This document shows positions 1-64,000 of a stretch of 64,000 bases of DNA, in pieces. The stretch spans positions 1 through 64,000 of the forward strand of contig NZ_JFZG01000025.1 in the NCBI RefSeq assembly GCF_000607165.1. Direction: 5' to 3'. Both the position numbers and the translations under genes were made by a program. This stretch comes from Ralstonia pickettii. Lineage in GTDB: Bacteria > Pseudomonadota > Gammaproteobacteria > Burkholderiales > Burkholderiaceae. The notes beneath the pieces are model-generated. The model was not told the DNA's origin, made no database searches, and worked only from the letters and a program-made list of their open reading frames with translations. Numbering within the stretch: position 1 is the first letter of the stretch; every line of letters starts with the position of its first letter.

Positions 1-2
1 TT

Positions 3-824
3 GAAGCGGACGGCGGTGTGATCGTGAAGGGCTTCCTAGCCCCAAGCTTGCTCGAGAACCTGAAGAAGGATCTTCTTCCGATGCTCGAAGCAACCCCAAA
101 CGGGGTGGACGAGTACTTTGCCGGTACACAAACGCGGCGGCTGTCACGCCTGTTTGCCCGCACTGACCATATGGTCGACGTCGCGCTGAACCCGCTGTAT
201 CTCGAAACTGCACGCCTCATCCTGCAGAAGCCGATCAAGCTCTGGAGTGGAGAGAACCAGGTCGAGGTGGCCCCCGATATTCAGGTGGGCGTGACGCAGG
301 CTATCCAGATTCGACCCGGTCAGGGCATGCAACCGTTGCACCGTGACGATTCAGTCTGGCTGTGGCGACACCCCGGCTACAACCGGGAAGCTCGCGTGCA
401 AATCATGATCGCCATCACCGACTTCTCCGAAGAGAACGGCGGGACCTTGGTCATCCCCGGAAGCCACAAGTGGGATGACGAGCGCATGCCAAAGCAAGAA
501 GAAGCGATCCCGACCTCGATGGACGCTGGCGATGCACTGATCTTCATCGGTTCGACGTACCACGGAGGTGGTCAGAACCGTAGCAATGCGCCGCGCACGG
601 GGCTGACCATGTCGTATGACCTCGCGATCTTGCGGCAGGAAGAGAACCACTACCTGACGTTGCCGATCGAGCGCGTCAAGCGCTTCCCTGAGGAAATGCA
701 GCGACTGCTTGGATGGTCGTGTAGCACGACCTATGCGGGATTTGTCGAGCGCAACGGGGTGATGACCGACCCGCAGGCGTTGCTCCAGCAGGACGACTTT
801 GCCGAGGTCGGCCACTTCGACTGA
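3..824 (+). CDS. Phytanoyl-CoA dioxygenase (PhyH) family protein, 5' partial
   Basis: Predicted Fe(II)/2-oxoglutarate-dependent oxygenase of the PhyH family, cytoplasmic; the substrate is unknown. The reading frame is open to the window edge and the residues before the first possible GTG (position 18) read EADGG, as is usual just inside PhyH proteins, so the true start lies upstream of the window. The facial triad is visible as LHRDD (HxD) near the middle and a distal His in TYHGGGQNR, with a downstream Arg for 2-oxoglutarate. It ends 200 bases before the amine oxidase repeats, on the same strand, with a strong hairpin in between. It shares only family-level motifs with the second PhyH gene at 28340-29119. 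Confidence 0.85.
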   Translation, partial: EADGGVIVKGFLAPSLLENLKKDLLPMLEATPNGVDEYFAGTQTRRLSRLFARTDHMVDVALNPLYLETARLILQKPIKLWSGENQVEVAPDIQVGVTQAIQIRPGQGMQPLHRDDSVWLWRHPGYNREARVQIMIAITDFSEENGGTLVIPGSHKWDDERMPKQEEAIPTSMDAGDALIFIGSTYHGGGQNRSNAPRTGLTMSYDLAILRQEENHYLTLPIERVKRFPEEMQRLLGWSCSTTYAGFVERNGVMTDPQALLQQDDFAEVGHFD

Positions 825-837
825 CTCCAGTGCATCC

Positions 838-866
838 GTCCTCCCCATGGAGCGCATGGGGAGGAC
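838..866 (+). terminator. Perfect 12-bp hairpin after the PhyH gene
   Basis: GTCCTCCCCATG (838-849) pairs perfectly with CATGGGGAGGAC (855-866) around a 5-base loop, 14 bases after the PhyH stop. There is no downstream T tract, so this may be a Rho-assisted or imperfect terminator rather than a classical intrinsic one. Confidence 0.5.
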
Positions 867-871
867 TCAAC

Positions 872-981
872 CGCTTCAAGGGCGGTGCACGCAGCGATGT
901 CACTGGCGAGATGCCAGGGGCGTCGGAGTGCCGTCGCGACAGGATATCGACGACCTGGCGCAATGCATCGCAAGCCAATAG
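872..981 (+). pseudogene. Remnant of a third diheme cytochrome c (C-terminus only)
   Basis: The DNA resembles the 3' end of the intact cytochrome gene at 2511-3200. One frame reads FKGGARSDVTGEMPGAS (compare FKSGARRDATGSMPAVV) and, after a frame change near 925, another reads QDIDDLAQCIASQ before TAG, matching QDIDDLAQYIASR. The next 36 bases, up to the amine oxidase start, also match the spacer between the two intact units (shared CACGCAGATTTTTCAAG). The rest of the gene is absent. This shows that the amine oxidase-cytochrome unit was once present in at least one more copy. Confidence 0.8.
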
Positions 982-1017
982 ATCACGCAGATTTTTCAAG
1001 TTAAGCCCGGGGGCAAG

Positions 1018-2514
1018 ATGGACGACATTGCAAAGAAACACGATGAGGCGCCCGAGGCGGCAGCGCTCACGCGGCGCGGCTTTCTCGGCATGGCCGCATC
1101 GGTGACGGCAGCGGCAACGGCGGCGGTACTGCCGAATGTGGCGAGCGCAGTCACTGCAGCAAGCGATGGCCGCGATGTGCTCGAGGTGGCCATCATTGGC
1201 GCCGGGCTGGCAGGCCTGACCGCGGCACGTGACCTGAAGCGTGCGGGGTGCGAGTCCTTCGTGGTGCTGGAAGCGCGCGACCGCGTCGGCGGACGGACCC
1301 TCAACCACGATCTCGGCAACGGCTACTTCTCGGAAGCGGGTGGCCAATGGATCGGGCCCGGCCAGACCGCGATCGCCAATCTGGCTCGCGAGCTGGGTGT
1401 CGGCACCTTTCTGACGCACTGGGAGGGCGATTTCGTGATGCTTGCCGGCAACGCACGCACAACCATCGCAAACGACGGCGGCTTTGACACGGATCCGAAG
1501 CTGCGGCGCGAGCTCGAGGAGATGGCCAAGAGCGTGCCGACGGCCGCGCCGTGGACGTCACCGCGTGCTGCCGAGTTCGATGCCATGTCGCTTGCTGACT
1601 GGCTGGCAACCAAGAACCTTACACCGGAAGCCCAAATCGGCTGGGTGCTCGCCGCGCAGCTGACGACAGGTACTGCACCGGAAAAACTATCGATGCTGCA
1701 CTATCTGTCCCTGATCAACTCGGCGGATTGCAATTACAGGCAGCTCGAAGCAATCAAGGGCGGTGCACAGGAGAGCCGCATCTCGGGCGGTTCGCAGATC
1801 CTGTCAATCAAGATGGCCGAGGCGCTGGGCGACAAGGTGCGCCTGTCGACCCCGGTGCTGCGTATCGAGAACTGGCAAAACGGACCGGTGACCATCCACA
1901 CCGCGAAGGGCGTGGTTCGCGCGCGCAGTTTGATCGTCGCGCTCTCGCCATCACTGTGCAACCAGATCGCCTTCGATCCGCCGCTGCCGGAAAAGCGCCG
2001 GGAAATGCAGCGCCGCTGGCCTGCCTATGCACCGATGCGCAAGACAGCGCATGTCTACAAGAAGGCGTTCTGGCGTGACAAGGGCTTGGACGGCATGCTC
2101 GTGCAATTGAGGGGGCCGATCCAATTTGCCTACGACAACTCGCCGGAGGATGTCTCGTTCGGCGTGATCTCGGCCTTCGTGAACAACGGCGTGCTGCCGT
2201 CCGACCCCAAGGCTGCCGAAGCCGAGCTCTCGCGCATCTATGCCCAGGCGTTTGGCGACGAAGCGCTGCATCCCGTTGCGTACCACGAGCACGACTGGGG
2301 CAAGGCTGACAACTGGTCATTGAGCTGCACATCGCCCATCCCTCCAGGCTTTCTCACCAAGTACGGCGATGTGTTGCATCCGCCAATCGGCCGGTTGATC
2401 TGGGCGGGTACGGAAACCGCAGAAATCTGGATTACCACCATGGACGGTGCAATACGGTCGGGCCACAAGGCGGCATTGCAAGCGCTTCAGGCTGCGGCTG
2501 GGGGGAAAGCATGA
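1018..2514 (+). CDS. Tat-exported flavin amine oxidase/dehydrogenase, copy 1
   Basis: FAD-dependent amine oxidoreductase of the monoamine oxidase fold, 498 residues. A twin-arginine signal (RRGFLG at 19-24, then an Ala-rich stretch ending near 44) predicts periplasmic location. The dinucleotide-binding GAGLAG is at 61-66, followed by EARDRVGGRT; the C-terminal FAD motif GTETAEIW...DGAIRSG is present. The stop overlaps the start of a membrane-anchored diheme cytochrome, so electrons probably pass to the cytochrome rather than to oxygen, as established for nicotine oxidoreductase NicA2 with CycN. The amine substrate is not known. It is closely similar to the copy at 3236 except in blocks around residues 138-165 and 190-240. 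Confidence 0.88.
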   Translation: MDDIAKKHDEAPEAAALTRRGFLGMAASVTAAATAAVLPNVASAVTAASDGRDVLEVAIIGAGLAGLTAARDLKRAGCESFVVLEARDRVGGRTLNHDLGNGYFSEAGGQWIGPGQTAIANLARELGVGTFLTHWEGDFVMLAGNARTTIANDGGFDTDPKLRRELEEMAKSVPTAAPWTSPRAAEFDAMSLADWLATKNLTPEAQIGWVLAAQLTTGTAPEKLSMLHYLSLINSADCNYRQLEAIKGGAQESRISGGSQILSIKMAEALGDKVRLSTPVLRIENWQNGPVTIHTAKGVVRARSLIVALSPSLCNQIAFDPPLPEKRREMQRRWPAYAPMRKTAHVYKKAFWRDKGLDGMLVQLRGPIQFAYDNSPEDVSFGVISAFVNNGVLPSDPKAAEAELSRIYAQAFGDEALHPVAYHEHDWGKADNWSLSCTSPIPPGFLTKYGDVLHPPIGRLIWAGTETAEIWITTMDGAIRSGHKAALQALQAAAGGKA

Positions 2515-3200
2515 TGAACACGAATACGACAACAAAATCACGCGGTCGCGGCAAGCGGATTCTGGTACTGGGGGGCGCGCTCCTGTTGGCCGCAGTGGTG
2601 GTCGGTGGCGTCATGTACGGGCCGAACTTCTATGGCCTGCTGCAGATTGGCAAGCAGCTCGATCAGATCACGCAGGAGGACACGCGTGTCGGCGGTCCAT
2701 GGCCACGCGTCAGCGAAGTGTGCGTGTCTTGCCATGGTTATGGTGGCAACGCACGCGCCCAGACCTATCCGCGCCTGGCGGGTCAGCCGGAGGCCTACCT
2801 CAAGAAGCAGCTCACCGCCTTCGCCAGCGGCGAGCGCAGCAATCCGACCATGACGTCGCTGGCGGTGAGCATGTCGCAACACGAGCTTGACGGCTTGGCG
2901 GCGCATTTCTCGAAGATGACGCCGCTGCCGAACACGACGTTCCAGGCGGACCCGGCACACGTGGCGCGCGGCGAGGCGCTGGTCAAGGCCAACAACTGCG
3001 CCGCTTGTCACGGGCAGCAGTTGGAGGGAAAAGACCTGTATCCGCGGTTGGCCGGGCAGGGTTACGGCTATCTGCGCGATCAACTGACCAGCTTCAAGAG
3101 CGGCGCGCGCCGCGATGCCACGGGCTCGATGCCGGCAGTTGTCGGAGCGCTGTCGCAGCAGGATATCGACGACCTCGCGCAATACATCGCAAGCCGATAG
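2511..3200 (+). CDS. Membrane-anchored diheme cytochrome c (c4 type), copy 1
   Basis: Diheme c-type cytochrome of 229 residues. An N-terminal basic stretch and one hydrophobic segment (about 16-35) act as an uncleaved anchor or signal. The two haem-binding CxxCH motifs are CVSCH (71-75) and CAACH (163-167), each in a cytochrome c4-like domain with a PRLAGQ repeat. The start ATG overlaps the TGA of the preceding amine oxidase, so the pair is translationally coupled. It is the likely periplasmic electron acceptor of that flavoprotein, feeding the respiratory chain. Confidence 0.88.
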   Translation: MMNTNTTTKSRGRGKRILVLGGALLLAAVVVGGVMYGPNFYGLLQIGKQLDQITQEDTRVGGPWPRVSEVCVSCHGYGGNARAQTYPRLAGQPEAYLKKQLTAFASGERSNPTMTSLAVSMSQHELDGLAAHFSKMTPLPNTTFQADPAHVARGEALVKANNCAACHGQQLEGKDLYPRLAGQGYGYLRDQLTSFKSGARRDATGSMPAVVGALSQQDIDDLAQYIASR

Positions 3201-3235
3201 ACCACGCAGATTTTTCAAGCTAGGCGGGAAGCAAG

Positions 3236-4732
3236 ATGGACGATATTGCAAAGAAAGGCGATGAGACGCCGGAGGCGGCTGCGCTCACGCGGCGCGGCTT
3301 TCTCGGCATGGCCGCATCGGTGACAGCAGCGGCGACGGCGGCGGCATTGCCGAAGGTGGCGAGCGCGGCAACGGCTGCGAGCGATGAGCGGGACGTACTT
3401 GAGGTGGCCATCATCGGTGCCGGGCTGGCCGGCCTGACCGCGGCACGTGACCTGAAGCGTGCGGGGTGCGAGTCCTTCGTGGTGCTGGAAGCGCGCGACC
3501 GCGTCGGCGGACGGACTCTCAACCACGACCTCGGCAACGGCTACTTCTCGGAATCGGGTGGCCAATGGATCGGGCCGGGTCAAACTGCGGTTGCCGATCT
3601 GGTACGTGAGCTGGGTGTTGGCACGTTTCCCACCTACTGGCAGGGCAAGACCGTGATGCTGGCCGGTGGCGCGCGTGCTGCAGTCGATACTGAGGGCGGG
3701 TTCGGCACGGATCCGAAGATTGCGCATGAACTCGAGGAACTGGCCAAGAGCGTGCCGTGCGGCGCGCCGTGGAAATCGCCGCGCGCCGCCGAGTTCGACG
3801 CGATGTCGGTCGGCGATTGGCTGGTGAAAAAGAACATCGCAAACGCAGACCAGATCGGTTGGTCGACCGGCTTGGCGATCACGGGCGGCGCCTCGCCGGC
3901 GCGACTGTCGCTGCTGCACTGGTTGTCGATGGTCAATTCAGCCGAATGCAATTACGACCGGCTCGAAGCGGTCAAGGACGGCGCGCAAGGCACCCGTATC
4001 TCGGGCGGCTCGCAGATTCTGTCGATCAAGATGGCGGAAGCGTTGGGTAACAAGGTCCGACTGTCGAGCCCCGTGCTGCGCATTGAGAACTGGCAGAACG
4101 GACCGGTTGCCATTCATACCGCGAATGGTGTGGTCCGTGCGCGTAACGTGATCGTTGCGCTCGCGCCGATGCTGTGCAATCAGATCGCCTTCGACCCGCC
4201 GCTGCCGGAGAAACGCCGCGAAATGCAGCGCCGCTGGCCGGCGTTTGCGCCCGGACGCAAGACGACGCACGTCTACAAGAAAGCGTTCTGGCGCGACAAG
4301 GGCCTGAACGGCTGGATTTTTCAACCGGGGGGGCCGGTGCTTTGGGCGTACGACAACTCGCCGGAGGATGTCTCGTTCGGCGTGATCAACGCGTTCGTGC
4401 ACATCAGCATGCTGCCGGCTGATCCGAAGGAGGCCGAGGCCCAACTCTCGCAGATCTATGCCGAGGCGTTTGGCGACGAAGCGCTGCACCCCATCGCATT
4501 CCATCAGCGTGATTGGCTCAAGGCAGACAAATGGACGCTGAGCTGCGTGTCGCCGATGCCGCCCGGTTTTCTCACCACGTACGGTGAAGCCCTGCATCCG
4601 TCTGTCGGCAAGCTGATCTGGTCGGGCACGGAAACCGCGGAAATCTGGGCGGGTTACATGGATGGTGCGGTGCGTTCCGGCCACAAGGCAGCGTTGCAGG
4701 CGCTGCAGGCCGTAGCCGGGGGGAAGGCTTGA
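3236..4732 (+). CDS. Tat-exported flavin amine oxidase/dehydrogenase, copy 2
   Basis: Paralogue of the gene at 1018, also 498 residues, with the same Tat signal (RRGFLG), GAGLAG FAD motif and C-terminal GTETAEIWAGYMDGAVRSG. The start ATG is preceded by a spacer that duplicates the one before copy 1. Identity is very high over the FAD-binding N-terminal third and the segment around SGGSQILSIKMAEALG, and clearly lower in two internal blocks expected to line the substrate cavity. This suggests divergence in substrate range after duplication. It is coupled to its own cytochrome gene by a TGATG overlap. Confidence 0.88.
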   Translation: MDDIAKKGDETPEAAALTRRGFLGMAASVTAAATAAALPKVASAATAASDERDVLEVAIIGAGLAGLTAARDLKRAGCESFVVLEARDRVGGRTLNHDLGNGYFSESGGQWIGPGQTAVADLVRELGVGTFPTYWQGKTVMLAGGARAAVDTEGGFGTDPKIAHELEELAKSVPCGAPWKSPRAAEFDAMSVGDWLVKKNIANADQIGWSTGLAITGGASPARLSLLHWLSMVNSAECNYDRLEAVKDGAQGTRISGGSQILSIKMAEALGNKVRLSSPVLRIENWQNGPVAIHTANGVVRARNVIVALAPMLCNQIAFDPPLPEKRREMQRRWPAFAPGRKTTHVYKKAFWRDKGLNGWIFQPGGPVLWAYDNSPEDVSFGVINAFVHISMLPADPKEAEAQLSQIYAEAFGDEALHPIAFHQRDWLKADKWTLSCVSPMPPGFLTTYGEALHPSVGKLIWSGTETAEIWAGYMDGAVRSGHKAALQALQAVAGGKA

Positions 4733-5412
4733 TGAATATCGCAACGAAACCACGCAGCCGCGGCAAGCGGATGCTCATCCTGTCAGGCTGGCTGCTGGTG
4801 GCAACTGCCGTGGTCGGCGGCATCGTTTATGGGCCGGAAGTCTATGGCCTGCTGCGGATAAGCAATGAGGTCGACAAGATCTCGGACAACAACGCACGTG
4901 TGAATGGCCCTTGGCCTCGCGCCAGCGATTCTTGCATTTACTGCCACGGCTTCGAAGGCAACGCCGTTACCCAAGCCTATCCGCGCTTGGCGGGGCAGAA
5001 GGAGGCATATCTCAGGAAGCAGCTCAAGGCATTCGCCAGTGGCGAGCGTAGCGACCCGACCATGACGCCATTTGCGCTCAGCCTGTCGGAGCACGAGTTC
5101 GAGTCGATGGTGACGCATTTCTCGCAGATGACGCCGCTGCCGAACACGAGCTTCCATGCCGATGCGGCCCGCGTGGCACGAGGCGAGGCGCTGGCCAAAG
5201 ACAAGAACTGCGCCGCCTGCCATGGGCAGCAGCTCGAGGGGAAGGATGCGTATCCGCGATTGGCAGGGCAGGGCCACGACTACCTGGTCGACCAGCTCAC
5301 GAACTTCAAGACTGGTAAGCGCCACGATCCCACCGGGGCGATGGCAGCGATGGCCGGTCCGTTGTCGCAACAGGATATCGAGGACCTCGCGCAATTCATC
5401 GCCAGCCGATAA
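4732..5412 (+). CDS. Membrane-anchored diheme cytochrome c (c4 type), copy 2
   Basis: Paralogue of the cytochrome at 2511, 226 residues. It has one N-terminal membrane segment and two haem motifs, CIYCH and CAACHGQQLEGKD. The ATG at 4732 sits inside the TGATG overlap with the amine oxidase stop; a TTG three bases earlier is less likely. It ends with QDIEDLAQFIASR, the same tail seen in copy 1 and in the remnant near 981. Probable electron acceptor for the second amine oxidase. Confidence 0.87.
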   Translation: MNIATKPRSRGKRMLILSGWLLVATAVVGGIVYGPEVYGLLRISNEVDKISDNNARVNGPWPRASDSCIYCHGFEGNAVTQAYPRLAGQKEAYLRKQLKAFASGERSDPTMTPFALSLSEHEFESMVTHFSQMTPLPNTSFHADAARVARGEALAKDKNCAACHGQQLEGKDAYPRLAGQGHDYLVDQLTNFKTGKRHDPTGAMAAMAGPLSQQDIEDLAQFIASR

Positions 5413-5478
5413 GAAAGAACTGATATTCGTGGATAAGCGCAATGGTGAAGACATTCATCAACACCACCGGAATTCATC

Positions 5479-6168
5479 ATGGAACCAAAATACTATCTTT
5501 ATTGCCTTGCTGATTTCACATTGATCACGGCTTCATTAATCTACGGGATCAAGCTTCTCAAGAAGCGCAACTTCCTCCTCGGGTTCGAGTGGCTGGTTGT
5601 GGCGTTCTCGGCGACGAACCTATTGACCAATGCATTAACCGGCGAACGGATGTTCTTGAACATCTCGCTTTTTTGCGATGCATTTTCCAGAACCGCCGGT
5701 GTACCGGTGATCGGGATCGCCGGCATGATGGCTGTGACGCATCGATACAAGCCATCGATGGGCGCTGATGTCATGTATGTGTTGGGCGCGCTGGCAGCAA
5801 CTGTGGTGGTATGGACAGCAGATTTCATGGTGGGGCCAAAGCCTTACTTCTATCTGGTGATGTGGTCTTTGTTCTCGGTTTACGTCGTTTACGTGATCAA
5901 GAAATTGCTAAGCGCCGGAGAGAAGCGGATCGCTTTCGGCGTGATCCTGGCGTTGGTATCCGCACAGACGATTGCCAGCATCTATGATTTCTACCATATA
6001 CCGGGTGACGATGATCACGCGGTTTTCTATACGATTGCGATGCTTGTCTGGGCTTATCAGTCCGTGGTGTTTTATTACGCCTATTGCGCCTTGGAGCGCG
6101 CGCAGGCACAGGAAAGGAACCTGAATCGGGGTTATGCCCTTGGCGGCCTAGAACGGACTTCGCAGTGA
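5479..6168 (+). CDS. Polytopic membrane protein of unknown function
   Basis: A 229-residue protein with about six or seven hydrophobic segments, starting close to the N-terminus (YYLYCLADFTLITASLIYG) and ending in a hydrophilic tail rich in Arg, Gln and Glu. I do not recognise a family. It starts 66 bases after the second cytochrome on the same strand and may belong with the amine oxidase units, for example as an uptake or quinone-linked component, but nothing in the sequence proves this. The local base composition is less GC-rich than the neighbours. Confidence 0.7.
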   Translation: MEPKYYLYCLADFTLITASLIYGIKLLKKRNFLLGFEWLVVAFSATNLLTNALTGERMFLNISLFCDAFSRTAGVPVIGIAGMMAVTHRYKPSMGADVMYVLGALAATVVVWTADFMVGPKPYFYLVMWSLFSVYVVYVIKKLLSAGEKRIAFGVILALVSAQTIASIYDFYHIPGDDDHAVFYTIAMLVWAYQSVVFYYAYCALERAQAQERNLNRGYALGGLERTSQ

Positions 6169-6241
6169 TCACGCCGTTCTTGTAGACATTTCTTTTAGAG
6201 GCTCTGGAACGAGTCGGCCATACACTTTTGGAGTGGGTGCC

Positions 6242-6943
6242 TTGAAGCGTCAAAGCCGCGAGCCGTCCGCTAAACGCTGGGTTCGACGCAAGGAAACCCG
6301 GCCGCAAGAGCTGGTCTCTGCTGCGCTGGACCTGTTCGTTGTGCGCGGCTATGCGGCCACGCGGCTGGAAGATGTCGCCGCGGCCGCTGGGGTATCAAAG
6401 GGCACGGTCTACCTGTATTTCGCCAGCAAGGAAGAGCTGTTCAAGGCAGTGATCCAGGAAAACCTCTTGCCTGTGCTGGCTGAAGGCGAGGCCTTCATTG
6501 ATACCTTCGAAGGGACCAGCGAGGCGCTGCTGCACGAGATTTTGATGCGCTGGTGGGAGCGAACTGGTGAATCCGCTGCCTCGGGGCTAACCAAACTGTT
6601 GATCGCCGAATCGGGCAACTTCCCCGATCTCATGCAGTACTACAGCGTGGAAGTCATAGAGCGCTATGACCGGCTGTTCGCATCCATCCTGGCACGCGGC
6701 GTGGCGCGGGGCGATTTTCGAGAAACCGACGTGCAACAGACCACGCTGGCACTGGTCGCACCGATGCTGTTTCTGAAGATGTGGAAGCACTCCTTTGGCA
6801 TCTGTGCAGCTAAGGCGCTGGAGCCGAAGGTGTTCATCACGCATGTGGTATCGCTGCTGTTGCATGGGCTGCTACGCAATCCCTCTCCAGATGCAGCACT
6901 TCCGGCGCCTCCGCCCCTGACTGCCCAGCCATCGGCCATCTAA
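6242..6943 (+). CDS. TetR/AcrR family transcriptional regulator
   Basis: TetR-type repressor with an N-terminal helix-turn-helix region (ELVSAALDLFVVRGYAATR followed by EDVAAAAGVSKGTVYLYF) and a variable C-terminal ligand domain that contains TM-like helices of the usual regulatory core. I prefer the TTG at 6242, because a GGAG lies 8 bases upstream; the GTG at 6233 overlaps that ribosome site. It lies downstream of the amine oxidase region and converges on the RND pump gene. Its target is unclear; it is distinct from the regulator at 11336. Confidence 0.85.
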   Translation: MKRQSREPSAKRWVRRKETRPQELVSAALDLFVVRGYAATRLEDVAAAAGVSKGTVYLYFASKEELFKAVIQENLLPVLAEGEAFIDTFEGTSEALLHEILMRWWERTGESAASGLTKLLIAESGNFPDLMQYYSVEVIERYDRLFASILARGVARGDFRETDVQQTTLALVAPMLFLKMWKHSFGICAAKALEPKVFITHVVSLLLHGLLRNPSPDAALPAPPPLTAQPSAI

Positions 6944-6964
6944 CCGCGAAGTTTCGACATGCCA

Positions 6965-7006
6965 AAAGCCAACGGGGTGCTCTGAAAGGCCACCCCCTTT
7001 GGCTTT
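6965..7006. terminator. Bidirectional terminator between tetR and the RND pump
   Basis: AAAGCCAA (6965-6972) pairs with TTGGCTTT (6999-7006), and GGGGTG (6974-6979) pairs with CACCCC (6991-6996). The A/T ends on both sides fit termination of the converging transcripts. Confidence 0.65.
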
Positions 7007-7053
7007 AAGAGATCGACGCAGTGCAGGTCCTGCATATCAGGACCCGCATTGCA

Positions 7054-10000
7054 TCAGGAGTGAGCGATCGATCCCGAGGCCGCACCGCTGCGACGTTGTT
7101 CAAGCCAGCGCGCCAGCCGCCCGCCGAACAGCAGTTCGTAAAGCACAGGCACCAGACCCAGCGTGATCAACGTGCCAAGCAGCAGCCCGCCGATGATGGT
7201 GAGCGCCATGCCCGCCCATAGGCTGCCGCCAAACAGCAACAGAGGGATCAAACCCGCCACGCACGTGAGCTTGGTCATCACGATGGGGCGCAGCCGCGCC
7301 ACGGCAGCCGCCACCACGGCTTCGCGCCTGGGCTTGCCAGCAGCCAGTTCGGCCTCGATGCGCTCAAGCAGTAGCACCGCGTTGTTCACGATGATGCCGG
7401 CCAGCGACAGGATGCCGAAGTTGGCCATAAAGCCCAGGGGCTCGCCGCCGAGCAGCAGTGCCGGCGCCACACCGATCATCGCAAACGGGATGATGCCCAC
7501 GATCAGCGTCAGCTTGCGGAAGGAGTTGAACTGCCAGACGAACAGCAACAGCATGGCCACCACCGCGAGCGGCAGGTATGTCTCGAGGGATGCGTTGGAA
7601 TCGGCGGCCTCCTCGATCTCAGCACCCATCTCGATACGGTAGCCCGGGGGCAACGTGATCTTTGCGATGTTCGGAGCAGCGCGGTCGACGGTCTGTTGCG
7701 CAGTGGCCTGTGTACTGCGGCCTTCCACGGTCAACGTACGCACCAGGTCGCGCCGGCGGATGGCCGACGGCTCAGAAGACAGCGACACACTCGCCAGTGC
7801 AGACAGGGGCACAGGTGCCGCGCCGCTGGCCGGGTGGATCAGCGTGTTGGCCAAGTCTTCGGGGCGGGCGCGTTCAGCATCGCTGCCACGCACCACCAGC
7901 GGGACGAGCGTGTCGCCGTCGCGCAGGACGGAGACCTCAACGCCGGTATATCGGGCGCCGAGCGAGGTGGCGATGTCTTCGCTGCTGATGCCCAGGCGGC
8001 GTGCCTTGCGCTGGTCGATCTGCACGTCGACACGCGGCACGCGCGGGCCCCAATCATTGCGCACCTGCACCATCCCAGGAAGCGGGCGCAGCACGCCTTC
8101 GATCTTGCTGCCAATGTCACGCAGTACGGTTTCGTCCGGGCCGCTGATCCGGTAGGCCACCATGCCTGCATCGTTCGTACTGCGTGAGAAGCGCTTGGCA
8201 TCCACGCGCACATCGGGATAGCGCTGCGCCATCCACTGGCGTGTGCGCTCGATCATGGGTGCAACATCCTTCGCACTCTGCACGCTCACCGTGAAGTAGC
8301 CCACGTGCGAGGCCGGCAACGGCGGGTTGAGCACGAGCACGACGCGGGGGCCGCCATCTGCCACGTAACCGATACTGGTCGTGACTTCGGGGTTCGCTTT
8401 CTTGTCGCTCAGCCAGTGGCTCAGGTCCCGCACCACGGCTTGCGTGCGTCGTGCATCGCTGCCTGGCTGCAGCTCAATTGCAACCTGGTACTGCGGGCGC
8501 TCCGACGGGGGCAAGAACCCGGTCGGCACGCGCGAGAGCAGAATCATCGAGCCGATGAACAGCACTGTCATCGCGGCCAGCATTTTGCCCTTGTGGTCCA
8601 GCACCTTGCGGATCACGCGCGCATAGCCCGCGTAGAAGCCGGTTTCTTTCGGTGGTTCGTTGGCGTTGTGGTGGCCGGGCTTCAGGAAGAAGTAGCACAG
8701 CAGCGGCGTCACCGTCAGACAGAGCAGCCACGAGCTCAGCAACGACAACGCCACCACGATCACCAGCGGCCGCAGGTATTCATTGACCGTGGTGTTGCCG
8801 AAGAAGAATGGCGAGAAGGCGAAGATGATGACCAGTGAAGAGGTCAGCAGCGGAATCCCTAGCGTTTGGCCAGCCCGGATGCAGGCCGTTTTGCGGTCTT
8901 CGCCCATGGCCAAGCGTCGCTCGACGTCTTCGGCAATCACGATGCCGTTGTCCACTAGCAGGCCCAACGCAATGATGATGGCCGCCATTGAGACGATATG
9001 CAGCTCGATGCTCAATGCGCGCATCACCAGCAGCGTGGCAAGAATCGTGAGCGGCACGATGCTGCCAACGATGATGCCGGCGCGCCAGCCCAGGAACAGC
9101 ACCACCACTGTCATCACGATGACGATGGTTTCTTCCATCACGCGGTTCATGTTGCCCATCTCGCGCTCGACCACGTCAGCCTGGTAGGTCACGAAGTCCA
9201 GCGAGAAACCGGCGGGCAACTGCTGCTCCAACTGAGCCACGCGCTCCTTGAGTTCCTGGCCCAGCATCTTGATGTTCTGGCCGGAGCGCATCGATACACC
9301 CAGCACCACGGCGTTATCGCCGCGGTAGATGGCTGCGGACTCCGGAGGATCAGCCGGCAGCACGCGTATCTGGGCGATGTCGCCCAGACGGACGGTAGCT
9401 GGCGCCGTGCCAGCACTGGCGGGCACGGCCAGCACGAAGTCGCGCAGCGCCTCCAGAGAGCGGATTTCACCTGAGGCGACGACAGCGCTGTTCAGGCCCG
9501 AGAGCACGACCTGCCCGCCCGAGAGCACGACGTTCTGCTGGTGCAGTTGCTGCAGTACGGCGTTGGCACCCAGACCCAGGCCGGCGAGACGTGTGCGGTC
9601 GAATTCGATATAGACGCGTTCGTCCTGCAACCCATGGAAGGTCACGCCCTGTACGCCCTTGATGGCATAGATGCCCTCGCGCAGGCGCTTGAGCGGCTCA
9701 CGCATCTCGCTCATCGAGAAGCCCGGTGCTGTGACGGCGATCGAGGCGATGGCCACGCGGCCAAAGTCATCGTTGATTTGTGGCGGCAGCGTGCCGGCGG
9801 GAAATAGGGGGCGAGCCTCTTCGATCTTGGCGCGCATGCGTTGCCAGACCGGCATCAGATTGCGCACTTCATCGCGCAGGTTGACTTGCAGGATGACGGT
9901 GCCGGGGCGCACCGTGCTCGTCACGTGCTTGAGCTCTGGCAACTGGCGCAACCGCTCTTCCAAGGGGCGCGCGACCAACTGCTCCATGCGTTCTGCAGGC

Positions 10001-10161
10001 AGGCCAGGGTTGGCCACGATGACGATCGCGTCGCGGACGGTGGTGGAGGGCTCCTCTTGCGAGGGGAAGCTAAGGAAGGCAAAGACGCCCGATACCAGAA
10101 TCAGCAGCGCAACGAAGAATGTCAGGCGGGTACTGTTGAGCGCGCTTTCGGTGAGTTTCAT
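7054..10161 (-). CDS. RND multidrug efflux pump, inner-membrane subunit
   Basis: Resistance-nodulation-division transporter of 1035 residues, the normal length for the AcrB/HAE1-like family. It has the N-terminal helix, two large periplasmic loops and twelve hydrophobic segments. The TM4 region carries LGLLVDNGIVIAEDVERR with the acidic residues of the proton relay. The start overlaps the stop of the adaptor gene (ATGA), so the two are coupled. It works as a proton-driven exporter with the adaptor at 10158 and the outer-membrane factor at 11973. The substrate class cannot be read from sequence, but the heavy-metal RND signature was not seen. Confidence 0.92.
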   Translation of the reverse strand: MKLTESALNSTRLTFFVALLILVSGVFAFLSFPSQEEPSTTVRDAIVIVANPGLPAERMEQLVARPLEERLRQLPELKHVTSTVRPGTVILQVNLRDEVRNLMPVWQRMRAKIEEARPLFPAGTLPPQINDDFGRVAIASIAVTAPGFSMSEMREPLKRLREGIYAIKGVQGVTFHGLQDERVYIEFDRTRLAGLGLGANAVLQQLHQQNVVLSGGQVVLSGLNSAVVASGEIRSLEALRDFVLAVPASAGTAPATVRLGDIAQIRVLPADPPESAAIYRGDNAVVLGVSMRSGQNIKMLGQELKERVAQLEQQLPAGFSLDFVTYQADVVEREMGNMNRVMEETIVIVMTVVVLFLGWRAGIIVGSIVPLTILATLLVMRALSIELHIVSMAAIIIALGLLVDNGIVIAEDVERRLAMGEDRKTACIRAGQTLGIPLLTSSLVIIFAFSPFFFGNTTVNEYLRPLVIVVALSLLSSWLLCLTVTPLLCYFFLKPGHHNANEPPKETGFYAGYARVIRKVLDHKGKMLAAMTVLFIGSMILLSRVPTGFLPPSERPQYQVAIELQPGSDARRTQAVVRDLSHWLSDKKANPEVTTSIGYVADGGPRVVLVLNPPLPASHVGYFTVSVQSAKDVAPMIERTRQWMAQRYPDVRVDAKRFSRSTNDAGMVAYRISGPDETVLRDIGSKIEGVLRPLPGMVQVRNDWGPRVPRVDVQIDQRKARRLGISSEDIATSLGARYTGVEVSVLRDGDTLVPLVVRGSDAERARPEDLANTLIHPASGAAPVPLSALASVSLSSEPSAIRRRDLVRTLTVEGRSTQATAQQTVDRAAPNIAKITLPPGYRIEMGAEIEEAADSNASLETYLPLAVVAMLLLFVWQFNSFRKLTLIVGIIPFAMIGVAPALLLGGEPLGFMANFGILSLAGIIVNNAVLLLERIEAELAAGKPRREAVVAAAVARLRPIVMTKLTCVAGLIPLLLFGGSLWAGMALTIIGGLLLGTLITLGLVPVLYELLFGGRLARWLEQRRSGAASGSIAHS

Positions 10162-11300
10162 TGCGCGACCCCTTCCGTTGCGCCTTGAAGCAGGGTCTGC
10201 GTCGGATGTGCTTGGGCGAGCTGGCCTTCATGCAGGAAGGCGGTGCCCGCGACGATCACACGGTCGCCGGCCGTCAGGCCTTGCGAAACCGTGACGCGGC
10301 CCTCGCGCTGCACGGCGGTGCCCGCTTGGACTGAGCGGCGTTGCAGCTTGCCGGTCTGGTCCAGCACAAAGACGGCAGCCTGGCCGGGCTTGTCGCCCCA
10401 CATGACGGCAGGCGCTGGCACGGTGATCGCGTTGGGCGCGGTGCGGTTGGCCAACTCGACCGACACGACGCCGCCGCTGCGCAGATGTTTCGAGGTAACC
10501 GCACTTTGTGGCACGCGGAAGATTGCCTGCACCAGCGAGCCGTTGTCGCTGCGGGCGGACAACCGCTCCAGTGCAAGCGGGAATGACTCGGAGTCGCTCT
10601 TGCCCTGGGCGCTGTCTCCGGAAGAAAGGGTAGCGGCGACGCTGTCGGGCAACATGGCAACCACCTCCAGTGCGTTGCCGGCCTGAATCTGCAGGATGGC
10701 CTGGCCCGGCGCAACATCAGAGAAAGGCTGCGTCAGGCGTGCCACGATTTCGCCGTCAAACGGGGCAGTGATGTGGGTGAGCGCCAGGTCTCGGCGGGCC
10801 GCAGCAAGTGCGGCATCGGCTGCTGCCAGCTGACTTTGCGCAAGCTGGTGGGCGGCCCGTGCAGATTCCAGCGCCGTTTGCGAAATGATCTTGTCGCGTG
10901 CCAGCGCCTCTTGCTGCTGCAATTGGGCTCGGCGTTCCACCGCCGTTGCTGCTGCGGCGGCACGGTCGGCTTCTGCCTTGTTCAGGCGCCAGCGGGCTGG
11001 AGACTCGTCCAGCCGTGCAAGCACCTGGCCCGCACGCACCCGGTCACCCACCTCGACGGGAATGGCGACCACTCGCCCGGCGGCCTCGAAGCCCAGGTCA
11101 CTGCGCTGGCGTGCCCGCAGCGTGCCGACGAAGCTGTCGGCGGATGCTCGGGCCTTGACCGCGCCGACGACTTCGACCTTGACCGGCTTGGGCGGTGCAG
11201 CCACCGGTGTGGCGGATGGGGTGCAGGCGCTCATGGCGAATGCTGACACCACGGCCGCAAGAGCCGTGAGCCCGGCGATGGGCTGGAAATGGGTACACAT
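10158..11300 (-). CDS. RND efflux periplasmic adaptor (membrane fusion lipoprotein)
   Basis: Membrane fusion protein of 380 residues. The N-terminus is a lipoprotein signal with the lipobox SAC near residue 25, then a Pro-rich linker. It is followed by a lipoyl/barrel-sandwich domain (VGDRVRAGQVLARLD), an Ala- and Gln-rich alpha-hairpin, the second lipoyl half (ITAPFDGEIVARL) and a beta-barrel domain. It bridges the inner-membrane pump and the outer-membrane factor. The gene follows the TetR gene at 11336 by 35 bases and overlaps the pump start. Confidence 0.91.
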   Translation of the reverse strand: MCTHFQPIAGLTALAAVVSAFAMSACTPSATPVAAPPKPVKVEVVGAVKARASADSFVGTLRARQRSDLGFEAAGRVVAIPVEVGDRVRAGQVLARLDESPARWRLNKAEADRAAAAATAVERRAQLQQQEALARDKIISQTALESARAAHQLAQSQLAAADAALAAARRDLALTHITAPFDGEIVARLTQPFSDVAPGQAILQIQAGNALEVVAMLPDSVAATLSSGDSAQGKSDSESFPLALERLSARSDNGSLVQAIFRVPQSAVTSKHLRSGGVVSVELANRTAPNAITVPAPAVMWGDKPGQAAVFVLDQTGKLQRRSVQAGTAVQREGRVTVSQGLTAGDRVIVAGTAFLHEGQLAQAHPTQTLLQGATEGVAQ

Positions 11301-11335
11301 GGGACAACCTTTGAATCGAAGCGATGGGGCAGGGG

Positions 11336-11893
11336 TTAGGGCAGACCGCGCGCCAGTTCTTCCACCGTCTTGCGCATGGCGGCGCGCTGGTCGGGCGTGA
11401 ACTCGTGCAGTTGAAGGAGTTCGAGCAGCAGCAGGCCGTCCAGCGCAACCGACAGCAGTTGCGCAAGACCGGCCTTTGGGCCGTGGTCCAGTGCGTCATA
11501 GCCGCGAGCGAACAACGCCTGGACTGGCGGCAGCAAGTGCGGGTGAGCGGAGGCCGCCGACAACATATTGGCCATGAGCTGCTTCCGGCTGGCAGGCATG
11601 TCGAAGGTGAAGCTGGCCAGCTCGGCCATCTTTGCCCGTAGCGAAATCGGCTTGGCATCGTCCGGCGCTGGTACGCCGACCTGTGCGTCCAGCTCGGCCA
11701 CCATGCGCTCGACTAGGGCAGTGAGCAGATCGTCACGTGTCTTGAAGTGATAGATCAGCCCGGCTTTGGTGATGCCGACGGCATCTGCCGTCGCCTGGAT
11801 GGTGAGTTGGGTCACACCACGCTCGGCCATCAGGTCTGCTGCGGCATCGAGAATTTTGTCGCGAGAGTTGGCGGACTCATTGGGTGTTGCCAT
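11336..11893 (-). CDS. TetR-family repressor of the RND efflux operon
   Basis: A 185-residue TetR regulator: helix-turn-helix in residues about 10-55 (DKILDAAADLMAERG, then TADAVGITKAGLIYHF), C-terminal ligand-binding helices afterwards. It is the first gene of the adaptor-pump operon and is divergent from the outer-membrane factor gene. The 79-base gap between them contains a perfect palindrome overlapping both promoters, so autorepression and repression of the whole system are likely. The start is set by a GGAG about 9 bases upstream. Confidence 0.9.
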   Translation of the reverse strand: MATPNESANSRDKILDAAADLMAERGVTQLTIQATADAVGITKAGLIYHFKTRDDLLTALVERMVAELDAQVGVPAPDDAKPISLRAKMAELASFTFDMPASRKQLMANMLSAASAHPHLLPPVQALFARGYDALDHGPKAGLAQLLSVALDGLLLLELLQLHEFTPDQRAAMRKTVEELARGLP

Positions 11894-11908
11894 GGCATCT
11901 CCTCGTGT

Positions 11909-11956
11909 TTGAACTTTACTATACGTATAGTATAGTTAAAGAAATCAACTCGTCAA
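11909..11956. promoter_or_regulatory. Divergent efflux promoters with 16-bp TetR operator
   Basis: A perfect palindrome, TACTATACGTATAGTA, spans 11917-11932. On the plus strand TTGAAC (11909-11914), 16 bases, then TATAGT (11931-11936) form a promoter for the outer-membrane factor. On the minus strand TTGACG (11956-11951), 16 bases, then TATACT (11934-11929) form the promoter for tetR-adaptor-pump. The palindrome overlaps both -10 elements and lies between the -35s, so one bound TetR dimer could silence both directions. Confidence 0.82.
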
Positions 11957-11972
11957 TGCCCGGAGCTATTGC

Positions 11973-13385
11973 ATGCACCCCCTGATTTCTTCCGCTGCCC
12001 CCGTATTTCGTCGCGCCACGCGCCAGACGCTGCTCGGCGCAGCGGTGCTCACTCTGATTGGATTGGCCGGCTGCGCCACGGCCCCGGTGGGCTCCGCGCC
12101 GGCGGCAACCGCCGTCAACGTGCCTAGCCAGTGGAGCGAAAGCGCAATCCCCATCCAAGGTGTCGTGGCTGCCGAGTGGTGGCGCGACTTTGGTAACAAT
12201 GAACTGAATACGCTGATTGATACCGCCCTCAAATCAAACCGAGACCTGAAGATCGCCGCCGCGCGGCTGGCCCAGGCGCGCGCACTGACCGATGGGGCAC
12301 AGGCTGAGCGCCGGCCGCAGCTGGGCGCTGTGGCAGGGGCACAACGCGGCCGGGAAACGGGTATCGATCCGCGTGCTGAGCGTAGTTTCGCCGGCCTGCG
12401 CGCGAGCTGGGAAATCGATGTCTCCGGCCGAGGGGCTTTGGCGATCGACGCCGCCGAGGCCGACGCACAAGCCGCCTCCCAGGCGTTACGAGCAACCCAG
12501 ATCGCGCTGGCGGCCGATGTGGCAACCGCCTATTTCGAGTTGCAGACGCTTGCGCACCGCGTGGCGTTGAACCGTGAGGCGATTGCCGTTGCGCAGCGCC
12601 AGGTCGAAGTGGTTCGCCGCAAGTTCGACGCAGGGCAGGCGACGTCGGTCGATGTGGACCGCTGGCAGGCAGAGCTGGCGCAGGAGCAAGCCGCTACCGA
12701 GCAGTTGGATGGTTCTCGGCGGATACGTCATCGACAACTGGCCGTGTTGTTGGGCGTGAGTGAAGCGCCGGCGTTGAACTTGCAGGCGACCGCCACCGTG
12801 CCGCAGCCGCCGGCGACTTTGCTGCCTGGCGAACTGCTGGAGCGCCGCCCGGACGTCTTGCGTCAAGCTCGCGCGCTGGATGCTGCGCTGGCACGCGTGG
12901 GTGTAGCGCGTCGAGAGGTCTACCCCCGACTGCAGATTGAGTGGGCCAACACGCGTGAACGGACGGCGATCGTTGGCCAATCCGCGTCTCCGCAGGTGGT
13001 ATTGGGTTACGGCGTTTCGCTGACGTTGCCGATCCTGGACGGCGGGCGTATCCGCGCCAACATCGCGGTCAACGAGGCTAAGGCCAATGAGGCAATGGCC
13101 GAGTATGAAAAGGCCATGCTGGCCGCACTGTCGGACGCCGAGGTGGCCTTGGCACAGTGGTCCACCTCGGAAGCCTCTTTGACCAAGTGGCAGCAGGCGC
13201 AGGCTGCGGGCGAAACTGCGGCACAGCGCGCGGAACGGCTGTTCGATGCCGGCCTGGCAGATGCGAGCTCGGTATTGGATGCACGGCGCAGCTACCTGCG
13301 CGCGCAGGATGCCGTCAGCCAGGCGGAAGGCGCGCGTTGGACGGCTGCCGTGGGCCTGCGCCGCGTGTTTGCCGGCGCGGTTTGA
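11973..13385 (+). CDS. RND efflux outer-membrane factor lipoprotein (OprM/NodT family)
   Basis: Outer-membrane channel of 470 residues with a lipoprotein signal (lipobox LAGC near residue 34). It has the two repeated helical OEP domains, with typical motifs such as NRDLKIAAARLAQARA early on and LPILDGGRIRANIAVNEAKANEA in the second repeat. It completes the tripartite pump whose other parts are encoded divergently. The length is normal for the family. Confidence 0.92.
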   Translation: MHPLISSAAPVFRRATRQTLLGAAVLTLIGLAGCATAPVGSAPAATAVNVPSQWSESAIPIQGVVAAEWWRDFGNNELNTLIDTALKSNRDLKIAAARLAQARALTDGAQAERRPQLGAVAGAQRGRETGIDPRAERSFAGLRASWEIDVSGRGALAIDAAEADAQAASQALRATQIALAADVATAYFELQTLAHRVALNREAIAVAQRQVEVVRRKFDAGQATSVDVDRWQAELAQEQAATEQLDGSRRIRHRQLAVLLGVSEAPALNLQATATVPQPPATLLPGELLERRPDVLRQARALDAALARVGVARREVYPRLQIEWANTRERTAIVGQSASPQVVLGYGVSLTLPILDGGRIRANIAVNEAKANEAMAEYEKAMLAALSDAEVALAQWSTSEASLTKWQQAQAAGETAAQRAERLFDAGLADASSVLDARRSYLRAQDAVSQAEGARWTAAVGLRRVFAGAV

Positions 13386-13427
13386 TAGGAATATGGGGCA
13401 GCTTTTTCGCCAATCAGGAGGCTGCGC

Positions 13428-13979
13428 ATGAGCCAGGCACAAGCGTCCGAAGATCGGCAACTCCGTTTTGAGGCATGCCGCTTCGCGATCGATACGTTCG
13501 TGAAGATCCACCTGGAACATATCGAGGGCGCAAGACTGCTGCTCACAAGCCATCTGCGCATGATGTTCACGCTATCGCTCGGGGCACTGGCAGGATTGAT
13601 CACGCTGTATGCGTCGATCCTGCGCTTTGGCGCCGTCGACCTTCACGCCGCTGGCAGCATGGTGCGCGTGGGCTTTGCGATGGCGGCGGTTACGTCCATG
13701 GTGGCATCGGCGCTGCTGTCCGCCGCATGCCTGCAGCGTGCTAGTGCCGATGCGGCTCAGCTCCTGCGCGATCCGTTTCCAGATACGGACAACGCGTTGA
13801 CGAACATCTTCGATGCAGTCGATGCGAACGAGCGCCAGATCCTGCAGTCAGTGAATCGGGCATTGGAGACGCGTGTGGCACGGCACCCCGGGTTCGATGC
13901 CAACACGCGCACCCCGACCGTACTGCTGGTGGTCGGGGTTGTCATGGCGGGGCTGTCGTTCTTTGAGGCTACTGTCTGA
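13428..13979 (+). CDS. Small membrane protein of unknown function
   Basis: A 183-residue protein with an amphipathic N-terminal region, two hydrophobic segments around residues 45-65 and 80-105, a soluble middle part and a third hydrophobic segment near the C-terminus (VLLVVGVVMAGLSFFEATV). A GGAGG lies 8 bases before the ATG. I do not recognise the family. It follows the outer-membrane factor by 42 bases and could be co-transcribed with it. Confidence 0.7.
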   Translation: MSQAQASEDRQLRFEACRFAIDTFVKIHLEHIEGARLLLTSHLRMMFTLSLGALAGLITLYASILRFGAVDLHAAGSMVRVGFAMAAVTSMVASALLSAACLQRASADAAQLLRDPFPDTDNALTNIFDAVDANERQILQSVNRALETRVARHPGFDANTRTPTVLLVVGVVMAGLSFFEATV

Positions 13980-14015
13980 GTGGCCGATCGATGTTTTCGG
14001 AGTGCTGCCCCGCGA

Positions 14016-14288
14016 TCAGCGCGGGCGACGCGCGGCATCCGCCGTCGGCTTCCAGTGCAGGACACCGAACAGCAGCGTCAGCAGCACGCTATCGAACAGC
14101 GGTCCCTTGTGCAGGGCCACCTTTCGGAAGCAGATCAGCACTTCAAGCGCATGCACGGCGAGCAGCACCGCAGCCGCGACACGCACCCAGTGGACGGCGT
14201 CCGGCGCCAGCGGCAGCGCCGTCAGGTAACTGCCGGCTGCGACGCCATACACAAAGAGCAGCAGCAACTTGCTAGCGACGGTGAACAC
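14016..14288 (-). CDS. DUF1145 family membrane protein
   Basis: Small membrane protein of about 90 residues with three hydrophobic segments. The C-terminal half (HALEVLICFRK followed by LLTLLFGVLHW) is typical of DUF1145 proteins such as E. coli YhhL. I chose the GTG at 14288, preceded at 8 bases by GGAG; the longer frame upstream would overlap the acyl-CoA ligase. It is the last gene of the minus-strand catabolic operon. The function is unknown. Confidence 0.68.
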   Translation of the reverse strand: MFTVASKLLLLFVYGVAAGSYLTALPLAPDAVHWVRVAAAVLLAVHALEVLICFRKVALHKGPLFDSVLLTLLFGVLHWKPTADAARRPR

Positions 14289-14329
14289 GGTGGAATCTCC
14301 AGAGGTGGATGCGGATTGTGCCCATCGGC

Positions 14330-16021
14330 TCAGCTTGCGGTACTTGCAGCCTTCGCGGCTTCCTGCTCCTGAAGCTCGCGCCACATGATCTTGCCGGTGC
14401 CCGATTTTGGCAGTGACGCGACAAATTCAACAATGCGTGGTGCCTTGTAGGCCGCCATGTTCTCGCGGGACCACGTGATGATGTCGTCTTCGGTCACGGC
14501 CGGCGCATGCCGTGCATTGCGCACGACGAACGCTTTCACCGTCTCGCCCCGATGCGCGTCGCGCGCGGCAATCACGCAGACTTCCTGGATGGCAGGGTGG
14601 TAATACAGCATGGTCTCCACCTCGGCCGGCCACACTTTGTAGCCCGACGCGTTAATCATCCGCTTCAGACGATCCGCCATGAAGAAATAGCCCTCCTCGT
14701 CCATTCTGGCGAGGTCGCCGGTACGCAGAAAGCGCTTGCCGTCGATTTCGATGAACGCTTCGCGCGTGGCTTCCGGATTGCGCCAATAGCCTTGCATCAG
14801 CTGCGGGCCGTGCGTCACGATTTCGCCGGTCTCGCCTTGCGGCAATGCTTCGAGTGTCTGCGGGTCGATGATCCGGGCATCGACATCGAACATGGGAATG
14901 CCGAGGCAATTCGGCTTCGGCCGGTGCGGCGGGTTGATGTGCGTCGGGGCGATCGTCTCCGACAAGCCGTAGCCTTCGATGTACTCGATGCCGGTCTTGT
15001 CGTGCAGTTTCTTGGCGACGGCGTCCGGCATCGCCGCGCCGCCACCGGCCACCACACGCAGGCTCGACAGGTCATAGTCATCGAGCTTCGAGTTCGAAAG
15101 AAAATCGATGGCCATTGTTGAAATGGACCACCAGTCCGTCACACGGTGATGCTCGATCGCGTGCGCGGCTGCATCACGATCCCAGCGTGGCAGTACGACG
15201 ACGGTTGCGCCGCTGAAGAGCGGCGCGTTCAGCCCACTCTGCATGCCCGTCACATGAAACAGCGGCAGTACCGACAGCAGGATTGAGTTCTGCGTGCCGC
15301 TCGCCCAGTTGACCACGCCGAGCGCCGTGCACATCGCGCTGCGATGCGTGTGCATGCATCCCTTCGGCTTGCCCGTCGTGCCCGACGTATACGGCATCAC
15401 GCAGAGGTCGTCCGGCCCTGCGGTCAGCGGCCCTGGCGCAACGCGCGCATCCAGCATGTCGCTCCAATGCGTGACGCCAATGCGGTCACCACCGTCGATA
15501 TGGCGTGGCGCGCTGACGAACTCCGGCGGCGTGATGCTGGATGGCCGCTTCAGATAGTCGCTGTACGTCGCGACGATGGTGTGCGCAAGCTGCCCGTCGG
15601 CATCGTCGGCGAGCGGCGCGATGCGTTCGTATAAATCCTGCGCCACGAAGGCGGTGCGTGCACCGCTGTCCTCGACGTAGTGACGAAGCTCGTCCGTCAT
15701 GTTCATCGGATTGATGGGTACGACGACGGCGTTGGCGCGCAGGATGCCGTAATAGGCGAGCATCCATTGCGGGCTGTTCTGCATGTACAGCAACACGCGG
15801 TCTCCGGCCTTCACGTTGCAGCGTTGCTGCAGATACCCGGCAATCCGTTCGGTCTCGTCCTTGAACTCCGCAAACGTGATCGGCGTGTCGTAGAAGACGA
15901 TGAACGGCTTGTCCGGATAGCGGGCCGCCGAAACCTCCGCGTTGAAGTACAGATTGGTCGCGGGCAGGGTCAGATGACGGGGAAGGTGCGCTGGCCAGTG
16001 CGCGGAGGTTTCCGGGGGCAT
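14330..16021 (-). CDS. Acyl-CoA ligase (AMP-binding, long-chain fatty acid type)
   Basis: Adenylate-forming ligase of 563 residues that activates a carboxylic acid as acyl-AMP and then acyl-CoA. The P-loop motif reads YTSGTTGKPKGCMHTH, the A5 motif GYGLSETIAPTH, the A7/A8 region LRTGDLARMDEEGYFF and DRLKRMINASGYKVWP, and the catalytic Lys lies in PKSGTGKIMWREL. The ATG at 16021 has a GGAG upstream; an open extension to 16378 is antisense to the next gene and is not used. In the operon it probably activates the acid released by Baeyer-Villiger cleavage and aldehyde oxidation. Confidence 0.9.
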   Translation of the reverse strand: MPPETSAHWPAHLPRHLTLPATNLYFNAEVSAARYPDKPFIVFYDTPITFAEFKDETERIAGYLQQRCNVKAGDRVLLYMQNSPQWMLAYYGILRANAVVVPINPMNMTDELRHYVEDSGARTAFVAQDLYERIAPLADDADGQLAHTIVATYSDYLKRPSSITPPEFVSAPRHIDGGDRIGVTHWSDMLDARVAPGPLTAGPDDLCVMPYTSGTTGKPKGCMHTHRSAMCTALGVVNWASGTQNSILLSVLPLFHVTGMQSGLNAPLFSGATVVVLPRWDRDAAAHAIEHHRVTDWWSISTMAIDFLSNSKLDDYDLSSLRVVAGGGAAMPDAVAKKLHDKTGIEYIEGYGLSETIAPTHINPPHRPKPNCLGIPMFDVDARIIDPQTLEALPQGETGEIVTHGPQLMQGYWRNPEATREAFIEIDGKRFLRTGDLARMDEEGYFFMADRLKRMINASGYKVWPAEVETMLYYHPAIQEVCVIAARDAHRGETVKAFVVRNARHAPAVTEDDIITWSRENMAAYKAPRIVEFVASLPKSGTGKIMWRELQEQEAAKAASTAS

Positions 16022-16068
16022 GTTTCGACTCCAAACTTCACGTGGGTAATAGACAGCGAGACAGGGTG

Positions 16069-16785
16069 TTAAGCCCGGGCGGCATTCGGCACGGCAAGCG
16101 TCGGCGCGCGACGCATCAGTTGCCAGCCGAAAATCAGCATCCAGATCGGCAGGGCGAGGACGGCGATGGTCTCGCCCGCATCTGCGATCGAAGCAAGGCT
16201 GGGGAAGAAGCCGAACACGAAATAGCACCCGAAGCCCCAGCCGACGATATGGAGAAGGAACGATCCGCGCCAGCCCGCTTTTTTGAGCAGTCTTCCGGCA
16301 ATCGGTGTCCAGAAGAACACGAGCGGGCCTTCCACCCACCAGAACCCGCTTTGCGTGGCATTGGCGATGGCGGTCCACACGGCTGCCGCTGCAACTTTCG
16401 CGCCGTCTTCCCCGCTGGCATATACATGGGCGAGCGGATGGATGGTCGACAACTGGAGCACCGCCCCAGCGATGCCGCAGACGATATAGACCGCGATGGC
16501 GATGGCGATCATTTCGCGGAGTGCCCCAAGCTCTTCACGAAACGTGTGCAGGAAGTAGCCGCCAATGGCCACGAACGGCAGATAGAAGCCCAGCACGTCG
16601 GCCAGCATCCACCAGCGGAACAGGTCACGCGCTTGCGCCGGCAAGGCCAGCATTGCGGGGCCGTGAGGCACCATTTCGATGTCGCCGCCCGTGACGACCA
16701 CCGACAGGGCGATGGTGGCGCAAGCCGCGAGACCGCCAAGGATGGCGCTCCAGGCCGTGAACCTGGCTGCGTTATACGAGTTCAT
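16069..16785 (-). CDS. Polytopic membrane protein of unknown function
   Basis: A protein of about 238 residues with six or so hydrophobic segments (FTAWSAILGGLAACATIALSV first, LALPIWMLIFGWQLM last). The ATG at 16785 is 10 bases from GGAG; alternative starts lie at 16791 and 16794. I do not recognise a family with certainty; it resembles DUF4386-like predicted membrane proteins in layout. It sits between the GMC dehydrogenase and the acyl-CoA ligase and may help with uptake or stress tolerance for a hydrophobic substrate. Confidence 0.7.
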   Translation of the reverse strand: MNSYNAARFTAWSAILGGLAACATIALSVVVTGGDIEMVPHGPAMLALPAQARDLFRWWMLADVLGFYLPFVAIGGYFLHTFREELGALREMIAIAIAVYIVCGIAGAVLQLSTIHPLAHVYASGEDGAKVAAAAVWTAIANATQSGFWWVEGPLVFFWTPIAGRLLKKAGWRGSFLLHIVGWGFGCYFVFGFFPSLASIADAGETIAVLALPIWMLIFGWQLMRRAPTLAVPNAARA

Positions 16786-16808
16786 ATGCATCAATCTCCA
16801 GGGATACC

Positions 16809-18491
16809 TCAGGTGTTTGCGTGACGGACTTCTTGGTGATGGATCGCGGACTGCGCGGCGGAGGTTTGCGCCTCTTCGCGCATGCCGGGCGTGACACGGC
16901 TGACACCGCGGATCAGATCGACGGCCTTCTCACCGATCATGATGGTGGGTGCGTTGGTGTTGCCGCCGATCAGGGTCGGCATGATCGACGCGTCGACAAC
17001 ACGCAGCCCGTCCAGGCCGTGCACGCGCAGTTGTGGGTCGACTACGGCCATCTCGTCCTGGCCCATGCGGCAGGTGCCGACGGGGTGATAGACGGTATCG
17101 GTGCGCTGCCGCAGGACTGCGCGGATGTCGTCATCGGTCTTCACGTGTGGGGTGAAGAGGTCGCGCGTGGCCCACTTGGCCAGTGCGGGCGCCTGCATGA
17201 GCCGGCGCGTGATCTTGAAGCCGGCCACCATGTCTTCGACATCGCGCGGGTCATCGAAGAAGGCCGGGTCGATGAGCGGTGCGGCGAGCGGATCGTTACT
17301 ACGCAGCGTGACCGCGCCCCGGCTGTGCGGACGCAGCAGGCAGACGTGGCACGAGAACCCATGGCCCAGGCGCATGCAGCGCGCGTGGTTGTCCACCATC
17401 GCCACCACGAAATGCAGCTGGATGTCGGGTGCCTCGAGTTCGGGGCGTGTCTTCAGGAAGCCGCCACCTTCGGCGAAGTTCGTCGTCAGCATGCCGCGCC
17501 GCTCGCGGCGGAAACGCAGGATCTCGCCCAGCATGCGCACACCGCCGCGAAGTGAGACGCCAATTGTGTCGAGACTGCGTGCGCTGTAGCCGAAGACGAA
17601 GTCGGGATGGTCCTGCAGATTGCGCCCCACGCCCGGCAGATGCTGCACGGCCTGGATGCCCACGCGTGCAAGCTCCTGTGCTGGCCCCACGCCAGACAGC
17701 ATCAGCAACTGCGGCGTCTGGAGCGCACCTGCAGCCAGCACCACTTCGCGCCGCGCGCGCAGTGTGCGTACCGTGCCGTTCTGCAGCACCTCCACGCCAA
17801 CGGCGCGCTTGCCTTCGAACAGGATGCGGCGGACTTGCGCGTGGGTTTCGACCGTAAGATTGGCGCGTCGGCCGATATGCGGGTGCAGATACGCACGCGC
17901 CGCGCTCCACCGTTCCCCCTGCTTCTGCGTGACCTGGTAGATGCCGATGCCTTCCTGTTGCGCGCCGTTGAAATCGTCCGTGAGCGGCAGGCCCGCCTGG
18001 CGGGCGGCTTCCAGATAGCGTGCCTGGAAGGGATTGTCGGTGCGCAGGTCGCTGACATTCAGCGGGCCGTTGCGGCCGTGCCATGTGTTGTCGAAGCGTT
18101 CGTTGTGCTCGCTGAGGCGGAAGTAGGGCAGCACGTCGTCATACGACCAGCCGCCGTTGCCCAGCGACGCCCAGTGATCGTAATCGCTGCGGTGGCCGCG
18201 GATGTAGACCATCGCGTTGATGGCAGAGGAACCGCCCAACATCTTGCCGCGAGGCTGGTAGCCGATGCGCCCACCAAGCCCGGCCTGCGGCACGGTATCG
18301 AATGCCCAGTTATTGAGACGGGTTGGCACCATGGCGACCGCGCCCGCCGGGACCTTGACCATCATGCCGTCGCCATGCCCCCCTGCCTCGAGCACGCAAA
18401 CCGAGATGTTCGGGTCTTCGGACAGCCGGCCCGCGACCACGCAGCCGCCCGAGCCGCCGCCGACGATGATGTAATCGAATTGTTGATTCAT
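16809..18491 (-). CDS. GMC-family FAD alcohol dehydrogenase
   Basis: Glucose-methanol-choline oxidoreductase of 560 residues. The N-terminal FAD motif GGGSGGCVVAGRLSED is at about 11-26, GMC signature 1 reads GKMLGGSSAINAMVYIRG, signature 2 reads AGALQTPQLLMLSGVGP, and the C-terminal catalytic His is in YHPVGTCRMG. The start at 18491 gives the usual MNQQFDYIIVGGG N-terminus. The operon context suggests oxidation of an alcohol to the ketone used by the Baeyer-Villiger enzyme, or of the alcohol released by the hydrolase. Confidence 0.9.
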   Translation of the reverse strand: MNQQFDYIIVGGGSGGCVVAGRLSEDPNISVCVLEAGGHGDGMMVKVPAGAVAMVPTRLNNWAFDTVPQAGLGGRIGYQPRGKMLGGSSAINAMVYIRGHRSDYDHWASLGNGGWSYDDVLPYFRLSEHNERFDNTWHGRNGPLNVSDLRTDNPFQARYLEAARQAGLPLTDDFNGAQQEGIGIYQVTQKQGERWSAARAYLHPHIGRRANLTVETHAQVRRILFEGKRAVGVEVLQNGTVRTLRARREVVLAAGALQTPQLLMLSGVGPAQELARVGIQAVQHLPGVGRNLQDHPDFVFGYSARSLDTIGVSLRGGVRMLGEILRFRRERRGMLTTNFAEGGGFLKTRPELEAPDIQLHFVVAMVDNHARCMRLGHGFSCHVCLLRPHSRGAVTLRSNDPLAAPLIDPAFFDDPRDVEDMVAGFKITRRLMQAPALAKWATRDLFTPHVKTDDDIRAVLRQRTDTVYHPVGTCRMGQDEMAVVDPQLRVHGLDGLRVVDASIMPTLIGGNTNAPTIMIGEKAVDLIRGVSRVTPGMREEAQTSAAQSAIHHQEVRHANT

Positions 18492-18521
18492 GATGTTTCT
18501 CTCGACAAGCAACCGACGGGA

Positions 18522-19943
18522 TCAGGCAATGCGCGACAGCACGCGCAGCAGCCAGTTGAAGATGTGGCCGTAGGGCGGGTGGAACAGCGCGGTGCCATTC
18601 CAGCGGGCCTGATGAAAGACCGGCTTGCGCTTGCTGAAGGTGTCGAATCCCCATTTGCCGTGGTAGGCCCCCATGCCGCTGGGGCCGACGCCGCCAAAGG
18701 GTTGGCTCTCTTGCGCCAGGTGCCACAGGCAGTCGTTGATCGTCACACCGCCCGATACGGTTTCGCGCAGTGCGCGATTGCAGCGCGATGCATCGTCACC
18801 AAACCAGTACAGCGCGAGCGGGCGGGCGTTGCGCTGGACGTACGCCAGTGCATCGTCGAGGTTTGCATATTCGACGATGGGCAACACTGGGCCGAAGATC
18901 TCTTCACGCATCAAACGCGTGGCGACGGGGGCGCCAATCACGAGCGTGGGCGGGAACTTGCGTGATGCCGCGTTGAACGCTTCGCCAGCCGGGTTGACCT
19001 CGATCACGCGTGCGCCTGCGGTGCGCGCCTCGCGGACCATCTCTGCCAAACGTGCACGATGGCGTTCGCTGATGACGGCGGTGTAGTCGGGGTTGGAAGC
19101 GAGCTTCGGATAGAGCTTCGTGATGGCCCGCTCCAGATGCGATGCGACGTTTTCCGCCGTACCTGCGGGCACGAGCAGGTAATCCGGCGCGACGCAGGTT
19201 TGCCCTGCGTTCAGCAGCTTGCCGAATGCGATGCGTTGCGCCGCAACCGCGACATTGCACGACACATCAAGAATGGCTGGTGATTTGCCGCCGAGTTCCA
19301 GAGTCACCGGTGTCAGGTTGGCCGCCGCCGCTTGCGCCACGTCACGCCCCACCTGGGTCGAACCCGTGAAGAACAAGTGATCGAACGGCAGGCTGGCAAA
19401 GGCCTTGCCCAGTTCAACATCGCCGATGGCGACATCGAGTTCATCCGGGTTGAATATTTCGCGCGCCATCGAAGCGAGCAACGCCGACAGCCGTGGCGTG
19501 AGCTCTGACGGCTTGATCAACACCCGGTTGCCGGCCGCAAGCGCGGCAAGCGCTGGCCCCAACGACAGTTGCAGCGGATAGTTCCACGGCGCAATGATGC
19601 CCACCACGCCCAGCGGCTGCGGCATGAGCCGGTTGTAGGCGGGGCGGAAGTGCAATGCAGTCGGCACGCGCTGCGTGCGCATCCACTGCTTCAGGTGGCG
19701 CCGCGCATGACGGATGCCCGTGCGCACGACAAACACCTCGGCAAGTCGGGTTTCGTGCGCCGAGCGGCCTTGAAAGTCGACGTCGATGGCACGCACGATG
19801 TCAGACTCGTGCGAGTCGAGCCAGGCCGCGAGCCGATCGAGACGGGACAGGCGCGTGGCCAGTGTCGGGTCGGGGTCCAGCGCGAAAGCCTGGCGCTGGC
19901 GTTCAAAGCTGGCGACAAGCTCGGTTGGGGAGCCTTGCAGCAT
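18522..19943 (-). CDS. Aldehyde dehydrogenase (coniferyl-aldehyde dehydrogenase-like)
   Basis: NAD(P)-dependent aldehyde dehydrogenase of 473 residues, class 3-like in length. The catalytic Glu is in TLELGGKSP and the catalytic Cys in LNAGQTCVAPDYLLV; the cofactor motif FFTGSTQVGRDVA is also present. I chose the ATG at 19943, with GGAG 6 bases upstream, over the longer open frame. It probably converts the aldehyde formed from the alcohol product into an acid for the downstream ligase. Confidence 0.9.
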   Translation of the reverse strand: MLQGSPTELVASFERQRQAFALDPDPTLATRLSRLDRLAAWLDSHESDIVRAIDVDFQGRSAHETRLAEVFVVRTGIRHARRHLKQWMRTQRVPTALHFRPAYNRLMPQPLGVVGIIAPWNYPLQLSLGPALAALAAGNRVLIKPSELTPRLSALLASMAREIFNPDELDVAIGDVELGKAFASLPFDHLFFTGSTQVGRDVAQAAAANLTPVTLELGGKSPAILDVSCNVAVAAQRIAFGKLLNAGQTCVAPDYLLVPAGTAENVASHLERAITKLYPKLASNPDYTAVISERHRARLAEMVREARTAGARVIEVNPAGEAFNAASRKFPPTLVIGAPVATRLMREEIFGPVLPIVEYANLDDALAYVQRNARPLALYWFGDDASRCNRALRETVSGGVTINDCLWHLAQESQPFGGVGPSGMGAYHGKWGFDTFSKRKPVFHQARWNGTALFHPPYGHIFNWLLRVLSRIA

Positions 19944-20046
19944 GGTGTCTCCTATGCGCTCTCGATTGAGAGATCGCAGCAACGGCTGTTTTTGTTTTGG
20001 TTGTGCGTGGATGCCGGCCAGGTGGTCCCGGCACGCCGGAACGTAC

Positions 20047-21003
20047 TCAGGCGGAATGCCTGCTGGCGTTCATCTGTTCGGCTGCGGAAGCTGCCGTATT
20101 GCGTTTCGCATGTCCGGCAATCAGGTCGACCAATAACGGCGCGACGCCCTCCGAGATGTCGTGGCCCATGCCGCGAATGGTGACCATCTCTGCATCGGGG
20201 ATGGCAGCAGCAGTTGCGGTGCCGCCACTGGCTGCCACCATCAGATCCCGATCGCCGTGCACCACCAGCGTCGGCACCCGGATGCGGCGGACTTCTGCTG
20301 TCCGGTCACCCGACTTGATGATCGCCCCGAGCTGGCGAGCCACGCCTTCGGCATCCATCGCCTGCTGGCCTCGGTCCCACGCGTCGGCGGCGTAGGCGCG
20401 TCGCGCAGCGTCGTCCACGGGGTACGTCTGCGTACCGATGTGCGCCATGATCGCGCTGTAACGCTGCACGGCTTCGTCACGCGTGCGTGCGGGCGGCTTG
20501 GTCAGCATCGACATGCTGGATATGGCCGGCTGGCCGACCTTTCGAGAGCCGGTGGTGGAGAAGATCGAGGTGAGCGACAGCGTGCGGTGCGGATGGCTAC
20601 CGGCGATGATCTGCGCGATCATGCCGCCCATCGACATCCCCACGATATGCGCACGCGCCACACACAGATGATCGAGCAGGCCAACCGTATCGGCGGCCAT
20701 GTCTTCAAGGCTGTAGCCGGAAGGCATCGGCAATCGCAGGAATTGCCGCAGCAACCCGGGCGGCTTCTGCGCGATGCGGGAGGAGCGGCCGACGTCGCGG
20801 TTGTCCAAGACGATGACGCGAAAGCCACGTTGCACCAAGCCGTCGATCATGTTGGCGGGCCACGACGTCAGTTGCAGGCTCAGGCCCGCGACGAGCAGAA
20901 GAGGCTCAGCGCTTTCGAGCCCGTACGTGCGGTAGCACAGGCGGACACCGGTCGGCGCGTCGCAGAACAGATCGTGCGCTTCATCCATGGCGTGGATCGA
21001 CAT
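20047..21003 (-). CDS. Alpha/beta hydrolase (candidate ester hydrolase)
   Basis: Alpha/beta-fold hydrolase of 318 residues. The nucleophile elbow reads GMSMG, the acid lies in VVHGDRDLMV and the catalytic His in IRGMGHDISEG near the C-terminus. The start is 2 bases after the Baeyer-Villiger gene stop, so the two are probably translated together. Adjacent esterase genes typically cleave the ester or lactone made by a Baeyer-Villiger monooxygenase, which is the likely job here. Confidence 0.88.
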   Translation of the reverse strand: MSIHAMDEAHDLFCDAPTGVRLCYRTYGLESAEPLLLVAGLSLQLTSWPANMIDGLVQRGFRVIVLDNRDVGRSSRIAQKPPGLLRQFLRLPMPSGYSLEDMAADTVGLLDHLCVARAHIVGMSMGGMIAQIIAGSHPHRTLSLTSIFSTTGSRKVGQPAISSMSMLTKPPARTRDEAVQRYSAIMAHIGTQTYPVDDAARRAYAADAWDRGQQAMDAEGVARQLGAIIKSGDRTAEVRRIRVPTLVVHGDRDLMVAASGGTATAAAIPDAEMVTIRGMGHDISEGVAPLLVDLIAGHAKRNTAASAAEQMNASRHSA

Positions 21004-21005
21004 GA

Positions 21006-22532
21006 TCAGGCTCCCACCGCTTGCCGGGCCTGCGAGCGCGCCGTGCTGCCCGCTTGGTTGGCGTGCTCAAAACGCAGGAACGGGTTTTCGACCGGGCTGT
21101 CTCCCAGGTTGGCGACGTCGACGTTGTAGTCCTCCGACATGATCCAGGGCGTTTCCAGGCCCTGGCAAGGCATGCTCTGGATGGCGCGCTTAACGTAGCC
21201 GGAGCCGAGGTTGAGCAGCGGAAGCTTGGGCATGTCAGCGTCGGGAGCCTTGGGCACGCAGATCGCGGAGCCGGTGCGATCCATGTGGTCGAGCATGCGG
21301 CAGAAGTGTTGCGCCAGCAGCCCCAGCTTGAGCGTCCACGACGAGTTCGTGTAGCCGATGGAGAAGACGTAGTTCGGCACGCCGCTGAGCATCATGCCTT
21401 TGAAGGTCACCGTGCTGTGCAGATCGACGGGCTCGCCATCGACAATCAGCTTGATGCCGCCGAACAGGCGAATGTTGAGCCCGGTGGCAGTTACGACGAT
21501 ATCCGCCGGCAGCTCTTGCCCCGACTCCAGCAGGATGCCGGTCTCCGTAAACGTCTTGATGTGATCCGTCACCACGGATGCCTGGCCTTTGCGTATGGCC
21601 TTGAACAGATCGCCATCGGGCACCGCGCACAAACGCTGATCCCACGGGTCGTAGGGCGGGTTGAAGTGCACGTCGATCGGATAGCCCTTGGGCAACTGGC
21701 GCTTGTTGAGAAAGCGGATGAGACGCCGCGCAAATTTTGGCCGCTTCTTGCACAGGTACCAGATGCCGCGCGAAATGGCGATGTTCTTGCGGCGCACGAG
21801 TGCATAGGCCCACGCATGCGGTATCACCTTGCGCAGCGTGTTGGCGATGACGTCCTCCGAGGGCAGGCTCACGACATAGGTGGGCGTGCGCTGGAGCATC
21901 GTCACATGCTTGGCCTTGTCCGCCATGGCCGGCAACAGCGTGACGGCGGTGGCGCCGCTGCCGATCACCACGACACGCTTGTCTGTGTAGTCGAGGTCCT
22001 CCGGCCAATGCTGCGGATGCACGGTGCGGCCCTGGAAGCGTTCGATGCCTTCCAGCTTCGGGGTGAAGCCCTGATCGTGGTGGAAATAGCCGGCGGCGCT
22101 GAACAACCATTTGGCCAGGATCGTTTTGCGTTCGCCCGTATCCGTACGCTCGACCTCGACTGTCCATAGGGCTTGAGCGCTGGACCACGATGCTTGAATC
22201 ACCTTGTGGTTCAGGCGGATGTGGCGATTGATCCCGTACTCAGCGGCGGTCTCGCGCAGGTAGGAGAGGATATCCGCCGCCCCGGCAATCGACTTCTTGT
22301 ACGGCCATGGCTTGAACTCGTAGCCGTAGGTGTGCATGTCCGAGTCGGAGCGGATGCCGGGATAGCGGAACAGGTCCCATGTGCCGCCGGTGACAGCGCG
22401 CGATTCCAGGATGACGTAGGACGTGCCCGCGCGCTCCGTCTCCAGGTAACGCGCGACACCGATGCCAGACAGGCCGGCGCCAACGATGAGGACGTCCACA
22501 TGCTCTGTGGGCGGAAGGTGATGTACGGTCAC
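21006..22532 (-). CDS. Baeyer-Villiger flavin monooxygenase
   Basis: FAD/NADPH-dependent monooxygenase of 508 residues that inserts oxygen next to a ketone to give an ester or lactone. It carries the FAD motif GAGLSG at 18-23, the Baeyer-Villiger fingerprint FQGRTVHPQHWP at 166-177 (consensus FxGxxxHxxxWP), and a second nucleotide motif VVVIGSGATAV soon after. I chose the GTG at 22532 with a GGAG 8 bases upstream. The open frame running on to 22673 lacks a good ribosome site. It is the first gene of a seven-gene minus-strand operon. Confidence 0.9.
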   Translation of the reverse strand: MTVHHLPPTEHVDVLIVGAGLSGIGVARYLETERAGTSYVILESRAVTGGTWDLFRYPGIRSDSDMHTYGYEFKPWPYKKSIAGAADILSYLRETAAEYGINRHIRLNHKVIQASWSSAQALWTVEVERTDTGERKTILAKWLFSAAGYFHHDQGFTPKLEGIERFQGRTVHPQHWPEDLDYTDKRVVVIGSGATAVTLLPAMADKAKHVTMLQRTPTYVVSLPSEDVIANTLRKVIPHAWAYALVRRKNIAISRGIWYLCKKRPKFARRLIRFLNKRQLPKGYPIDVHFNPPYDPWDQRLCAVPDGDLFKAIRKGQASVVTDHIKTFTETGILLESGQELPADIVVTATGLNIRLFGGIKLIVDGEPVDLHSTVTFKGMMLSGVPNYVFSIGYTNSSWTLKLGLLAQHFCRMLDHMDRTGSAICVPKAPDADMPKLPLLNLGSGYVKRAIQSMPCQGLETPWIMSEDYNVDVANLGDSPVENPFLRFEHANQAGSTARSQARQAVGA

Positions 22533-22686
22533 AGCGTGTCTCCGGATTGGGGCGAGGTGCCCAGGGCTGGGGAGCAATGTGGGTGGCAGCGCTGTGGTCA
22601 AACCCGAGGTTTTCGGGCTGCGCTCCGAACCCCGCGTCGCTGCCATACGCAGGCCCTCCCCAAAAAACGGCACCTGAAGTACGTAT

Positions 22687-22738
22687 TATCGGCCTACAGC
22701 TAGCGTTCTATCGGCCAAATATTAGCGTTGATACGGCC
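22687..22738 (-). promoter_or_regulatory. 22-bp direct repeats upstream of the Baeyer-Villiger operon
   Basis: On the plus strand TATCGGCC occurs at 22687 and 22709, with a close copy ATACGGCC at 22731. TAGCGTT occurs at 22701 and 22723. The period is exactly 22 bases, two helical turns, over about two and a half units. They lie about 155 bases upstream of the GTG start. Tandem repeats with this spacing are usual binding sites of AraC/XylS-type activators; no such regulator gene is in the window. Confidence 0.65.
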
Positions 22739-23361
22739 TAGATTCAAGCTGGGGTGAGGTAGGGAAAACACCCAGGCGATCGGGCGCAAAGGATGTGCAT
22801 GTCGTCTAGTCTGTGTGTGGCGGGACACGCGTCAGCGAACGGCGCCGCCTTGCCGCAGAATGCAAGCCGCCCGTAACGAGCGGCATGGCTGTAGGAGGTC
22901 GATCAGTGAACGTGGCCACGAGCTAGGTGATGGGCGCCCCGTAGTGGCGGCAGCGATCCGCAGACTCAACCGTAGCGTGTTGCTGCACTGAGTAACGTCC
23001 ACCGTTGAGAGTCCAGGCGCGCTCGTCTCTCGCTATATCTCGGTGGACACGCAAAGCAACGCGCAAGCGCCGCTGCGGCCTGACTTGACCGACCTGGATT
23101 TCGCCTCGACCCGGTCTGCGCAGCGCACGTTGTGGCACCCGTGGATGGAACTGGCGGTCAGCTTGACGCAGGACCTTCAGGAACTGCATGAGTTGCTGCC
23201 GGTGTCACCGCGCACCATCGTGGCCTACGTTGACAGCCACATGGAGGCCATGGCTGAACTCCTGCGGATCGAGTGCGCCGAAGTAATGATGTGAACAAAA
23301 CCTCGGTCAATGGATGGTTGTGTGACGCTGTTTGGTCACCGTGCGCCTAGACCTCGTGAAA
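22739..23361. other. Intergenic stretch without a convincing gene
   Basis: More than 600 bases between the operon leader and the next plausible gene. The only protein-like frame is on the plus strand at 23043-23294 (83 residues, GTG start, reading LTQDLQELHELLPVSPRT in its middle), but it has no recognisable ribosome site and I cannot identify it. Otherwise I see nothing distinctive. Confidence 0.4.
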
Positions 23362-23622
23362 TCAAAAACCGGACGACAGGTACTGTTCGCGCACCGCCAG
23401 CCCGGCGTAAGGCAAGTTGCTCGCGGTGACGATCGCCACGTAGTCGGAAAATCGATACTGCAACCGTGCCGTCTGCAGTGGCGATCCGCTCAATACCTCT
23501 AGTGATGGATCACCCATTGTCGACGTCGGCATACCGAGCGCATTGCGCAGCGCATATCTCGCGCCATCCCAGGCGGCCGTTGTGTCGCCGGTGCTCCGCC
23601 CAGAACTGATCCACGTCACCAT
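23362..23622 (-). CDS. Small hypothetical protein, possibly a gene fragment
   Basis: An 86-residue frame with codon third positions biased to G and C, ending in Phe after AGLAVREQYLSSGF. An in-frame stop lies a few codons upstream of the ATG, so the frame cannot be much longer. I do not recognise it; the beta-strand-like C-terminus ending in Phe hints at the tail of a longer exported protein. It is divergent from sdhB. Confidence 0.35.
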   Translation of the reverse strand: MVTWISSGRSTGDTTAAWDGARYALRNALGMPTSTMGDPSLEVLSGSPLQTARLQYRFSDYVAIVTASNLPYAGLAVREQYLSSGF

Positions 23623-23638
23623 GACCGACTTTGCTTTT

Positions 23639-23657
23639 TATATCACGTTGCGATATA
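23639..23657. promoter_or_regulatory. AT-rich inverted repeat upstream of sdhB
   Basis: TATATC (23639-23644) and GATATA (23652-23657) form an inverted repeat around a 7-base spacer, within an unusually AT-rich patch in the gap between two divergent genes. It may be an operator; no regulator is adjacent. Confidence 0.35.
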
Positions 23658-23779
23658 TCTAAAGGATGCATGCATAAGATGATGTCGCGAAGCGGTGCCC
23701 TCATGGCCGCTGTCAGAACCACGTGCGTAGCAGTGCCTATGCGCAGCGATGCTGGTGCAGGGAACGACGGGAAAACTCC

Positions 23780-24487
23780 ATGGCCGAGTCCAGAACGTTC
23801 GACATCTTCCGCTACGATCCGGACCGTGACACCGCGCCACACATGCAGACGTTCGAGATCGACATCACGTCAACTGACAGGATGCTACTCGACGTCTTGG
23901 TGCGGCTGAAGGCGCTCGATGAAACGTTGAGTTACAGGCGCTCTTGCCGGGAAGGCGTATGCGGTTCAGACGCGATGAACATCAACGGCAAGAACGGTCT
24001 TGCCTGTACGACGAACCTTCTCGATCTGCCACGCCATACGGTTTTGCGCCCGTTGCCCGGCTTGCCGGTCGTCCGCGACCTGATCGTCGACATGACGGCA
24101 TTCTTCAAGCAATACCACTCGATCACGCCATACCTGATCAACGATACGCCACCACCTGAACGCGAACGCCTCCAGTCGCCGGACGAACGCGATCAACTTG
24201 ACGGGCTCTACGAATGCATCCTGTGCGCCTGTTGTTCGAGCGCCTGTCCATCGTTCTGGTGGAACCCCGACAAATATGTTGGCCCGGCGGGGCTTCTGCA
24301 GGCATACCGCTTCCTCGTGGACTCACGCGATGAGGGCACGAATGCACGGCTCGACAATCTCGAGGATCCGTATCGACTGTTCCGCTGCCGCTCGATATTG
24401 AACTGCACCGACGTTTGCCCGAAAGGACTGAACCCAGCGAAGGCGATCGGCGAGATCAAAACCATGCTAGTACGCCGGATCATTTAA
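23780..24487 (+). CDS. sdhB: Orphan succinate dehydrogenase iron-sulfur subunit
   Basis: Iron-sulfur subunit of complex II, 235 residues, normal length. The 2Fe-2S loop reads CREGVCGSD with a further Cys in NGLAC; the 4Fe-4S ligands are in CILCACCSSACP and the 3Fe-4S ligands in CRSILNCTDVCPKG. The start MAESRTFDIFRYDPD follows the usual SdhB N-terminus. No sdhA, sdhC or sdhD is nearby, so this is probably a second copy that could exchange into the housekeeping complex or work under special conditions. It appears to head a short operon with the cupin gene. Confidence 0.88.
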   Translation: MAESRTFDIFRYDPDRDTAPHMQTFEIDITSTDRMLLDVLVRLKALDETLSYRRSCREGVCGSDAMNINGKNGLACTTNLLDLPRHTVLRPLPGLPVVRDLIVDMTAFFKQYHSITPYLINDTPPPERERLQSPDERDQLDGLYECILCACCSSACPSFWWNPDKYVGPAGLLQAYRFLVDSRDEGTNARLDNLEDPYRLFRCRSILNCTDVCPKGLNPAKAIGEIKTMLVRRII

Positions 24488-24517
24488 ACCGTTTTGGAGA
24501 AAGGAGCAAAAACCATT

Positions 24518-24865
24518 ATGGCAACACCACGAGCGGCGCCAGGGGAACTGATCGACGTGCGACCGCTTGGTCCGGGCGTGAAGAGCGCCAAGTCGGTCAC
24601 TCTCATGCGGTCCGACCATCTCGAGGTCATACGGCTCGTGCTTCCTGCCGGCAAGCGGATTCCCGAACACCGCGCGCCAGGTGAAATTACCGTGCAGTGC
24701 CTCGAAGGAAGCTTGACGTTCGGCACGGACGTCGCTGTACGCACGATGCACGCCGGGGACTTGCTCTTCACCTTGCCGGGCCAAGCGCACTGGCTCGAGG
24801 CGCTCGACGACGCGTCGGTACTGGTCACGCTCTATTTGCCGCAGGGTCACGACGAAGGGAGATGA
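24518..24865 (+). CDS. Small cupin-domain protein
   Basis: Single-domain cupin of 115 residues. The metal-binding motif region reads RIPEHRAPGEITVQCLEGSL and the second motif reads AGDLLFTLPGQAHWLEAL. The ATG at 24518 follows an AAAGGAG; a TTG at 24494 is possible but less likely. It starts 30 bases after sdhB and its stop overlaps the next small gene (ATGA). The ligand and function are unknown; it differs from the cupin at 27984, which has a fuller His ligand set. Confidence 0.78.
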   Translation: MATPRAAPGELIDVRPLGPGVKSAKSVTLMRSDHLEVIRLVLPAGKRIPEHRAPGEITVQCLEGSLTFGTDVAVRTMHAGDLLFTLPGQAHWLEALDDASVLVTLYLPQGHDEGR

Positions 24866-25127
24866 GGCAATATCGTCGGCTCATGGGGCGACGGCGTGCG
24901 AACGTCTATACAGATCTTGAGCGCACCGAGCTCTTTCAGCTCTTGGCGTCAGCGCCCGGAATACGCCACGTCGAGATCACGAAAAGCATCCGAAGGGGGG
25001 CTATCGCACTTGCTTCAATCTGTCGATGGACGTTGTCGACGATTTCGTCGCCTACTTGGAAGATCACGACTGGATGTCTTGTTTTGTCGTGCGCCGTAAA
25101 AGCCGTGCACGGTCGCTGTTAGCTTAG
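24862..25127 (+). pseudogene. Small unknown gene interrupted by a one-base shift in a G6 run
   Basis: Translation from the ATG at 24862, which overlaps the cupin stop, reads MRQYRRLMGRRR through HVEITKSIRR. At the run of six G (24995-25000) the frame is lost, but the neighbouring frame continues directly with GGYRTCFNLSMDVVDDF and on to RSLLA and TAG at 25125-25127. One extra G would restore an uninterrupted protein of 88 residues. I do not recognise the family. The break may be a true mutation, a phase-variable tract or a sequencing error. Confidence 0.6.
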
Positions 25128-25158
25128 CCCCACTTGAATACCTATTAAGGGGCCTAAG
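25123..25158. terminator. Bidirectional terminator between converging operons
   Basis: CTTAGCCCC (25123-25131) pairs with GGGGCCTAAG (25149-25158) with a single bulged C and a 17-base loop. It lies between the plus-strand sdhB group and the 3' end of the minus-strand hydrazine-type operon, where shared termination is expected. Confidence 0.5.
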
Positions 25159-25207
25159 TGCTGACGCGGCGTAACGGTCAAAGTTATTCCTCGGACACAA
25201 CGCTCGC

Positions 25208-26380
25208 TCAGGCCGCTACAGTCCCAACGGCGATTTGCCTCGGCCTATAGAGCCGCGTATGCAACACGTCCAGGTGTGCCAGCCCTTGCGCGATGCTGGA
25301 CATCGGCAGATAGCTGAAGCACAGCCGGACGTGGTTGAGGCTGGCCGGGCCGTAGTGCTGGCCGTGCACCAAACGCACATCGTGCTCGCGGCGCGCTGCG
25401 TCGATGAAGGCCTGCGCATCGGTGCCAGCCACCAGCCGAACCCAAAACGAGAACCCGCCGCGTGGCATGGTGTAGTCGGGCTCGCAGAAGCGGCTGCCTT
25501 GAAGCAGCTTGTGCAGAGCATCGCGCTTTGCGCGGTAATGCGGGCGTAGCCGCGCGATGTGCGTATCGAGCACGTCCGACTGCATCAGTCCCAGCACCAC
25601 GTTGCTCACGACCGGGCTCACGCCGCCGTCGCACTTGAGCCGCGCGAGTTGGCTGATGATGTCGGGCTCCGCCAGCACCCAGCCTACGCGCAGGCCCGGT
25701 CCCGCCACCTTCGAGATGGAATGCACATTGATCACGTTGCCACCGGACGAAAGCCACTCGGTGGGGCCATCGTAGGGCAGTTCGGCGTAGACCAGATCCT
25801 GGACCAGCGGCACCCCGTGCTGCGCCAGCAGCGCCGCCACGCGGGCCATGTGCGCACGTGGCATATGGCAGCCGGTCGGATTGTGGAAGGCAGGAGTGGT
25901 GTAGTACAGCCTCACGCGGTGCGTGTGACGCAGAGCGGCTTCCAGCGCATCCAGGTCGACGCCGTCTGCTCCCATGCCGAGCTGCACTATGGTCGCCCCT
26001 GCCACCGAGAACGTGCGTAGCGCGCCCAGGTATGACGGGTCTTCGGTCAGCACTACGTCGCCTGGATCGAGGTACAGGTCAGCCAGCAGTTGCACCGCTT
26101 GCGAGGCTCCGTTGGTCAGGATCACCTGGTCTTGCCGCACGCCGTGGCGCAGCGCGATCTGCGTGCGCAGCTCCGGCAGGCCCAGCGCATCGGTGTACTG
26201 CGGCAGGTCGGCCGCCGATACGCCGGTGGCAGTGTCGAAGGCATCCGGCCAGGCAAGCTCTGTGAACAGAGCTGGGTCCGGCAGGCCGTAGGCGAAGTTG
26301 ACGGCGTGCTTGCCGCCCGAGTAGTCGAACGCGGCAAAGTCTTGCGACAGGCGGCTGCGGTGCGAGGGGATCAGGTTCAT
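25208..26380 (-). CDS. PLP-dependent aminotransferase, class I/II
   Basis: Fold-type I aminotransferase of 390 residues, similar in organisation to the 2-aminoadipate/LysN and MocR-type aminotransferase domain. The PLP Lys is K224 in HSISKVAGPGLRVGW, the conserved Asn lies in HNPTG (166-170) and the PLP-binding Asp in QDLVY (about 195). The start lies 3 bases after the MetRS-like gene stop, so it is the last gene of the six-gene operon. It could transaminate the lysine-derived part of the product; the true substrate is unknown. Confidence 0.88.
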   Translation of the reverse strand: MNLIPSHRSRLSQDFAAFDYSGGKHAVNFAYGLPDPALFTELAWPDAFDTATGVSAADLPQYTDALGLPELRTQIALRHGVRQDQVILTNGASQAVQLLADLYLDPGDVVLTEDPSYLGALRTFSVAGATIVQLGMGADGVDLDALEAALRHTHRVRLYYTTPAFHNPTGCHMPRAHMARVAALLAQHGVPLVQDLVYAELPYDGPTEWLSSGGNVINVHSISKVAGPGLRVGWVLAEPDIISQLARLKCDGGVSPVVSNVVLGLMQSDVLDTHIARLRPHYRAKRDALHKLLQGSRFCEPDYTMPRGGFSFWVRLVAGTDAQAFIDAARREHDVRLVHGQHYGPASLNHVRLCFSYLPMSSIAQGLAHLDVLHTRLYRPRQIAVGTVAA

Positions 26381-26383
26381 GGG

Positions 26384-27973
26384 TCAGGCAGGCATGGTCG
26401 TGGCGGCGTGGTCAGGGCGAAAGCGCTCGTAGTAGGCTGCGATAAAGCTGGCGGGCACCGGTGCACTGAAGTAAGGAAAGTCGGCCGTGGCCTTTGGCAG
26501 AGCAGGCTGCACAGCGGACTCCTTGAGCGAGGGCTGCCAAGCCGCGCCAAAGAACTGCTGACCGTAGCGGATCGCTAGCGCCGGCACCACCGGATACAGC
26601 AGGCTCAGGAACACCGACACGCGCTCCGCCTTCCATGCGCCTGTGCTCTCATGTGCCAAGCCCGACTCTTCGAAATACGCGTCGATGGCGTCGAGCGCGT
26701 CCCAGAAGCGCACGTCTTCGATGGCGCGAGCGTAACGCTGGGTGATGCCGCGCAGGACGGGCGAAAGGCCACTGGCATCCACCGTGAGGGCTCCCTCGGC
26801 GTTACGACGCAGCGCGTCTTCCCAGGCGCGCAGATGCGTGGTAGCGGCAATCAGGCCGTCGATCTGGAAATCATTGTCATTACCGCCAAACGGTTTGGCC
26901 ACGCGCGCCAGCGCGTAGCGCAGGACGCTGGGTTCCAGCTCGCGGGCCACCTCGTCGGCCCACAGCGCGTGGTTGCGGCTGGTGGAGAACTTCTCGCCTT
27001 CGAGCTTGTAGAAATCCTGGATCGAATGGTTATCGGGGATGGGGTAGCCGCGCGCGAGCAGGGCTCCGCTCACGCCCACCGTGTAGTAGAAGCGGTTGTC
27101 CTGGCCCATGAAGAACAGCAGGTGCGTGTCGGGGTCGTGCAGCACCGCTTCGGCGTCCAGACCGTCGCGGGCGCATTGCTCACGGATACCCGTGTCGTAA
27201 CACCACAGGCCCTCGAACCAGGTGAGCAGCGTCTGACCAGCCACGGCTTCGGGCTGGTCGAGCACTACGCCGCGGCTGAAGTGGCGCGACATCGGCAGTG
27301 CATGGGCATCGCGAGCCAGCCAGCTGCGCTCTTTTTCGCGGATCACCTCGGGCCACGCGCTCCGCGAGATGGCCTTGTCAAGCGCCTGCGCCAGCAGCGG
27401 CACGTTGAGCACCGCTTGTCGAATCGGCCGCAACGTGAGCGCGTTGCCGCACGTGGCGTGCCGCGCATTGCGCAAGGTAGCGTGTTGCACGGCCAAGCCG
27501 CAGTTTTCGCATAGGTTGCTGTCTGTGGGTGCGCCACAAGCCGGGCAGTTGCCTGCGGCCAGCGAGTCAGCGACGAACTCGTCGCAGTGTGCGCAGTAGA
27601 GTTGCACTCCGTCGCGCACATCTACATAGCCTGCGTCCTGCAACTGGCGGAAGACCGCCAGGGCGTTGTTCTTGTGCGCGGCATTGGAAGTCCGCACGAA
27701 CACGTCGGGTGTTATCTGCAGCGCGCGCAGGCACTGCAGAATTTCATCGATGTGCATCTGTGCAACCTCGTCGACCGGGCGGCCGAGCTTGCGGGCCTTC
27801 ACGAGGGTGTAGGTGCCGTGCTCATCGGCGCCAGTGACGTGGTACGCCCGGTGGCCAGCCATGCGCTGGAAACGCACGAAGACGTCAGTGAGCAGGTAGA
27901 CGCCGCCGATATGGCCGAGGTGCAGCTTGCCATTGGGGCAGGGTGGTGCGGGGCAAACGAAGTAGGTGCGCAT
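26384..27973 (-). CDS. Methionyl-tRNA synthetase-like enzyme, candidate hydrazine synthetase component
   Basis: Class I synthetase of 529 residues with the MetRS fold: HIGH-type motif HLGH at 18-21, GADEHGT at 48-54, a zinc knob with Cys pairs at 127/130, 143/146 and 155/158, and a KMSKS-type motif KFSTS at 328-332. In known N-N bond formation (Spb40 of s56-p1), a MetRS-like domain activates an amino acid and joins it to N6-hydroxylysine, with a cupin domain completing hydrazine formation. Here the cupin is encoded just upstream, 10 bases away, in the same domain order. The ATG at 27973 avoids overlap with the cupin. A role as a second ordinary MetRS is possible but fits the neighbours poorly. 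Confidence 0.85.
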   Translation of the reverse strand: MRTYFVCPAPPCPNGKLHLGHIGGVYLLTDVFVRFQRMAGHRAYHVTGADEHGTYTLVKARKLGRPVDEVAQMHIDEILQCLRALQITPDVFVRTSNAAHKNNALAVFRQLQDAGYVDVRDGVQLYCAHCDEFVADSLAAGNCPACGAPTDSNLCENCGLAVQHATLRNARHATCGNALTLRPIRQAVLNVPLLAQALDKAISRSAWPEVIREKERSWLARDAHALPMSRHFSRGVVLDQPEAVAGQTLLTWFEGLWCYDTGIREQCARDGLDAEAVLHDPDTHLLFFMGQDNRFYYTVGVSGALLARGYPIPDNHSIQDFYKLEGEKFSTSRNHALWADEVARELEPSVLRYALARVAKPFGGNDNDFQIDGLIAATTHLRAWEDALRRNAEGALTVDASGLSPVLRGITQRYARAIEDVRFWDALDAIDAYFEESGLAHESTGAWKAERVSVFLSLLYPVVPALAIRYGQQFFGAAWQPSLKESAVQPALPKATADFPYFSAPVPASFIAAYYERFRPDHAATTMPA

Positions 27974-27983
27974 ATCGGTCAGG

Positions 27984-28313
27984 TCAGTCCCACCAGATGG
28001 AGAGGAATTTGAGGCTGGCATTCGGGTCGGTATTGCGGATGGCGTGTTTCTGGTGCGGCGGCATGTAGAACAACGTTGATTCGCCCACCAGGCGGATCTG
28101 GCCGTCGGCCTCGAACTCGCCGCGCCCCGAGATGAGCACCCACAGCTCGTGCTCGTGGTGCGCGTGCAGATCGACCGCGCCGCCCGGCACCACTTCCACC
28201 ACCGACGTGCCGAACTGCGTCTGCAGGCCCTGCGGCAGGTGCTCCAGCAGGCGGCAGACCAGCACGCCGTACTCGGGCCGCATCATCGTGCGGTCGATCT
28301 GCTTCGCGTACAC
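27984..28313 (-). CDS. Stand-alone cupin, candidate N-N bond forming partner
   Basis: Single-domain cupin of 109 residues. Motif 1 gives metal ligands H50, H52 and E56 (LHAHHEHELW), and motif 2 gives H90 with N94 (PPHQKHAIRN). The start is a GTG preceded by GGGGGA at 8 bases. In the Spb40 family a zinc-binding cupin domain is fused ahead of the MetRS-like domain and catalyses the N-N rearrangement step. Gene order here (cupin then MetRS) mirrors that fusion as two proteins. The match is by motifs and context, not by alignment. Confidence 0.83.
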   Translation of the reverse strand: MYAKQIDRTMMRPEYGVLVCRLLEHLPQGLQTQFGTSVVEVVPGGAVDLHAHHEHELWVLISGRGEFEADGQIRLVGESTLFYMPPHQKHAIRNTDPNASLKFLSIWWD

Positions 28314-28339
28314 GTGTGCATTCCCCCGGGGTTGTCCGC

Positions 28340-29119
28340 TCAGTCGCGGTAGAAGATGCCGTTGGACACCTTCAGGTTATCCATGTCTGCCACCTTGCCC
28401 TCGGGCGGGTTGTAGGCGCGCTTCATGCGGTTGTATTCGGCACGTGTCGGCCCGCCGGTGGAGGCGCGCTGAAACACCAGATACAGCGTGCGGCGCGAGC
28501 GGTCGCTCTTGTTGGGCTCCGAATAATGCGGCGCGTAGTCGTCGAAGATGAAGATGTCGCCGGCCTTCCAGGGCGTTGGTTCCCACATGAAGGTGTCCGC
28601 CACCTCGGTGTCGATCACGCCGCCCTTGTTCATCGGAAACACGCCTTCCTTGTGGCGGCCGGGCGTGAAGAACAGGCCGCCGTTGTTGGGGTCGGAATCG
28701 TCGATGCCGATGGCGACGACTGCGTGCACCATGCGGTCCGGAATCTTGTGCGGGATGTGATAGATGTCCTGGTGCGGACGGTAGCCACCGCTGTCGGGGT
28801 ACTTGAAGATCAGCAGCTCCTTGAGCATGCGCGTGTCTTCGTCAAGCAGCGTCTCGACGGCGCTGCGGATGCGGCCATCGGCCAACAGGGCTTCGCGCAG
28901 GGCATCGTTGTAGTCGAGAAAGTTCTCCACCTTGGAGATGATCTTGCGGTCTTCTTTGGTCTTCTCGAACCACATCATCCACTTGTCGTCGCTCACGTTC
29001 CAGCGGCCGACCTCGTCGACCAGGTTGGAGATGCGCTCGCGCGCGGTCGCGTCGAAGAAGCCTTCCAGCCTGAGATACCCGTCCTGGTGCCACTTTTCCT
29101 GTTGCGCTTCGGTCAGCAT
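28340..29119 (-). CDS. Phytanoyl-CoA dioxygenase-family Fe(II)/2OG oxygenase
   Basis: PhyH-family oxygenase of 259 residues. The iron ligands are H116 and D118 (RPHQDIYH) and H198 (DDYAPHYSEPN), with a basic cluster at 207-210 for 2-oxoglutarate. The ATG at 29119 is preceded by AAGGAGG; an upstream open extension overlaps the MFS gene. As the third gene of the operon it is a likely tailoring enzyme, for example hydroxylating or desaturating the hydrazine-containing product. Confidence 0.88.
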   Translation of the reverse strand: MLTEAQQEKWHQDGYLRLEGFFDATARERISNLVDEVGRWNVSDDKWMMWFEKTKEDRKIISKVENFLDYNDALREALLADGRIRSAVETLLDEDTRMLKELLIFKYPDSGGYRPHQDIYHIPHKIPDRMVHAVVAIGIDDSDPNNGGLFFTPGRHKEGVFPMNKGGVIDTEVADTFMWEPTPWKAGDIFIFDDYAPHYSEPNKSDRSRRTLYLVFQRASTGGPTRAEYNRMKRAYNPPEGKVADMDNLKVSNGIFYRD

Positions 29120-29159
29120 ACGAAATACCCTCCTTGAGAAGAAAGACGAAGGCCGCGCT

Positions 29160-30416
29160 TCAGCGCACGGCCGGTGCGGCCGCCCGCACGCGCAGCGTGG
29201 CCAGCAGCACGACATTGATGGCCACCGCCCCCAGTAGCGCGAGCAGCATGGCGTTGGGGCCCGAGCGGCGGATCAGATGCCCTCCGATGAACGGAAACCC
29301 GAACAGCCCGATGAAGTACGCCAGCGTGAAGATCTGCGAGGTGACGGGCATCGACACGCCCTGTTCGCCAGCCATGTTGACCGCCATGCCGTTGAGCGTG
29401 GAATAGCTCAGCCCGTAGCCCGTGGCGAAGACCACCGTGGCCGCCACGTACAGCAGCGTGCTGCCTGTGTTGGTGATGAACAGCGTCAGCGATGCGGCCG
29501 TCGCCACGAACAGCACCAGTGCCAGCCGCTGCACCGGCATGCGCCCCATCACGCGTGCCAGCGAGAAACGCAGCGCCACGCTGGTTGCCGTGAAGGCCAG
29601 GAAGAACAGATCGGGCCGCAGGTGGCGTGATTCGGCATACACGCTCTGGTAGGTCGACAGCCCCGCAAACACGCACGCGGCAAACCCGATCATGGCGATG
29701 GGCGCGGCGGTGCGCTCGCTCAGTAGCGCCAGCGTTTCACGCGCGGTGATAGCCACACGCGTCATCGGCAGGCCGGGCGCATGGGCCATGGCACGCCGGG
29801 CGGCTTCCACGCACATCGCCGCCGCAACGCAGGCCGCCGCAAACATCACGTAGACGACCGCCACCGAGCCGGTGTACTGCGCCAGCAGGCGGCTGAGCGG
29901 CGTGGCTAGCCCGAGGCCCGCCATCTGCGCGCCCGACACGATGGTCAGATACTGGATGCGCGCGGCTGGCCGCAAGTGGTGGATGATCTGCAGTGGCGCC
30001 AGGATGAAGAACACCGACCAGCCCACGCCCAACAGCATGCCGCCCACGTATGCCGCACGCGCATCGACTGCCACACCGGCAAAGCCCAGCATGGCGAGCG
30101 CCATGGCCAGCGATGCAACAGCGATGGTCGGCATCACGCCGATGCGCTGGGCCACCCATCCCGCCAGGCAGCAGCACACGATGGTGGCAACCATGCCGCT
30201 GGAGATGATGGCACCCGCTGCGGCGCTGTTCATGCCGTGCGCCTTTAGGTAGTCCGGTAACAGGAAGCTGGTGCCATAGGCGGCCGCAATCACGATCGAT
30301 GCGATCAGGAACGGCACGAAGGCGCGCAGCTCCAGCGTGTCGGGCAGCAGGTCAGCATGTGGAGGCACTGTGATGCCAGGCCGGTTGTGGACAGCAGAGA
30401 GCGAAGCAGCGGTCAT
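29160..30416 (-). CDS. MFS transporter, candidate product exporter
   Basis: Major facilitator superfamily protein of 418 residues with twelve hydrophobic segments after a soluble N-terminus of about 25 residues. The A-like motif reads GWVAQRIGVMPT between TM2 and TM3. The start ATG overlaps the TGA of the flavin N-hydroxylase gene. Placement inside a biosynthetic operon suggests export of, and self-protection from, the pathway product. Confidence 0.87.
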   Translation of the reverse strand: MTAASLSAVHNRPGITVPPHADLLPDTLELRAFVPFLIASIVIAAAYGTSFLLPDYLKAHGMNSAAAGAIISSGMVATIVCCCLAGWVAQRIGVMPTIAVASLAMALAMLGFAGVAVDARAAYVGGMLLGVGWSVFFILAPLQIIHHLRPAARIQYLTIVSGAQMAGLGLATPLSRLLAQYTGSVAVVYVMFAAACVAAAMCVEAARRAMAHAPGLPMTRVAITARETLALLSERTAAPIAMIGFAACVFAGLSTYQSVYAESRHLRPDLFFLAFTATSVALRFSLARVMGRMPVQRLALVLFVATAASLTLFITNTGSTLLYVAATVVFATGYGLSYSTLNGMAVNMAGEQGVSMPVTSQIFTLAYFIGLFGFPFIGGHLIRRSGPNAMLLALLGAVAINVVLLATLRVRAAAPAVR

Positions 30417-31747
30417 GCGATGGCGGCGTGGCGGCGCGGGTGGGGGATGGCGTCAAAGCTGAGGCTAAGGTCAACCTCAGCGGCGTCCTCGGCGTGGTCA
30501 AGGACGCCGAGCATTTGCTGGTCCGGTACGTCTGGATAGAACGCATGCCCGAGCAGGCTGTTGATGATGCGGCTGTTGCGATACGCCACCAGTGATAGGT
30601 TGACGCTTTGCAGCCCGTGCTGCACGCGGCCCTGGTTTTGCAGATAGACCGGGCCGGGCATGCCCTGCTCGAAGCGCACGGCGTAGTCGTCGCCGAGGTC
30701 GGGCAGGTCGTCCTCCAAGCAGGCACCGGCCAGCAAAGTTTGCAGGAAGGGCGGCGTGCGCGGCTGGAAGCCGGTTGCCAGCACGATGCGGTCGGCCTGG
30801 ATGCGGCAGCGGTGTGGCGTGGTGAGCGCGGTCAGCCCCACCTGCCAGCGTTCGTCGCGGCGGGTGATGTCTTCCATCACCACGCCTGGCAGCAGGCGGA
30901 AGCTGCCGGCTAGCGTGCCGGCCACGCTGCGTTCGTACAGTACGTCGTACAGACGGTTGCACAGCTCGGCCGAGATGCCGTCGCTGGTGAGTTTCTCCGC
31001 CTCGACAATGGCGCGGCGCTGGCGGATCGGCAGGGCGTGGAAGCGCCGGTTGTAGCCCGGCATGTAGGCTTCGTTGACGAAGGCGTTGTCGTCCATGGCA
31101 AACAGGTTGGCCCGCGAGGTGACCCACGTGATGCGCGCCGTCGGCGCCTGCTCGAGCATATGTTCGACCACCTCGGCGCCGCTTTGGCCGCCGCCTACCA
31201 CCAGCACCTCCTCGCCCCCGCGTAGCGGTGGGCAATCGAGGTAGTTGGCCACGTGATAGACCGTGTCGCCCAGCCATGCGCGGGCGCTGGCCGGGATCTT
31301 CGGCTCCACGCCCACGCCCATCACGATGGCTCGCCCATGGAAGGTGCCGGCGTGCGTGCTGACGCGATAGCCGCCAGCCACGGGCGCTATGTCGATCACC
31401 TCCTCACCAAAGCGCAGCGTACCGAGCTGTTGCGCAACCCACTGGTAGTAGTCGGTGAACTCTCGCCGCGAGGTGGAGGCGCTGCGCTTGTTGACGAAGC
31501 TGTAGAGCCGCCGGTGCACCGCCAGGTAGTTGAGGAACGAGTAGGGGCTGGTCGGGTCGACCAGCGTGACGCAGTCCTTGAGCGGCGAGACCTGTAGCCG
31601 ACCGTTAGGCAGCATCAGCCCTGGGTGCCAGCAGAAAGCGTTGCGCTTTTCCAGGAACAGTGCCCGCAGCGGTGTGGGCGCAATCAGTGCTGCTAGGCTG
31701 AGGTTGAACGGGCCGATCCCGATACCAATTACGTCCAGCATGTCCAT
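30413..31747 (-). CDS. Lysine/ornithine N-monooxygenase (IucD/PvdA-like flavoprotein)
   Basis: FAD- and NADPH-dependent N-hydroxylating monooxygenase of 444 residues, resembling lysine N6-hydroxylase IucD. The FAD motif GIGIGPFNLSLA is at 8-19, the NADPH motif GGGQSGAE at 185-192 and the C-terminal substrate/FAD motif ATGFQPRTPP is present; EKLTSDGISAE is also typical. The start MDMLDVIG is preceded by AGGAAG. It is the first gene of the operon and would supply N6-hydroxylysine to the cupin-MetRS pair. No siderophore synthetase is nearby. Confidence 0.9.
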   Translation of the reverse strand: MDMLDVIGIGIGPFNLSLAALIAPTPLRALFLEKRNAFCWHPGLMLPNGRLQVSPLKDCVTLVDPTSPYSFLNYLAVHRRLYSFVNKRSASTSRREFTDYYQWVAQQLGTLRFGEEVIDIAPVAGGYRVSTHAGTFHGRAIVMGVGVEPKIPASARAWLGDTVYHVANYLDCPPLRGGEEVLVVGGGQSGAEVVEHMLEQAPTARITWVTSRANLFAMDDNAFVNEAYMPGYNRRFHALPIRQRRAIVEAEKLTSDGISAELCNRLYDVLYERSVAGTLAGSFRLLPGVVMEDITRRDERWQVGLTALTTPHRCRIQADRIVLATGFQPRTPPFLQTLLAGACLEDDLPDLGDDYAVRFEQGMPGPVYLQNQGRVQHGLQSVNLSLVAYRNSRIINSLLGHAFYPDVPDQQMLGVLDHAEDAAEVDLSLSFDAIPHPRRHAAIA

Positions 31748-31784
31748 GTGGGGCTTCCTGCGGGTCTGGGGATGAGCGACGCCA

Positions 31785-31819
31785 TCGTTGCGCCGCTGCG
31801 AGGCGCAGCGGCGCAACGA
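31785..31819 (-). promoter_or_regulatory. 16-bp leader hairpin before the hydrazine-type operon
   Basis: A perfect inverted repeat: 31785-31800 (TCGTTGCGCCGCTGCG) pairs with 31804-31819 around the three-base loop AGG. In the minus-strand transcript it ends about 37 bases before the N-hydroxylase ATG. It has no U tract, so it is more likely a stability, attenuation or translation-control element than a simple terminator. Confidence 0.65.
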
Positions 31820-31868
31820 CGGCGGGCGAAAGACGAGATGCGCGGTGCGGTGACGGTGTGTCGAGCGT

Positions 31869-31976
31869 TCAGGCCGGAGCACATCGGCCGCCGTGCGGCG
31901 GCAGGTTGGTCATGACGGCCGCTGAATCAAGCCGCGCTGGATGCGAGGCGCCGCCGGAGGGGTTTAAGGACTTCAT
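31869..31976 (-). CDS. Candidate 35-residue leader peptide
   Basis: A short frame starting MKSLNPSGGASHPARLD and ending GRCAPA, with AGGTGAG about 8 bases before its ATG. It ends some 50 bases before the 16-bp hairpin that precedes the N-hydroxylase gene, an arrangement seen in attenuator leaders. There is no homology I can name and the coding signal is weak, so it may be untranslated leader. Confidence 0.28.
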   Translation of the reverse strand: MKSLNPSGGASHPARLDSAAVMTNLPPHGGRCAPA

Positions 31977-32242
31977 GGGGATACTCACCTGTCGGGTGCG
32001 CTGCTTGAGGGACAACCGCCTCTGTTCGTGCGCGCAGTTCTTGCGCATCGCTTTTTTTTGAACTGCCGCAAAAGTAGAAAACGCGTAAGCCGTCCGCAAG
32101 GCGCCGGCACTATGAAGTTTTTTTTCGGCAGAAAAAAATGACGCGCAGCTCCATTGTTCGGTCTACACAGGACGGACAGTGTGTGCATGTGAGGTGACAC
32201 CGCACCAAGAGACAGTACCGCTGGGACGTGGAGAATTCGGCA
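31977..32242. other. Probable promoter region of the hydrazine-type operon
   Basis: This stretch has several A and T runs that contrast with the GC-rich surroundings. On the minus strand TTGCGG, 17 bases, then TACTTT near 32060-32100 is a possible promoter for the operon. I see no gene. The plus-strand edge at about 32243 is where the insertion sequence remnant appears to begin. Confidence 0.35.
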
Positions 32243-32607
32243 TGATTCTCACGATTTGGGTTGGAAGACATGCTATGAAGACGAGCAAGTTCACTGAGGC
32301 GCAGATAGCGTTCGCGCTCAAGCACGGGGGCGTCGGTACTTCGGAGCTGCGCCGGATGCGTCAGCTCGAGGGGGGAACGCCAAGCTCAGGTGGCTGGTGG
32401 CGGACCTAAGCCTGGACTAGGCGATGCTGCAGGACGTGCTGTCAAAAAAGCTCTAAAGCCTTCCCGCAAACGCACGCTGGCTGACGAGTTGCGCGACCGT
32501 TATCGCGTGAGCCTGACCAAGGCTTGCGCGCTGTTTCACATGTTGCGCCCGTTATATGGGTATCGCTCGGTTGCCCGCGAAGCGTCCGCACTGCTTGCGC
32601 GCATCTG
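32243..32607 (+). mobile_element. IS3-family insertion sequence remnant
   Basis: From ATG 32275 the frame reads MKTSKFTEAQIAFALK, the standard start of IS3-type OrfA. It then jumps by an internal deletion to GTSELRRMRQLEGG, and after a frameshift continues as LKPSRKRTLADELRDRY and RPLYGYRSV, which correspond to the OrfA/OrfB junction. No DDE catalytic region remains. The TGATTCTCACGATTTGGG just upstream looks like the left end. It is non-functional and marks a past insertion between the biosynthetic cluster and the metal region. Confidence 0.8.
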
Positions 32608-32777
32608 ACACGGTTGATCTGCCGCAAATACGGTATGGCCGGCGCCCGCTCGTCGAGCACGACGCCGCCGCTGTCGCGTGCCATTACGGCGTTTGCATGA
32701 AGTTCCGCACAGGTCTCTTTACGTGGGATTCGGTTGGCGTTGCATCGAGACAGAAACGCCTTCCTCACGTGGGAAGG

Positions 32778-33275
32778 TTAAGGATTCTTGGGGCTCTCCT
32801 GCTGTTTGAGCATTTGCTCCATCATCATCTGCATCATGTCCATGCGGTTTTCCATCATGTTCATGCGCTGATCCGGAGTCATGCCCGGTCCACCCATTCC
32901 GGGGGCTCCGGCACCCCCCATCATCCCTTGGCCCCCCATCATCTCCATCATCATCGGGCCGCCCATGCCGTGCATGGATTGCATCGTCTCGCGCATGGTC
33001 TGCATGTGCTCGCCCATCAGACGTTGCCGTTCCTTGGGGTCCTTGGTTTGATGGATCTTGTCCATTTGGGCCAGCATCTTCTTCATCTGTTGGCGCGCCT
33101 GCTCGAAACGCTTCTCGGTGTCGGCGGGTTTTGCCGTTGTGGCCGGCGGATTCTTTGTTGTTGGCGCGGCAGCAACATCACTGGCTGTTTCAGGGTGATG
33201 TGCATCCACCGCCAGTGCCGGCATGCTGCCAATCACGAGAGCGCTTGCGACGAGAGTACCGATACGTTTGACCAT
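32778..33275 (-). CDS. Methionine-rich exported protein, candidate copper binder
   Basis: A 165-residue protein with a signal peptide (MVKRIGTLVASALVIGSMPALA) and a mature part with a basic helix followed by very Met-rich sequence (GGPMMMEMMGG, MENRMDMMQMMMEQM) and Gly-Pro turns. Met clusters of this kind bind Cu(I) in periplasmic copper proteins. The ATG at 33275 has GAGGAG upstream. It is divergent from a copper-type P-ATPase gene, which supports a metal role. Confidence 0.75.
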   Translation of the reverse strand: MVKRIGTLVASALVIGSMPALAVDAHHPETASDVAAAPTTKNPPATTAKPADTEKRFEQARQQMKKMLAQMDKIHQTKDPKERQRLMGEHMQTMRETMQSMHGMGGPMMMEMMGGQGMMGGAGAPGMGGPGMTPDQRMNMMENRMDMMQMMMEQMLKQQESPKNP

Positions 33276-33406
33276 GATGATGACTCCTCGAATTGGGAAT
33301 TTCATTGTGGGATGCATGCGGCACTGCTCGATTGACTTGGCGCAATGAGTCGCATTCGCTTGACCGGTATCAACCTCTGCATTTTGGCAAGGCACACACT
33401 GAAATT

Positions 33407-33427
33407 GTCTACGCCGCCAATGTAGAC
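33407..33427. promoter_or_regulatory. Inverted repeat between the Met-rich protein and the P-ATPase
   Basis: GTCTAC (33407-33412) and GTAGAC (33422-33427) form a perfect inverted repeat with a 9-base spacer, 35 bases before the ATPase start in the divergent gap. It may be a metal-responsive operator; the regulator is not identified. Confidence 0.4.
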
Positions 33428-33461
33428 GCAAGCGTACAAAGCGCAGAAAGAAGAGGCCGGC

Positions 33462-35900
33462 ATGCCAAGCGAATCCATCGAACACCAGCACGGCGCACAT
33501 GCTAGTGACGGAGCGCACGAACGCGGTTCACTGGCTGCCACCGAGTTGGCGTCGCTCTCGGGGGATTTCGTGCGTGACCCCGTGTGCGGCATGGACATTT
33601 CCCCTGCTCAGGCAGCCGGCAGCGAGGAATTCGGCAATAGGCGCTATTGGTTCTGCTCGTCGCACTGTCAAGCGTCGTTTCACGCCGACCCCCAACGCTA
33701 CAGCACTGCTGCGGATTCACGCGCAGGGCCGCTGAAGGGGGCGGCTTCAAGTACTGCCGGCACCAAGCAACTTGCCAAGGACCCGATCTGCGGAATGATG
33801 GTGGACAAGGCCACAGCCCTGTCCACCGAGCGGGGTGGCCGCAAGTATTACTTTTGCAGCGAGAGCTGTCTGCGCACGTTTGAATCGCCGGAAACGGAAT
33901 TGAAGGCGATGAAGACCCGCGTGACCATTGCCTTGACGGGCGTGCTCGCGCTGGCGGTGCTCCGTGCGGGCGCCTTCCTCGCGCTGGCGGCAGGCGCGAC
34001 CCTGCTGACATGGGCCCCGATTCCCGCGCTGCCCTGGTTCACCTGGGGCGTGTGGCTCTTTCTGCTGGTGACCCCGGTGCAGTTCATCGGCGGCTGGAGC
34101 TTCTACAAAGGCGCGTGGAACGCGATCCGCACGCGCAACATCAACATGGATTTCCTGATCGCGCTCGGCACGTCAGTCGCTTATTTCTATAGCGTGGCGG
34201 TGCTGTTCTTCCCGTCGTGGCTGCCGGTAAAGGTGGCCGAGCGGGATGTGTACTTCGAGGTCTCCGCGGTCATCATCGCCTTCGTGCTGCTGGGCAAGTA
34301 CATGGAGGAGATCATCAAGAAGAAGTCCTCCGCAGCCGTGCGTCGCCTGCTTGACCTCAAGCCTGCCGTGGCCCACGTGATCCGCGACGGCAAGGAGGTC
34401 GAGATCCCGGCTGAGAGCATCATGGTGTCGGAGCTGGTGGTGGTCCGGCCTGGCGAGAAGATTCCAACGGATGGCAAGGTGACCGAAGGGCAGTCGAGCG
34501 TCGATGAGTCGATGTTGACCGGAGAGTCGATGCCGGTCGAAAAGGCCCCCGGCGCGCAGGTGATCGGCGGCACGCTCAACCGTTCCGGGGCCTTCACATT
34601 TCAAGCGACCCGAATCGGTGCCGACACCGCGCTTGCGCAGATCATCAAGATGGTGGAAGAGGCCCAGGCCAGTTCCGCGCAAATCCAGCGGCTGGCCGAT
34701 CAGGTCACCGGCTATTTCGTGCCTGCGGTGGTTGCAGTGGCGCTGCTGGCTGTGGTCGGTTGGACGCTGGCGGGGCATTTCCCACAGGGCTTGCTGGCCT
34801 TTATCGCGGTGCTGATCATTTCATGCCCGTGCGCACTCGGCGTTGCGACACCCGCAGCGTTGATGGTCGGCGTGGGTAAGGGTGCGGATTCCGGCATCCT
34901 GATTCGCGGCGGCGAAGTCCTCGAGCGCGCCGAGAAGCTCACCACCGTTGTCTTCGACAAGACCGGCACCATCACGCGCGGCGAGCCGACCGTGACGGAC
35001 ATCCTTCCATTCGGGTCGCATCAGGAGGTGGAGCTGCTGACCATTGCGGCGGCGGTGGAGTCAGGCTCGGAGCATCCGCTTGGTGAGGCGATCGTCCGGG
35101 CCGCGCAGCATCGCACGCTCGCCATACCGAAGGCCGGCGCAATCGAGGCGTTGTCCGGGATGGGCATCCGGGGCGAGGTGGACGGCCGCAGGGTCTGGCT
35201 CGGCAACCGGCGTTTATTCGCCCAGCAAGCCATCGCTACCGATGCGGTTGAGCCTGCGCTGACCAGCCTGGAAGCGGATGGCAAGACCGCCATGCTGGTT
35301 GGGGTAGAGGGCGAGTTGATTGGCATCGTTGCGGTTGCCGACACCGTGAAGCCCGAAGCGACCGAGGCGGTCACCACGCTCAAGGCAAGGCGAATCAAGG
35401 TCGTGCTGCTCAGCGGCGACAATCGCCGTACGGCGCAAGCCATTGGGCGACAGGTTGGCATCGACCGCGTGATCGCTGAAGTGCTGCCCGACGACAAAGT
35501 TCAGCATATCCGCGCCCTCCAGCAAGAGGGCGAAGTCGTCGCCATGGTGGGTGACGGTGTCAACGATGCGCCGGCATTGGCCGCGGCAGATATTGGTATC
35601 GCCATCGGTTCGGGCTCGGATGTGGCCAAGGAGACCGGCAGCATCATTCTGATCCGCAATGACGTGCGGGATGTCGCGGCTTCCATCGAACTGTCGCGCG
35701 CCACGATGCGCAAGATCAAGCAGAACCTGTTCTGGGCATTCATCTACAACACCATCGGTATCCCGATCGCAGCGTTCGGGCTGCTCAACCCCATTCTTGC
35801 GGCAGCCGCGATGTCGCTGTCGTCGCTGAGCGTGGTGGCCAATTCAGCGCTGCTCAAGCGTGTACGTCTTGGAACAACCGAACGCGAGGTGGCGACATGA
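33462..35900 (+). CDS. Copper-type P1B ATPase with two N-terminal YHS domains
   Basis: Heavy-metal P-type ATPase of 812 residues. In place of the usual HMA domains it has two YHS domains ([12 protein letters not shown] and [12 protein letters not shown], each with a paired CxxxC later). The core shows CPCALG in TM6, TGES in the actuator, DKTGT phosphorylation, SEHPLGEAI and [10 protein letters not shown]. The CPC motif and the end [17 protein letters not shown] fit Cu(I)/Ag(I) export. Its stop overlaps a small membrane protein gene. Divergent from the Met-rich protein, it is the core of the first copper operon. Confidence 0.9.
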
Positions 35901-36136
35901 AGCGCGCAGCCGCCGGGTTCTGCGCCGCGATCGCGACGCTACTGGCTGGGGGCATTCTCTACTGGTACGGGATTTCACCACTCTCGGTCTTGGTCGCCGC
36001 CATTCTCCTCGCCTGTCCGGTCTGGGTGATCTGGATGAGTTTGCGCTTGTCACGGCACACCCAGCGCGAAGTGCAGGCAATGGTTAAGCGGGAACTGGAC
36101 GCCCGCAGAAAGTCGTCAACGTGGAGGCAGAAATGA
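35897..36136 (+). CDS. Small two-helix membrane protein
   Basis: A 79-residue protein with two hydrophobic segments (residues about 5-25 and 29-48) and a basic cytoplasmic tail. Start overlaps the P-ATPase stop, and its own stop overlaps the next start (ATGA both times), so it is translated as part of the ATPase operon. It may be an accessory or stabilising subunit; I do not recognise the family. Confidence 0.78.
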
Positions 36137-36435
36137 ATTGGCTCTCGCAAAACCTGATTTGGATTGTTCTTGGGGTAGTCGTGGTGGCAATGCTGTTCCG
36201 CAGCCGCGCTGGGCAGCGGCATCACCATGGCGACTTTGCCGGCGCAACGCAAGGCGAGTCGGGGGGTACCAGCGACCCCGTGACCGGTAACAAGGTCGAT
36301 CCCGCGCATGCCATCACGGCCAACTACGAGGGGAAGACCTTCTATTTCGAATCTGAGAATTCTCGCGCTGTCTTTCAGCAGAACCCGTCCCGCTTCGTGC
36401 AGGAGCATCATCGCCACCATGGTGGCTGCTGTTAG
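36133..36435 (+). CDS. Membrane-anchored YHS domain protein
   Basis: About 100 residues: one N-terminal membrane segment (LIWIVLGVVVVAMLF), a His-rich linker, then a YHS-like metal domain (DPVTGNKVDPAHAI, YFESENSRAVFQQNP) and a HHRHHGGCC tail. The usual Cys of the YHS motif is replaced (DPVTG for DPVCG), but the tail adds a Cys pair and four His. Likely metal-handling partner of the upstream ATPase. Confidence 0.78.
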   Translation: MNWLSQNLIWIVLGVVVVAMLFRSRAGQRHHHGDFAGATQGESGGTSDPVTGNKVDPAHAITANYEGKTFYFESENSRAVFQQNPSRFVQEHHRHHGGCC

Positions 36436-36565
36436 CTTGCCCCCGTTCCTGTCCCTTCTTTTGTTTGCCTTGTGCCCGCTGTGGCATCTGGTCATGCACC
36501 AGGGGCATGAACATCAGCATGAAGAGGTCGAGGCGCAGAAGGGTGCCCGCCCCCAAGGAGCTTGA
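36419..36565 (+). CDS. DUF2933-like small membrane protein
   Basis: A 48-residue protein: one hydrophobic segment ([22 protein letters not shown]) followed by a His-rich tail (QGHEHQHEE). The pattern of a helix ending CPLxHLxMHxGH is that of DUF2933 proteins, which commonly accompany copper ATPases and methyltransferase-like membrane proteins. It overlaps the preceding gene by 17 bases and is short enough to be missed by automated calling. Confidence 0.68.
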
Positions 36566-36567
36566 CG

Positions 36568-37230
36568 ATGCAGCACGAGACACAACCCGGCTATGGACTG
36601 TGGACGCTGGTCATCATCAACTCAGCGATCTTCATCATCTTCGCCTTCAGCTTCACCAAGCCCCAGACATCACGCGACTGGCGCTCATTCGGCGCCTTCT
36701 CAGCCTTCCTGGTGGCGCTGTTCACCGAGATGTATGGGTTCCCGCTGACGATCTACCTGCTGTTGCCCTGGTTGACGAAGCACTTCCCAGGCGTCGACTT
36801 CCTCTCGCACGATGCGGGCCACCTGCTGGAGATGATGTTCGGCTGGCGGACCAATCCGCACTTCGGACCGTTCCACATCCTGAGCAACGTGCTGATCTTC
36901 GGCGGCTTCGTCATGCTGGCCTCCGCTTGGCGCGTGCTGTACCTGGCGCAACAGCAGCACCAGCTTGCGACTGGCGGACTCTATGCACGCATGCGCCACC
37001 CGCAATATGTGGCGTTTGCCCTGATCATGCTGGGTTTTCTGGTGCAGTGGCCAACGCTGCTGACCCTGGTCATGTTCCCCGTGCTTGTCTGGATGTATGT
37101 ACGCCTTGCGCTGACTGAGGAGCGGGAGGCATTGACCGAATTCGGGCAGGAATATGAAGCCTACTGCAGCCGGACACCGCGGTTTATTCCGCGTTGGGGA
37201 GGCGGCACCTTCAAGGCGCCGATCCATTGA
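36568..37230 (+). CDS. Isoprenylcysteine carboxyl methyltransferase (ICMT)-like protein, copy 1
   Basis: Integral membrane protein of 220 residues with five or more helices. The C-terminal SAM-binding region of the ICMT/PEMT family reads [15 protein letters not shown] and later [24 protein letters not shown]. Bacterial members are thought to methylate lipids or small molecules; the substrate is unknown. A paralogue lies at 59146-59814 with a nearly identical N-terminal half. AAGGAG precedes the ATG at 36568. Confidence 0.85.
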
Positions 37231-37652
37231 GGAAACATCAAGTCGGATGCAACCAGGAAGCCCTCAGTAGTTGCCTAAGCGCCAAGCTGCCAAGAAGTCG
37301 CTGAAACCTTATTCCGCGCCGGTGGCACAGGCTTCACACGCCTGGCAAGCCGGTGTTTGCTCAAGGTCGCAGTTGGAACGCTCTGTAGCGGGGCATACGA
37401 CTGAGCCCACGCGTATGGCCAAGTCCATAAAGCTATTGGAAAGACAGCCCAGCAGCCTGAGTTGGAATCGCCCAGGTTACGCATACCGCGTCCAGCGCAT
37501 CGGATGACTCCATTTCAGCCACCCGGCACCCAACGGCGTCGCCAGTGCGCGCACGAATGGGCTCCCGGACTTGTCGAACAGTCTTACGTTGAATTGCGAA
37601 ACCAAGCTTACGCGCTCGACTATGCGGTCGTCTTTCGATCCTGTGCGCAGCC
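37231..37652. other. Intergenic stretch without a recognised gene
   Basis: About 420 bases between converging genes. Frames on both strands are short or low-complexity and none has a supported start. I see no strong terminator or repeat. Confidence 0.4.
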
Positions 37653-37895
37653 TTACTTGGTATCGGGATGGAAATGCCGGGATTTGTCTTTGCGCACGCT
37701 ACCTTTGGCCGGTGTAACTGCCGGCGTGCTTGAGGCGGCAACACCGGTTCGTTCAGCTGTATGGGAGTGCGGTATGACCTTGCTCGCGGCAGGCGCTTCG
37801 GGGGCTACGGGCTTGTCGGCGTCGGCGGCATACACACTCGCCGACAAGGAAGATGCAGCGAAAATCAATGCAGAAATGATGACTCGGGGTTCCAT
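37653..37895 (-). CDS. Small exported protein, His-containing
   Basis: An 80-residue protein with a clear signal peptide (MEPRVIISALIFAASSLSASVYA, cleavage after AYA) and a mature Ala/Pro/Lys-rich part with IPHSHTAE and RHFHPDTK. GAGGAG lies 6 bases before the ATG. No family recognised; its position in the copper region and the HxH motifs suggest, but do not prove, a metal role. Confidence 0.68.
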   Translation of the reverse strand: MEPRVIISALIFAASSLSASVYAADADKPVAPEAPAASKVIPHSHTAERTGVAASSTPAVTPAKGSVRKDKSRHFHPDTK

Positions 37896-38056
37896 TTGTT
37901 TCTCCTCGCAGGTGATGAACACTATGCTCAGTCTGTGCCGGTAAAGCCTTCGCAAACATGACCCGGAAATGACATTTCAGTCAGGATCATCGAAGCCGAC
38001 GCGCAGTCTGATTTTGGAACCAGCGCCGGTGAAGCTCGCTTGCACAGTGCGACACA

Positions 38057-38662
38057 TTAGCGGCGCTCACCCTGCAGCGGCGTAGAGCTTTCGGAGTCTT
38101 CCTTGCTGTTGCCGAGCACCGCGCGCAACACATCGACATGGCGCTGGCCGTGCCGCATCAGACGCTCCGGAAATCGCGAGGCGAGCCAAGCGTAGACGTG
38201 ATACTTGGCCAACTTGCCAAGCCACAGCGCAGCAATGACCTCCACGACCGGCAGACGAGAGATCGCTGCAAACATGAGTGCGGGGGTCAGGGGCGCCGGC
38301 AGCGCTGCAATGACCAACAGCGAGACGACGCCGTAGTGTTTCAGCCAATGCGTCGCGTCACGCCACGCGGCTGAACGCACAACGTCCGGATAGGCTGCGA
38401 ACAACCGGCTCCATCCTAGGTGATGAAACACAAGGTACAGCGCGAGCGCACCGGTGGCCGCTCCCAGGCTTGCCCAAATCGCAATGGACACCCAGCGGCG
38501 CGGCGCCAGCAGCACCGCTGCCATGAGCAAGCTTGCGAACGGAACCGACATCGACAGTTCCGCAGCCAGTGCTGCCCCGGCAACCACCAGCGGATACGCG
38601 CGTGAGTCGGAACACCGCGTCAGGGCACGAAGCAGGCCAGATTGCAGGCTGATGCGAAGCAT
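38057..38662 (-). CDS. DedA/VTT-family membrane protein
   Basis: A 201-residue membrane protein of the SNARE-associated/VTT (DedA, YqaA-like) type: WRDATHWLKHYGVVSLLVIAALP and LPVVEVIAALWLGKLAKYHVYAW contain the conserved glycines, prolines and basic residues of the re-entrant hairpins. DedA proteins act in lipid carrier flipping and envelope homeostasis. GAGGAG precedes the start and overlaps the stop of a very small upstream gene. Confidence 0.8.
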   Translation of the reverse strand: MLRISLQSGLLRALTRCSDSRAYPLVVAGAALAAELSMSVPFASLLMAAVLLAPRRWVSIAIWASLGAATGALALYLVFHHLGWSRLFAAYPDVVRSAAWRDATHWLKHYGVVSLLVIAALPAPLTPALMFAAISRLPVVEVIAALWLGKLAKYHVYAWLASRFPERLMRHGQRHVDVLRAVLGNSKEDSESSTPLQGERR

Positions 38663-38675
38663 CGGCTGATTCTCC

Positions 38676-38762
38676 TCATTGCCAGACGACTAGCACGCCG
38701 GCGGAGATCGCGATGGCCTGGACGGCTCGGGGCCAAAGGTCGAATGGACAAGCGTGGTTCAT
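38676..38762 (-). CDS. Candidate 28-residue membrane peptide upstream of DedA
   Basis: MNHACPFDLWPRAVQ followed by a hydrophobic stretch (AIAISAGVLVVW). A GGAAGGGG lies 7 bases before the ATG, and the TGA is part of the TGAGGAG ribosome site of the DedA gene, so the two are likely translated together. Single-helix peptides of this size often regulate membrane partners. The frame is short, so the call rests on the ribosome site and coupling. Confidence 0.45.
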   Translation of the reverse strand: MNHACPFDLWPRAVQAIAISAGVLVVWQ

Positions 38763-39059
38763 GCGGAAACCCCTTCCATCAAGTTTTGCAGAACACTGGA
38801 CGGCGTTGCAGCAACGCCGATGCAGTAAATACAGTGTTGCACGTGCCAATGCCTCTGGGTTGATCGAAAGCAGCTCCTGATAGGTTTCAGAGGGTAACCA
38901 GCGCTGCGTGGGAATGCATAACGGTGTCAGCGCCATGACGCGTGCACACTTGAAATGACGTCGTCACGCCTAGCCTTGATCTAGATAAAGCGACCGTGCG
39001 TAGAAAGGTATAGGGTGATTTATGTGGCACGCGGTGCTCGACCAAGGAGGTGGCTCGTG

Positions 39060-39275
39060 ATGGTTCACTGGTTCGACATGGCCGGATACGGTCTGGCCCA
39101 TTGGATCACCTTTGCCGTCATGGCGCTGGTGTTGCTTTACCCCATTGGCCGGATCTTGATGCGCATTGGCTTCTCGCCATTCTGGGCGGCTCTGGTCTTT
39201 GTGCCGCTTTTCAACCTCATCGGGCTTTGGCTGTTGGCCTTCGTTGAATGGCCACGCTCCAGAGGGCCGAGGTAG
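39060..39275 (+). CDS. Small membrane protein, two or three helices
   Basis: A 71-residue hydrophobic protein (WITFAVMALVLLYPIGRILMRIG, then FWAALVFVPLFNLIGLWLLAFVEWP). AAGGAGG lies 9 bases before the ATG. It resembles small phage-shock or DUF-type membrane proteins without a firm match. It heads the LolA-like/ABC operon, overlapping or abutting the next gene. Confidence 0.72.
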   Translation: MVHWFDMAGYGLAHWITFAVMALVLLYPIGRILMRIGFSPFWAALVFVPLFNLIGLWLLAFVEWPRSRGPR

Positions 39276-39316
39276 GGGCCGCTCCGGCGCCCAGCTTTGC
39301 CATGTTCTGCAACGCG

Positions 39317-40066
39317 ATGCTTCGTGCGTTTTGTCTGGCGCTCGTCGTGGCGTGCATGCCCGCCGCCACGCGCGCCGCTGAGCCGGACGGGCGCACGCTG
39401 GTCGAACGCGTCGATACCTTGCTATGGGGCAAGACGCTGCAGGGTGAATTCGAGATGACCATCACCACCCCCCGCTGGCAGCGCACCTTGGACCTGCGCG
39501 CGTGGATGGAGCGGCCACGCCGCTCGTTTATCCGCGTTCGCGCGCCCGCCAAGGAAGCGGGAATCGGATCGTTGCGCATTGGCGCCGAGATGTGGAATTA
39601 CCTGCCCAACATCGAGCGCACGATCAAGATTCCGCCATCGATGATGCTGCAGCCCTGGATGGGTTCCGACTTCACGAACGACGATCTCGTCAAGCAGAGC
39701 AGCGTCGTGGATGACTACACGCACCGGGTTCTGCGTACCGAAAATCTCAACGGCGCCGCATCCTACGTCATCGAGTCGATTCCCAAGCCCGATGCGCCTG
39801 TCGTCTGGGGCAAGATTCTTTATTGGGTCCGGCAAGCGGATTCGATTCCGCTCAAGCAGGAGTATTACAACGAGCGTAATGAGCTCGTGCGTGTCCTGAC
39901 CTTCTCCAATGTCGGCCCGATGGGAGGACGCGTTATCCCGACCAAATGGGAGATGCGGCCGGTGAACGAGCCCGGCCATTCCACGACGATTACTGTCAAG
40001 TCTGCGCAGTATGACCAGCCGTTCGACGTGGATATCTTTACCCAGCGCAACCTGCAAAAGCCATGA
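39317..40066 (+). CDS. Periplasmic outer-membrane lipoprotein-sorting (LolA-like) protein
   Basis: About 249 residues with a signal peptide (MLRAFCLALVVACMPAATRA). The mature part matches the LolA-like outer-membrane lipoprotein-sorting family by EFEMTITTPRWQRTLDLR, EMWNYLPNIERTIKIPPSMM and WMGSDFTNDDL. These proteins have an open hydrophobic beta-half-barrel that carries lipids or lipoproteins. Starts at 39302 or 39248 are also open. Its stop overlaps the ABC ATPase start, so the product likely works with that transporter. Confidence 0.83.
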   Translation: MLRAFCLALVVACMPAATRAAEPDGRTLVERVDTLLWGKTLQGEFEMTITTPRWQRTLDLRAWMERPRRSFIRVRAPAKEAGIGSLRIGAEMWNYLPNIERTIKIPPSMMLQPWMGSDFTNDDLVKQSSVVDDYTHRVLRTENLNGAASYVIESIPKPDAPVVWGKILYWVRQADSIPLKQEYYNERNELVRVLTFSNVGPMGGRVIPTKWEMRPVNEPGHSTTITVKSAQYDQPFDVDIFTQRNLQKP

Positions 40067-40764
40067 ACACCGCTGACGTTGTCGTCAAGCTGGCTGGAGT
40101 CTCCCGGCTTTACCGGCAGGGCGGAAATGCCGTGCGTGCACTGCAGCAAATCAACTTGGAGATCCGCAGGGGCGATTTCGCCGTGCTGGTCGGCCCGTCG
40201 GGCTCCGGCAAGACGACGCTGCTGAATGTGATCGGCGGTCTCGACTCACCCAGCGAGGGACGCGTATGGGTCGATGGCACGGAAATCGGGCAACTGGGCA
40301 AGAGCGCGCTCTCGGAAATCCGGTTACGCAAAATCGGTTTCGTTTTTCAGGAATTCAACCTGATTCCTGTGCTCTCGGCGCTGGAAAACGTGGAGTTCGT
40401 GATGCTCCTGCAGGGCGTGCCGCCCGTGCAGCGGCGCACGCGCGCCATTGCGCTGCTCAATGAGCTTGGCCTCGACGGGTTGGAGAACAGGCGGCCGCAG
40501 CAGCTCTCCGGCGGCCAGCAGCAGCGCGTCGCCGTGGCGCGCGCCATCGCGGCCGAGCCGATCATCGTGCTGCCCGACGAGCCGACTGCCAATCTGGATT
40601 CGAAAGCCGGCGCTGCGCTTATGGACATGATGAAGACCTTGAACGAGCGGCGCGGCGTGACGTTCGTCTTCTCCACCCACGATCCGATGGTGGTCGAGCG
40701 TGCGAGGCGTGTCATCCGCCTGCGTGATGGCCGGGTCGAAGCTGACGAGCGGCGGTCGCCATGA
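40063..40764 (+). CDS. ABC transporter ATP-binding protein (LolD/MacB type)
   Basis: ATPase of 233 residues. Walker A reads GPSGSGKTTLL, the Q-loop FVFQEFNLIP, the ABC signature LSGGQQQRVAVARAI, Walker B IIVLPDEPTANLDS (with Pro-Asp-Glu rather than the usual Leu-Asp-Glu in that motif) and the H-loop VFSTHD. It couples to the duplicated FtsX permease encoded by the overlapping next gene. The LolD-type family drives extraction of lipids or lipoproteins from the inner membrane. Confidence 0.9.
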   Translation: MNTADVVVKLAGVSRLYRQGGNAVRALQQINLEIRRGDFAVLVGPSGSGKTTLLNVIGGLDSPSEGRVWVDGTEIGQLGKSALSEIRLRKIGFVFQEFNLIPVLSALENVEFVMLLQGVPPVQRRTRAIALLNELGLDGLENRRPQQLSGGQQQRVAVARAIAAEPIIVLPDEPTANLDSKAGAALMDMMKTLNERRGVTFVFSTHDPMVVERARRVIRLRDGRVEADERRSP

Positions 40765-43250
40765 TGCTGTCGCTCGCCATCCGCAACGTGCTGCGTAACA
40801 GAAGGCGTTCTGCGATCACGATTTCGTCGATCGCCATTGGCCTGATCGCGATGATCTTCCTCTGGGGGTTCACCGACGGCATGAACCGCGAGATGGTTGA
40901 AAACACCACGCGCTATTTCGCCGGCGATGCGCAAGTGCACCTCAAGGGGTATCACGACGATCCGATCCTGGATCTCGCGATGCCAGATTCGGCGCCCATC
41001 CTGCGCACCGTGCGCGATGAGGCGGGCGTTGCTGCAGCCAGTGTCCGGTTGGAAACCAAAGCACTGGTGAGCCGTGGCGACAAATCGCGCGGCGTCATGC
41101 TGGTGGGTATTGAGCCGGCAGACGAAGCGCAGGTGACGATCCTCTCCGATGCAATCGTGTCCGGTCGGACTCTGGAAAACGAGACGCCTGGTGTCTTGAT
41201 TGGGGAGAAGCTCGCCGAGTCCCTCGCGGTGCAACCTGGTCAGGACATCGTGTTCGTGGGACAAGGCTACGACGGCTCGATATCGAGTGGCAAGTACCCC
41301 GTGCGCGGTATTTTCCGCAGCAAGATCGACGATCTCGATGGCTACGTCGCCGTGATGCCGTTGCCAACTGTACGTGAGTTTCTCTCCGCACCCGGCGGCG
41401 CCACCGCGATTGCGCTGCGGCTACACGATCGAACGGCGCTGGATTCGGTTGGCGTCAATCTTGCGGCCCGTCTGGGCGACCGTTATGAAGTCGTGGGGTG
41501 GCCGCGGCTGCTGCCGATGGTAGCGGTCAGCTCTCGCTTTCACGAGGTCACAACCTACGTGGTGCTGCTGGTGTTCTTCGTTGTCGTGGTATTTGCCGTG
41601 GCGAACCCGGTGCTCATGTCCGTCATGGAGCGCACGCGCGAGTTCGGCATCATGCTTGCCGTCGGCATGAACCGCGCGCGCGCCCTCCGGCTGGTCCTCT
41701 ATGAATCGATGCTGCTGGGCCTCGTGGGGCTGGTCGTTGGCAACGCGGTCGGCTGGTCGATCAACGCGTATTTCGCGCGTGCGGGTATTCATCTCCATGC
41801 GTTCGAAGCGGGGCTGCGCACGATGCCCGGACTCTCTGATGTCGTTTATCCGGTGGTCAGCGTCGAGCGCGGCATTGTGCTGTCGGTGGCGGTCTTCGTC
41901 ATTGCCGGGCTCGCAGCGCTTTACCCTGCAGCCAAGGCTGTGCAGCTAAGGCCTATCGAGGCGATTCGTGGGCTCCCGGCTGCCATGCGGGTGTCCTCGC
42001 ATGACACAGGGGGGCTCGGCTTGCCGGTGTTCGTGCTGCTTGCGCTGCGCAATCTGCTGCGCAATCCACGACGCACCGTTCTCATGGCCGCAGGCGCCGC
42101 CTTCGGCATCGTGGGCTTTGTGTTCATTCTGGGGTTCTTCGACGGCTTTTTCGATCAGACCATCGAGAACTCCACGCGCTACCTGACGGGGCACATCCAG
42201 ATCGAGCGCAAGGGCTTTCGCAAGGACTACGCCCCAGAGCTTGCCATCGACGGTGCCGCCTCGCTGCTGGACGCCGTCCGTGGCACGCCCGGGGTGACTG
42301 CCGCCGCGCCGCGCACCCAGACGCAGGCGCTGGCGAGCACCGCCGCGAAATCCGAAGGCATCATGCTGATCGGCATCGATCCGGTGGCGGAAGCCGAGGT
42401 CACATTCATCGCCCGCACAGTCGTCCAGGGCCGCGCGCTCGCACCGGGAGCCGATCGCGAGATCATGGTCGGGCGCAAGCTGGCCGACAAGCTTGGTGTT
42501 CGACTGGGCGAAAAGATCGTCGTCATGGCCCAGGCCGCCAACGGTGAACTCGGAACGGCAGCGTATCGCGTGGGCGGCATTTTTTCGACGGAGAGTGCCA
42601 GTTTCGACGGGGCGTTTGCGTTCGTGACGCTACCAGCCGCGCAGTCGCTGCTGGCGCTCGGTTCGCGCGTCTCCACCATCAATATCCGGCTTGAGGATCG
42701 CGCGCGCGTTTCGTCCGCCATCGCCATGCTGCGCGAGCGTATTGGCGCCGCCGACCCGACGGTCGTACCCTGGCAAGAACTCCTGCCGCAGCTCGAAGAC
42801 ATGAGTCGGCTCCTGCGCGTGGTGAGCAATATCATCCTGGCCGTGCTGCTTCTGGTGATTACAAGTGCGGTCATCAACACCGTCTTCATGGCTGTTACCG
42901 AGCGCACACGCGAGTTTGGCGTGATGCTGGCGCTTGGCACATCGCCGGCAGCGTTGCGGCGCATGGTCGTGTACGAGACCGTTGCCTTGCTGCTGCTGGC
43001 TGCGGCCGTCGGCTATGGTGCTGGTATCGCGCTGGTGCTGTATCTGGGGCATGCCGGCATAGACCTGTCGAGCTTCTTTGCCGGATATTCCGCAATACCT
43101 GGGCTGACGGGCATCATCTACCCGCGCGTCGTCAGTGCGACGGTGGTCCCGCCAGGCGTTGCCATGCTGGTCGCAGGCGTGCTGGTATCGCTCTATCCCG
43201 CAGCCAAAGCGGCGCGGCTCGATCCTGTGCAGGCGATTCGCCATGTTTAA
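40761..43250 (+). CDS. ABC transporter permease with two fused FtsX/MacB units
   Basis: An 829-residue permease made of two similar halves. Each begins with a helix (LAIRNVLRNRRRSAITI; LALRNLLRNPRRTVLMA), has a large periplasmic MacB-core domain (IENSTRYLTGHIQIERKG and its N-half equivalent) and ends in three FtsX helices (ERTREFGIMLAVG; ERTREFGVMLALG). In effect it is a LolC-LolE-like pair in one chain. It partners with the ATPase at 40063 and probably hands cargo to the LolA-like protein. Confidence 0.88.
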   Translation: MMLSLAIRNVLRNRRRSAITISSIAIGLIAMIFLWGFTDGMNREMVENTTRYFAGDAQVHLKGYHDDPILDLAMPDSAPILRTVRDEAGVAAASVRLETKALVSRGDKSRGVMLVGIEPADEAQVTILSDAIVSGRTLENETPGVLIGEKLAESLAVQPGQDIVFVGQGYDGSISSGKYPVRGIFRSKIDDLDGYVAVMPLPTVREFLSAPGGATAIALRLHDRTALDSVGVNLAARLGDRYEVVGWPRLLPMVAVSSRFHEVTTYVVLLVFFVVVVFAVANPVLMSVMERTREFGIMLAVGMNRARALRLVLYESMLLGLVGLVVGNAVGWSINAYFARAGIHLHAFEAGLRTMPGLSDVVYPVVSVERGIVLSVAVFVIAGLAALYPAAKAVQLRPIEAIRGLPAAMRVSSHDTGGLGLPVFVLLALRNLLRNPRRTVLMAAGAAFGIVGFVFILGFFDGFFDQTIENSTRYLTGHIQIERKGFRKDYAPELAIDGAASLLDAVRGTPGVTAAAPRTQTQALASTAAKSEGIMLIGIDPVAEAEVTFIARTVVQGRALAPGADREIMVGRKLADKLGVRLGEKIVVMAQAANGELGTAAYRVGGIFSTESASFDGAFAFVTLPAAQSLLALGSRVSTINIRLEDRARVSSAIAMLRERIGAADPTVVPWQELLPQLEDMSRLLRVVSNIILAVLLLVITSAVINTVFMAVTERTREFGVMLALGTSPAALRRMVVYETVALLLLAAAVGYGAGIALVLYLGHAGIDLSSFFAGYSAIPGLTGIIYPRVVSATVVPPGVAMLVAGVLVSLYPAAKAARLDPVQAIRHV

Positions 43251-44394
43251 GCAGACTGTGCTGCTCGGGTTGGCCGCCACGGCAGCGCATTCTGCGATGG
43301 CACAGGAAGCCTCGGCTCCCAGCTCTGGGGTGAAGTTCTCCGGCTATTACAAGTCCCTTCTGGAAGGTTCGGAAACAATCCTGCCGGCAGGGCAGCGCTA
43401 CGTGTTCGACCTCAATCGCCTGCGGCTGGAGGTCAAAGGCAACGTTTCCGACCATGTTGCCGTCGATCTGCAATACGACAATGAAGTGCTGCTCGGCAGC
43501 TATTTGCGCACCGCTCAGTTTGGAGCCCAGCAGAGTCTGGCTCCGGACCAATATCTGAATCTCGACGGCACTTACCTCAGGGGCCGCTCGTATGAAGGCA
43601 GGCAGCGCCTCTATCGCGGCAATGTCACGCTCTCATCCGGAGACACGGACCTAAGGGTCGGACGGCAGCGTATTGCGTGGGGGACTGGCCGGTTCTGGAG
43701 CCCGCTTGATTTGCTCAACCCGCTCAATCCCATCGCCCTTGAACGCGAGGAACGTGTCGGCGTTGATGCAGTTCTTGCTGAGCACAAGCTTGGCCCGCTT
43801 TCCCGCGTGAGTGCGGTGTACGCACCGGAGCACGGCGGCGCACGTTCCAGTGCGGCGCTCAACTGGCACTCGAATGCCGCCGGTGTCGACTATTCGCTGG
43901 TCGGGGGCCGCTTCGGAAATGAAGAAGTAGCGGGCGTCGATGTGGCAGGCCAGATTGGCGCCGCTGGCGTGCGCGGCGAGTTCACGCTTGTGCATGCAAC
44001 AAATGGGGCCAGTTATCAGCGCGCGGTGCTTGCGCTCGATTACGCCTTTGCAAATACGTTGACGCTCAGCGGTGAGCTTTACTACAACGGCGCCGGTACG
44101 ACCAATCCTGCCGCCTACGATTTCGCGTCCCTGTTCGCTGGCAAGGTTCAGAGTGTTGCCAAGCATTATTTGGGCGGCTACGTGAGCTATGAGATCACTC
44201 CGCTACTCAAATGCGAGGGCTATGTCGCGCAGAATCTCGACGACAAGAGCCGGTTCCTGTCACCCGTCCTGAGATATTCCGTTAAGACGAACCTGGACTG
44301 GTCGATCGGCGCTCAATTCTTCATGGGCGGCGGCGGTAGCGAGTACGGTCATCTTCGCAACATTTACTTTACCCAGATCCAGTGGTTCTTTTAG
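43243..44394 (+). CDS. Outer-membrane beta-barrel protein (porin-like)
   Basis: A 383-residue protein with a signal peptide (MFKQTVLLGLAATAAHSAMA) and alternating beta-strand sequence ending in Phe (TQIQWFF), the usual outer-membrane signature. The region RQRIAWGTGRFWSPLDLLNPLNP is typical of DUF1302/alginate-export-like barrels. It overlaps the permease stop by 8 bases. It could form the outer-membrane end of the LolA/ABC lipid transport route. Confidence 0.8.
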   Translation: MFKQTVLLGLAATAAHSAMAQEASAPSSGVKFSGYYKSLLEGSETILPAGQRYVFDLNRLRLEVKGNVSDHVAVDLQYDNEVLLGSYLRTAQFGAQQSLAPDQYLNLDGTYLRGRSYEGRQRLYRGNVTLSSGDTDLRVGRQRIAWGTGRFWSPLDLLNPLNPIALEREERVGVDAVLAEHKLGPLSRVSAVYAPEHGGARSSAALNWHSNAAGVDYSLVGGRFGNEEVAGVDVAGQIGAAGVRGEFTLVHATNGASYQRAVLALDYAFANTLTLSGELYYNGAGTTNPAAYDFASLFAGKVQSVAKHYLGGYVSYEITPLLKCEGYVAQNLDDKSRFLSPVLRYSVKTNLDWSIGAQFFMGGGGSEYGHLRNIYFTQIQWFF

Positions 44395-44477
44395 CCGACA
44401 ACACTTGCATTTCCTCAGACTGACCGCCGCAAGCCGAGCCATGAACGGCGGCGTTTCCGAGGACAGTGGAGGGGCCC

Positions 44478-46184
44478 ATGAACGCAACAACCCAGGCAGG
44501 TCAGGATCGCGATGAAGGCAACGCAGCGGCTACCGCCGCATTTCCGCGACTGCTGCAGATACTGCGCGCGCTGGCCGGCGCGGGCTGGGCGCATTATGTG
44601 GAGCGGTTGCATCTGCGGCGCACGGTGTTCGACAGCGCACATGAAACCGCAAAGACCGACTTGCGCGACGCGAAGCGGTTTCGTGAAATGCTGGAGGGCC
44701 TCGGTCCGGCATTCGTCAAATTCGGCCAGCTTCTGAGTTTGCGGCGTGACATGCTGCCGGAGAGCTACATCGAGGAGTTACAAAAGCTCCAAGACGACGT
44801 CGCGATATTTCCCGGTGACCAGGCGCGCGCCATCATCGAGCGCGAACTGGGAAAACCTGTCGAGGAATTGTTCGCCGAATTCGACGAGACGCCTCTTGCC
44901 GCCGCATCGATCGGCCAGGTCCATACGGCGCACCTCATGGACGGCAGTAGCGTTGTGGTCAAGGTGCAGCGCCCCGGCATTGAGCCGATCATTCACGCCG
45001 ACATCAACATCATGCGGTTTCTTGCGCGGCGGCTGGAGCTCCATGTTCCAGAGGCCCGCCGGTTCGGCCCGTCGGATTTGGTCGAAGAATTCGGGCGGCT
45101 CATCAGCGATGAACTGGACTATCACATTGAGGCGCGAAACGGCGACCGCTTGCGTGAGAACTTCGAGGGCGATCCCGATGTCGTTGTGCCGGGCATCTAC
45201 TGGGACCTGACCAGCCGTCGCGTCCTGACGATGGAGCGCAGTCTCGGCCACAAGCTCGCGCAACAACCCGCGGACCTCGCGCATCGGCAGCAAGTCGCGG
45301 AAAAGCTGATGCAGTCATTCCTGAAACAGGTCTTCGAGCACGGGTTCTTCCACGGTGATCCGCATCCTGGCAATGTGTTCCTCCTCGACGATGGCCGGCT
45401 ATGCCTGCACGACTTCGGCATCATGGGCGAGTTGTCGGCGCATGATCAGGAAGCGCTCGCCCAGCTCATCCTGGCTGTCAGTTCGGCGGACATTGCGTGG
45501 ATGGTGGACGCTTATTTCGAGATGGGTGTCGCTGCCGAGGGTGTCGACCGCGAGGCCTTCACCCGCGATGCCGCCAAGGCGCTCAGCGCGTATTACGAGG
45601 CTGCGGGCAAAGGCTATTCGTTTGGCGAGATCGTGCGGCAGTTCGCACAACTGAGTCAGCGTCACCAGATCCGGCTGCCTCGCCAGTTCCTGCTGGTTTC
45701 GAAGGCCTTCATGCTGATCGAGGCGCAAGCGCTGACCATGGACCCCAGTTTCAATGCGTTGATGTCGCTGCACGACTATGTGCCGCGCTTGCTTGGCCGC
45801 CACGTGTTGCAGGGTCTCAATCTTCCGCTTGCCGATATCAGCCGAGGTTTTCGCACGCAGCGCTCATTGCGCCACGCTGTGAGTAACCTGCCCGACATGT
45901 TGAACCGCGCAGTCGAGGTCTTGAGCGGCGGGAAAGCGACGCTTCATATCGAACACGATCAATTGCAAGGCCTGGAAGCGCACATCGACCGGGCGAGCAA
46001 CCGGTTGAGCCTGAGTCTGATTATCGCCAGCCTTGTCATTGGCTCGTCCATCGTCATGACGTTCCACAGCGGGAACGGGCCGCACTATTGGGGGATTCCG
46101 CTGCTGGGACTTGTCGGCTTTGTGGTTGCGTCCGTCATGGGGCTTGCGTGGGCCATCGCCATCCTGCGGTCTGGAAAGCTATAA
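44478..46184 (+). CDS. UbiB/AarF (ABC1) family protein kinase-like membrane protein
   Basis: Atypical kinase-like protein of 568 residues. The ABC1 signature motifs are visible: [14 protein letters not shown] (KxGQ), the ExD region QDDVAIFP, the Ala-rich nucleotide loop [11 protein letters not shown], and catalytic [12 protein letters not shown] with DFG in HDFGIMGEL. Two hydrophobic segments form the C-terminus ([36 protein letters not shown]). The family affects quinone and lipid distribution. ATG 44478 has GGAGG upstream. Confidence 0.86.
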
Positions 46185-46205
46185 GGGACGCAGGTGGCAG
46201 TTGAC

Positions 46206-47387
46206 CTAGAACACGCTCAACGTGCCGCTTACCAGCTCGCTGACTAGGTCCGGAAGCGCAGTCAACTCCTGTTTGGCGAGTTCGCGGATTTGCCGCTGCT
46301 GTGCCGGCGAGAGGCCGCCCGCGGCGACCACGTCGATTGCTGCCAGTTGAGGCTGGTCGATGGGCCGGCCGATTGTCGAGAGTAGGCGGACCGTCACGGC
46401 GTTGACGCCATCGACGCCGGCATGGATGCGGCCCGCTAGCCGATGCGCCAGCACGTTGTAGAGCTTGCCGACATGCGCTGCCGGGTTCTTCCCGGCGGCG
46501 GCCTCCAGCGACATGGGCCGGTAGGGGGTAATCAGGCTATTGACGCGGTTTCCCCGGCCAACTTCGCCGTCGTCGCCGTGCTCCGCGCTCAAGCCCGTGA
46601 CGGTCAGGTAGAGTTCGTTCTCGCCGCGCGCTGCAGGGTTATCGAGCGTATTGATCGCGATTTTGCACGCAGGCAGGCGTTCGGCAAGGTAGGCGGAAAT
46701 CCGGCCCTTCAGCGTGAAGTAGTCTTCGGTGTCTTGCACGCATCGGTCGACGAGTGCAAGTGCAACCGTCAATCGCAGATGCGTATCGTGACGGCTGCCC
46801 ATGATCTTGTAATCCAGTCCGGCTACCTCGAAGGCTGTTCGAAAATCGCTGGAACGCAAAATCTTTGCGGCACGGAGCACCGCGTTTTCGAGCGAGGAGA
46901 GCGGCGCGTAGCCGACTCCAAAAGAGGTGTCGTTGGCCAGCGGGAGCGAGGAGGGTGACGTGACGCGCTGAAGGTTCGGGGCCGAGGGCCGGAGGATCGG
47001 CTCAATGCCGATCGCGTTGCCGACGTTGCCCAAGGTCTCGATCAGGTAACCACGGATCGCTTGCTCGACGACCGCCTGGGCCGGGGCCGACGGCAACTCC
47101 GTCACAGGGCCCGAAACGATCAGCCGCATGGGGCGCAGCACGTCACCGCCACCGAATTTTGGTCGGCTGATGCCGCCGATCAGCAGCGCCTTGTCCAGAT
47201 TGAAATGCTGGATGGCCCCATAGCTCCCAAGGTATGCCCGGCATAGGGCACGGGCGGCAGCCTCGACCGCGCCGTCGCAAAGGCTGTCGGGGTGACCGAT
47301 GCCCTTGTGCTCGCACATTTCGGTCTGCGTGGACCATTGCGACGGCACGGCTGTGACCGACAGTGCAATCTCTTCCAGGGCTGGCAT
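46206..47387 (-). CDS. Archaeal-type S-adenosylmethionine synthetase (MAT)
   Basis: Methionine adenosyltransferase of 393 residues of the archaeal family, not the bacterial MetK. Diagnostic stretches are EHKGIGHPDSLCDGAVEA near residue 27, FNLDKALLIGG, DTSFGVGYAPLSSLE, and the C-terminal block TGLSAEHGDDGEVGRGNRV with ITPYRPMSLEAAAGKNP. It makes SAM from methionine and ATP. It is transcribed opposite the neighbouring operons and is probably horizontally acquired. Several SAM-using enzymes lie nearby. Confidence 0.9.
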   Translation of the reverse strand: MPALEEIALSVTAVPSQWSTQTEMCEHKGIGHPDSLCDGAVEAAARALCRAYLGSYGAIQHFNLDKALLIGGISRPKFGGGDVLRPMRLIVSGPVTELPSAPAQAVVEQAIRGYLIETLGNVGNAIGIEPILRPSAPNLQRVTSPSSLPLANDTSFGVGYAPLSSLENAVLRAAKILRSSDFRTAFEVAGLDYKIMGSRHDTHLRLTVALALVDRCVQDTEDYFTLKGRISAYLAERLPACKIAINTLDNPAARGENELYLTVTGLSAEHGDDGEVGRGNRVNSLITPYRPMSLEAAAGKNPAAHVGKLYNVLAHRLAGRIHAGVDGVNAVTVRLLSTIGRPIDQPQLAAIDVVAAGGLSPAQQRQIRELAKQELTALPDLVSELVSGTLSVF

Positions 47388-47595
47388 AACGGTGCCCCCG
47401 TTCTTGTGTCGCGTGATGTTGTCATTCTATGCGTCACGCTCCGTCGATCCAGGGTCCTTGAGGCGTATCAACAGACGCGTCACTTGAGCGACTAGACTGG
47501 GATCAACCCAATCCATTGCCTAATGGCGCACACGCTGCGCTGGAACGGTTTTCGGCGCGTCGCGGTGTTCTCCAGGACCTTCCTGCGATCAGATC

Positions 47596-48234
47596 ATGAA
47601 AACGACATCTTCCATGCGCAAGCTATGGCTGCCATTCGCGACAATGCTCATTCTGGGTCTCACCGGTTGCGGCTATAACACCATTCAATCCCAGGACGAG
47701 CAGGTCAAGGCCGGCTGGTCGGAAGTGGTGAACCAGTACCAGCGCCGCGCCGACCTGGTGCCGAACTTGGTCAACACCGTTAAGGGATACGCCAGCCACG
47801 AACGGGAAGTTCTGACGCAGGTGACCGAGGCTCGCGCCCGTGTCGGCTCCATCCAGGCGTCGCCCGCGCTGCTCAACGACCCGCAAGCGTTTGCCCAGTT
47901 CCAGGCCGCCCAACGGCAACTCTCAGGGTCACTGTCCAGGCTGCTTGCAGTGTCGGAGAACTATCCCCAGTTGAAGGCGGATGCCGGTTTCCGAGATCTG
48001 CAGGCGCAGCTCGAGGGCACGGAAAACCGGATTGTCATTGCACGCAACCGGTACATCCAGGCGGTGCAGAACTACAACGTGACCGTGCGTTCGTTCCCCT
48101 CGAATCTGACCGCCATGGCCTTCGGCTATAAAGAAAAGCCCAATTTCACGGTGGCCAACGAAGAGGCCATTGCCAAGCCACCGCAAGTCGAGTTCGGTAC
48201 CGCGCCCGCAAGCACTCCGGGGATGACGAAATGA
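47596..48234 (+). CDS. lemA: LemA family lipoprotein
   Basis: LemA protein of 212 residues. A lipobox (ILGLTGC at about 20-26) precedes YNTIQSQDEQVKAGWSEVVNQYQRRADLVPNLV, the highly conserved LemA start. It forms a helical bundle in the periplasm, anchored in the membrane. The start of the next TPM gene overlaps its stop (ATGA). LemA and TPM proteins are regularly co-encoded, though their molecular role remains unclear. Confidence 0.9.
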   Translation: MKTTSSMRKLWLPFATMLILGLTGCGYNTIQSQDEQVKAGWSEVVNQYQRRADLVPNLVNTVKGYASHEREVLTQVTEARARVGSIQASPALLNDPQAFAQFQAAQRQLSGSLSRLLAVSENYPQLKADAGFRDLQAQLEGTENRIVIARNRYIQAVQNYNVTVRSFPSNLTAMAFGYKEKPNFTVANEEAIAKPPQVEFGTAPASTPGMTK

Positions 48235-49070
48235 ACCTGCTCAGGGCCGCGCGCGGAATACTGGTGGCGGTGACGGCTTTTGTGGCGCTCGGCGTCGCGG
48301 CTGAGGTGGCTATTCCACCCCTGACAGCGCGGGTGACTGACCAGACCGGCACGCTGACACCGGAGCAGCAGGCCACGCTGGAAGCCTCCCTGCAGGCTTT
48401 TGAGGCGAAGAAAGGCTCGCAGGTTGGGGTGCTCATTGTTCCCACTACCCAGCCGGAGACGATCGAGCAGTATTCGATTCGTGTGGTCGAGCAATGGAAA
48501 CTAGGCCGCAAGCGTGTGGATGACGGAGCGTTGCTCATCATCGCAAAGGACGATCGTGCGGTGCGCATCGAAGTCGGCTACGGCTTGGAAGGCGTCCTGA
48601 CAGACGCGGCAAGCAAGCGCATCATCAGCGAAGTGATTGTGCCGCAGTTTAGGCAAGGCAACTTCTACGGTGGCGTGGCGGCAGGCGTCAGCAGCATCCT
48701 TGCCGTGATCGAGGGAGAGCCGCTACCGCCACCGACGGAACGGAATGGCTACAGCCCCAATTCGATTCGGTCGTATATGCCTGTCATTCTGCTTCTCACC
48801 CTGGTGTTGGGCGGCGTGTTGCGGGCAATGCTGGGCCGCTTTCCTGGGGCGGTGGCGACGGGCGGCGCGGTCGGCCTGCTCGCATGGGCTCTTTCGGGCG
48901 CGATGTTCGTCGCCGTTTTTGCCGGGGCCATCGCGCTCATGTTCACGCTGCTCGGCGGCGGTATGGGCGCCCATGTGGGCTCGCGCAGCATTGGCGGGCG
49001 CATGGGCGGTGGCGGATTCGGCGGCGGCGGCGGGGGTTTTGGCGGCGGTGGAGCTTCGGGCAAATGGTAA
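48231..49070 (+). CDS. TPM domain protein, membrane-anchored, Gly-rich tail
   Basis: A 279-residue protein with an N-terminal signal, a TPM domain (RVTDQTGTLTPEQQATLEASL; GSQVGVLIVPTTQPETIEQYS; VRIEVGYGLEGVLTDAASKRI), two or three hydrophobic segments and a Gly-rich C-terminus (GGGFGGGGGGFGGGGASGKW). This architecture is that of YgcG-type proteins encoded next to LemA. Its stop overlaps the next TPM gene. Confidence 0.88.
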   Translation: MNLLRAARGILVAVTAFVALGVAAEVAIPPLTARVTDQTGTLTPEQQATLEASLQAFEAKKGSQVGVLIVPTTQPETIEQYSIRVVEQWKLGRKRVDDGALLIIAKDDRAVRIEVGYGLEGVLTDAASKRIISEVIVPQFRQGNFYGGVAAGVSSILAVIEGEPLPPPTERNGYSPNSIRSYMPVILLLTLVLGGVLRAMLGRFPGAVATGGAVGLLAWALSGAMFVAVFAGAIALMFTLLGGGMGAHVGSRSIGGRMGGGGFGGGGGGFGGGGASGKW

Positions 49071-49570
49071 GGGCAAATATTAGGCGCATGGTGAGCCATC
49101 TGCCGATGACCCATTGGCAGGTCAGACGCGCATTCCCGCGCGAGACGATGCATGCAATCGAGCAGGCCATCGCGCAGAGCGAGTCCTCTCATGTCGGGCA
49201 TCTCTGTTTTGCCGTGGAGGGCGCGCTGAGTTTTCCTGCCTTGCTGAAGGGGCTCTCGCCGCGAGCGCGCGCGCTTGAAGTCTTCTCGCAGCTACATGTC
49301 TGGGATACCGAGCTGAACAATGGCGTCTTGATCTATCTCCTGTTGGCGGACCGCTCAGTTGAGATCGTGGCTGATCGCGGTATCCATGCGAAGGTTGGCC
49401 CCCACGGGTGGGAGTCGATCTGCAGGCAGATGGAGGCGGCGTTCCAACAGGGTGAGCACCAGCGCGGGGTTATTGAAGGCGTGCAGGCTGTCATCCAGAG
49501 TCTGACGCTGCATTTTCCGGCGCGCGATCGTCGCCGAGACGAATTACCCGACAAGCCCGTGATTTTGTGA
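49064..49570 (+). CDS. TPM domain protein, cytoplasmic or membrane-associated
   Basis: A 168-residue TPM-domain protein without a signal peptide: residues SHVGHLCFAVEGALSF, HVWDTELNNGVLIYLLLADRS and EIVADRGIHAKVG match the second TPM paralogue commonly found after LemA and YgcG. The ATG at 49064 overlaps the previous stop; an ATG at 49088 is also possible. Probably co-regulated with the two genes before it. Confidence 0.84.
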   Translation: MVRANIRRMVSHLPMTHWQVRRAFPRETMHAIEQAIAQSESSHVGHLCFAVEGALSFPALLKGLSPRARALEVFSQLHVWDTELNNGVLIYLLLADRSVEIVADRGIHAKVGPHGWESICRQMEAAFQQGEHQRGVIEGVQAVIQSLTLHFPARDRRRDELPDKPVIL

Positions 49571-49768
49571 GCGCCGAATTCAACGCTCCAATCCCGGTGC
49601 AGTCGCGTTAGGAGGTCAACATGTTCCATCGCTCCCCTGACTGCGTGTCGCGCGACCTTCCTCCCGAATGACGAACTCGTAATTTCAACGTCATCGCCCA
49701 GTCAGGGGCTGATTCCTATAGTGGCTCGCAAAGCAAGTTTTTTAACTCAGCCACATTAGGAGAATGCG

Positions 49769-50050
49769 ATGAACCGAATCAAGAAGACTTCTGTGATTGC
49801 CGCTGCGCTGCTCGCTCTCTGCGCGAACATTGCTACCGCGGCAACCTTCAGCAGCGGTGCAAATGGTCAACGTGACGTCTACACCGACGGCGGGCGCATG
49901 ACACGCGACGCCTATACAGACGGCTCGCGTTCGACGAGCACGCGCGATCCTTATACCGACGGCGGCAAGGCGGGGAAGTTTGAAATTTATTCGGACGGGG
50001 CGTGGGCTGGAGACACACGCTATCCTTCCAGCGAAGGCGCATCCACGTAA
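49769..50050 (+). CDS. Small exported protein with YTDG repeats
   Basis: A 93-residue protein with a signal peptide (ending NIATAA) and a mature region with four near-repeats: RDVYTDGGR, RDAYTDGSR, RDPYTDGGK and a divergent EIYSDGAW. Spacing is about 11-17 residues. AGGAG lies 6 bases before the ATG. Repeated Asp-x-Tyr-Thr-Asp-Gly loops could bind a metal or a partner. The family is not recognised; similar short Ralstonia proteins are annotated only as hypothetical. Confidence 0.7.
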   Translation: MNRIKKTSVIAAALLALCANIATAATFSSGANGQRDVYTDGGRMTRDAYTDGSRSTSTRDPYTDGGKAGKFEIYSDGAWAGDTRYPSSEGAST

Positions 50051-50181
50051 CGGGCGAACCAGGGAAGTGAACATTCCAGACATGAACTTCCCGTCTGGGC
50101 TTTAGACATTCGGCCCTCGGCGAAAAGGTCAGAGGGCGTTGAATCACAAGGGTGGGACCCGCCGCATTGGAGGTATCGCCG

Positions 50182-51495
50182 TCACGCGCGATGCCTTCCC
50201 TTCGCAGTTCGTCTAGTACCGGGTCGTGGGGCTTGAGGTGGCGCAAGACTACGCTCAGCCTGCCGGGCTACACCCCACCAGCGCAACGCCGCCAGGGAAC
50301 CGAGCAGCAATATGGCTGCCGCGGCCCAGAACGGCGCGAGCGGATTCCACCCGAACAAGCTGCCGGCCCCAACTGAGCCCAGGGCCTGCCCCAGGTTGCC
50401 CGCGGCAGCCTGCCGTGCAAGCAGCGACCCAGCAAAGGTTCGATCGCGTTCCAGCAGTTCGTACGACAGCACGGGCCCGATCATCCCGATGCCGGTGGCT
50501 ACCACCGCAATCAACAGCCCGAGTGCGCCAGCGCCCGGCACCAGCGCGGCAAATCCAAGTGCGGCGGCCGAGGCGATGAAGGCACCCGCGACCCAGCGCT
50601 GGTCGATGCGCCGACGTACCGCGGGGAACAGCAGCAAGGACTGCGCACCCAACATCGCGAGGCTGCAGGTGACGAACATGGCCGCCATCGTCGAGTTCGA
50701 CAGGCCCAGCGTCTGGCCGCCAAACAGGCTAAAGCCCACTTCGAATGTCCCTGTGGCAAACGACGCCAGCGTCGCCAGCAGCATGGAGGCGCCGACGAAT
50801 TGCCGGCGCTCGCGGCTCATGCTGCGCAATGTACTGATTCCGGCGTCCGTCGGGCGCGGCGATTGCAGGCATCGGGGTGCCGTCAGCAGCAGCGGCAGAC
50901 CGACGGTCACGACTGCCAGCGCCGGCCAGTTGACCATGCCTGCCATTTGTCCGGCGCGCACGCCCATCACGGGACCCGACAGCCAACTCCCGAAGGCGGG
51001 CCCCGCCAGGAAGCCAACGGACGCAGCATTGCCGATGAGTACGAAGCGCCGGCTGCGTTGCACGGCGTCGCTGATGTCGGTTACGTAGGCCTGGGCCCCC
51101 GGCACGATGGCGGCCGCGCCAGCGCCGGCGATCAACCGGCTGACATAGATCATGGCCAGGCTGGGCGTCAACGCGGCAGCCGCGGTCCCGAGCAGGTACG
51201 TTGCAAAGCCCGCGATCAAAACCACCGCCCGGCCATGCCGGTCGGATTGGCGGCCCCACCACGGCGCGAAGACGAATAGGGCGAGCGTGTAGACGCCGCC
51301 CAGCATGCCGACATGCCACGCGAGCGTCTGTCGCGTGACGTTGCCCAGATACTGCGATAGGTACAACTGCAGCAGCGGCAGCCCCGCGCCGTAGCCGAGC
51401 GCGACGACAAACACCATCGCCAGCAGCACCACCAATGTGGGCCATACAGCCCGCTCGGCCGGCGGCGGAAGGGGAGCAGTTGGGACGTCGCGCAT
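50182..51495 (-). CDS. MFS transporter
   Basis: Major facilitator of 437 residues, twelve hydrophobic segments, with the motif A sequence WWGRQSDRHGRAVVL. The first helix begins after 17 residues. It is the last gene of the 10-kb minus-strand operon, starting 6 bases after the P-ATPase stop, and may export a metal complex or another stress compound. The substrate is unknown. Confidence 0.86.
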   Translation of the reverse strand: MRDVPTAPLPPPAERAVWPTLVVLLAMVFVVALGYGAGLPLLQLYLSQYLGNVTRQTLAWHVGMLGGVYTLALFVFAPWWGRQSDRHGRAVVLIAGFATYLLGTAAAALTPSLAMIYVSRLIAGAGAAAIVPGAQAYVTDISDAVQRSRRFVLIGNAASVGFLAGPAFGSWLSGPVMGVRAGQMAGMVNWPALAVVTVGLPLLLTAPRCLQSPRPTDAGISTLRSMSRERRQFVGASMLLATLASFATGTFEVGFSLFGGQTLGLSNSTMAAMFVTCSLAMLGAQSLLLFPAVRRRIDQRWVAGAFIASAAALGFAALVPGAGALGLLIAVVATGIGMIGPVLSYELLERDRTFAGSLLARQAAAGNLGQALGSVGAGSLFGWNPLAPFWAAAAILLLGSLAALRWWGVARQAERSLAPPQAPRPGTRRTAKGRHRA

Positions 51496-51501
51496 GGCTG
51501 T

Positions 51502-53889
51502 TCAGCTTGTACTCTGGGCTGCGGCCGATTCGGAGATGCCGTTGCGCACCGTTGCCGCCGTAGCGCGCCGGATGCCGGTGAGCCGGGTGCGCTTGAGCAT
51601 TAGTGCATTGACTGCAACCAACGCCGAACTGCCCGACATTGCAAGAGCCGCCACCTCCGGGCTGATCGTGAACGGGTAGAACACGCCGGCCGCTAGCGGG
51701 AACGCAATCACGTTATAGGCGACCGCCCACCACAGGTTCTGGTGCATCTTGCGCAAGGTCGCGCGCGATAGCTCGATCGCGCCAACCACATCGAGCGGGT
51801 CGCTCTTCATCAGTACGACATCGGCGCTTTCCATCGCGACGTCAGTGCCAGCGCCGATAGCGAAGCCGACGTCGGCCTGCGTCAACGCAGGGGCATCGTT
51901 GATGCCGTCACCGACCATACCGACCTTCTTGCCTTGCGCTTGCAGCTCCTTGACCTTCGCGGCCTTGTCGCCCGGCAGCACGTCAGCAAGCACGATGTCG
52001 ATGCCGAGTTCGTGCGCAATGCGCTCGGCCGTTGCTTGGTTGTCGCCAGTCAGCATCGCCACCTGAACGCCCCTGGCATGCAGCGCTTTGACAGTCTCCG
52101 CCGAGGTTGGTCGCACGGCATCTGCAATCGCGATGAGGCCAATGAGGCTGCCGTCGTGGGCTACGTGCACGACCGTGCGGCCTTGGCCCTGCAGACGCTC
52201 GGACTCGCCGGCAAGTTCGCCGAGGTCGATGGCGTTGGCCTCCATCAGGCGCCGATTGCCCAGCAAGGCGAGGTGGCCGGCGACCGTGGCCTGCGTGCCT
52301 TGACCATCGATGTTCGTAAAGTCGGTGATCGCCTCCGACGCGAGTGCCCCTGCGCGCTTGAGGATTGCGACCGCGAGCGGGTGCTCGGATAGTTTCTCGA
52401 CGGAGCCAGCGATGCGCAACAGCTCGTCGACGGTGACATGGCGGGCCACGGCCATGTCGACCACCTCGGGCTGACCGAGCGTGAGCGTGCCCGTTTTGTC
52501 GAAGATCACCACATCAAGCCGTGTCGCTTCCTCGAGCGCGGAGGCATTCTTGAAGAGGATACCGTTCATCGCGCCAAGACCGGTGCCGACCATCACCGCC
52601 ATCGGGGTGGCCAACCCGAGTGCATCGGGGCAGGCGATCACGAACACTGTGATCGTGAGTGTCAGGGCCAGAAGCACCGGCTGGCCAAGCGCGAAGTACC
52701 AGGCGACGAACGTCGCCACGCCGATCACGAACGCAATCACCACCAGCCATTGGGAAGCCTGGTCGGCTAGCAACTGTGCCGGCGCCTTCGAGTTTTGCGC
52801 TTCCTGCACCAGCTTGACGATCTGCGCCAGGGCAGTGTCCGCGCCGATCTTGGTCGCGCTGTAGCGGAAGCTGCCGCTCTTGTTGATCGTCGCGCCGATC
52901 ACCTTGTCGCCGGCGGACTTCTTCACCGGCATTGATTCGCCGGTGAGCATCGATTCGTCGACCTGCGATGCGCCCTCCAGCACTTCCCCATCGACCGGAA
53001 TTTTGTCGCCTGGGCGGACGAGGACGACGTCGCCGAGCAGCACGTCCGCAGTCGCTACCGTCAACTCCCGACCGTTGCGGAGCACCGTGGCCTTGGGCGG
53101 AGCGAGGTCCATCAGCGCGCGGATCGCTTCCGAGGCGCCCGCGCGAGCCCGCATCTCCAACCAATGCCCCAGCAGGATGAACACCAGCAGCACCGCAACT
53201 GCCTCGTAGAACTGCGCCCCACCGAAGACGAAGGTGCTACCCACGCTGAATGCATACCCGGTGCCGACGCTCAGCACCACCAGTACCGCCATGTTGAGCA
53301 CGCCATTGCGCAGCGCCCGCGCGGCGGCTACAAAGAAGGGCCACGCCGGGTAGACCACCGCACCCGTGGCCAGCAGGAACAGCCAGATGCCGAGGTTGAT
53401 TCCGAAGGGCGGCTTCAGCTTGATGAAGTCCATACCCATCGGGGCATAGAGAAAGATCGGCACCGCGAACGCCAGGCAGATCCAGAAGCGGTTGCGCATG
53501 TCGAGCGCCATCGCCTTGGCGTCCATGCCGGGTCCATGCCCCATCTCGTGGGCCATCGCCTCCATGCCGGCATGATCCATGGCGGCGTGCTCGGGCGGAT
53601 GACCGGCAGGCGCGTGCTCATGCGCTGCGCGATGCATGGCGTGCTCCATCGGGCCGCACAGGTGATGGGGTGTCAGTTCCCCGGCGCAGTGGTGGCCGCA
53701 GTCCGTGATCGCCACCCGGATGCGTTCCGAGTCGGTGCGCCGCGGGTCGTAGGTGACGGTGGCCGAACCAGCCACCGGGTTGACTGAAACCCGCTCGACG
53801 CCGCGCATCTGCGCCAGATGCTTCTCGACGCCGCGCGCAGACAGCGGGGACAGCAAGCCGGTGACCTCAAAGGTAGCTGTTGTGCTCAT
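51502..53889 (-). CDS. Heavy-metal P1B ATPase with CPD motif and His/Met-rich N-terminus
   Basis: P-type ATPase of 795 residues. The N-terminal HMA-like domain ([19 protein letters not shown]) lacks the CxxC pair, followed by a His- and Met-rich stretch ([37 protein letters not shown]). The transmembrane motif reads [11 protein letters not shown], so CPD replaces the usual [27 protein letters not shown] and [10 protein letters not shown] are intact. Metal specificity may differ from the ATPase at 33462. Its ATG overlaps the previous stop (ATGA); there is no good ribosome site, so it depends on coupling. Confidence 0.9.
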
Positions 53890-54536
53890 ATAAAAATCCG
53901 TGGGGAGGATAAAGACCGGCGTGCGATGAAGTGCAGCGCGACTGCAACGCTCAGCACAGCGGCGAAGAAGCACCACACCGAGATGAACCAACGGGCATAG
54001 ACAAGATAGGACACGAACGACGAACCGAGCGCCAGCAGGCCGAATACCTTGACCCAGGTGTGGCTGGAGAGCAGCAGGCTGACCGTCGTGGACAGCAGGT
54101 ACAGCGTCATCGATGCAGCAATGTAGAAGTGCGGCGAGTGGTAGTCCACATGGCCACCCACGGGATGCGCCTGGATCGGGTTGGTCGCCAGGCTATATAG
54201 CAGGTAGGCGCTCACCGCCAGCCCGCCGGCCATGAAGGAGCACAGCGCGCGGCGTCGCGGGCCGCTCGGTTCCATCAGCCATGTCGCGACGGGCACGTAC
54301 ACTGGCCACAGCACGTGGGAGAAGAACGAGTAGGCCTGTATCGCGGCGAAGTTGAGTCCGGGCGGGCCGCCAAAGGTCAGCCACACCGCGCCTTCGATAA
54401 ACTGCTGGAGCGCGAACAGCAACGGGATGGCCGCGTACGGGCGATCGGCTGGCCGTCGCGCCATGGGCAGGGTCACGGCACCGATCGCCAGCAGCACCGT
54501 GCCGGCCGAAAAGCTTGCCGTGGCGGAGAAGCACAT
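53886..54536 (-). CDS. DUF6629-like membrane protein
   Basis: A 216-residue membrane protein starting [19 protein letters not shown], with about six helices and [13 protein letters not shown] and [15 protein letters not shown] in the middle. The MCFSATASF start is characteristic of a family of uncharacterised bacterial membrane proteins (DUF6629). Its gene is coupled to the downstream ATPase and follows the cyclopropane synthase by 5 bases. Confidence 0.75.
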
Positions 54537-54541
54537 GGCGC

Positions 54542-55897
54542 TCAGCTTCCCCGGGTTAGTTGCCGCCGGCTGCGGTACAGGTCGCGCCGGGTCAGTGGGA
54601 CCGGCCACTGGCTGCGGTGGCCGCAGGGACGGTTCGAGGCGAGAATCTGGTAGACGCCGCTGCCCCCGGCCTCGAACTCGAGCGCGCAGGCTGCCATGTA
54701 CAAGCGCCAGACACGGTAGGCAGCTTCGCCGACTTCGGCAACCGCCGCCTCGCGCTGCGCTTCCAGGCGCCGTACCCAGTGCCGCAGGGTCATTGCGTAG
54801 TGCGGACGCAGGCCCTCGACATCATGGATCTCGAAGCCCGCGCGCTCCATGCCGAGCAGGATGTTGCTGACGCAGTCGAGTTCGCCGTCCGGAAACACGT
54901 AGCGGTTGATGAACTCCGTGGCGGCCGTCTTGTTCCAGCCTTCCTCGTCATGCGTGATGCCGTGGTTCAGGAAGAGGCCGCCTGGCTTGAGCACGCGGCG
55001 CACCGTTGCGTAATACGCCGGCAGGTTAGCCAGGCCGACGTGTTCGAACATGCCGATGCTGCTGACTTTGTCATAAATGCCATGGCTTTGCAGGTCCCGG
55101 TAGTCGCGCAATTCAACCGTGACGCGGTCCTGCAATCCCTCGGCTCGGATACGCTCGTGCGCGTATTCGAGCTGCCGCTCGCTCAGCGTGATGCCGTGGG
55201 CGTGCACGCCGTGCTCGCGAGCAGCCCAGCACGCCAGCGCGCCCCAGCCGCAGCCGATGTCCAGCAACCGCTCGCCGGGCTTCAGGCGCAGCTTGCGGCA
55301 AATGTGCTCGAGCTTGTTGCGCTGCGCGGTGTCCAGCGAATCGGTGGGCTGCTCGAAGTAGGCGCAGGAGTACACCCGCTCCTCGTCCAGCCACAGGCCG
55401 TAGAACGCGTTGGAGACGTCATAGTGGAAGGAGATTGCGGCGCGGTCGCTGCGGCGCGAATGCTGGTGCGCGAACCGGCGCGCCACTCGCGACGCGAAAC
55501 CGGTGTTCGGTTTGACCTCACTGGGGCCCCGGGCGGGCAGTTTCAGCGCGTCCAACAACAGTGCCAGCTTGTCTCGCCACGACAGGTTGATCGCTTCAAA
55601 GTGGTCTTTCAGGCGAAGTGCGCTGAACAGATCCCCCTCGACATCGAGGGTGCCTCGAAAGTAGGCGTCGGCCAGCAGGATCGGGTCGTGCCCGATTACC
55701 AGTTGACGCAACAGGCTAGGATCGCGCACCACCAGAGTGAAATCGGCCTCGGTGTCGTATCCATACCGCGATTCGTTCCACAGCCGAAGCGCTGGCGGCC
55801 TTTCCATTCCATCAAGCAACCGGCGCAGGATGCGCAGTGCCCGCTCGGTGTCCGCCGGGTGCAAGTGGCGGATGACATCTGTGGTCGTGTTCATCAT
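54542..55897 (-). CDS. cfa: Cyclopropane-fatty-acyl-phospholipid synthase
   Basis: SAM-dependent lipid methyltransferase of 451 residues that adds a methylene bridge to unsaturated acyl chains in membrane phospholipids. Motifs: FHYDVSNAFYGLWLDEERVYSCAYF, the SAM loop LDIGCGWGALACW, SIGMFEHVGLANLP and FINRYVFPDGEL. AGGAGG lies just upstream, overlapping the stop of the damaged PRPP synthetase gene. Membrane rigidification by cyclopropanes is a known stress response, which fits the metal and oleate-hydratase neighbours. Confidence 0.92.
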   Translation of the reverse strand: MMNTTTDVIRHLHPADTERALRILRRLLDGMERPPALRLWNESRYGYDTEADFTLVVRDPSLLRQLVIGHDPILLADAYFRGTLDVEGDLFSALRLKDHFEAINLSWRDKLALLLDALKLPARGPSEVKPNTGFASRVARRFAHQHSRRSDRAAISFHYDVSNAFYGLWLDEERVYSCAYFEQPTDSLDTAQRNKLEHICRKLRLKPGERLLDIGCGWGALACWAAREHGVHAHGITLSERQLEYAHERIRAEGLQDRVTVELRDYRDLQSHGIYDKVSSIGMFEHVGLANLPAYYATVRRVLKPGGLFLNHGITHDEEGWNKTAATEFINRYVFPDGELDCVSNILLGMERAGFEIHDVEGLRPHYAMTLRHWVRRLEAQREAAVAEVGEAAYRVWRLYMAACALEFEAGGSGVYQILASNRPCGHRSQWPVPLTRRDLYRSRRQLTRGS

Positions 55898-56263
55898 CTG
55901 GCCTCCTGCTCGGTTGGCGGTTCGTTGTCAGAGGGGGAAATACTCGCCTTCACGGGCGTACCTCTTGGCGCCTGCAGGAGTTCGCGTACCGCATCTGCAA
56001 GATCCGGGGCGATGGAGATGGTGTTGGAAGGCTGGGCTATCGTGTCGCAGCTTACGATGCTGCCGGCTCCCGCCGTCGTCAGGTCCTGCACCGCGCTGCC
56101 CGAGAACACTGCGTGAACCGCGATGCACACCGGCTTGACCAAGCCGCCGCGGCGCAGGTGGCCGATGGCTTCGATCACGGTGCGGCAGGTGGAGATGATG
56201 TCGTCGGCCAGTACTGGCGTATGTGCTCGCCAAGACCGGCATTGCCAATAAGAGCGGTGTCAT
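55894..56263 (-). pseudogene. prs: PRPP synthetase with a large internal deletion
   Basis: The start overlaps the phosphorylase stop (ATGA) and reads MTPLLLAMP, the usual beginning of this PRPP synthetase subfamily. The sequence then jumps directly, with a frame change, to HTPVLADDIISTCRTVIEAIG and the normal C-terminal part ending GSIVSCDTIAQPSNTISIAPD. The ATP- and ribose-phosphate-binding middle, about 180-200 codons, is missing. The product is certainly inactive as a synthetase. The intact start and operon overlap show that the deletion is recent relative to the operon. Confidence 0.82.
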
Positions 56264-57771
56264 CGTGGCTCTCCCACGTCGATCAGTGGGTGGGCCTTCA
56301 GGTAGTCCAGCGCGTACTCCAGTTCCCCAGGGGCCTCGGCGTGCAGCGTGAACAGCGGCATGCCCCGTTCGACCCGATCGCCAAGCCTGACCTGCAATTC
56401 CAGCCCTGCAGTGGGCGCTTTTGGCGCGCCGGCCAGCTTGGCTACACGCGCCAGCCTACGGCTGTCGATAGCGCGCACCAAGCCGTCACGCTGCGCCAGT
56501 ACGGGTTCGTGCAGTGGCGACAGCGCCGGCTCGCGCAAGCCTCCCTGCGCTTCGCAGATCGCCTGAAACTTGGCCCACGCGGTGCCGCTGTCGAGCAGGT
56601 GGCCTGCGGTCGACGCGCCGTCCCCCGGTGCGCTGTGCCCACAGAACTCCAGCAGGCGACCAGCGAGCCCGATGGCACGCATGCGCAAGTCTGACGGCGC
56701 GCGCGCCGCACCCCGCAGGACGGCGAGCACGTCGAGGGCTTCCAGCGCCGGTCCGATGCCACGCCCGACCGGCTGCATGCCGACCGTACGTACCACTTGC
56801 AGGTGCAGGCCGCACGCCTGCGCGACCTGCTCCAGCAGCAATTTCAGGCACTGGTAGTCCGCGTCGCTGCGCACCTTGGCCGTCGGGCCAACCGGCACGT
56901 CGATGACCGCGTGGGTGGCGCCGGCCGCGATCTTCTTCGACAGTACCGACGCGACGAGCTGTGCATCGCTGTCCAGATCGAGCGGTCGCTCGACCCGGAT
57001 TAGGATGTCGTCAGCCGGACTGAGCGCCAAGGCGCCACCCCACACGACGCATCCGCCTTCGCGCTCGACGACGCGGCGCATGCGCGCGACGTCCAGTGCT
57101 ACAGGTGTCATCGTCTCCATCACGTCGGCGGTGCCGGCAGGCGAGGTGATCGCCCGCGACGAGGTCTTGGGCATCGTGAGCCCGGCCGCCGCGACGATCG
57201 CGACAACGATGGGCGTCGTGCGATTGCCCGGCAACCCACCAACACAGTGCTTGTCGGCAATCGGCGAGCGCCCCCAGTCAATGTGCTCGCCGGCGGCGAC
57301 CATCGCCCGTGTCAGGTCGATGGTTTCTTGCAGGCTCATCCGGCCGCCGGCGCACGCGCTCAGGAACGCTGCGATGTGGGTGTCCGGGTAGCGGCCGGCG
57401 GCTACGTCCTCGACAATCGAGTCCAGCGCGGGTCCGTCGAGTTGGTGCCCATAGACCTTCGCGCGTACGTGGCTCATCGAATCCAGTACCGGCGCGTGCA
57501 AGACTTCAACGCGGTCACCCGGCACGGGCGCAAGCGCGCGCCAAGCGCTCTTGGACAGACCCGCCTCGCCCAGCACAAGCAGCGGCGGGTCGACAACGTT
57601 CAGCGTTGCGATGATTGAGCGGCCGTTAACCCGCAGCAGGACGCGCGCCTGCGCTTCGAAGCCTTCGGAGCGGCAGACATGGCAGTCGCGGTGCATATAG
57701 ACAACATATTCCTGCTGCGTCTCAATGCCCATGGGTCGTACTGTGAGGGAGGTGTCGAGGTGCGCCCTCAT
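56260..57771 (-). CDS. Thymidine/AMP phosphorylase family protein
   Basis: Pyrimidine/AMP phosphorylase-type enzyme of 503 residues. The phosphate-binding block reads [19 protein letters not shown]; further conserved parts are [23 protein letters not shown] and [19 protein letters not shown]. An extra N-terminal domain of about 80 residues is typical of the archaeal AMP-phosphorylase-like branch. It phosphorolyses a nucleoside or nucleotide; its usual partner, PRPP synthetase, is broken here. The start overlaps the MBL gene stop. Confidence 0.87.
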
Positions 57772-59132
57772 GTGGTGATCTCCACGTGCTGGCCCAGCAT
57801 GGGTACGCTGGCGGACCACCTCAATTCCCGCTCGATGCGCTGACGCATCGCGTCGGCCGGTCCAGGTTCTCCGTGAGTCACAAACACCGAGCGTGGTGCA
57901 ACCGGTGCGCTGCGCAGCCACTCGATGATCTGCCGTGCATCGGCGTGCGCCGACATGCCTTGCAGCGAGATGACTTCGGCCCGCACGGCGACGTCTTCCC
58001 CGTGAATGCGCAGGCTGCGCTCCCCGGCCTGCAGACGGGCACCGCGTGTGCCGCCAGCCTGGTACCCGACGAGGATGATCGCGTTGCGCCTGTCCGGCGC
58101 CAGATTCTTCAGGTGGTGCAGCACCCGCCCGCCAGTGGCCATGCCGCTTGCGGAGATGATGACCGCTGGGAACGTCAGGCGGGCCAGCGCGCGCGACTCC
58201 TCAGGAGTACGGACCATGCGCGCGGCCTTGTACATGCCCATGCAGTCTTCGAGCGACAGCTTGTGCTCCGCGTGGTGGCGATGGTAGATCTCAGTGGCGT
58301 CGACCGCCATTGGACTGTCGAGAAACACGGGCAGGTCCGGGATCGCACCTTGCCGCTTGAGCCGGTGGATCAGGTACAAGAGTAGCTGCGCCCGGCCGAC
58401 CGCGAAGGCAGGAATGACGACCATGCCACCGCGTGCCGCCGTCCGCGTGATCGCCTCGCCGAGCGCGGCTTCGGCCTGCGCTTCGGGTTCGTGCAGGCGG
58501 TCGCCGTAGGTCGATTCGACAACGATGTGATCGGCCTTGTGGATCGGGGTAGCTGGGCGCATCACCAAGTCATCCGAGCGCCCGATGTCGCCCGAGAAGA
58601 GCACGGTGGTGCTGCCTGCGGTGAGCTCGACCGATGCAGCGCCCAGGATGTGACCGGCGGGCCGCAGGTTCACCGACAGGCCCTCAGCGATCTCCACGCT
58701 GTCATCGAAGCGCACCGGCTTCAGATGTTCCAGCGCCTGGCGTGCGTCGTCCTCTGTGTACAGCGGCAGCGCTGGAGCATGCTTGGACGTGTGATGCCGG
58801 TTAGCGTAGGCCGCGTCCTCCTCCTGAATGCGGCCGCTGTCTGGTAGCAGCAACTGGCACAGCTCGATTGAGGAGCGCGTTGCCAGAATCGGCCCACGGA
58901 ATCCCTCTCTGACCAGCAGCGGTAGCGCACCCGAATGATCCAGGTGCGCATGCGTGAGCACCACCGCGTCGATGCCGGCAGGATCGAATGGCAGCGGCTC
59001 CCAGTTCATCAGCCGCAATTGCTTGTATCCCTGGAAGAGGCCGCAATCCACCAGCAGACGCTTCCCCTGGTGTTCCACCAGGTACTTCGAACCGGTCACC
59101 GTGCCGGCCGCACCGAGGAAACTGAGCTTCAT
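57768..59132 (-). CDS. MBL-fold beta-CASP ribonuclease-like protein
   Basis: Metallo-beta-lactamase-fold nuclease of 454 residues with the beta-CASP and RNA-specificity regions. The zinc site is HAHLDHSG near residue 60; later motifs are [31 protein letters not shown] and the C-terminal [11 protein letters not shown] with THGEP. Similar proteins are CPSF/exonuclease-like RNA processing factors and are common next to AMP-phosphorylase-type genes. AAGGTGAG precedes the ATG at 59132. Confidence 0.89.
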
Positions 59133-59145
59133 CGGCCTCACCTTG

Positions 59146-59814
59146 TCATGCGTGATATTGGCGGTCGGTCTGGGTGCCGCCGAAGTGCGGAATGAAGCGC
59201 GGCGTGCGGGCCGCGTAGGCCTTCCATTCGTCACCGAAATCACGCTCCGCCCACTTCTCCTCGTTGATCGACAGGCGCACGTACATGAATACCAGGATCG
59301 GGAACATGACCACCGTGAGGATCGTTGGCCACTGCAGCAGGAAACCGAACATGATCAGTACGAAGCCCACATACTGCGGGTGCCGGATGCGCGCGTAGGC
59401 GCCGGCCGTGGCCAGCGTGTGGCGGCGCTGGCAGTGGTACAGCACGCGCCAAGCCGCGGAGAGCAGCCAGAATCCGCCCCCGATGAACAGGGCGCTTAGC
59501 AGGTGGAACGGCCCGAAGTGCGGGTTGGCGCGCCAGCCGAACATCAGCTCCAGTAAGTGTCCAGCGTCGTGCGACATGAAGTTCACGCCCGGGAACTTCG
59601 AGCTCAGCCAACCCGACAGCAGGTAGATCGTCAGCGGAAACCCGTACATCTCAGTGAACAGCGCCACCAGGAAGGCCGAGAAGGCGCCGAACGAGCGCCA
59701 GTCGCGCGAGCTTTGCGGCTTGGCAAAACTGAATGCAAAGATGATGAAGACCAGGGAATTGATGACCACCAGCGACCACAGGCCGTAGGCAGGGGTGGAT
59801 GTGGACTGATCCAT
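59146..59814 (-). CDS. ICMT-like membrane methyltransferase, copy 2
   Basis: Paralogue of the protein at 36568, 222 residues. The N-terminal half is almost identical ([32 protein letters not shown]), and the SAM-binding end reads [13 protein letters not shown] and [17 protein letters not shown]. Membrane methyltransferase of unknown substrate. It lies between the DUF2933 and MBL genes with gaps of 21 and 13 bases. Confidence 0.86.
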
Positions 59815-59835
59815 GGAGTGCTCCTCGGGAAGTCC

Positions 59836-60135
59836 TTAGTGGTGATGATGCGAGACGTTCTGGGTCGGCGACTGAGGGGCCTTCACCGTGGATGAGGCGC
59901 GGCCCTCCTCGGAATCGTGCGCATCCTCCTCGTGTCCGACGTGGTTCCCGTGTCCGTGGAACAGATGTAGCAATGGGCACGCGAGCAGTAGCAGGAAGGG
60001 CAGCCACCCGAACAGGTGCGCTCGGTGCTCGGTGAACAGGAAGAACAGCGCGATCAGGGCAAAGCCCACAAAAACCGGGCCGGAACCGACGCGACCGGCC
60101 TGCCTGCGCCGCGTGGCGATATGACCGTTGGTCAT
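59836..60135 (-). CDS. DUF2933-like membrane protein, His-rich tail
   Basis: A 99-residue protein with two hydrophobic segments (VGFALIALFFLFTEHRA and WLPFLLLLACPLLHLFH) followed by GHGNHVGHEEDAHDSEE and a C-terminal HHHH. The CPLLHLFHGHG core is the DUF2933 pattern, as in the shorter protein at 36419. AAAGGAG precedes the ATG. It heads the long minus-strand operon running to 50182. Confidence 0.75.
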   Translation of the reverse strand: MTNGHIATRRRQAGRVGSGPVFVGFALIALFFLFTEHRAHLFGWLPFLLLLACPLLHLFHGHGNHVGHEEDAHDSEEGRASSTVKAPQSPTQNVSHHHH

Positions 60136-60407
60136 GAGGACTCCTTTGGCAAGTTGGGATGATGGGCGAAGCGGCTCTGCTCGCCATGTCTCAAGATTGG
60201 CACCGGCAAGCAGGGGAGAGCGATGAGCAGTGGCAGCAACTGCGGCAAGCGCGCCGGCTGCACTCGGGTTGTCCAGCGATGAAGGGGGCGGCGGTGGAGG
60301 GGCATGGCATCCGCTTGCGCAATTCGATTGTGATGAATTCAGCCTAGGCCCGGGCACCGACGCCTAATTGATGTGGGTCAAGCGCTGACGCTGCGTTGCC
60401 CCGTATT

Positions 60408-62003
60408 TCAAGTCATCAGGGTTTTCAGGCCCGCCAGCGCGGCTACCGGATCAGCGACGCCGTGATAGATCGCCGGAATCTGCTTCTCCAGGCCGAGCAG
60501 TCCGTAGACGGCGTGCATTGCGCCGCGCACCGAATACTCCACGGTGAACACCACGTCCTGCGGAATCTCAACGTACTGTCCCAGCAAGGCGAAATTAGTC
60601 GCGCCATGCGGGATGACCAGCGGCCGATCGGACGGCTCGCGGCGCTCGAACTCGCTCGTGATGTACGGCATCATCACCGGGATCACGGTGGTCGTTTTCC
60701 GCACCTCGTCTAGGATGTCCTCGAAGCGCAGGTGGTGCATCAACTCGGTCAGGATCTCTTGGCCGGTCGCCTGCGCCATGGTCTTGTCGATGTAGTCGCC
60801 CTTGTTGTCCACGAAGAGGCCATAGCCCCAGAGTGTGTAGACGTCCTCGGGCTGTCCGATGAAGTGCGGTGCGTGGGGCACGACGATCGACATCAGCCAG
60901 CTCGAATCCTTGAAAGTCATCAGCCCGCCCGTGCCGGGGGCGTTGCCGGTGAAATCCTCGATTCGCCGCACCAGCAAAGGGCTGCGCATCGTCAGCGTGA
61001 ACGACTCCCACTTACTTTCGTCCACGTTGCCGCAGAATGCGTTGGGCCGGCCGAGACCCGGTACCTTGCGCGCCATCGCCTCCCACAAGGTCCAGGCACC
61101 GTCTCGCTTGTCGCGAATGAGCTTGGGCGCGTTGTGGTCGTCGCCGTAGGTCGCATCGGCGGTCATGGAGCCGATCGTGAAAAGGGTGAGATCGTCATCG
61201 CCTACGCTGTAGGTCTCAGGCAGCCCGTCACGCACCGCGTGCAGCCGCTCCACGCGCCGGTTGTCGCCGCTCTGAATGAAGTCGACGTCGACGATTCTGG
61301 TGCCGTACTCGAACACGACACCGTGCTGCTTGAGCCACTGCTCCATCGGCCGAACGATGGCGTCGTACTGGTTCAGCGGCGTGCGCCGCACGCCGGCAAG
61401 TGTGTGGATACGCGGAAATTCCTGGAGGAAGCGCAGCATATAGCGCTTGAGTTCGATCGCGCTGTGCCAGTTCTGAAACGCAAAAGTTGTACGCCACATC
61501 GCCCAGAAGTTGGTCTCGAAGAAGTGCGGTGAGAAGCAGTCCTCGATACGCAGGGTATGCAGCAGTCGCTCGGGCGTGACGAGCAGGCGCATGATTTCCA
61601 GGCGGTCCTGCAGGTCGAAGCCCAGGTTGCTGGCGTCGAGGATGCGCCGCTCTCTATCGATTAGCCTGGCACGTGCGTCCGAGCGCCACTCGGCGTTGAA
61701 TGCCCAGGCTTGTTGCTTGACGCTGGTTTGCGGATCATCAAGCGTCGGAATGCTGTCCAGCACGTCCCAAAGACAGACGTACGTCTCCTCGGTAAACATG
61801 CGTCCACCGCGGGTCACATAACCCTTGTCAGGGTCGCCTGACCCATCGAGCGCTCCGCCTGCAACCCGCTGCTCTTCAACGATGCGGATGTTCGAGCCTT
61901 TGAAGCCGCCGTCACGGATCAGCAGCACGGCCGCCGACAGTGACCCGATGCCGCCGCCGACCAGGTAGGCCTTCCGGCTTTCATTATTCGCTGCTTGGCT
62001 CAT
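60408..62003 (-). CDS. ohyA: Oleate hydratase
   Basis: FAD-binding fatty-acid hydratase (myosin-cross-reactive-antigen family), 531 residues, cytoplasmic or membrane-associated. It adds water to the cis-9 double bond of oleic acid to give 10-hydroxystearate. Motifs: YLVGGGIGSLSAAVLLIRDGG at 13-33, GGALDGSGDPDKGYVTRGGRM, and GQYVEIPQDVVFTVEYSVRG near the C-terminus. Length is a little short of the longest members. It sits between the metal two-component genes and the membrane-remodelling operon. Confidence 0.92.
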   Translation of the reverse strand: MSQAANNESRKAYLVGGGIGSLSAAVLLIRDGGFKGSNIRIVEEQRVAGGALDGSGDPDKGYVTRGGRMFTEETYVCLWDVLDSIPTLDDPQTSVKQQAWAFNAEWRSDARARLIDRERRILDASNLGFDLQDRLEIMRLLVTPERLLHTLRIEDCFSPHFFETNFWAMWRTTFAFQNWHSAIELKRYMLRFLQEFPRIHTLAGVRRTPLNQYDAIVRPMEQWLKQHGVVFEYGTRIVDVDFIQSGDNRRVERLHAVRDGLPETYSVGDDDLTLFTIGSMTADATYGDDHNAPKLIRDKRDGAWTLWEAMARKVPGLGRPNAFCGNVDESKWESFTLTMRSPLLVRRIEDFTGNAPGTGGLMTFKDSSWLMSIVVPHAPHFIGQPEDVYTLWGYGLFVDNKGDYIDKTMAQATGQEILTELMHHLRFEDILDEVRKTTTVIPVMMPYITSEFERREPSDRPLVIPHGATNFALLGQYVEIPQDVVFTVEYSVRGAMHAVYGLLGLEKQIPAIYHGVADPVAALAGLKTLMT

Positions 62004-62480
62004 GGACTTGTCACGTGATTAGTGTTGGTGTTTGACGGAATGCGCATACGACGTATCGCGGCACCAGCCAAGCCCTACGCGTTCAAAGCCGCGATGCTGG
62101 CGTGTCGGTCTTGCGCGGAAGCTTCTTCAATGTTGACGACAGCGACGGTGGCCGTTCATCAGACCCATTCTAGGTACGCTCCAGGCCGGCCTTTTGCGCT
62201 AGCTCAAGGGGCTGGCCTATGTAATCGACATGTAATGAGGGCGCGAGGAAATCGCGATGGCATTCGCCATGCACGGGACACTGGCGCTTTGGACAGCGGA
62301 CAGCTCGGGGAGGCGTAATCGTGGGACCGAGATCCAAGCAGAAGCTACAGGAGGCTGCAATTGCGCCTGACTCGGGCCTCGTTTTGGATGGCGCGCAGTA
62401 CAAGTGGCTGCGCTGTTTGCCCGAAAGGCGTACACCTTGGGTACGCTAGTGTGAATGCGCGCTCGTCGGCCGGCGTTCGA
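62004..62480. other. Regulatory gap between oleate hydratase and the sensor kinase
   Basis: About 480 bases with no convincing gene. It contains a direct repeat suited to an OmpR-type regulator, listed separately. Short frames on both strands have poor codon bias and no ribosome sites. Confidence 0.4.
62220..62236. promoter_or_regulatory. TGTAAT direct repeat, candidate response-regulator site
   Basis: TGTAAT occurs at 62220-62225 and 62231-62236, separated by 5 bases (11-base period). Tandem hexamers with this spacing are the common binding arrangement of OmpR-family regulators. One such regulator is encoded at the window edge. The site lies 217 bases upstream of the oleate hydratase start. 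Confidence 0.45.
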
Positions 62481-63878
62481 TCAAGCCAGGGCTTCAGCGT
62501 TTTCGGCGGGGTGGGGCAATCGGATGGAGAAACGAGTGCGTCCGTCGACGCGGGCCACGGCAATGGTGCCGCCGTGTGCCACAACAATCGCCTTGGTGAT
62601 GGCCAGTCCGAGGCCGGAGCTTTCAGACTCAGGTCGTGCGCGCGACTTATCCGCCCGGAAGAAGCGCTCAAAGATGAGCGGTAGGAGATGCGGGGCAATC
62701 TCGTTACCGTCGTTGTCTACCGAGATCACGACGCCTTCGCGCTCAGCGCTGACCGAGACGGTCACGTGGCCGCGTCGCGGTGTATAGCGAATCGCGTTGG
62801 ATAGCAAATTGCTCAACGCGCGGCGCAGCATAAGACGGTCACCCATGACGTGGCCATCCCCACGTAATTCGAGCTGAACGCCCTTGTCTTCGGCGAGCGC
62901 GTCATAGAACTCAAACAACGCGCGGATCTCGTCGGCGACGCGAATGTTCTCAGCGCTCGGCAAGGTCAGGCTGTGCTCCATCTTGGCGAGATACAGCATG
63001 TCGGACACCATGCGTGCCAGGCGTTGGAGTTCTTCGGCATTGGACGTCAGCACATCCCGGTACTTGGTGCCTTCGCGGGGCTGCGAGAGCACAACTTCCG
63101 TCTGTGTGAGCAGGTTGGTGATGGGCGTGCGCAGTTCGTGTGCAATGTCGGTCGAGAAGTCCGAAAGCCGGCGGAAGTCGTTCTGTAGCCGCTCCAGCAT
63201 GGCGTTCAGGGTGGCGGCCAGATCGGCCACTTCTTCTGGAACGGTTTCAACCGGCATGCGCTCGTCAAGCTTGTCGGCCGTCACTATGCGCGCTCGCGAA
63301 GCCATCGTGCGCAGTGGCGCCAGTCCTCGGCGTGCAGCCCACCATCCGAACAAGCCAGAGGCCAGTACTGCTACCGCGATGTAGAAGGTCAACGTACCGC
63401 GGAACGTATGGAGAAAATGGGCATGGATGTCGGTGTTGATGCCCAACAGGATGTCCAGGACGCCCGATGAACCATCATGCAGCGGGATGACCGCGTGCAT
63501 GCCCCGATACTGCTGGCCGCCTTGCTCCCAGACTAGGGCGTCGGCGTTACGACGTCGCTGCGCCAAAGCTTGCGCCGCAGCCTGGAAATCAAAGTCCTGA
63601 GTCTCATACAGGATGTGTCGATCCGGACCTTGGATGCGGGCAACGAGATCGGTGCGATGTTGCAGCGCTTCACGGATGCGTTCTGGCACCTGCGGGGCCG
63701 GGCTCGACTCGACGATCTTCTGGATGACGCTGACGTTCTCACGCAGCGCGGTGTAGTCCTCAACCGCGAAGTGCTGATCCATCGCCAGCGCAATCACAAT
63801 GCCCAGTCCCAGCAGGACGGCGGCTGAGCACAGCGAGAAGTACGCGGTCAGCCGTGTAGTCAGCGAGAATTGCCCCAT
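62481..63878 (-). CDS. Heavy-metal-type sensor histidine kinase (CopS/CusS-like)
   Basis: Membrane sensor kinase of 465 residues with TM1 at about 9-30, a periplasmic sensor domain of about 120 residues, TM2, HAMP (RARIVTADKLDERMP), the H-box DFSTDIAHELRTPITNL, and N, G1 and G2 boxes (LLSNAIRYTPRRG; SGLGLAITKAIV). This layout is that of Cu/Ag sensor kinases. The start overlaps the response-regulator stop (TGATG). It probably controls the copper genes in this region. Confidence 0.9.
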   Translation of the reverse strand: MGQFSLTTRLTAYFSLCSAAVLLGLGIVIALAMDQHFAVEDYTALRENVSVIQKIVESSPAPQVPERIREALQHRTDLVARIQGPDRHILYETQDFDFQAAAQALAQRRRNADALVWEQGGQQYRGMHAVIPLHDGSSGVLDILLGINTDIHAHFLHTFRGTLTFYIAVAVLASGLFGWWAARRGLAPLRTMASRARIVTADKLDERMPVETVPEEVADLAATLNAMLERLQNDFRRLSDFSTDIAHELRTPITNLLTQTEVVLSQPREGTKYRDVLTSNAEELQRLARMVSDMLYLAKMEHSLTLPSAENIRVADEIRALFEFYDALAEDKGVQLELRGDGHVMGDRLMLRRALSNLLSNAIRYTPRRGHVTVSVSAEREGVVISVDNDGNEIAPHLLPLIFERFFRADKSRARPESESSGLGLAITKAIVVAHGGTIAVARVDGRTRFSIRLPHPAENAEALA

Positions 63879-64000
63879 CAAGCCGCTTCCTCGGGGTCTT
63901 CGAGCACATAGCCCATGCCGCGCACCGTGTGGATCAGCTTGGGCTCGAAGTCGTCGTCGATCTTCGCGCGCAGGCGCCGAATGGCGACGTCGATCACGTT
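63878..64000 (-). CDS. OmpR-family response regulator, partial (C-terminal end)
   Basis: Only the last 40 codons are inside the window. They read [18 protein letters not shown], then [13 protein letters not shown], the recognition helix and wing of an OmpR/PhoB winged-helix domain, ending in the stop shared with the kinase start. The gene continues past the right edge. It is the partner of the adjacent metal-type sensor kinase. Confidence 0.88.

Follow-up and report, generated by a model that had tools for sequence, protein, structure and literature searches.

The window analysed here, a stretch of 64 kb of DNA, carries six minus-strand genes that lie head to tail and form one tight operon (Table 1). 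Six coupled genes on this strand had been described in the original prediction; all of them are present, open and full length, and the Pfam labels agree with every assignment. The MFS and NMO genes overlap by 4 bp, a 3-bp gap separates the MetRS-like gene from the PLP enzyme gene, and the cupin gene has a GTG start. The listed reading frame of the MetRS-like protein starts at 28021, within the cupin gene; in its relatives the start codon lies at the position corresponding to 27973, which gives a protein of 529 aa. Multi-copy repeats are found directly upstream of the operon.

Table 1. The six genes of the operon at 25208..31747, with the evidence for each assignment
Product	Position	Strand	Evidence
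SidA/IucD/PvdA-type flavin N-monooxygenase (NMO)	30413..31747	-	Lys_Orn_oxgnase (Pfam), E 1.8e-103
MFS exporter (predicted)	29160..30416	-	MFS_1, E 7e-19
PhyH-type Fe(II)/2-oxoglutarate dioxygenase	28340..29119	-	PhyH (Pfam), E 2.8e-35
Stand-alone cupin, predicted Zn enzyme	27984..28313	-	H50, H52, E56, H90; PDB matches
MetRS-like protein, predicted adenylating half of a hydrazine synthetase	26384..27973	-	529 aa; phmmer, motif
Class I/II PLP enzyme	25208..26380	-	Aminotran_1_2, E 3.2e-34

Hydroxylase, cupin and MetRS-like protein

A hydroxylase, a cupin and a MetRS-like protein are already known as a hydrazine-synthetase set, and in the window a Lys/Orn-type flavin N-monooxygenase is encoded alongside cupin and MetRS-like genes. 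The NMO is expected to act on an amino acid and hydroxylate its side-chain amine, with N6 of lysine as the most likely target. Like MbtG and PvdA, it carries the Lys of the LQ.S..KD motif, a position that is occupied by Ser or Ala in 6xbb, 7us3 and 5o8p, and it shares its Lys, Asn and SDGIS positions with the NMOs found beside fused synthetases and beside RHS1.

The PDB entries matched by the cupin are 4rd7 (E 2.6e-12), followed by RHS1 (5uqp, E 6.3e-7). The cupin carries H50, H52, E56 and H90, which make up the metal residue set of PyrN; H52, E56 and H90 are invariant across 18 aligned rows, one RHS1 piece included, and all four have been tested in PyrN and RHS1 (PMC8664883). The PyrN set is necessary but not specific, because it is a general cupin metal motif that is also present in 4rd7 and 4mv2. 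By analogy with these enzymes, the cupin is predicted to rearrange an O-acyl-hydroxylamine ester to an N-N bond.

Is the MetRS-like protein a hydrazine synthetase, or is it an additional genuine methionyl-tRNA synthetase, such as a resistant copy, with the hydroxylase serving a hydroxamate siderophore? The protein does match MetRS models. Its best phmmer match in the PDB is the C-terminal domain of PyrN (9l8v, E 7.7e-45), but archaeal MetRS 1rqg ranks above PyrN in a profile search and in Foldseek (the structure model is fair, with a mean pLDDT of 64.0, and was used at the fold level only). Where MetG has KMSKS, the protein has KFSTSRNH; KFST[SG]RxH occurs in all 26 synthetase rows, and the KFST motif is shared by 1rqg. 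Pfam gives no match to Anticodon_3 at E 0.001, which is only suggestive, because fused synthetases themselves match Anticodon_3 weakly. The genome's true MetG is encoded elsewhere, on a different contig, and shares about 29% identity with the MetRS-like protein.

Clustering with canonical MetRS had been named beforehand as part of the outcome that would speak against a hydrazine pathway; instead, the protein falls outside the MetG clade in both trees, which have no root beyond MetG. The first tree omits L064, a mis-extracted MetG row; the second leaves out this row, L069 and the Rhodococcus and Robbsia synthetases, whose branches were the longest two, and adds a Bacteroides MetG. Since three groups share one node, with neither archaeal MetRS nor another root, the trees cannot place the MetRS-like clade nearer to the synthetases than to MetG, and they are compatible with an origin from an unsampled type of MetRS. 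Identities are likewise similar, at 22-28% to other synthetases and 22-25% to MetG. In a column count that includes L069 and the Rhodococcus and Robbsia synthetases, 25 alignment columns ally the clade with other hydrazine synthetases versus 11 with MetG at one cut-off, and 10 versus 7 among strict columns.

Thus, the features of a canonical MetG (KMSKS, Anticodon_3 and membership of the MetG clade) are not found in this protein. The cupin gene adjoins the MetRS-like gene throughout the conserved operon, and Pfam identifies no acyltransferase, NIS synthetase or NRPS gene among the six. A duplicate MetRS with a hydroxamate siderophore was rejected on these grounds, namely position outside the MetG clade, cupin adjacency and the lack of these three gene types among the six, and we regard it as highly improbable. 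The view that hydroxylase, cupin and MetRS-like protein form a hydrazine-forming set is supported by the PyrN residues of the cupin, the NMO positions, the column counts and the position of the MetRS-like protein outside the MetG clade.

Pocket residues, eight of which are reported to be specificity residues (Matsuda 2024), were considered as a guide to the amino-acid partner. This approach was dropped; by eye, the pocket of the window's clade resembles neither the rows of the fused synthetases nor that of the RHS1 partner.

The PhyH dioxygenase and its possible role in hydrazine release

The signature enzyme of the cluster is PhyH. H116, D118, H198, R209 and R210 are invariant in 19 sequences, and its structure model (fair, mean pLDDT 71.7, used at the fold level only) matches EctD, proline hydroxylase H11, GriE and others. 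Which enzyme, then, releases the hydrazine? The FAD-dependent oxidase that usually does so had been noted as absent, and indeed tblastn with two DAO-type FAD oxidases and one saccharopine dehydrogenase, all from other hydrazine loci, gave no match at E 1e-5 in the window. The same holds at E 1e-5 for 40 of 41 PhyH loci; the 41st contains a fragment.

Two loci are informative in this respect. In Mesorhizobium sp. 131-3-5 (Lotus; locus L049), a PhyH 78% identical to that of the window lies beside a fused synthetase. A 5' fragment of an FAD-oxidase gene precedes PhyH both here and in L026, and in L049 a 3' fragment follows PhyH; the L049 fragments were seen with relaxed searches. The two loci share PhyH and the same type of NMO (85% identical) but differ in the synthetase, which in L026 is the cupin and MetRS-like pair of the window's clade and in L049 is the fused form. 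The occupation of the same setting by either is a further point against a second MetRS. Because PhyH sits between FAD-oxidase gene fragments in L049, it appears to have taken the place of the oxidase by which hydrazine is normally released. All that this swap demonstrates is that PhyH was retained and the oxidase was not; PhyH may hydroxylate without cleaving.

Judging from gene content and conserved residues, the operon probably encodes a hydrazine-forming pathway of the cupin/MetRS-like type, with the PhyH dioxygenase as the tailoring enzyme of this variant. From its residues and homology, the NMO would produce N6-hydroxy-lysine. As in PyrN, the MetRS-like protein would adenylate a second amino acid and esterify it onto the hydroxylamine oxygen, and the zinc cupin, which has the residues of PyrN and RHS1, would convert the ester to an N-N bond. 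To judge from the mesorhizobial gene swap, PhyH would then oxidise the hydrazine, most likely by hydroxylating a carbon next to nitrogen; the C-N bond would break as a result and liberate a free hydrazino acid, a task performed by the FAD oxidase in other pathways. Export would fall to the MFS protein, and in clusters that have the PLP enzyme, this might recycle the lysine-derived co-product or trim the product, which is a guess.

Alternatively, with the same core, PhyH might hydroxylate the intact lysine-amino acid hydrazine, in the manner of EctD or proline hydroxylases, and be followed by the PLP enzyme acting on the hydroxylated amino acid, giving a product that keeps both halves and may be cyclic. 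Hydroxylases and PLP enzymes act as pairs on an amino acid in VioC/VioD and GntB/GntC, the fold neighbours of PhyH include hydroxylases of free amino acids and small molecules, and the PLP enzyme matches the models of MppQ, GntC and VioD. However, a MocR model scores above these three, and the nearest solved relative of the PLP enzyme is a 2-aminoadipate aminotransferase of the LysN type (2egy, E 5.2e-44, with MppQ 8tn2 at E 1.4e-39). Moreover, searches of L026, L049 and the Rhizobium loci did not find the PLP enzyme, while most of these loci retain PhyH, and in L049 PhyH lies between the oxidase-gene fragments. Hydroxylation of the intact hydrazine is thus possible but unlikely, and by its distribution the PLP enzyme is accessory.

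Distribution and NifA/sigma-54 promoters in rhizobia

Of 37 related loci in one genome scan, 17 have the genes in this order and all on a single strand; they comprise Bradyrhizobium, Paraburkholderia, Pseudomonas fuscovaginae and a near-identical strain (L010). As the order recurs on one strand in so many loci, it is not due to chance, and on this comparative evidence the cluster belongs to a conserved and widespread type. Among 57 plasmid records, 35 contain a PhyH with at least 70% identity (the next best match has 34%), and all 35, matched by accession, carry a relative of the MetRS-like gene. The cluster would seem to move among plant-associated Proteobacteria. Pfam annotation of 20 flanking ORFs at five loci (L013, L016, L038, L021 and L039) identified no partner shared by all five; M16-peptidase genes lie beside the cluster in two of the five (L013 and L016). 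Divergent from the Mesorhizobium and Rhizobium clusters are MocR regulators, which resemble PdxR and other MocR models at scores under the models' cut-offs; they are not part of the window operon.

Might the operon be a decayed island that makes no product in this strain? The Rhizobium copies of bean nodulators are decaying: MFS is truncated, the MetRS-like match is half-length in L043 and L044, and genes have been lost from p42d. The repeats just upstream in the window would also fit such an origin. Against it, the six window genes are intact and their order is kept in relatives, making decay very unlikely here.

A sigma-54 site with an exact NifA element, defined as TGT-N10-ACA upstream of a -24/-12 site and before the first gene, occurs in 7 of 38 upstream regions, all of them rhizobial; none was found upstream of the window operon. 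The sites match published R7A promoters, and the 17-nt promoter of L049 is identical to that printed for msi280. This hydroxylase gene of M. loti R7A is expressed in nodules only with NifA2 (Sullivan 2013, PMC3538637). From these promoters, expression of the cluster in some rhizobia appears to be coupled to nitrogen fixation, the cluster having probably been placed there under NifA/sigma-54. In 10 Rhizobium-type rows, sigma-54-like sites scoring at least 10 lie at or in the end of the MFS reading frame (the DNA was read for five of the ten); these were not counted as promoters.

What could a hydrazine do in the nodule? Rhizobitoxine lowers ethylene by disabling a PLP enzyme, ACC synthase, and a rhizobial hydrazine made under NifA could likewise disable plant PLP enzymes such as ACC synthase, resulting in less ethylene. 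It could alternatively be a rhizopine-like private nutrient. The msi280 (NMO) mutant of R7A was scored + and still fixes nitrogen, which means that fixation does not depend on the product; acdS of R7A is also NifA2-dependent (PMC3538637). An ACC deaminase gene lies near the cluster in Mesorhizobium 131-3-5. That PhyH is the first hydrazine-releasing enzyme to use Fe/2-oxoglutarate instead of a flavin and that a free hydrazino acid is made in or around plant tissue is a joint proposition that we consider quite doubtful.

Comparison with known hydrazine pathways

What appears to be new here is PhyH as a signature part and the NifA/sigma-54 promoters of the rhizobial copies, which join bacterial N-N bond biosynthesis with the NifA regulon of root-nodule bacteria. 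Among the matches listed in a literature search, most of them represented by title or the opening of the abstract, no paper joining the two was apparent. Should PhyH indeed catalyse hydrazine release, this would be a new enzymatic route, and it would become easier to predict what uncharacterised clusters make.

Like the window, the PyrN and RHS1 systems (pyrazomycin and Rhodococcus jostii, respectively; Zhao 2021, PMC8664883) combine an NMO, a MetRS-like protein and a zinc cupin. The window cupin has all four metal or catalytic residues of PyrN and three of the four of RHS1, in which the fourth is Asp; RHS1 is, like the window cupin, a separate protein. By contrast, PyrN and RHS1 use glutamate and a downstream enzyme of the saccharopine-dehydrogenase type, whereas the window has no such gene and has PhyH, MFS and PLP enzyme genes, and by eye the aligned pocket of its MetRS-like protein differs from the RHS1-partner row.

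In the s56-p1 (Spb38/Spb40/Spb39), triacsin and azaserine pathways (PMC11705231), a hydrazine synthetase of the cupin/MetRS-like type couples N6-hydroxylysine to an amino acid, as proposed for the window. Spb40 is a fused cupin-MetRS, whereas the window cupin is separate, and hydrazinoacetic acid is freed by the FAD oxidase Spb39 (PMC11705231), in place of which the window has PhyH. Ral1-Ral2 of Ralstonia solanacearum CFBP2957 (Matsuda 2024) is given as a hydrazine synthetase in a table of PMC11705231; going by that table entry alone, it may share the window's genus. It may be another type, because among 16 genomes of this genus, at E 1e-40, a second, non-MetG match was found only in the window and its near-twin.

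A further parallel is the msi280 locus of M. loti R7A, represented here by L049, which like the window combines an NMO, PhyH and a hydrazine synthetase. Compared with the window proteins, the NMO of L049 shows 34% identity and its fused synthetase about 26-30%. Unlike the window, L049 has a NifA/sigma-54 promoter and FAD-oxidase fragments around PhyH, and neither MFS nor PLP enzyme was found in its operon. R7A is a tractable symbiont with a published hydroxylase mutant, and the product is thus directly testable.

The operon and its synthetase-like protein

The six-gene minus-strand set named in the original prediction is borne out. A flavin N-monooxygenase (NMO), an MFS exporter, a PhyH-type Fe(II)/2-oxoglutarate dioxygenase, a cupin, a MetRS-like protein and a PLP enzyme (AT) are encoded in that order, all pointing the same way and separated by short gaps or slightly overlapping, and each label is backed by Pfam. 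The MFS protein would export the product. Its relatives place the most likely start of the MetRS-like gene at 27973, for a protein of 529 aa, and not at 28021. A near-twin of the window is found in 'Burkholderiaceae bacterium 26', with 98-99% identity in the MetRS-like protein.

Features of the window and of related loci, each numbered within its own stretch
Stretch	Coordinates	Strand	Feature
Window	25208-31747	minus	NMO-MFS-PhyH-cupin-MetRS-AT operon
Window	32195-32605		likely insertion-sequence remnant at the island edge, directly upstream of the operon; multi-copy relatives in other genomes of the genus, mostly at ~84-90% DNA identity
Window	23783-24487		additional gene for the iron-sulfur subunit of succinate dehydrogenase/fumarate reductase, next to the operon; the genome has related DNA on two further contigs
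Window	46206-47387		S-adenosylmethionine synthetase gene
L005, L006 (Mesorhizobium and Rhizobium)	3714-5135; 3741-5144		MocR/PdxR-like regulators bordering the cluster
L039 (Pseudomonas fuscovaginae)	near 12814		MocR match downstream of the cluster
L013	near 13543		further NifA-element and sigma-54 pair downstream of the operon, preceding two M16-peptidase-like genes
L019	near 13513		further NifA-element and sigma-54 pair downstream of the operon
L047 (Streptomyces sp. SAT1 plasmid)	558-8638		cluster encoding a hydrazine synthetase, a lysine 2,3-aminomutase and a PGM1-related ligase
L059 (Robbsia andropogonis plasmid p1)	955-7210		different hydrazine-synthetase cluster, which includes genes for a diaminobutyrate transaminase and for another member of the aminotransferase family
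L061 (Klebsiella variicola plasmid pBM374-1, human faecal isolate)	4617-7801		small NMO-cupin-MetRS-like set

Does the MetRS-like protein belong with the housekeeping enzyme MetG? In this genome MetG is a separate gene on a different contig, and two trees refute membership of the MetG clade. In the first, a branch with 100/100 support sets apart the 16 rows of the window-type clade, and another (100/100) the six MetG rows. The second, which left out the two longest synthetase branches and added a Bacteroides MetG, again gave clean groups of 16 clade rows, eight other hydrazine synthetases and six MetG rows. The motif KFST[SG]RxH is present in all 26 synthetase rows and KMSKSRG in six of seven MetG rows, the seventh being a mis-extracted sequence.

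Because the three groups meet at one node, without archaeal MetRS or another root, the trees cannot say which two are sisters. The best phmmer match in the PDB is chain 9l8v (E 7.7e-45), titled as the PyrN C-terminal domain with a glutamyl-AMP analogue; archaeal MetRS 1rqg is a close second (6.5e-43) and takes the top place both in a profile search built from four rows and in Foldseek. Among columns with a majority residue (60% or more in all three groups), 25 are shared only by the clade and the other synthetases, 11 only by the clade and MetG, and nine only by the other two; strict columns number 10, seven and two. The alignment thus leans towards the synthetases. Identities are similar, 22-28% to the other synthetases versus 22-25% to MetG, and since the tree is also unrooted beyond MetG, the conserved presence of an NMO and a cupin beside it argues more strongly for a synthetase.

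Distribution and promoter sites

A survey for the same gene order had been proposed, and the order recurs. In one genome scan it is complete in 17 of 37 related loci, at 70% query coverage or more; in two, both from Mesorhizobium, MFS and NMO are swapped, and the remaining 18 are incomplete, truncated at the end of a contig, decayed or distant. The hosts are Bradyrhizobium, Paraburkholderia, Pseudomonas fuscovaginae, Mesorhizobium and Rhizobium. Within the window's own genus, a match other than MetG was obtained at E 1e-40 in two of 16 genomes. In both trees the window's protein falls with Bradyrhizobium and Paraburkholderia lies outside (99/99), suggesting horizontal transfer.

Copies in bean-nodulating Rhizobium (L007, L009, L027-L035, L043, L044) are decaying: MFS is truncated, PhyH or NMO is lost in some, and the MetRS-like match is half-length in two. 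The R. etli copy adjoins nodD2/nodD3. The MocR/PdxR-like regulators might sense hydrazine damage to PLP.

Upstream regions of 38 loci were examined for sigma-54 (-24/-12) sites scoring 10 or 11 of 11. Ten have a site outside the coding sequence of the cluster (eight Bradyrhizobium, Mesorhizobium albiziae L026 and Mesorhizobium sp. 131-3-5 L049), in ten others it abuts or falls within the end of the MFS frame and was discounted, and 18, including the window, have no such site. An exact TGT-N10-ACA (NifA) element accompanies the site in seven regions, at exactly 100 bp in five Bradyrhizobium, 61 bp in L026 and 58 bp in L049, although these rows are related and so do not represent seven independent events. 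When 600-bp regions of nine loci were shuffled 2,000 times each under a first-order Markov model, the site alone occurred in 132 of 18,000 and the pair in four.

The L049 promoter is identical in all 17 letters, CTGGCACGTTCGATGCA, to that published for msi280 of Mesorhizobium loti R7A, annotated as 'L-lysine 6-monooxygenase' (Sullivan 2013, PMC3538637). In that study, expression of msi280 in nodules depends on NifA2 (activity of msi280::lacZ was 371.6 Miller units, but 7.3 when nifA2 was missing), and the msi280 mutant was scored +. Two more R7A promoters published there, one before msi276 and a reverse one by msi281, are also found in L049. We infer that R7A has the same PhyH and synthetase genes as L049; an R7A synthetase, Q8KGM6, is named in a review (PMC11705231). 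Within open-licence literature 'msi280' was found in one paper only, and among the matches listed, judged mainly by title and abstract, none appears to link hydrazine synthetases to nodules or to PhyH.

PhyH and the oxidase gene

PhyH is the signature enzyme of the window-type cluster. All 19 aligned sequences share H116, D118, H198, R209 and R210, which, by what is typical of this fold, would be the Fe and 2-oxoglutarate ligands. Foldseek matches include EctD, proline hydroxylase H11 and GriE, among others. PhyH occurs in three of 398 genomes of a phylum-wide sample, the window's included. Of 57 matching records in the plasmid collection, 35 reach at least 70% identity (34 full-length, one partial) and the next best is at 34%; by accession, all 35 are also among the listed MetRS-like matches.

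Fifty-eight loci were scanned for FAD oxidase and saccharopine dehydrogenase with five query genes, drawn from five of the positive loci. Seven PhyH-less loci carry a clear gene of this kind (L047, L048, L050, L051, L052, L054, L058) and L060 a weaker match; annotation tables or Pfam identify a gene of this kind in every positive locus but the unannotated L052. Some PhyH-less synthetase loci, such as L053 and L059, have neither. In 40 of 41 PhyH loci, several of them near-duplicates, there was no match at E 1e-5; L026 holds a fragment. The L047 gene set presumably fits negamycin.

Within the fused-synthetase group, the order is NMO-FAD oxidase-synthetase in L047, L048, L050 and L054, and NMO-PhyH-synthetase in L049. 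In L049, remains of the oxidase gene lie in the gaps on both sides of PhyH. The preceding gap contains a 5' piece, which shares 63% identity with the L026 piece across 163 residues and matches a Sinorhizobium oxidase query at E 2.2e-8 in a search against whole loci; the following gap contains a 3' piece (39% across 74 residues, E 6.9e-5). Around PhyH, ~1.2 kb from an NMO tail to ~130 bp into the cupin is 71-76% identical in DNA to the window-type cluster of M. amorphae. L026 has an NMO of the L049 type (85%; 34% to the window NMO), then the oxidase 5' piece, then a 3-kb stretch, 85% identical to M. amorphae, with the PhyH, cupin and MetRS-like genes. A window-type segment would have recombined into an oxidase gene, the lineages then keeping different synthetases, both with PhyH and neither with an intact oxidase. 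From this footprint, the cupin and MetRS-like pair looks interchangeable with the fused synthetase, and PhyH plausibly takes over the oxidase's role in hydrazine release.

Hydroxylase and cupin beside known enzymes

The lysine of the LQ.S..KD motif, which binds the substrate carboxylate, is shared by MbtG (lysine) and PvdA (ornithine), both relatives of known structure. The position is Ala in 7us3, a putrescine enzyme, Ser in 6xbb, a chain named just 'Monooxigenase' that we take to be a cadaverine enzyme, and Ala in 5o8p, labelled L-lysine 6-monooxygenase of desferrioxamine biosynthesis and presumably preferring cadaverine. The motif lysine is found in 15 of 16 aligned NMOs, and SDGIS in 12: the window, five clade members, L026, L049, L047, L048, L050 and the Rhodococcus cluster L058, which has the same accession as RHS1 (L051, L053, L059 and L061 lack it). 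The sequence suggests lysine as the likely substrate. The exception in the motif is L059, whose NMO lacks the lysine of amino-acid hydroxylases and so probably acts on a diamine; its cluster may resemble the Ral1-Ral2 type.

In published work on cupin hydrazine synthetases, the N-N bond arises when a zinc cupin rearranges the O-acyl-hydroxylamine ester that the MetRS-like part has made (Zhao 2021, PMC8664883). Alanine variants of PyrN (pyrazomycin) gave no product for E56A, and kept <3% for H52A, ~82% for H50A and ~27% for H90A; in RHS1 (Rhodococcus jostii), all four variants, at D63, H65, E69 and H103, failed (PMC8664883). H52, E56 and H90 are invariant across 18 cupin rows, the RHS1 piece included. 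The same residues appear in 4rd7 and 4mv2 as a general cupin metal motif, and RHS1 is second, not first, among the PDB matches of the window cupin; the residues are therefore necessary but not specific. The window-type pathway would form an N-N bond, by a cupin that carries H50, H52, E56 and H90 and differs from the RHS1 piece at the first of the four positions, where RHS1 has Asp.
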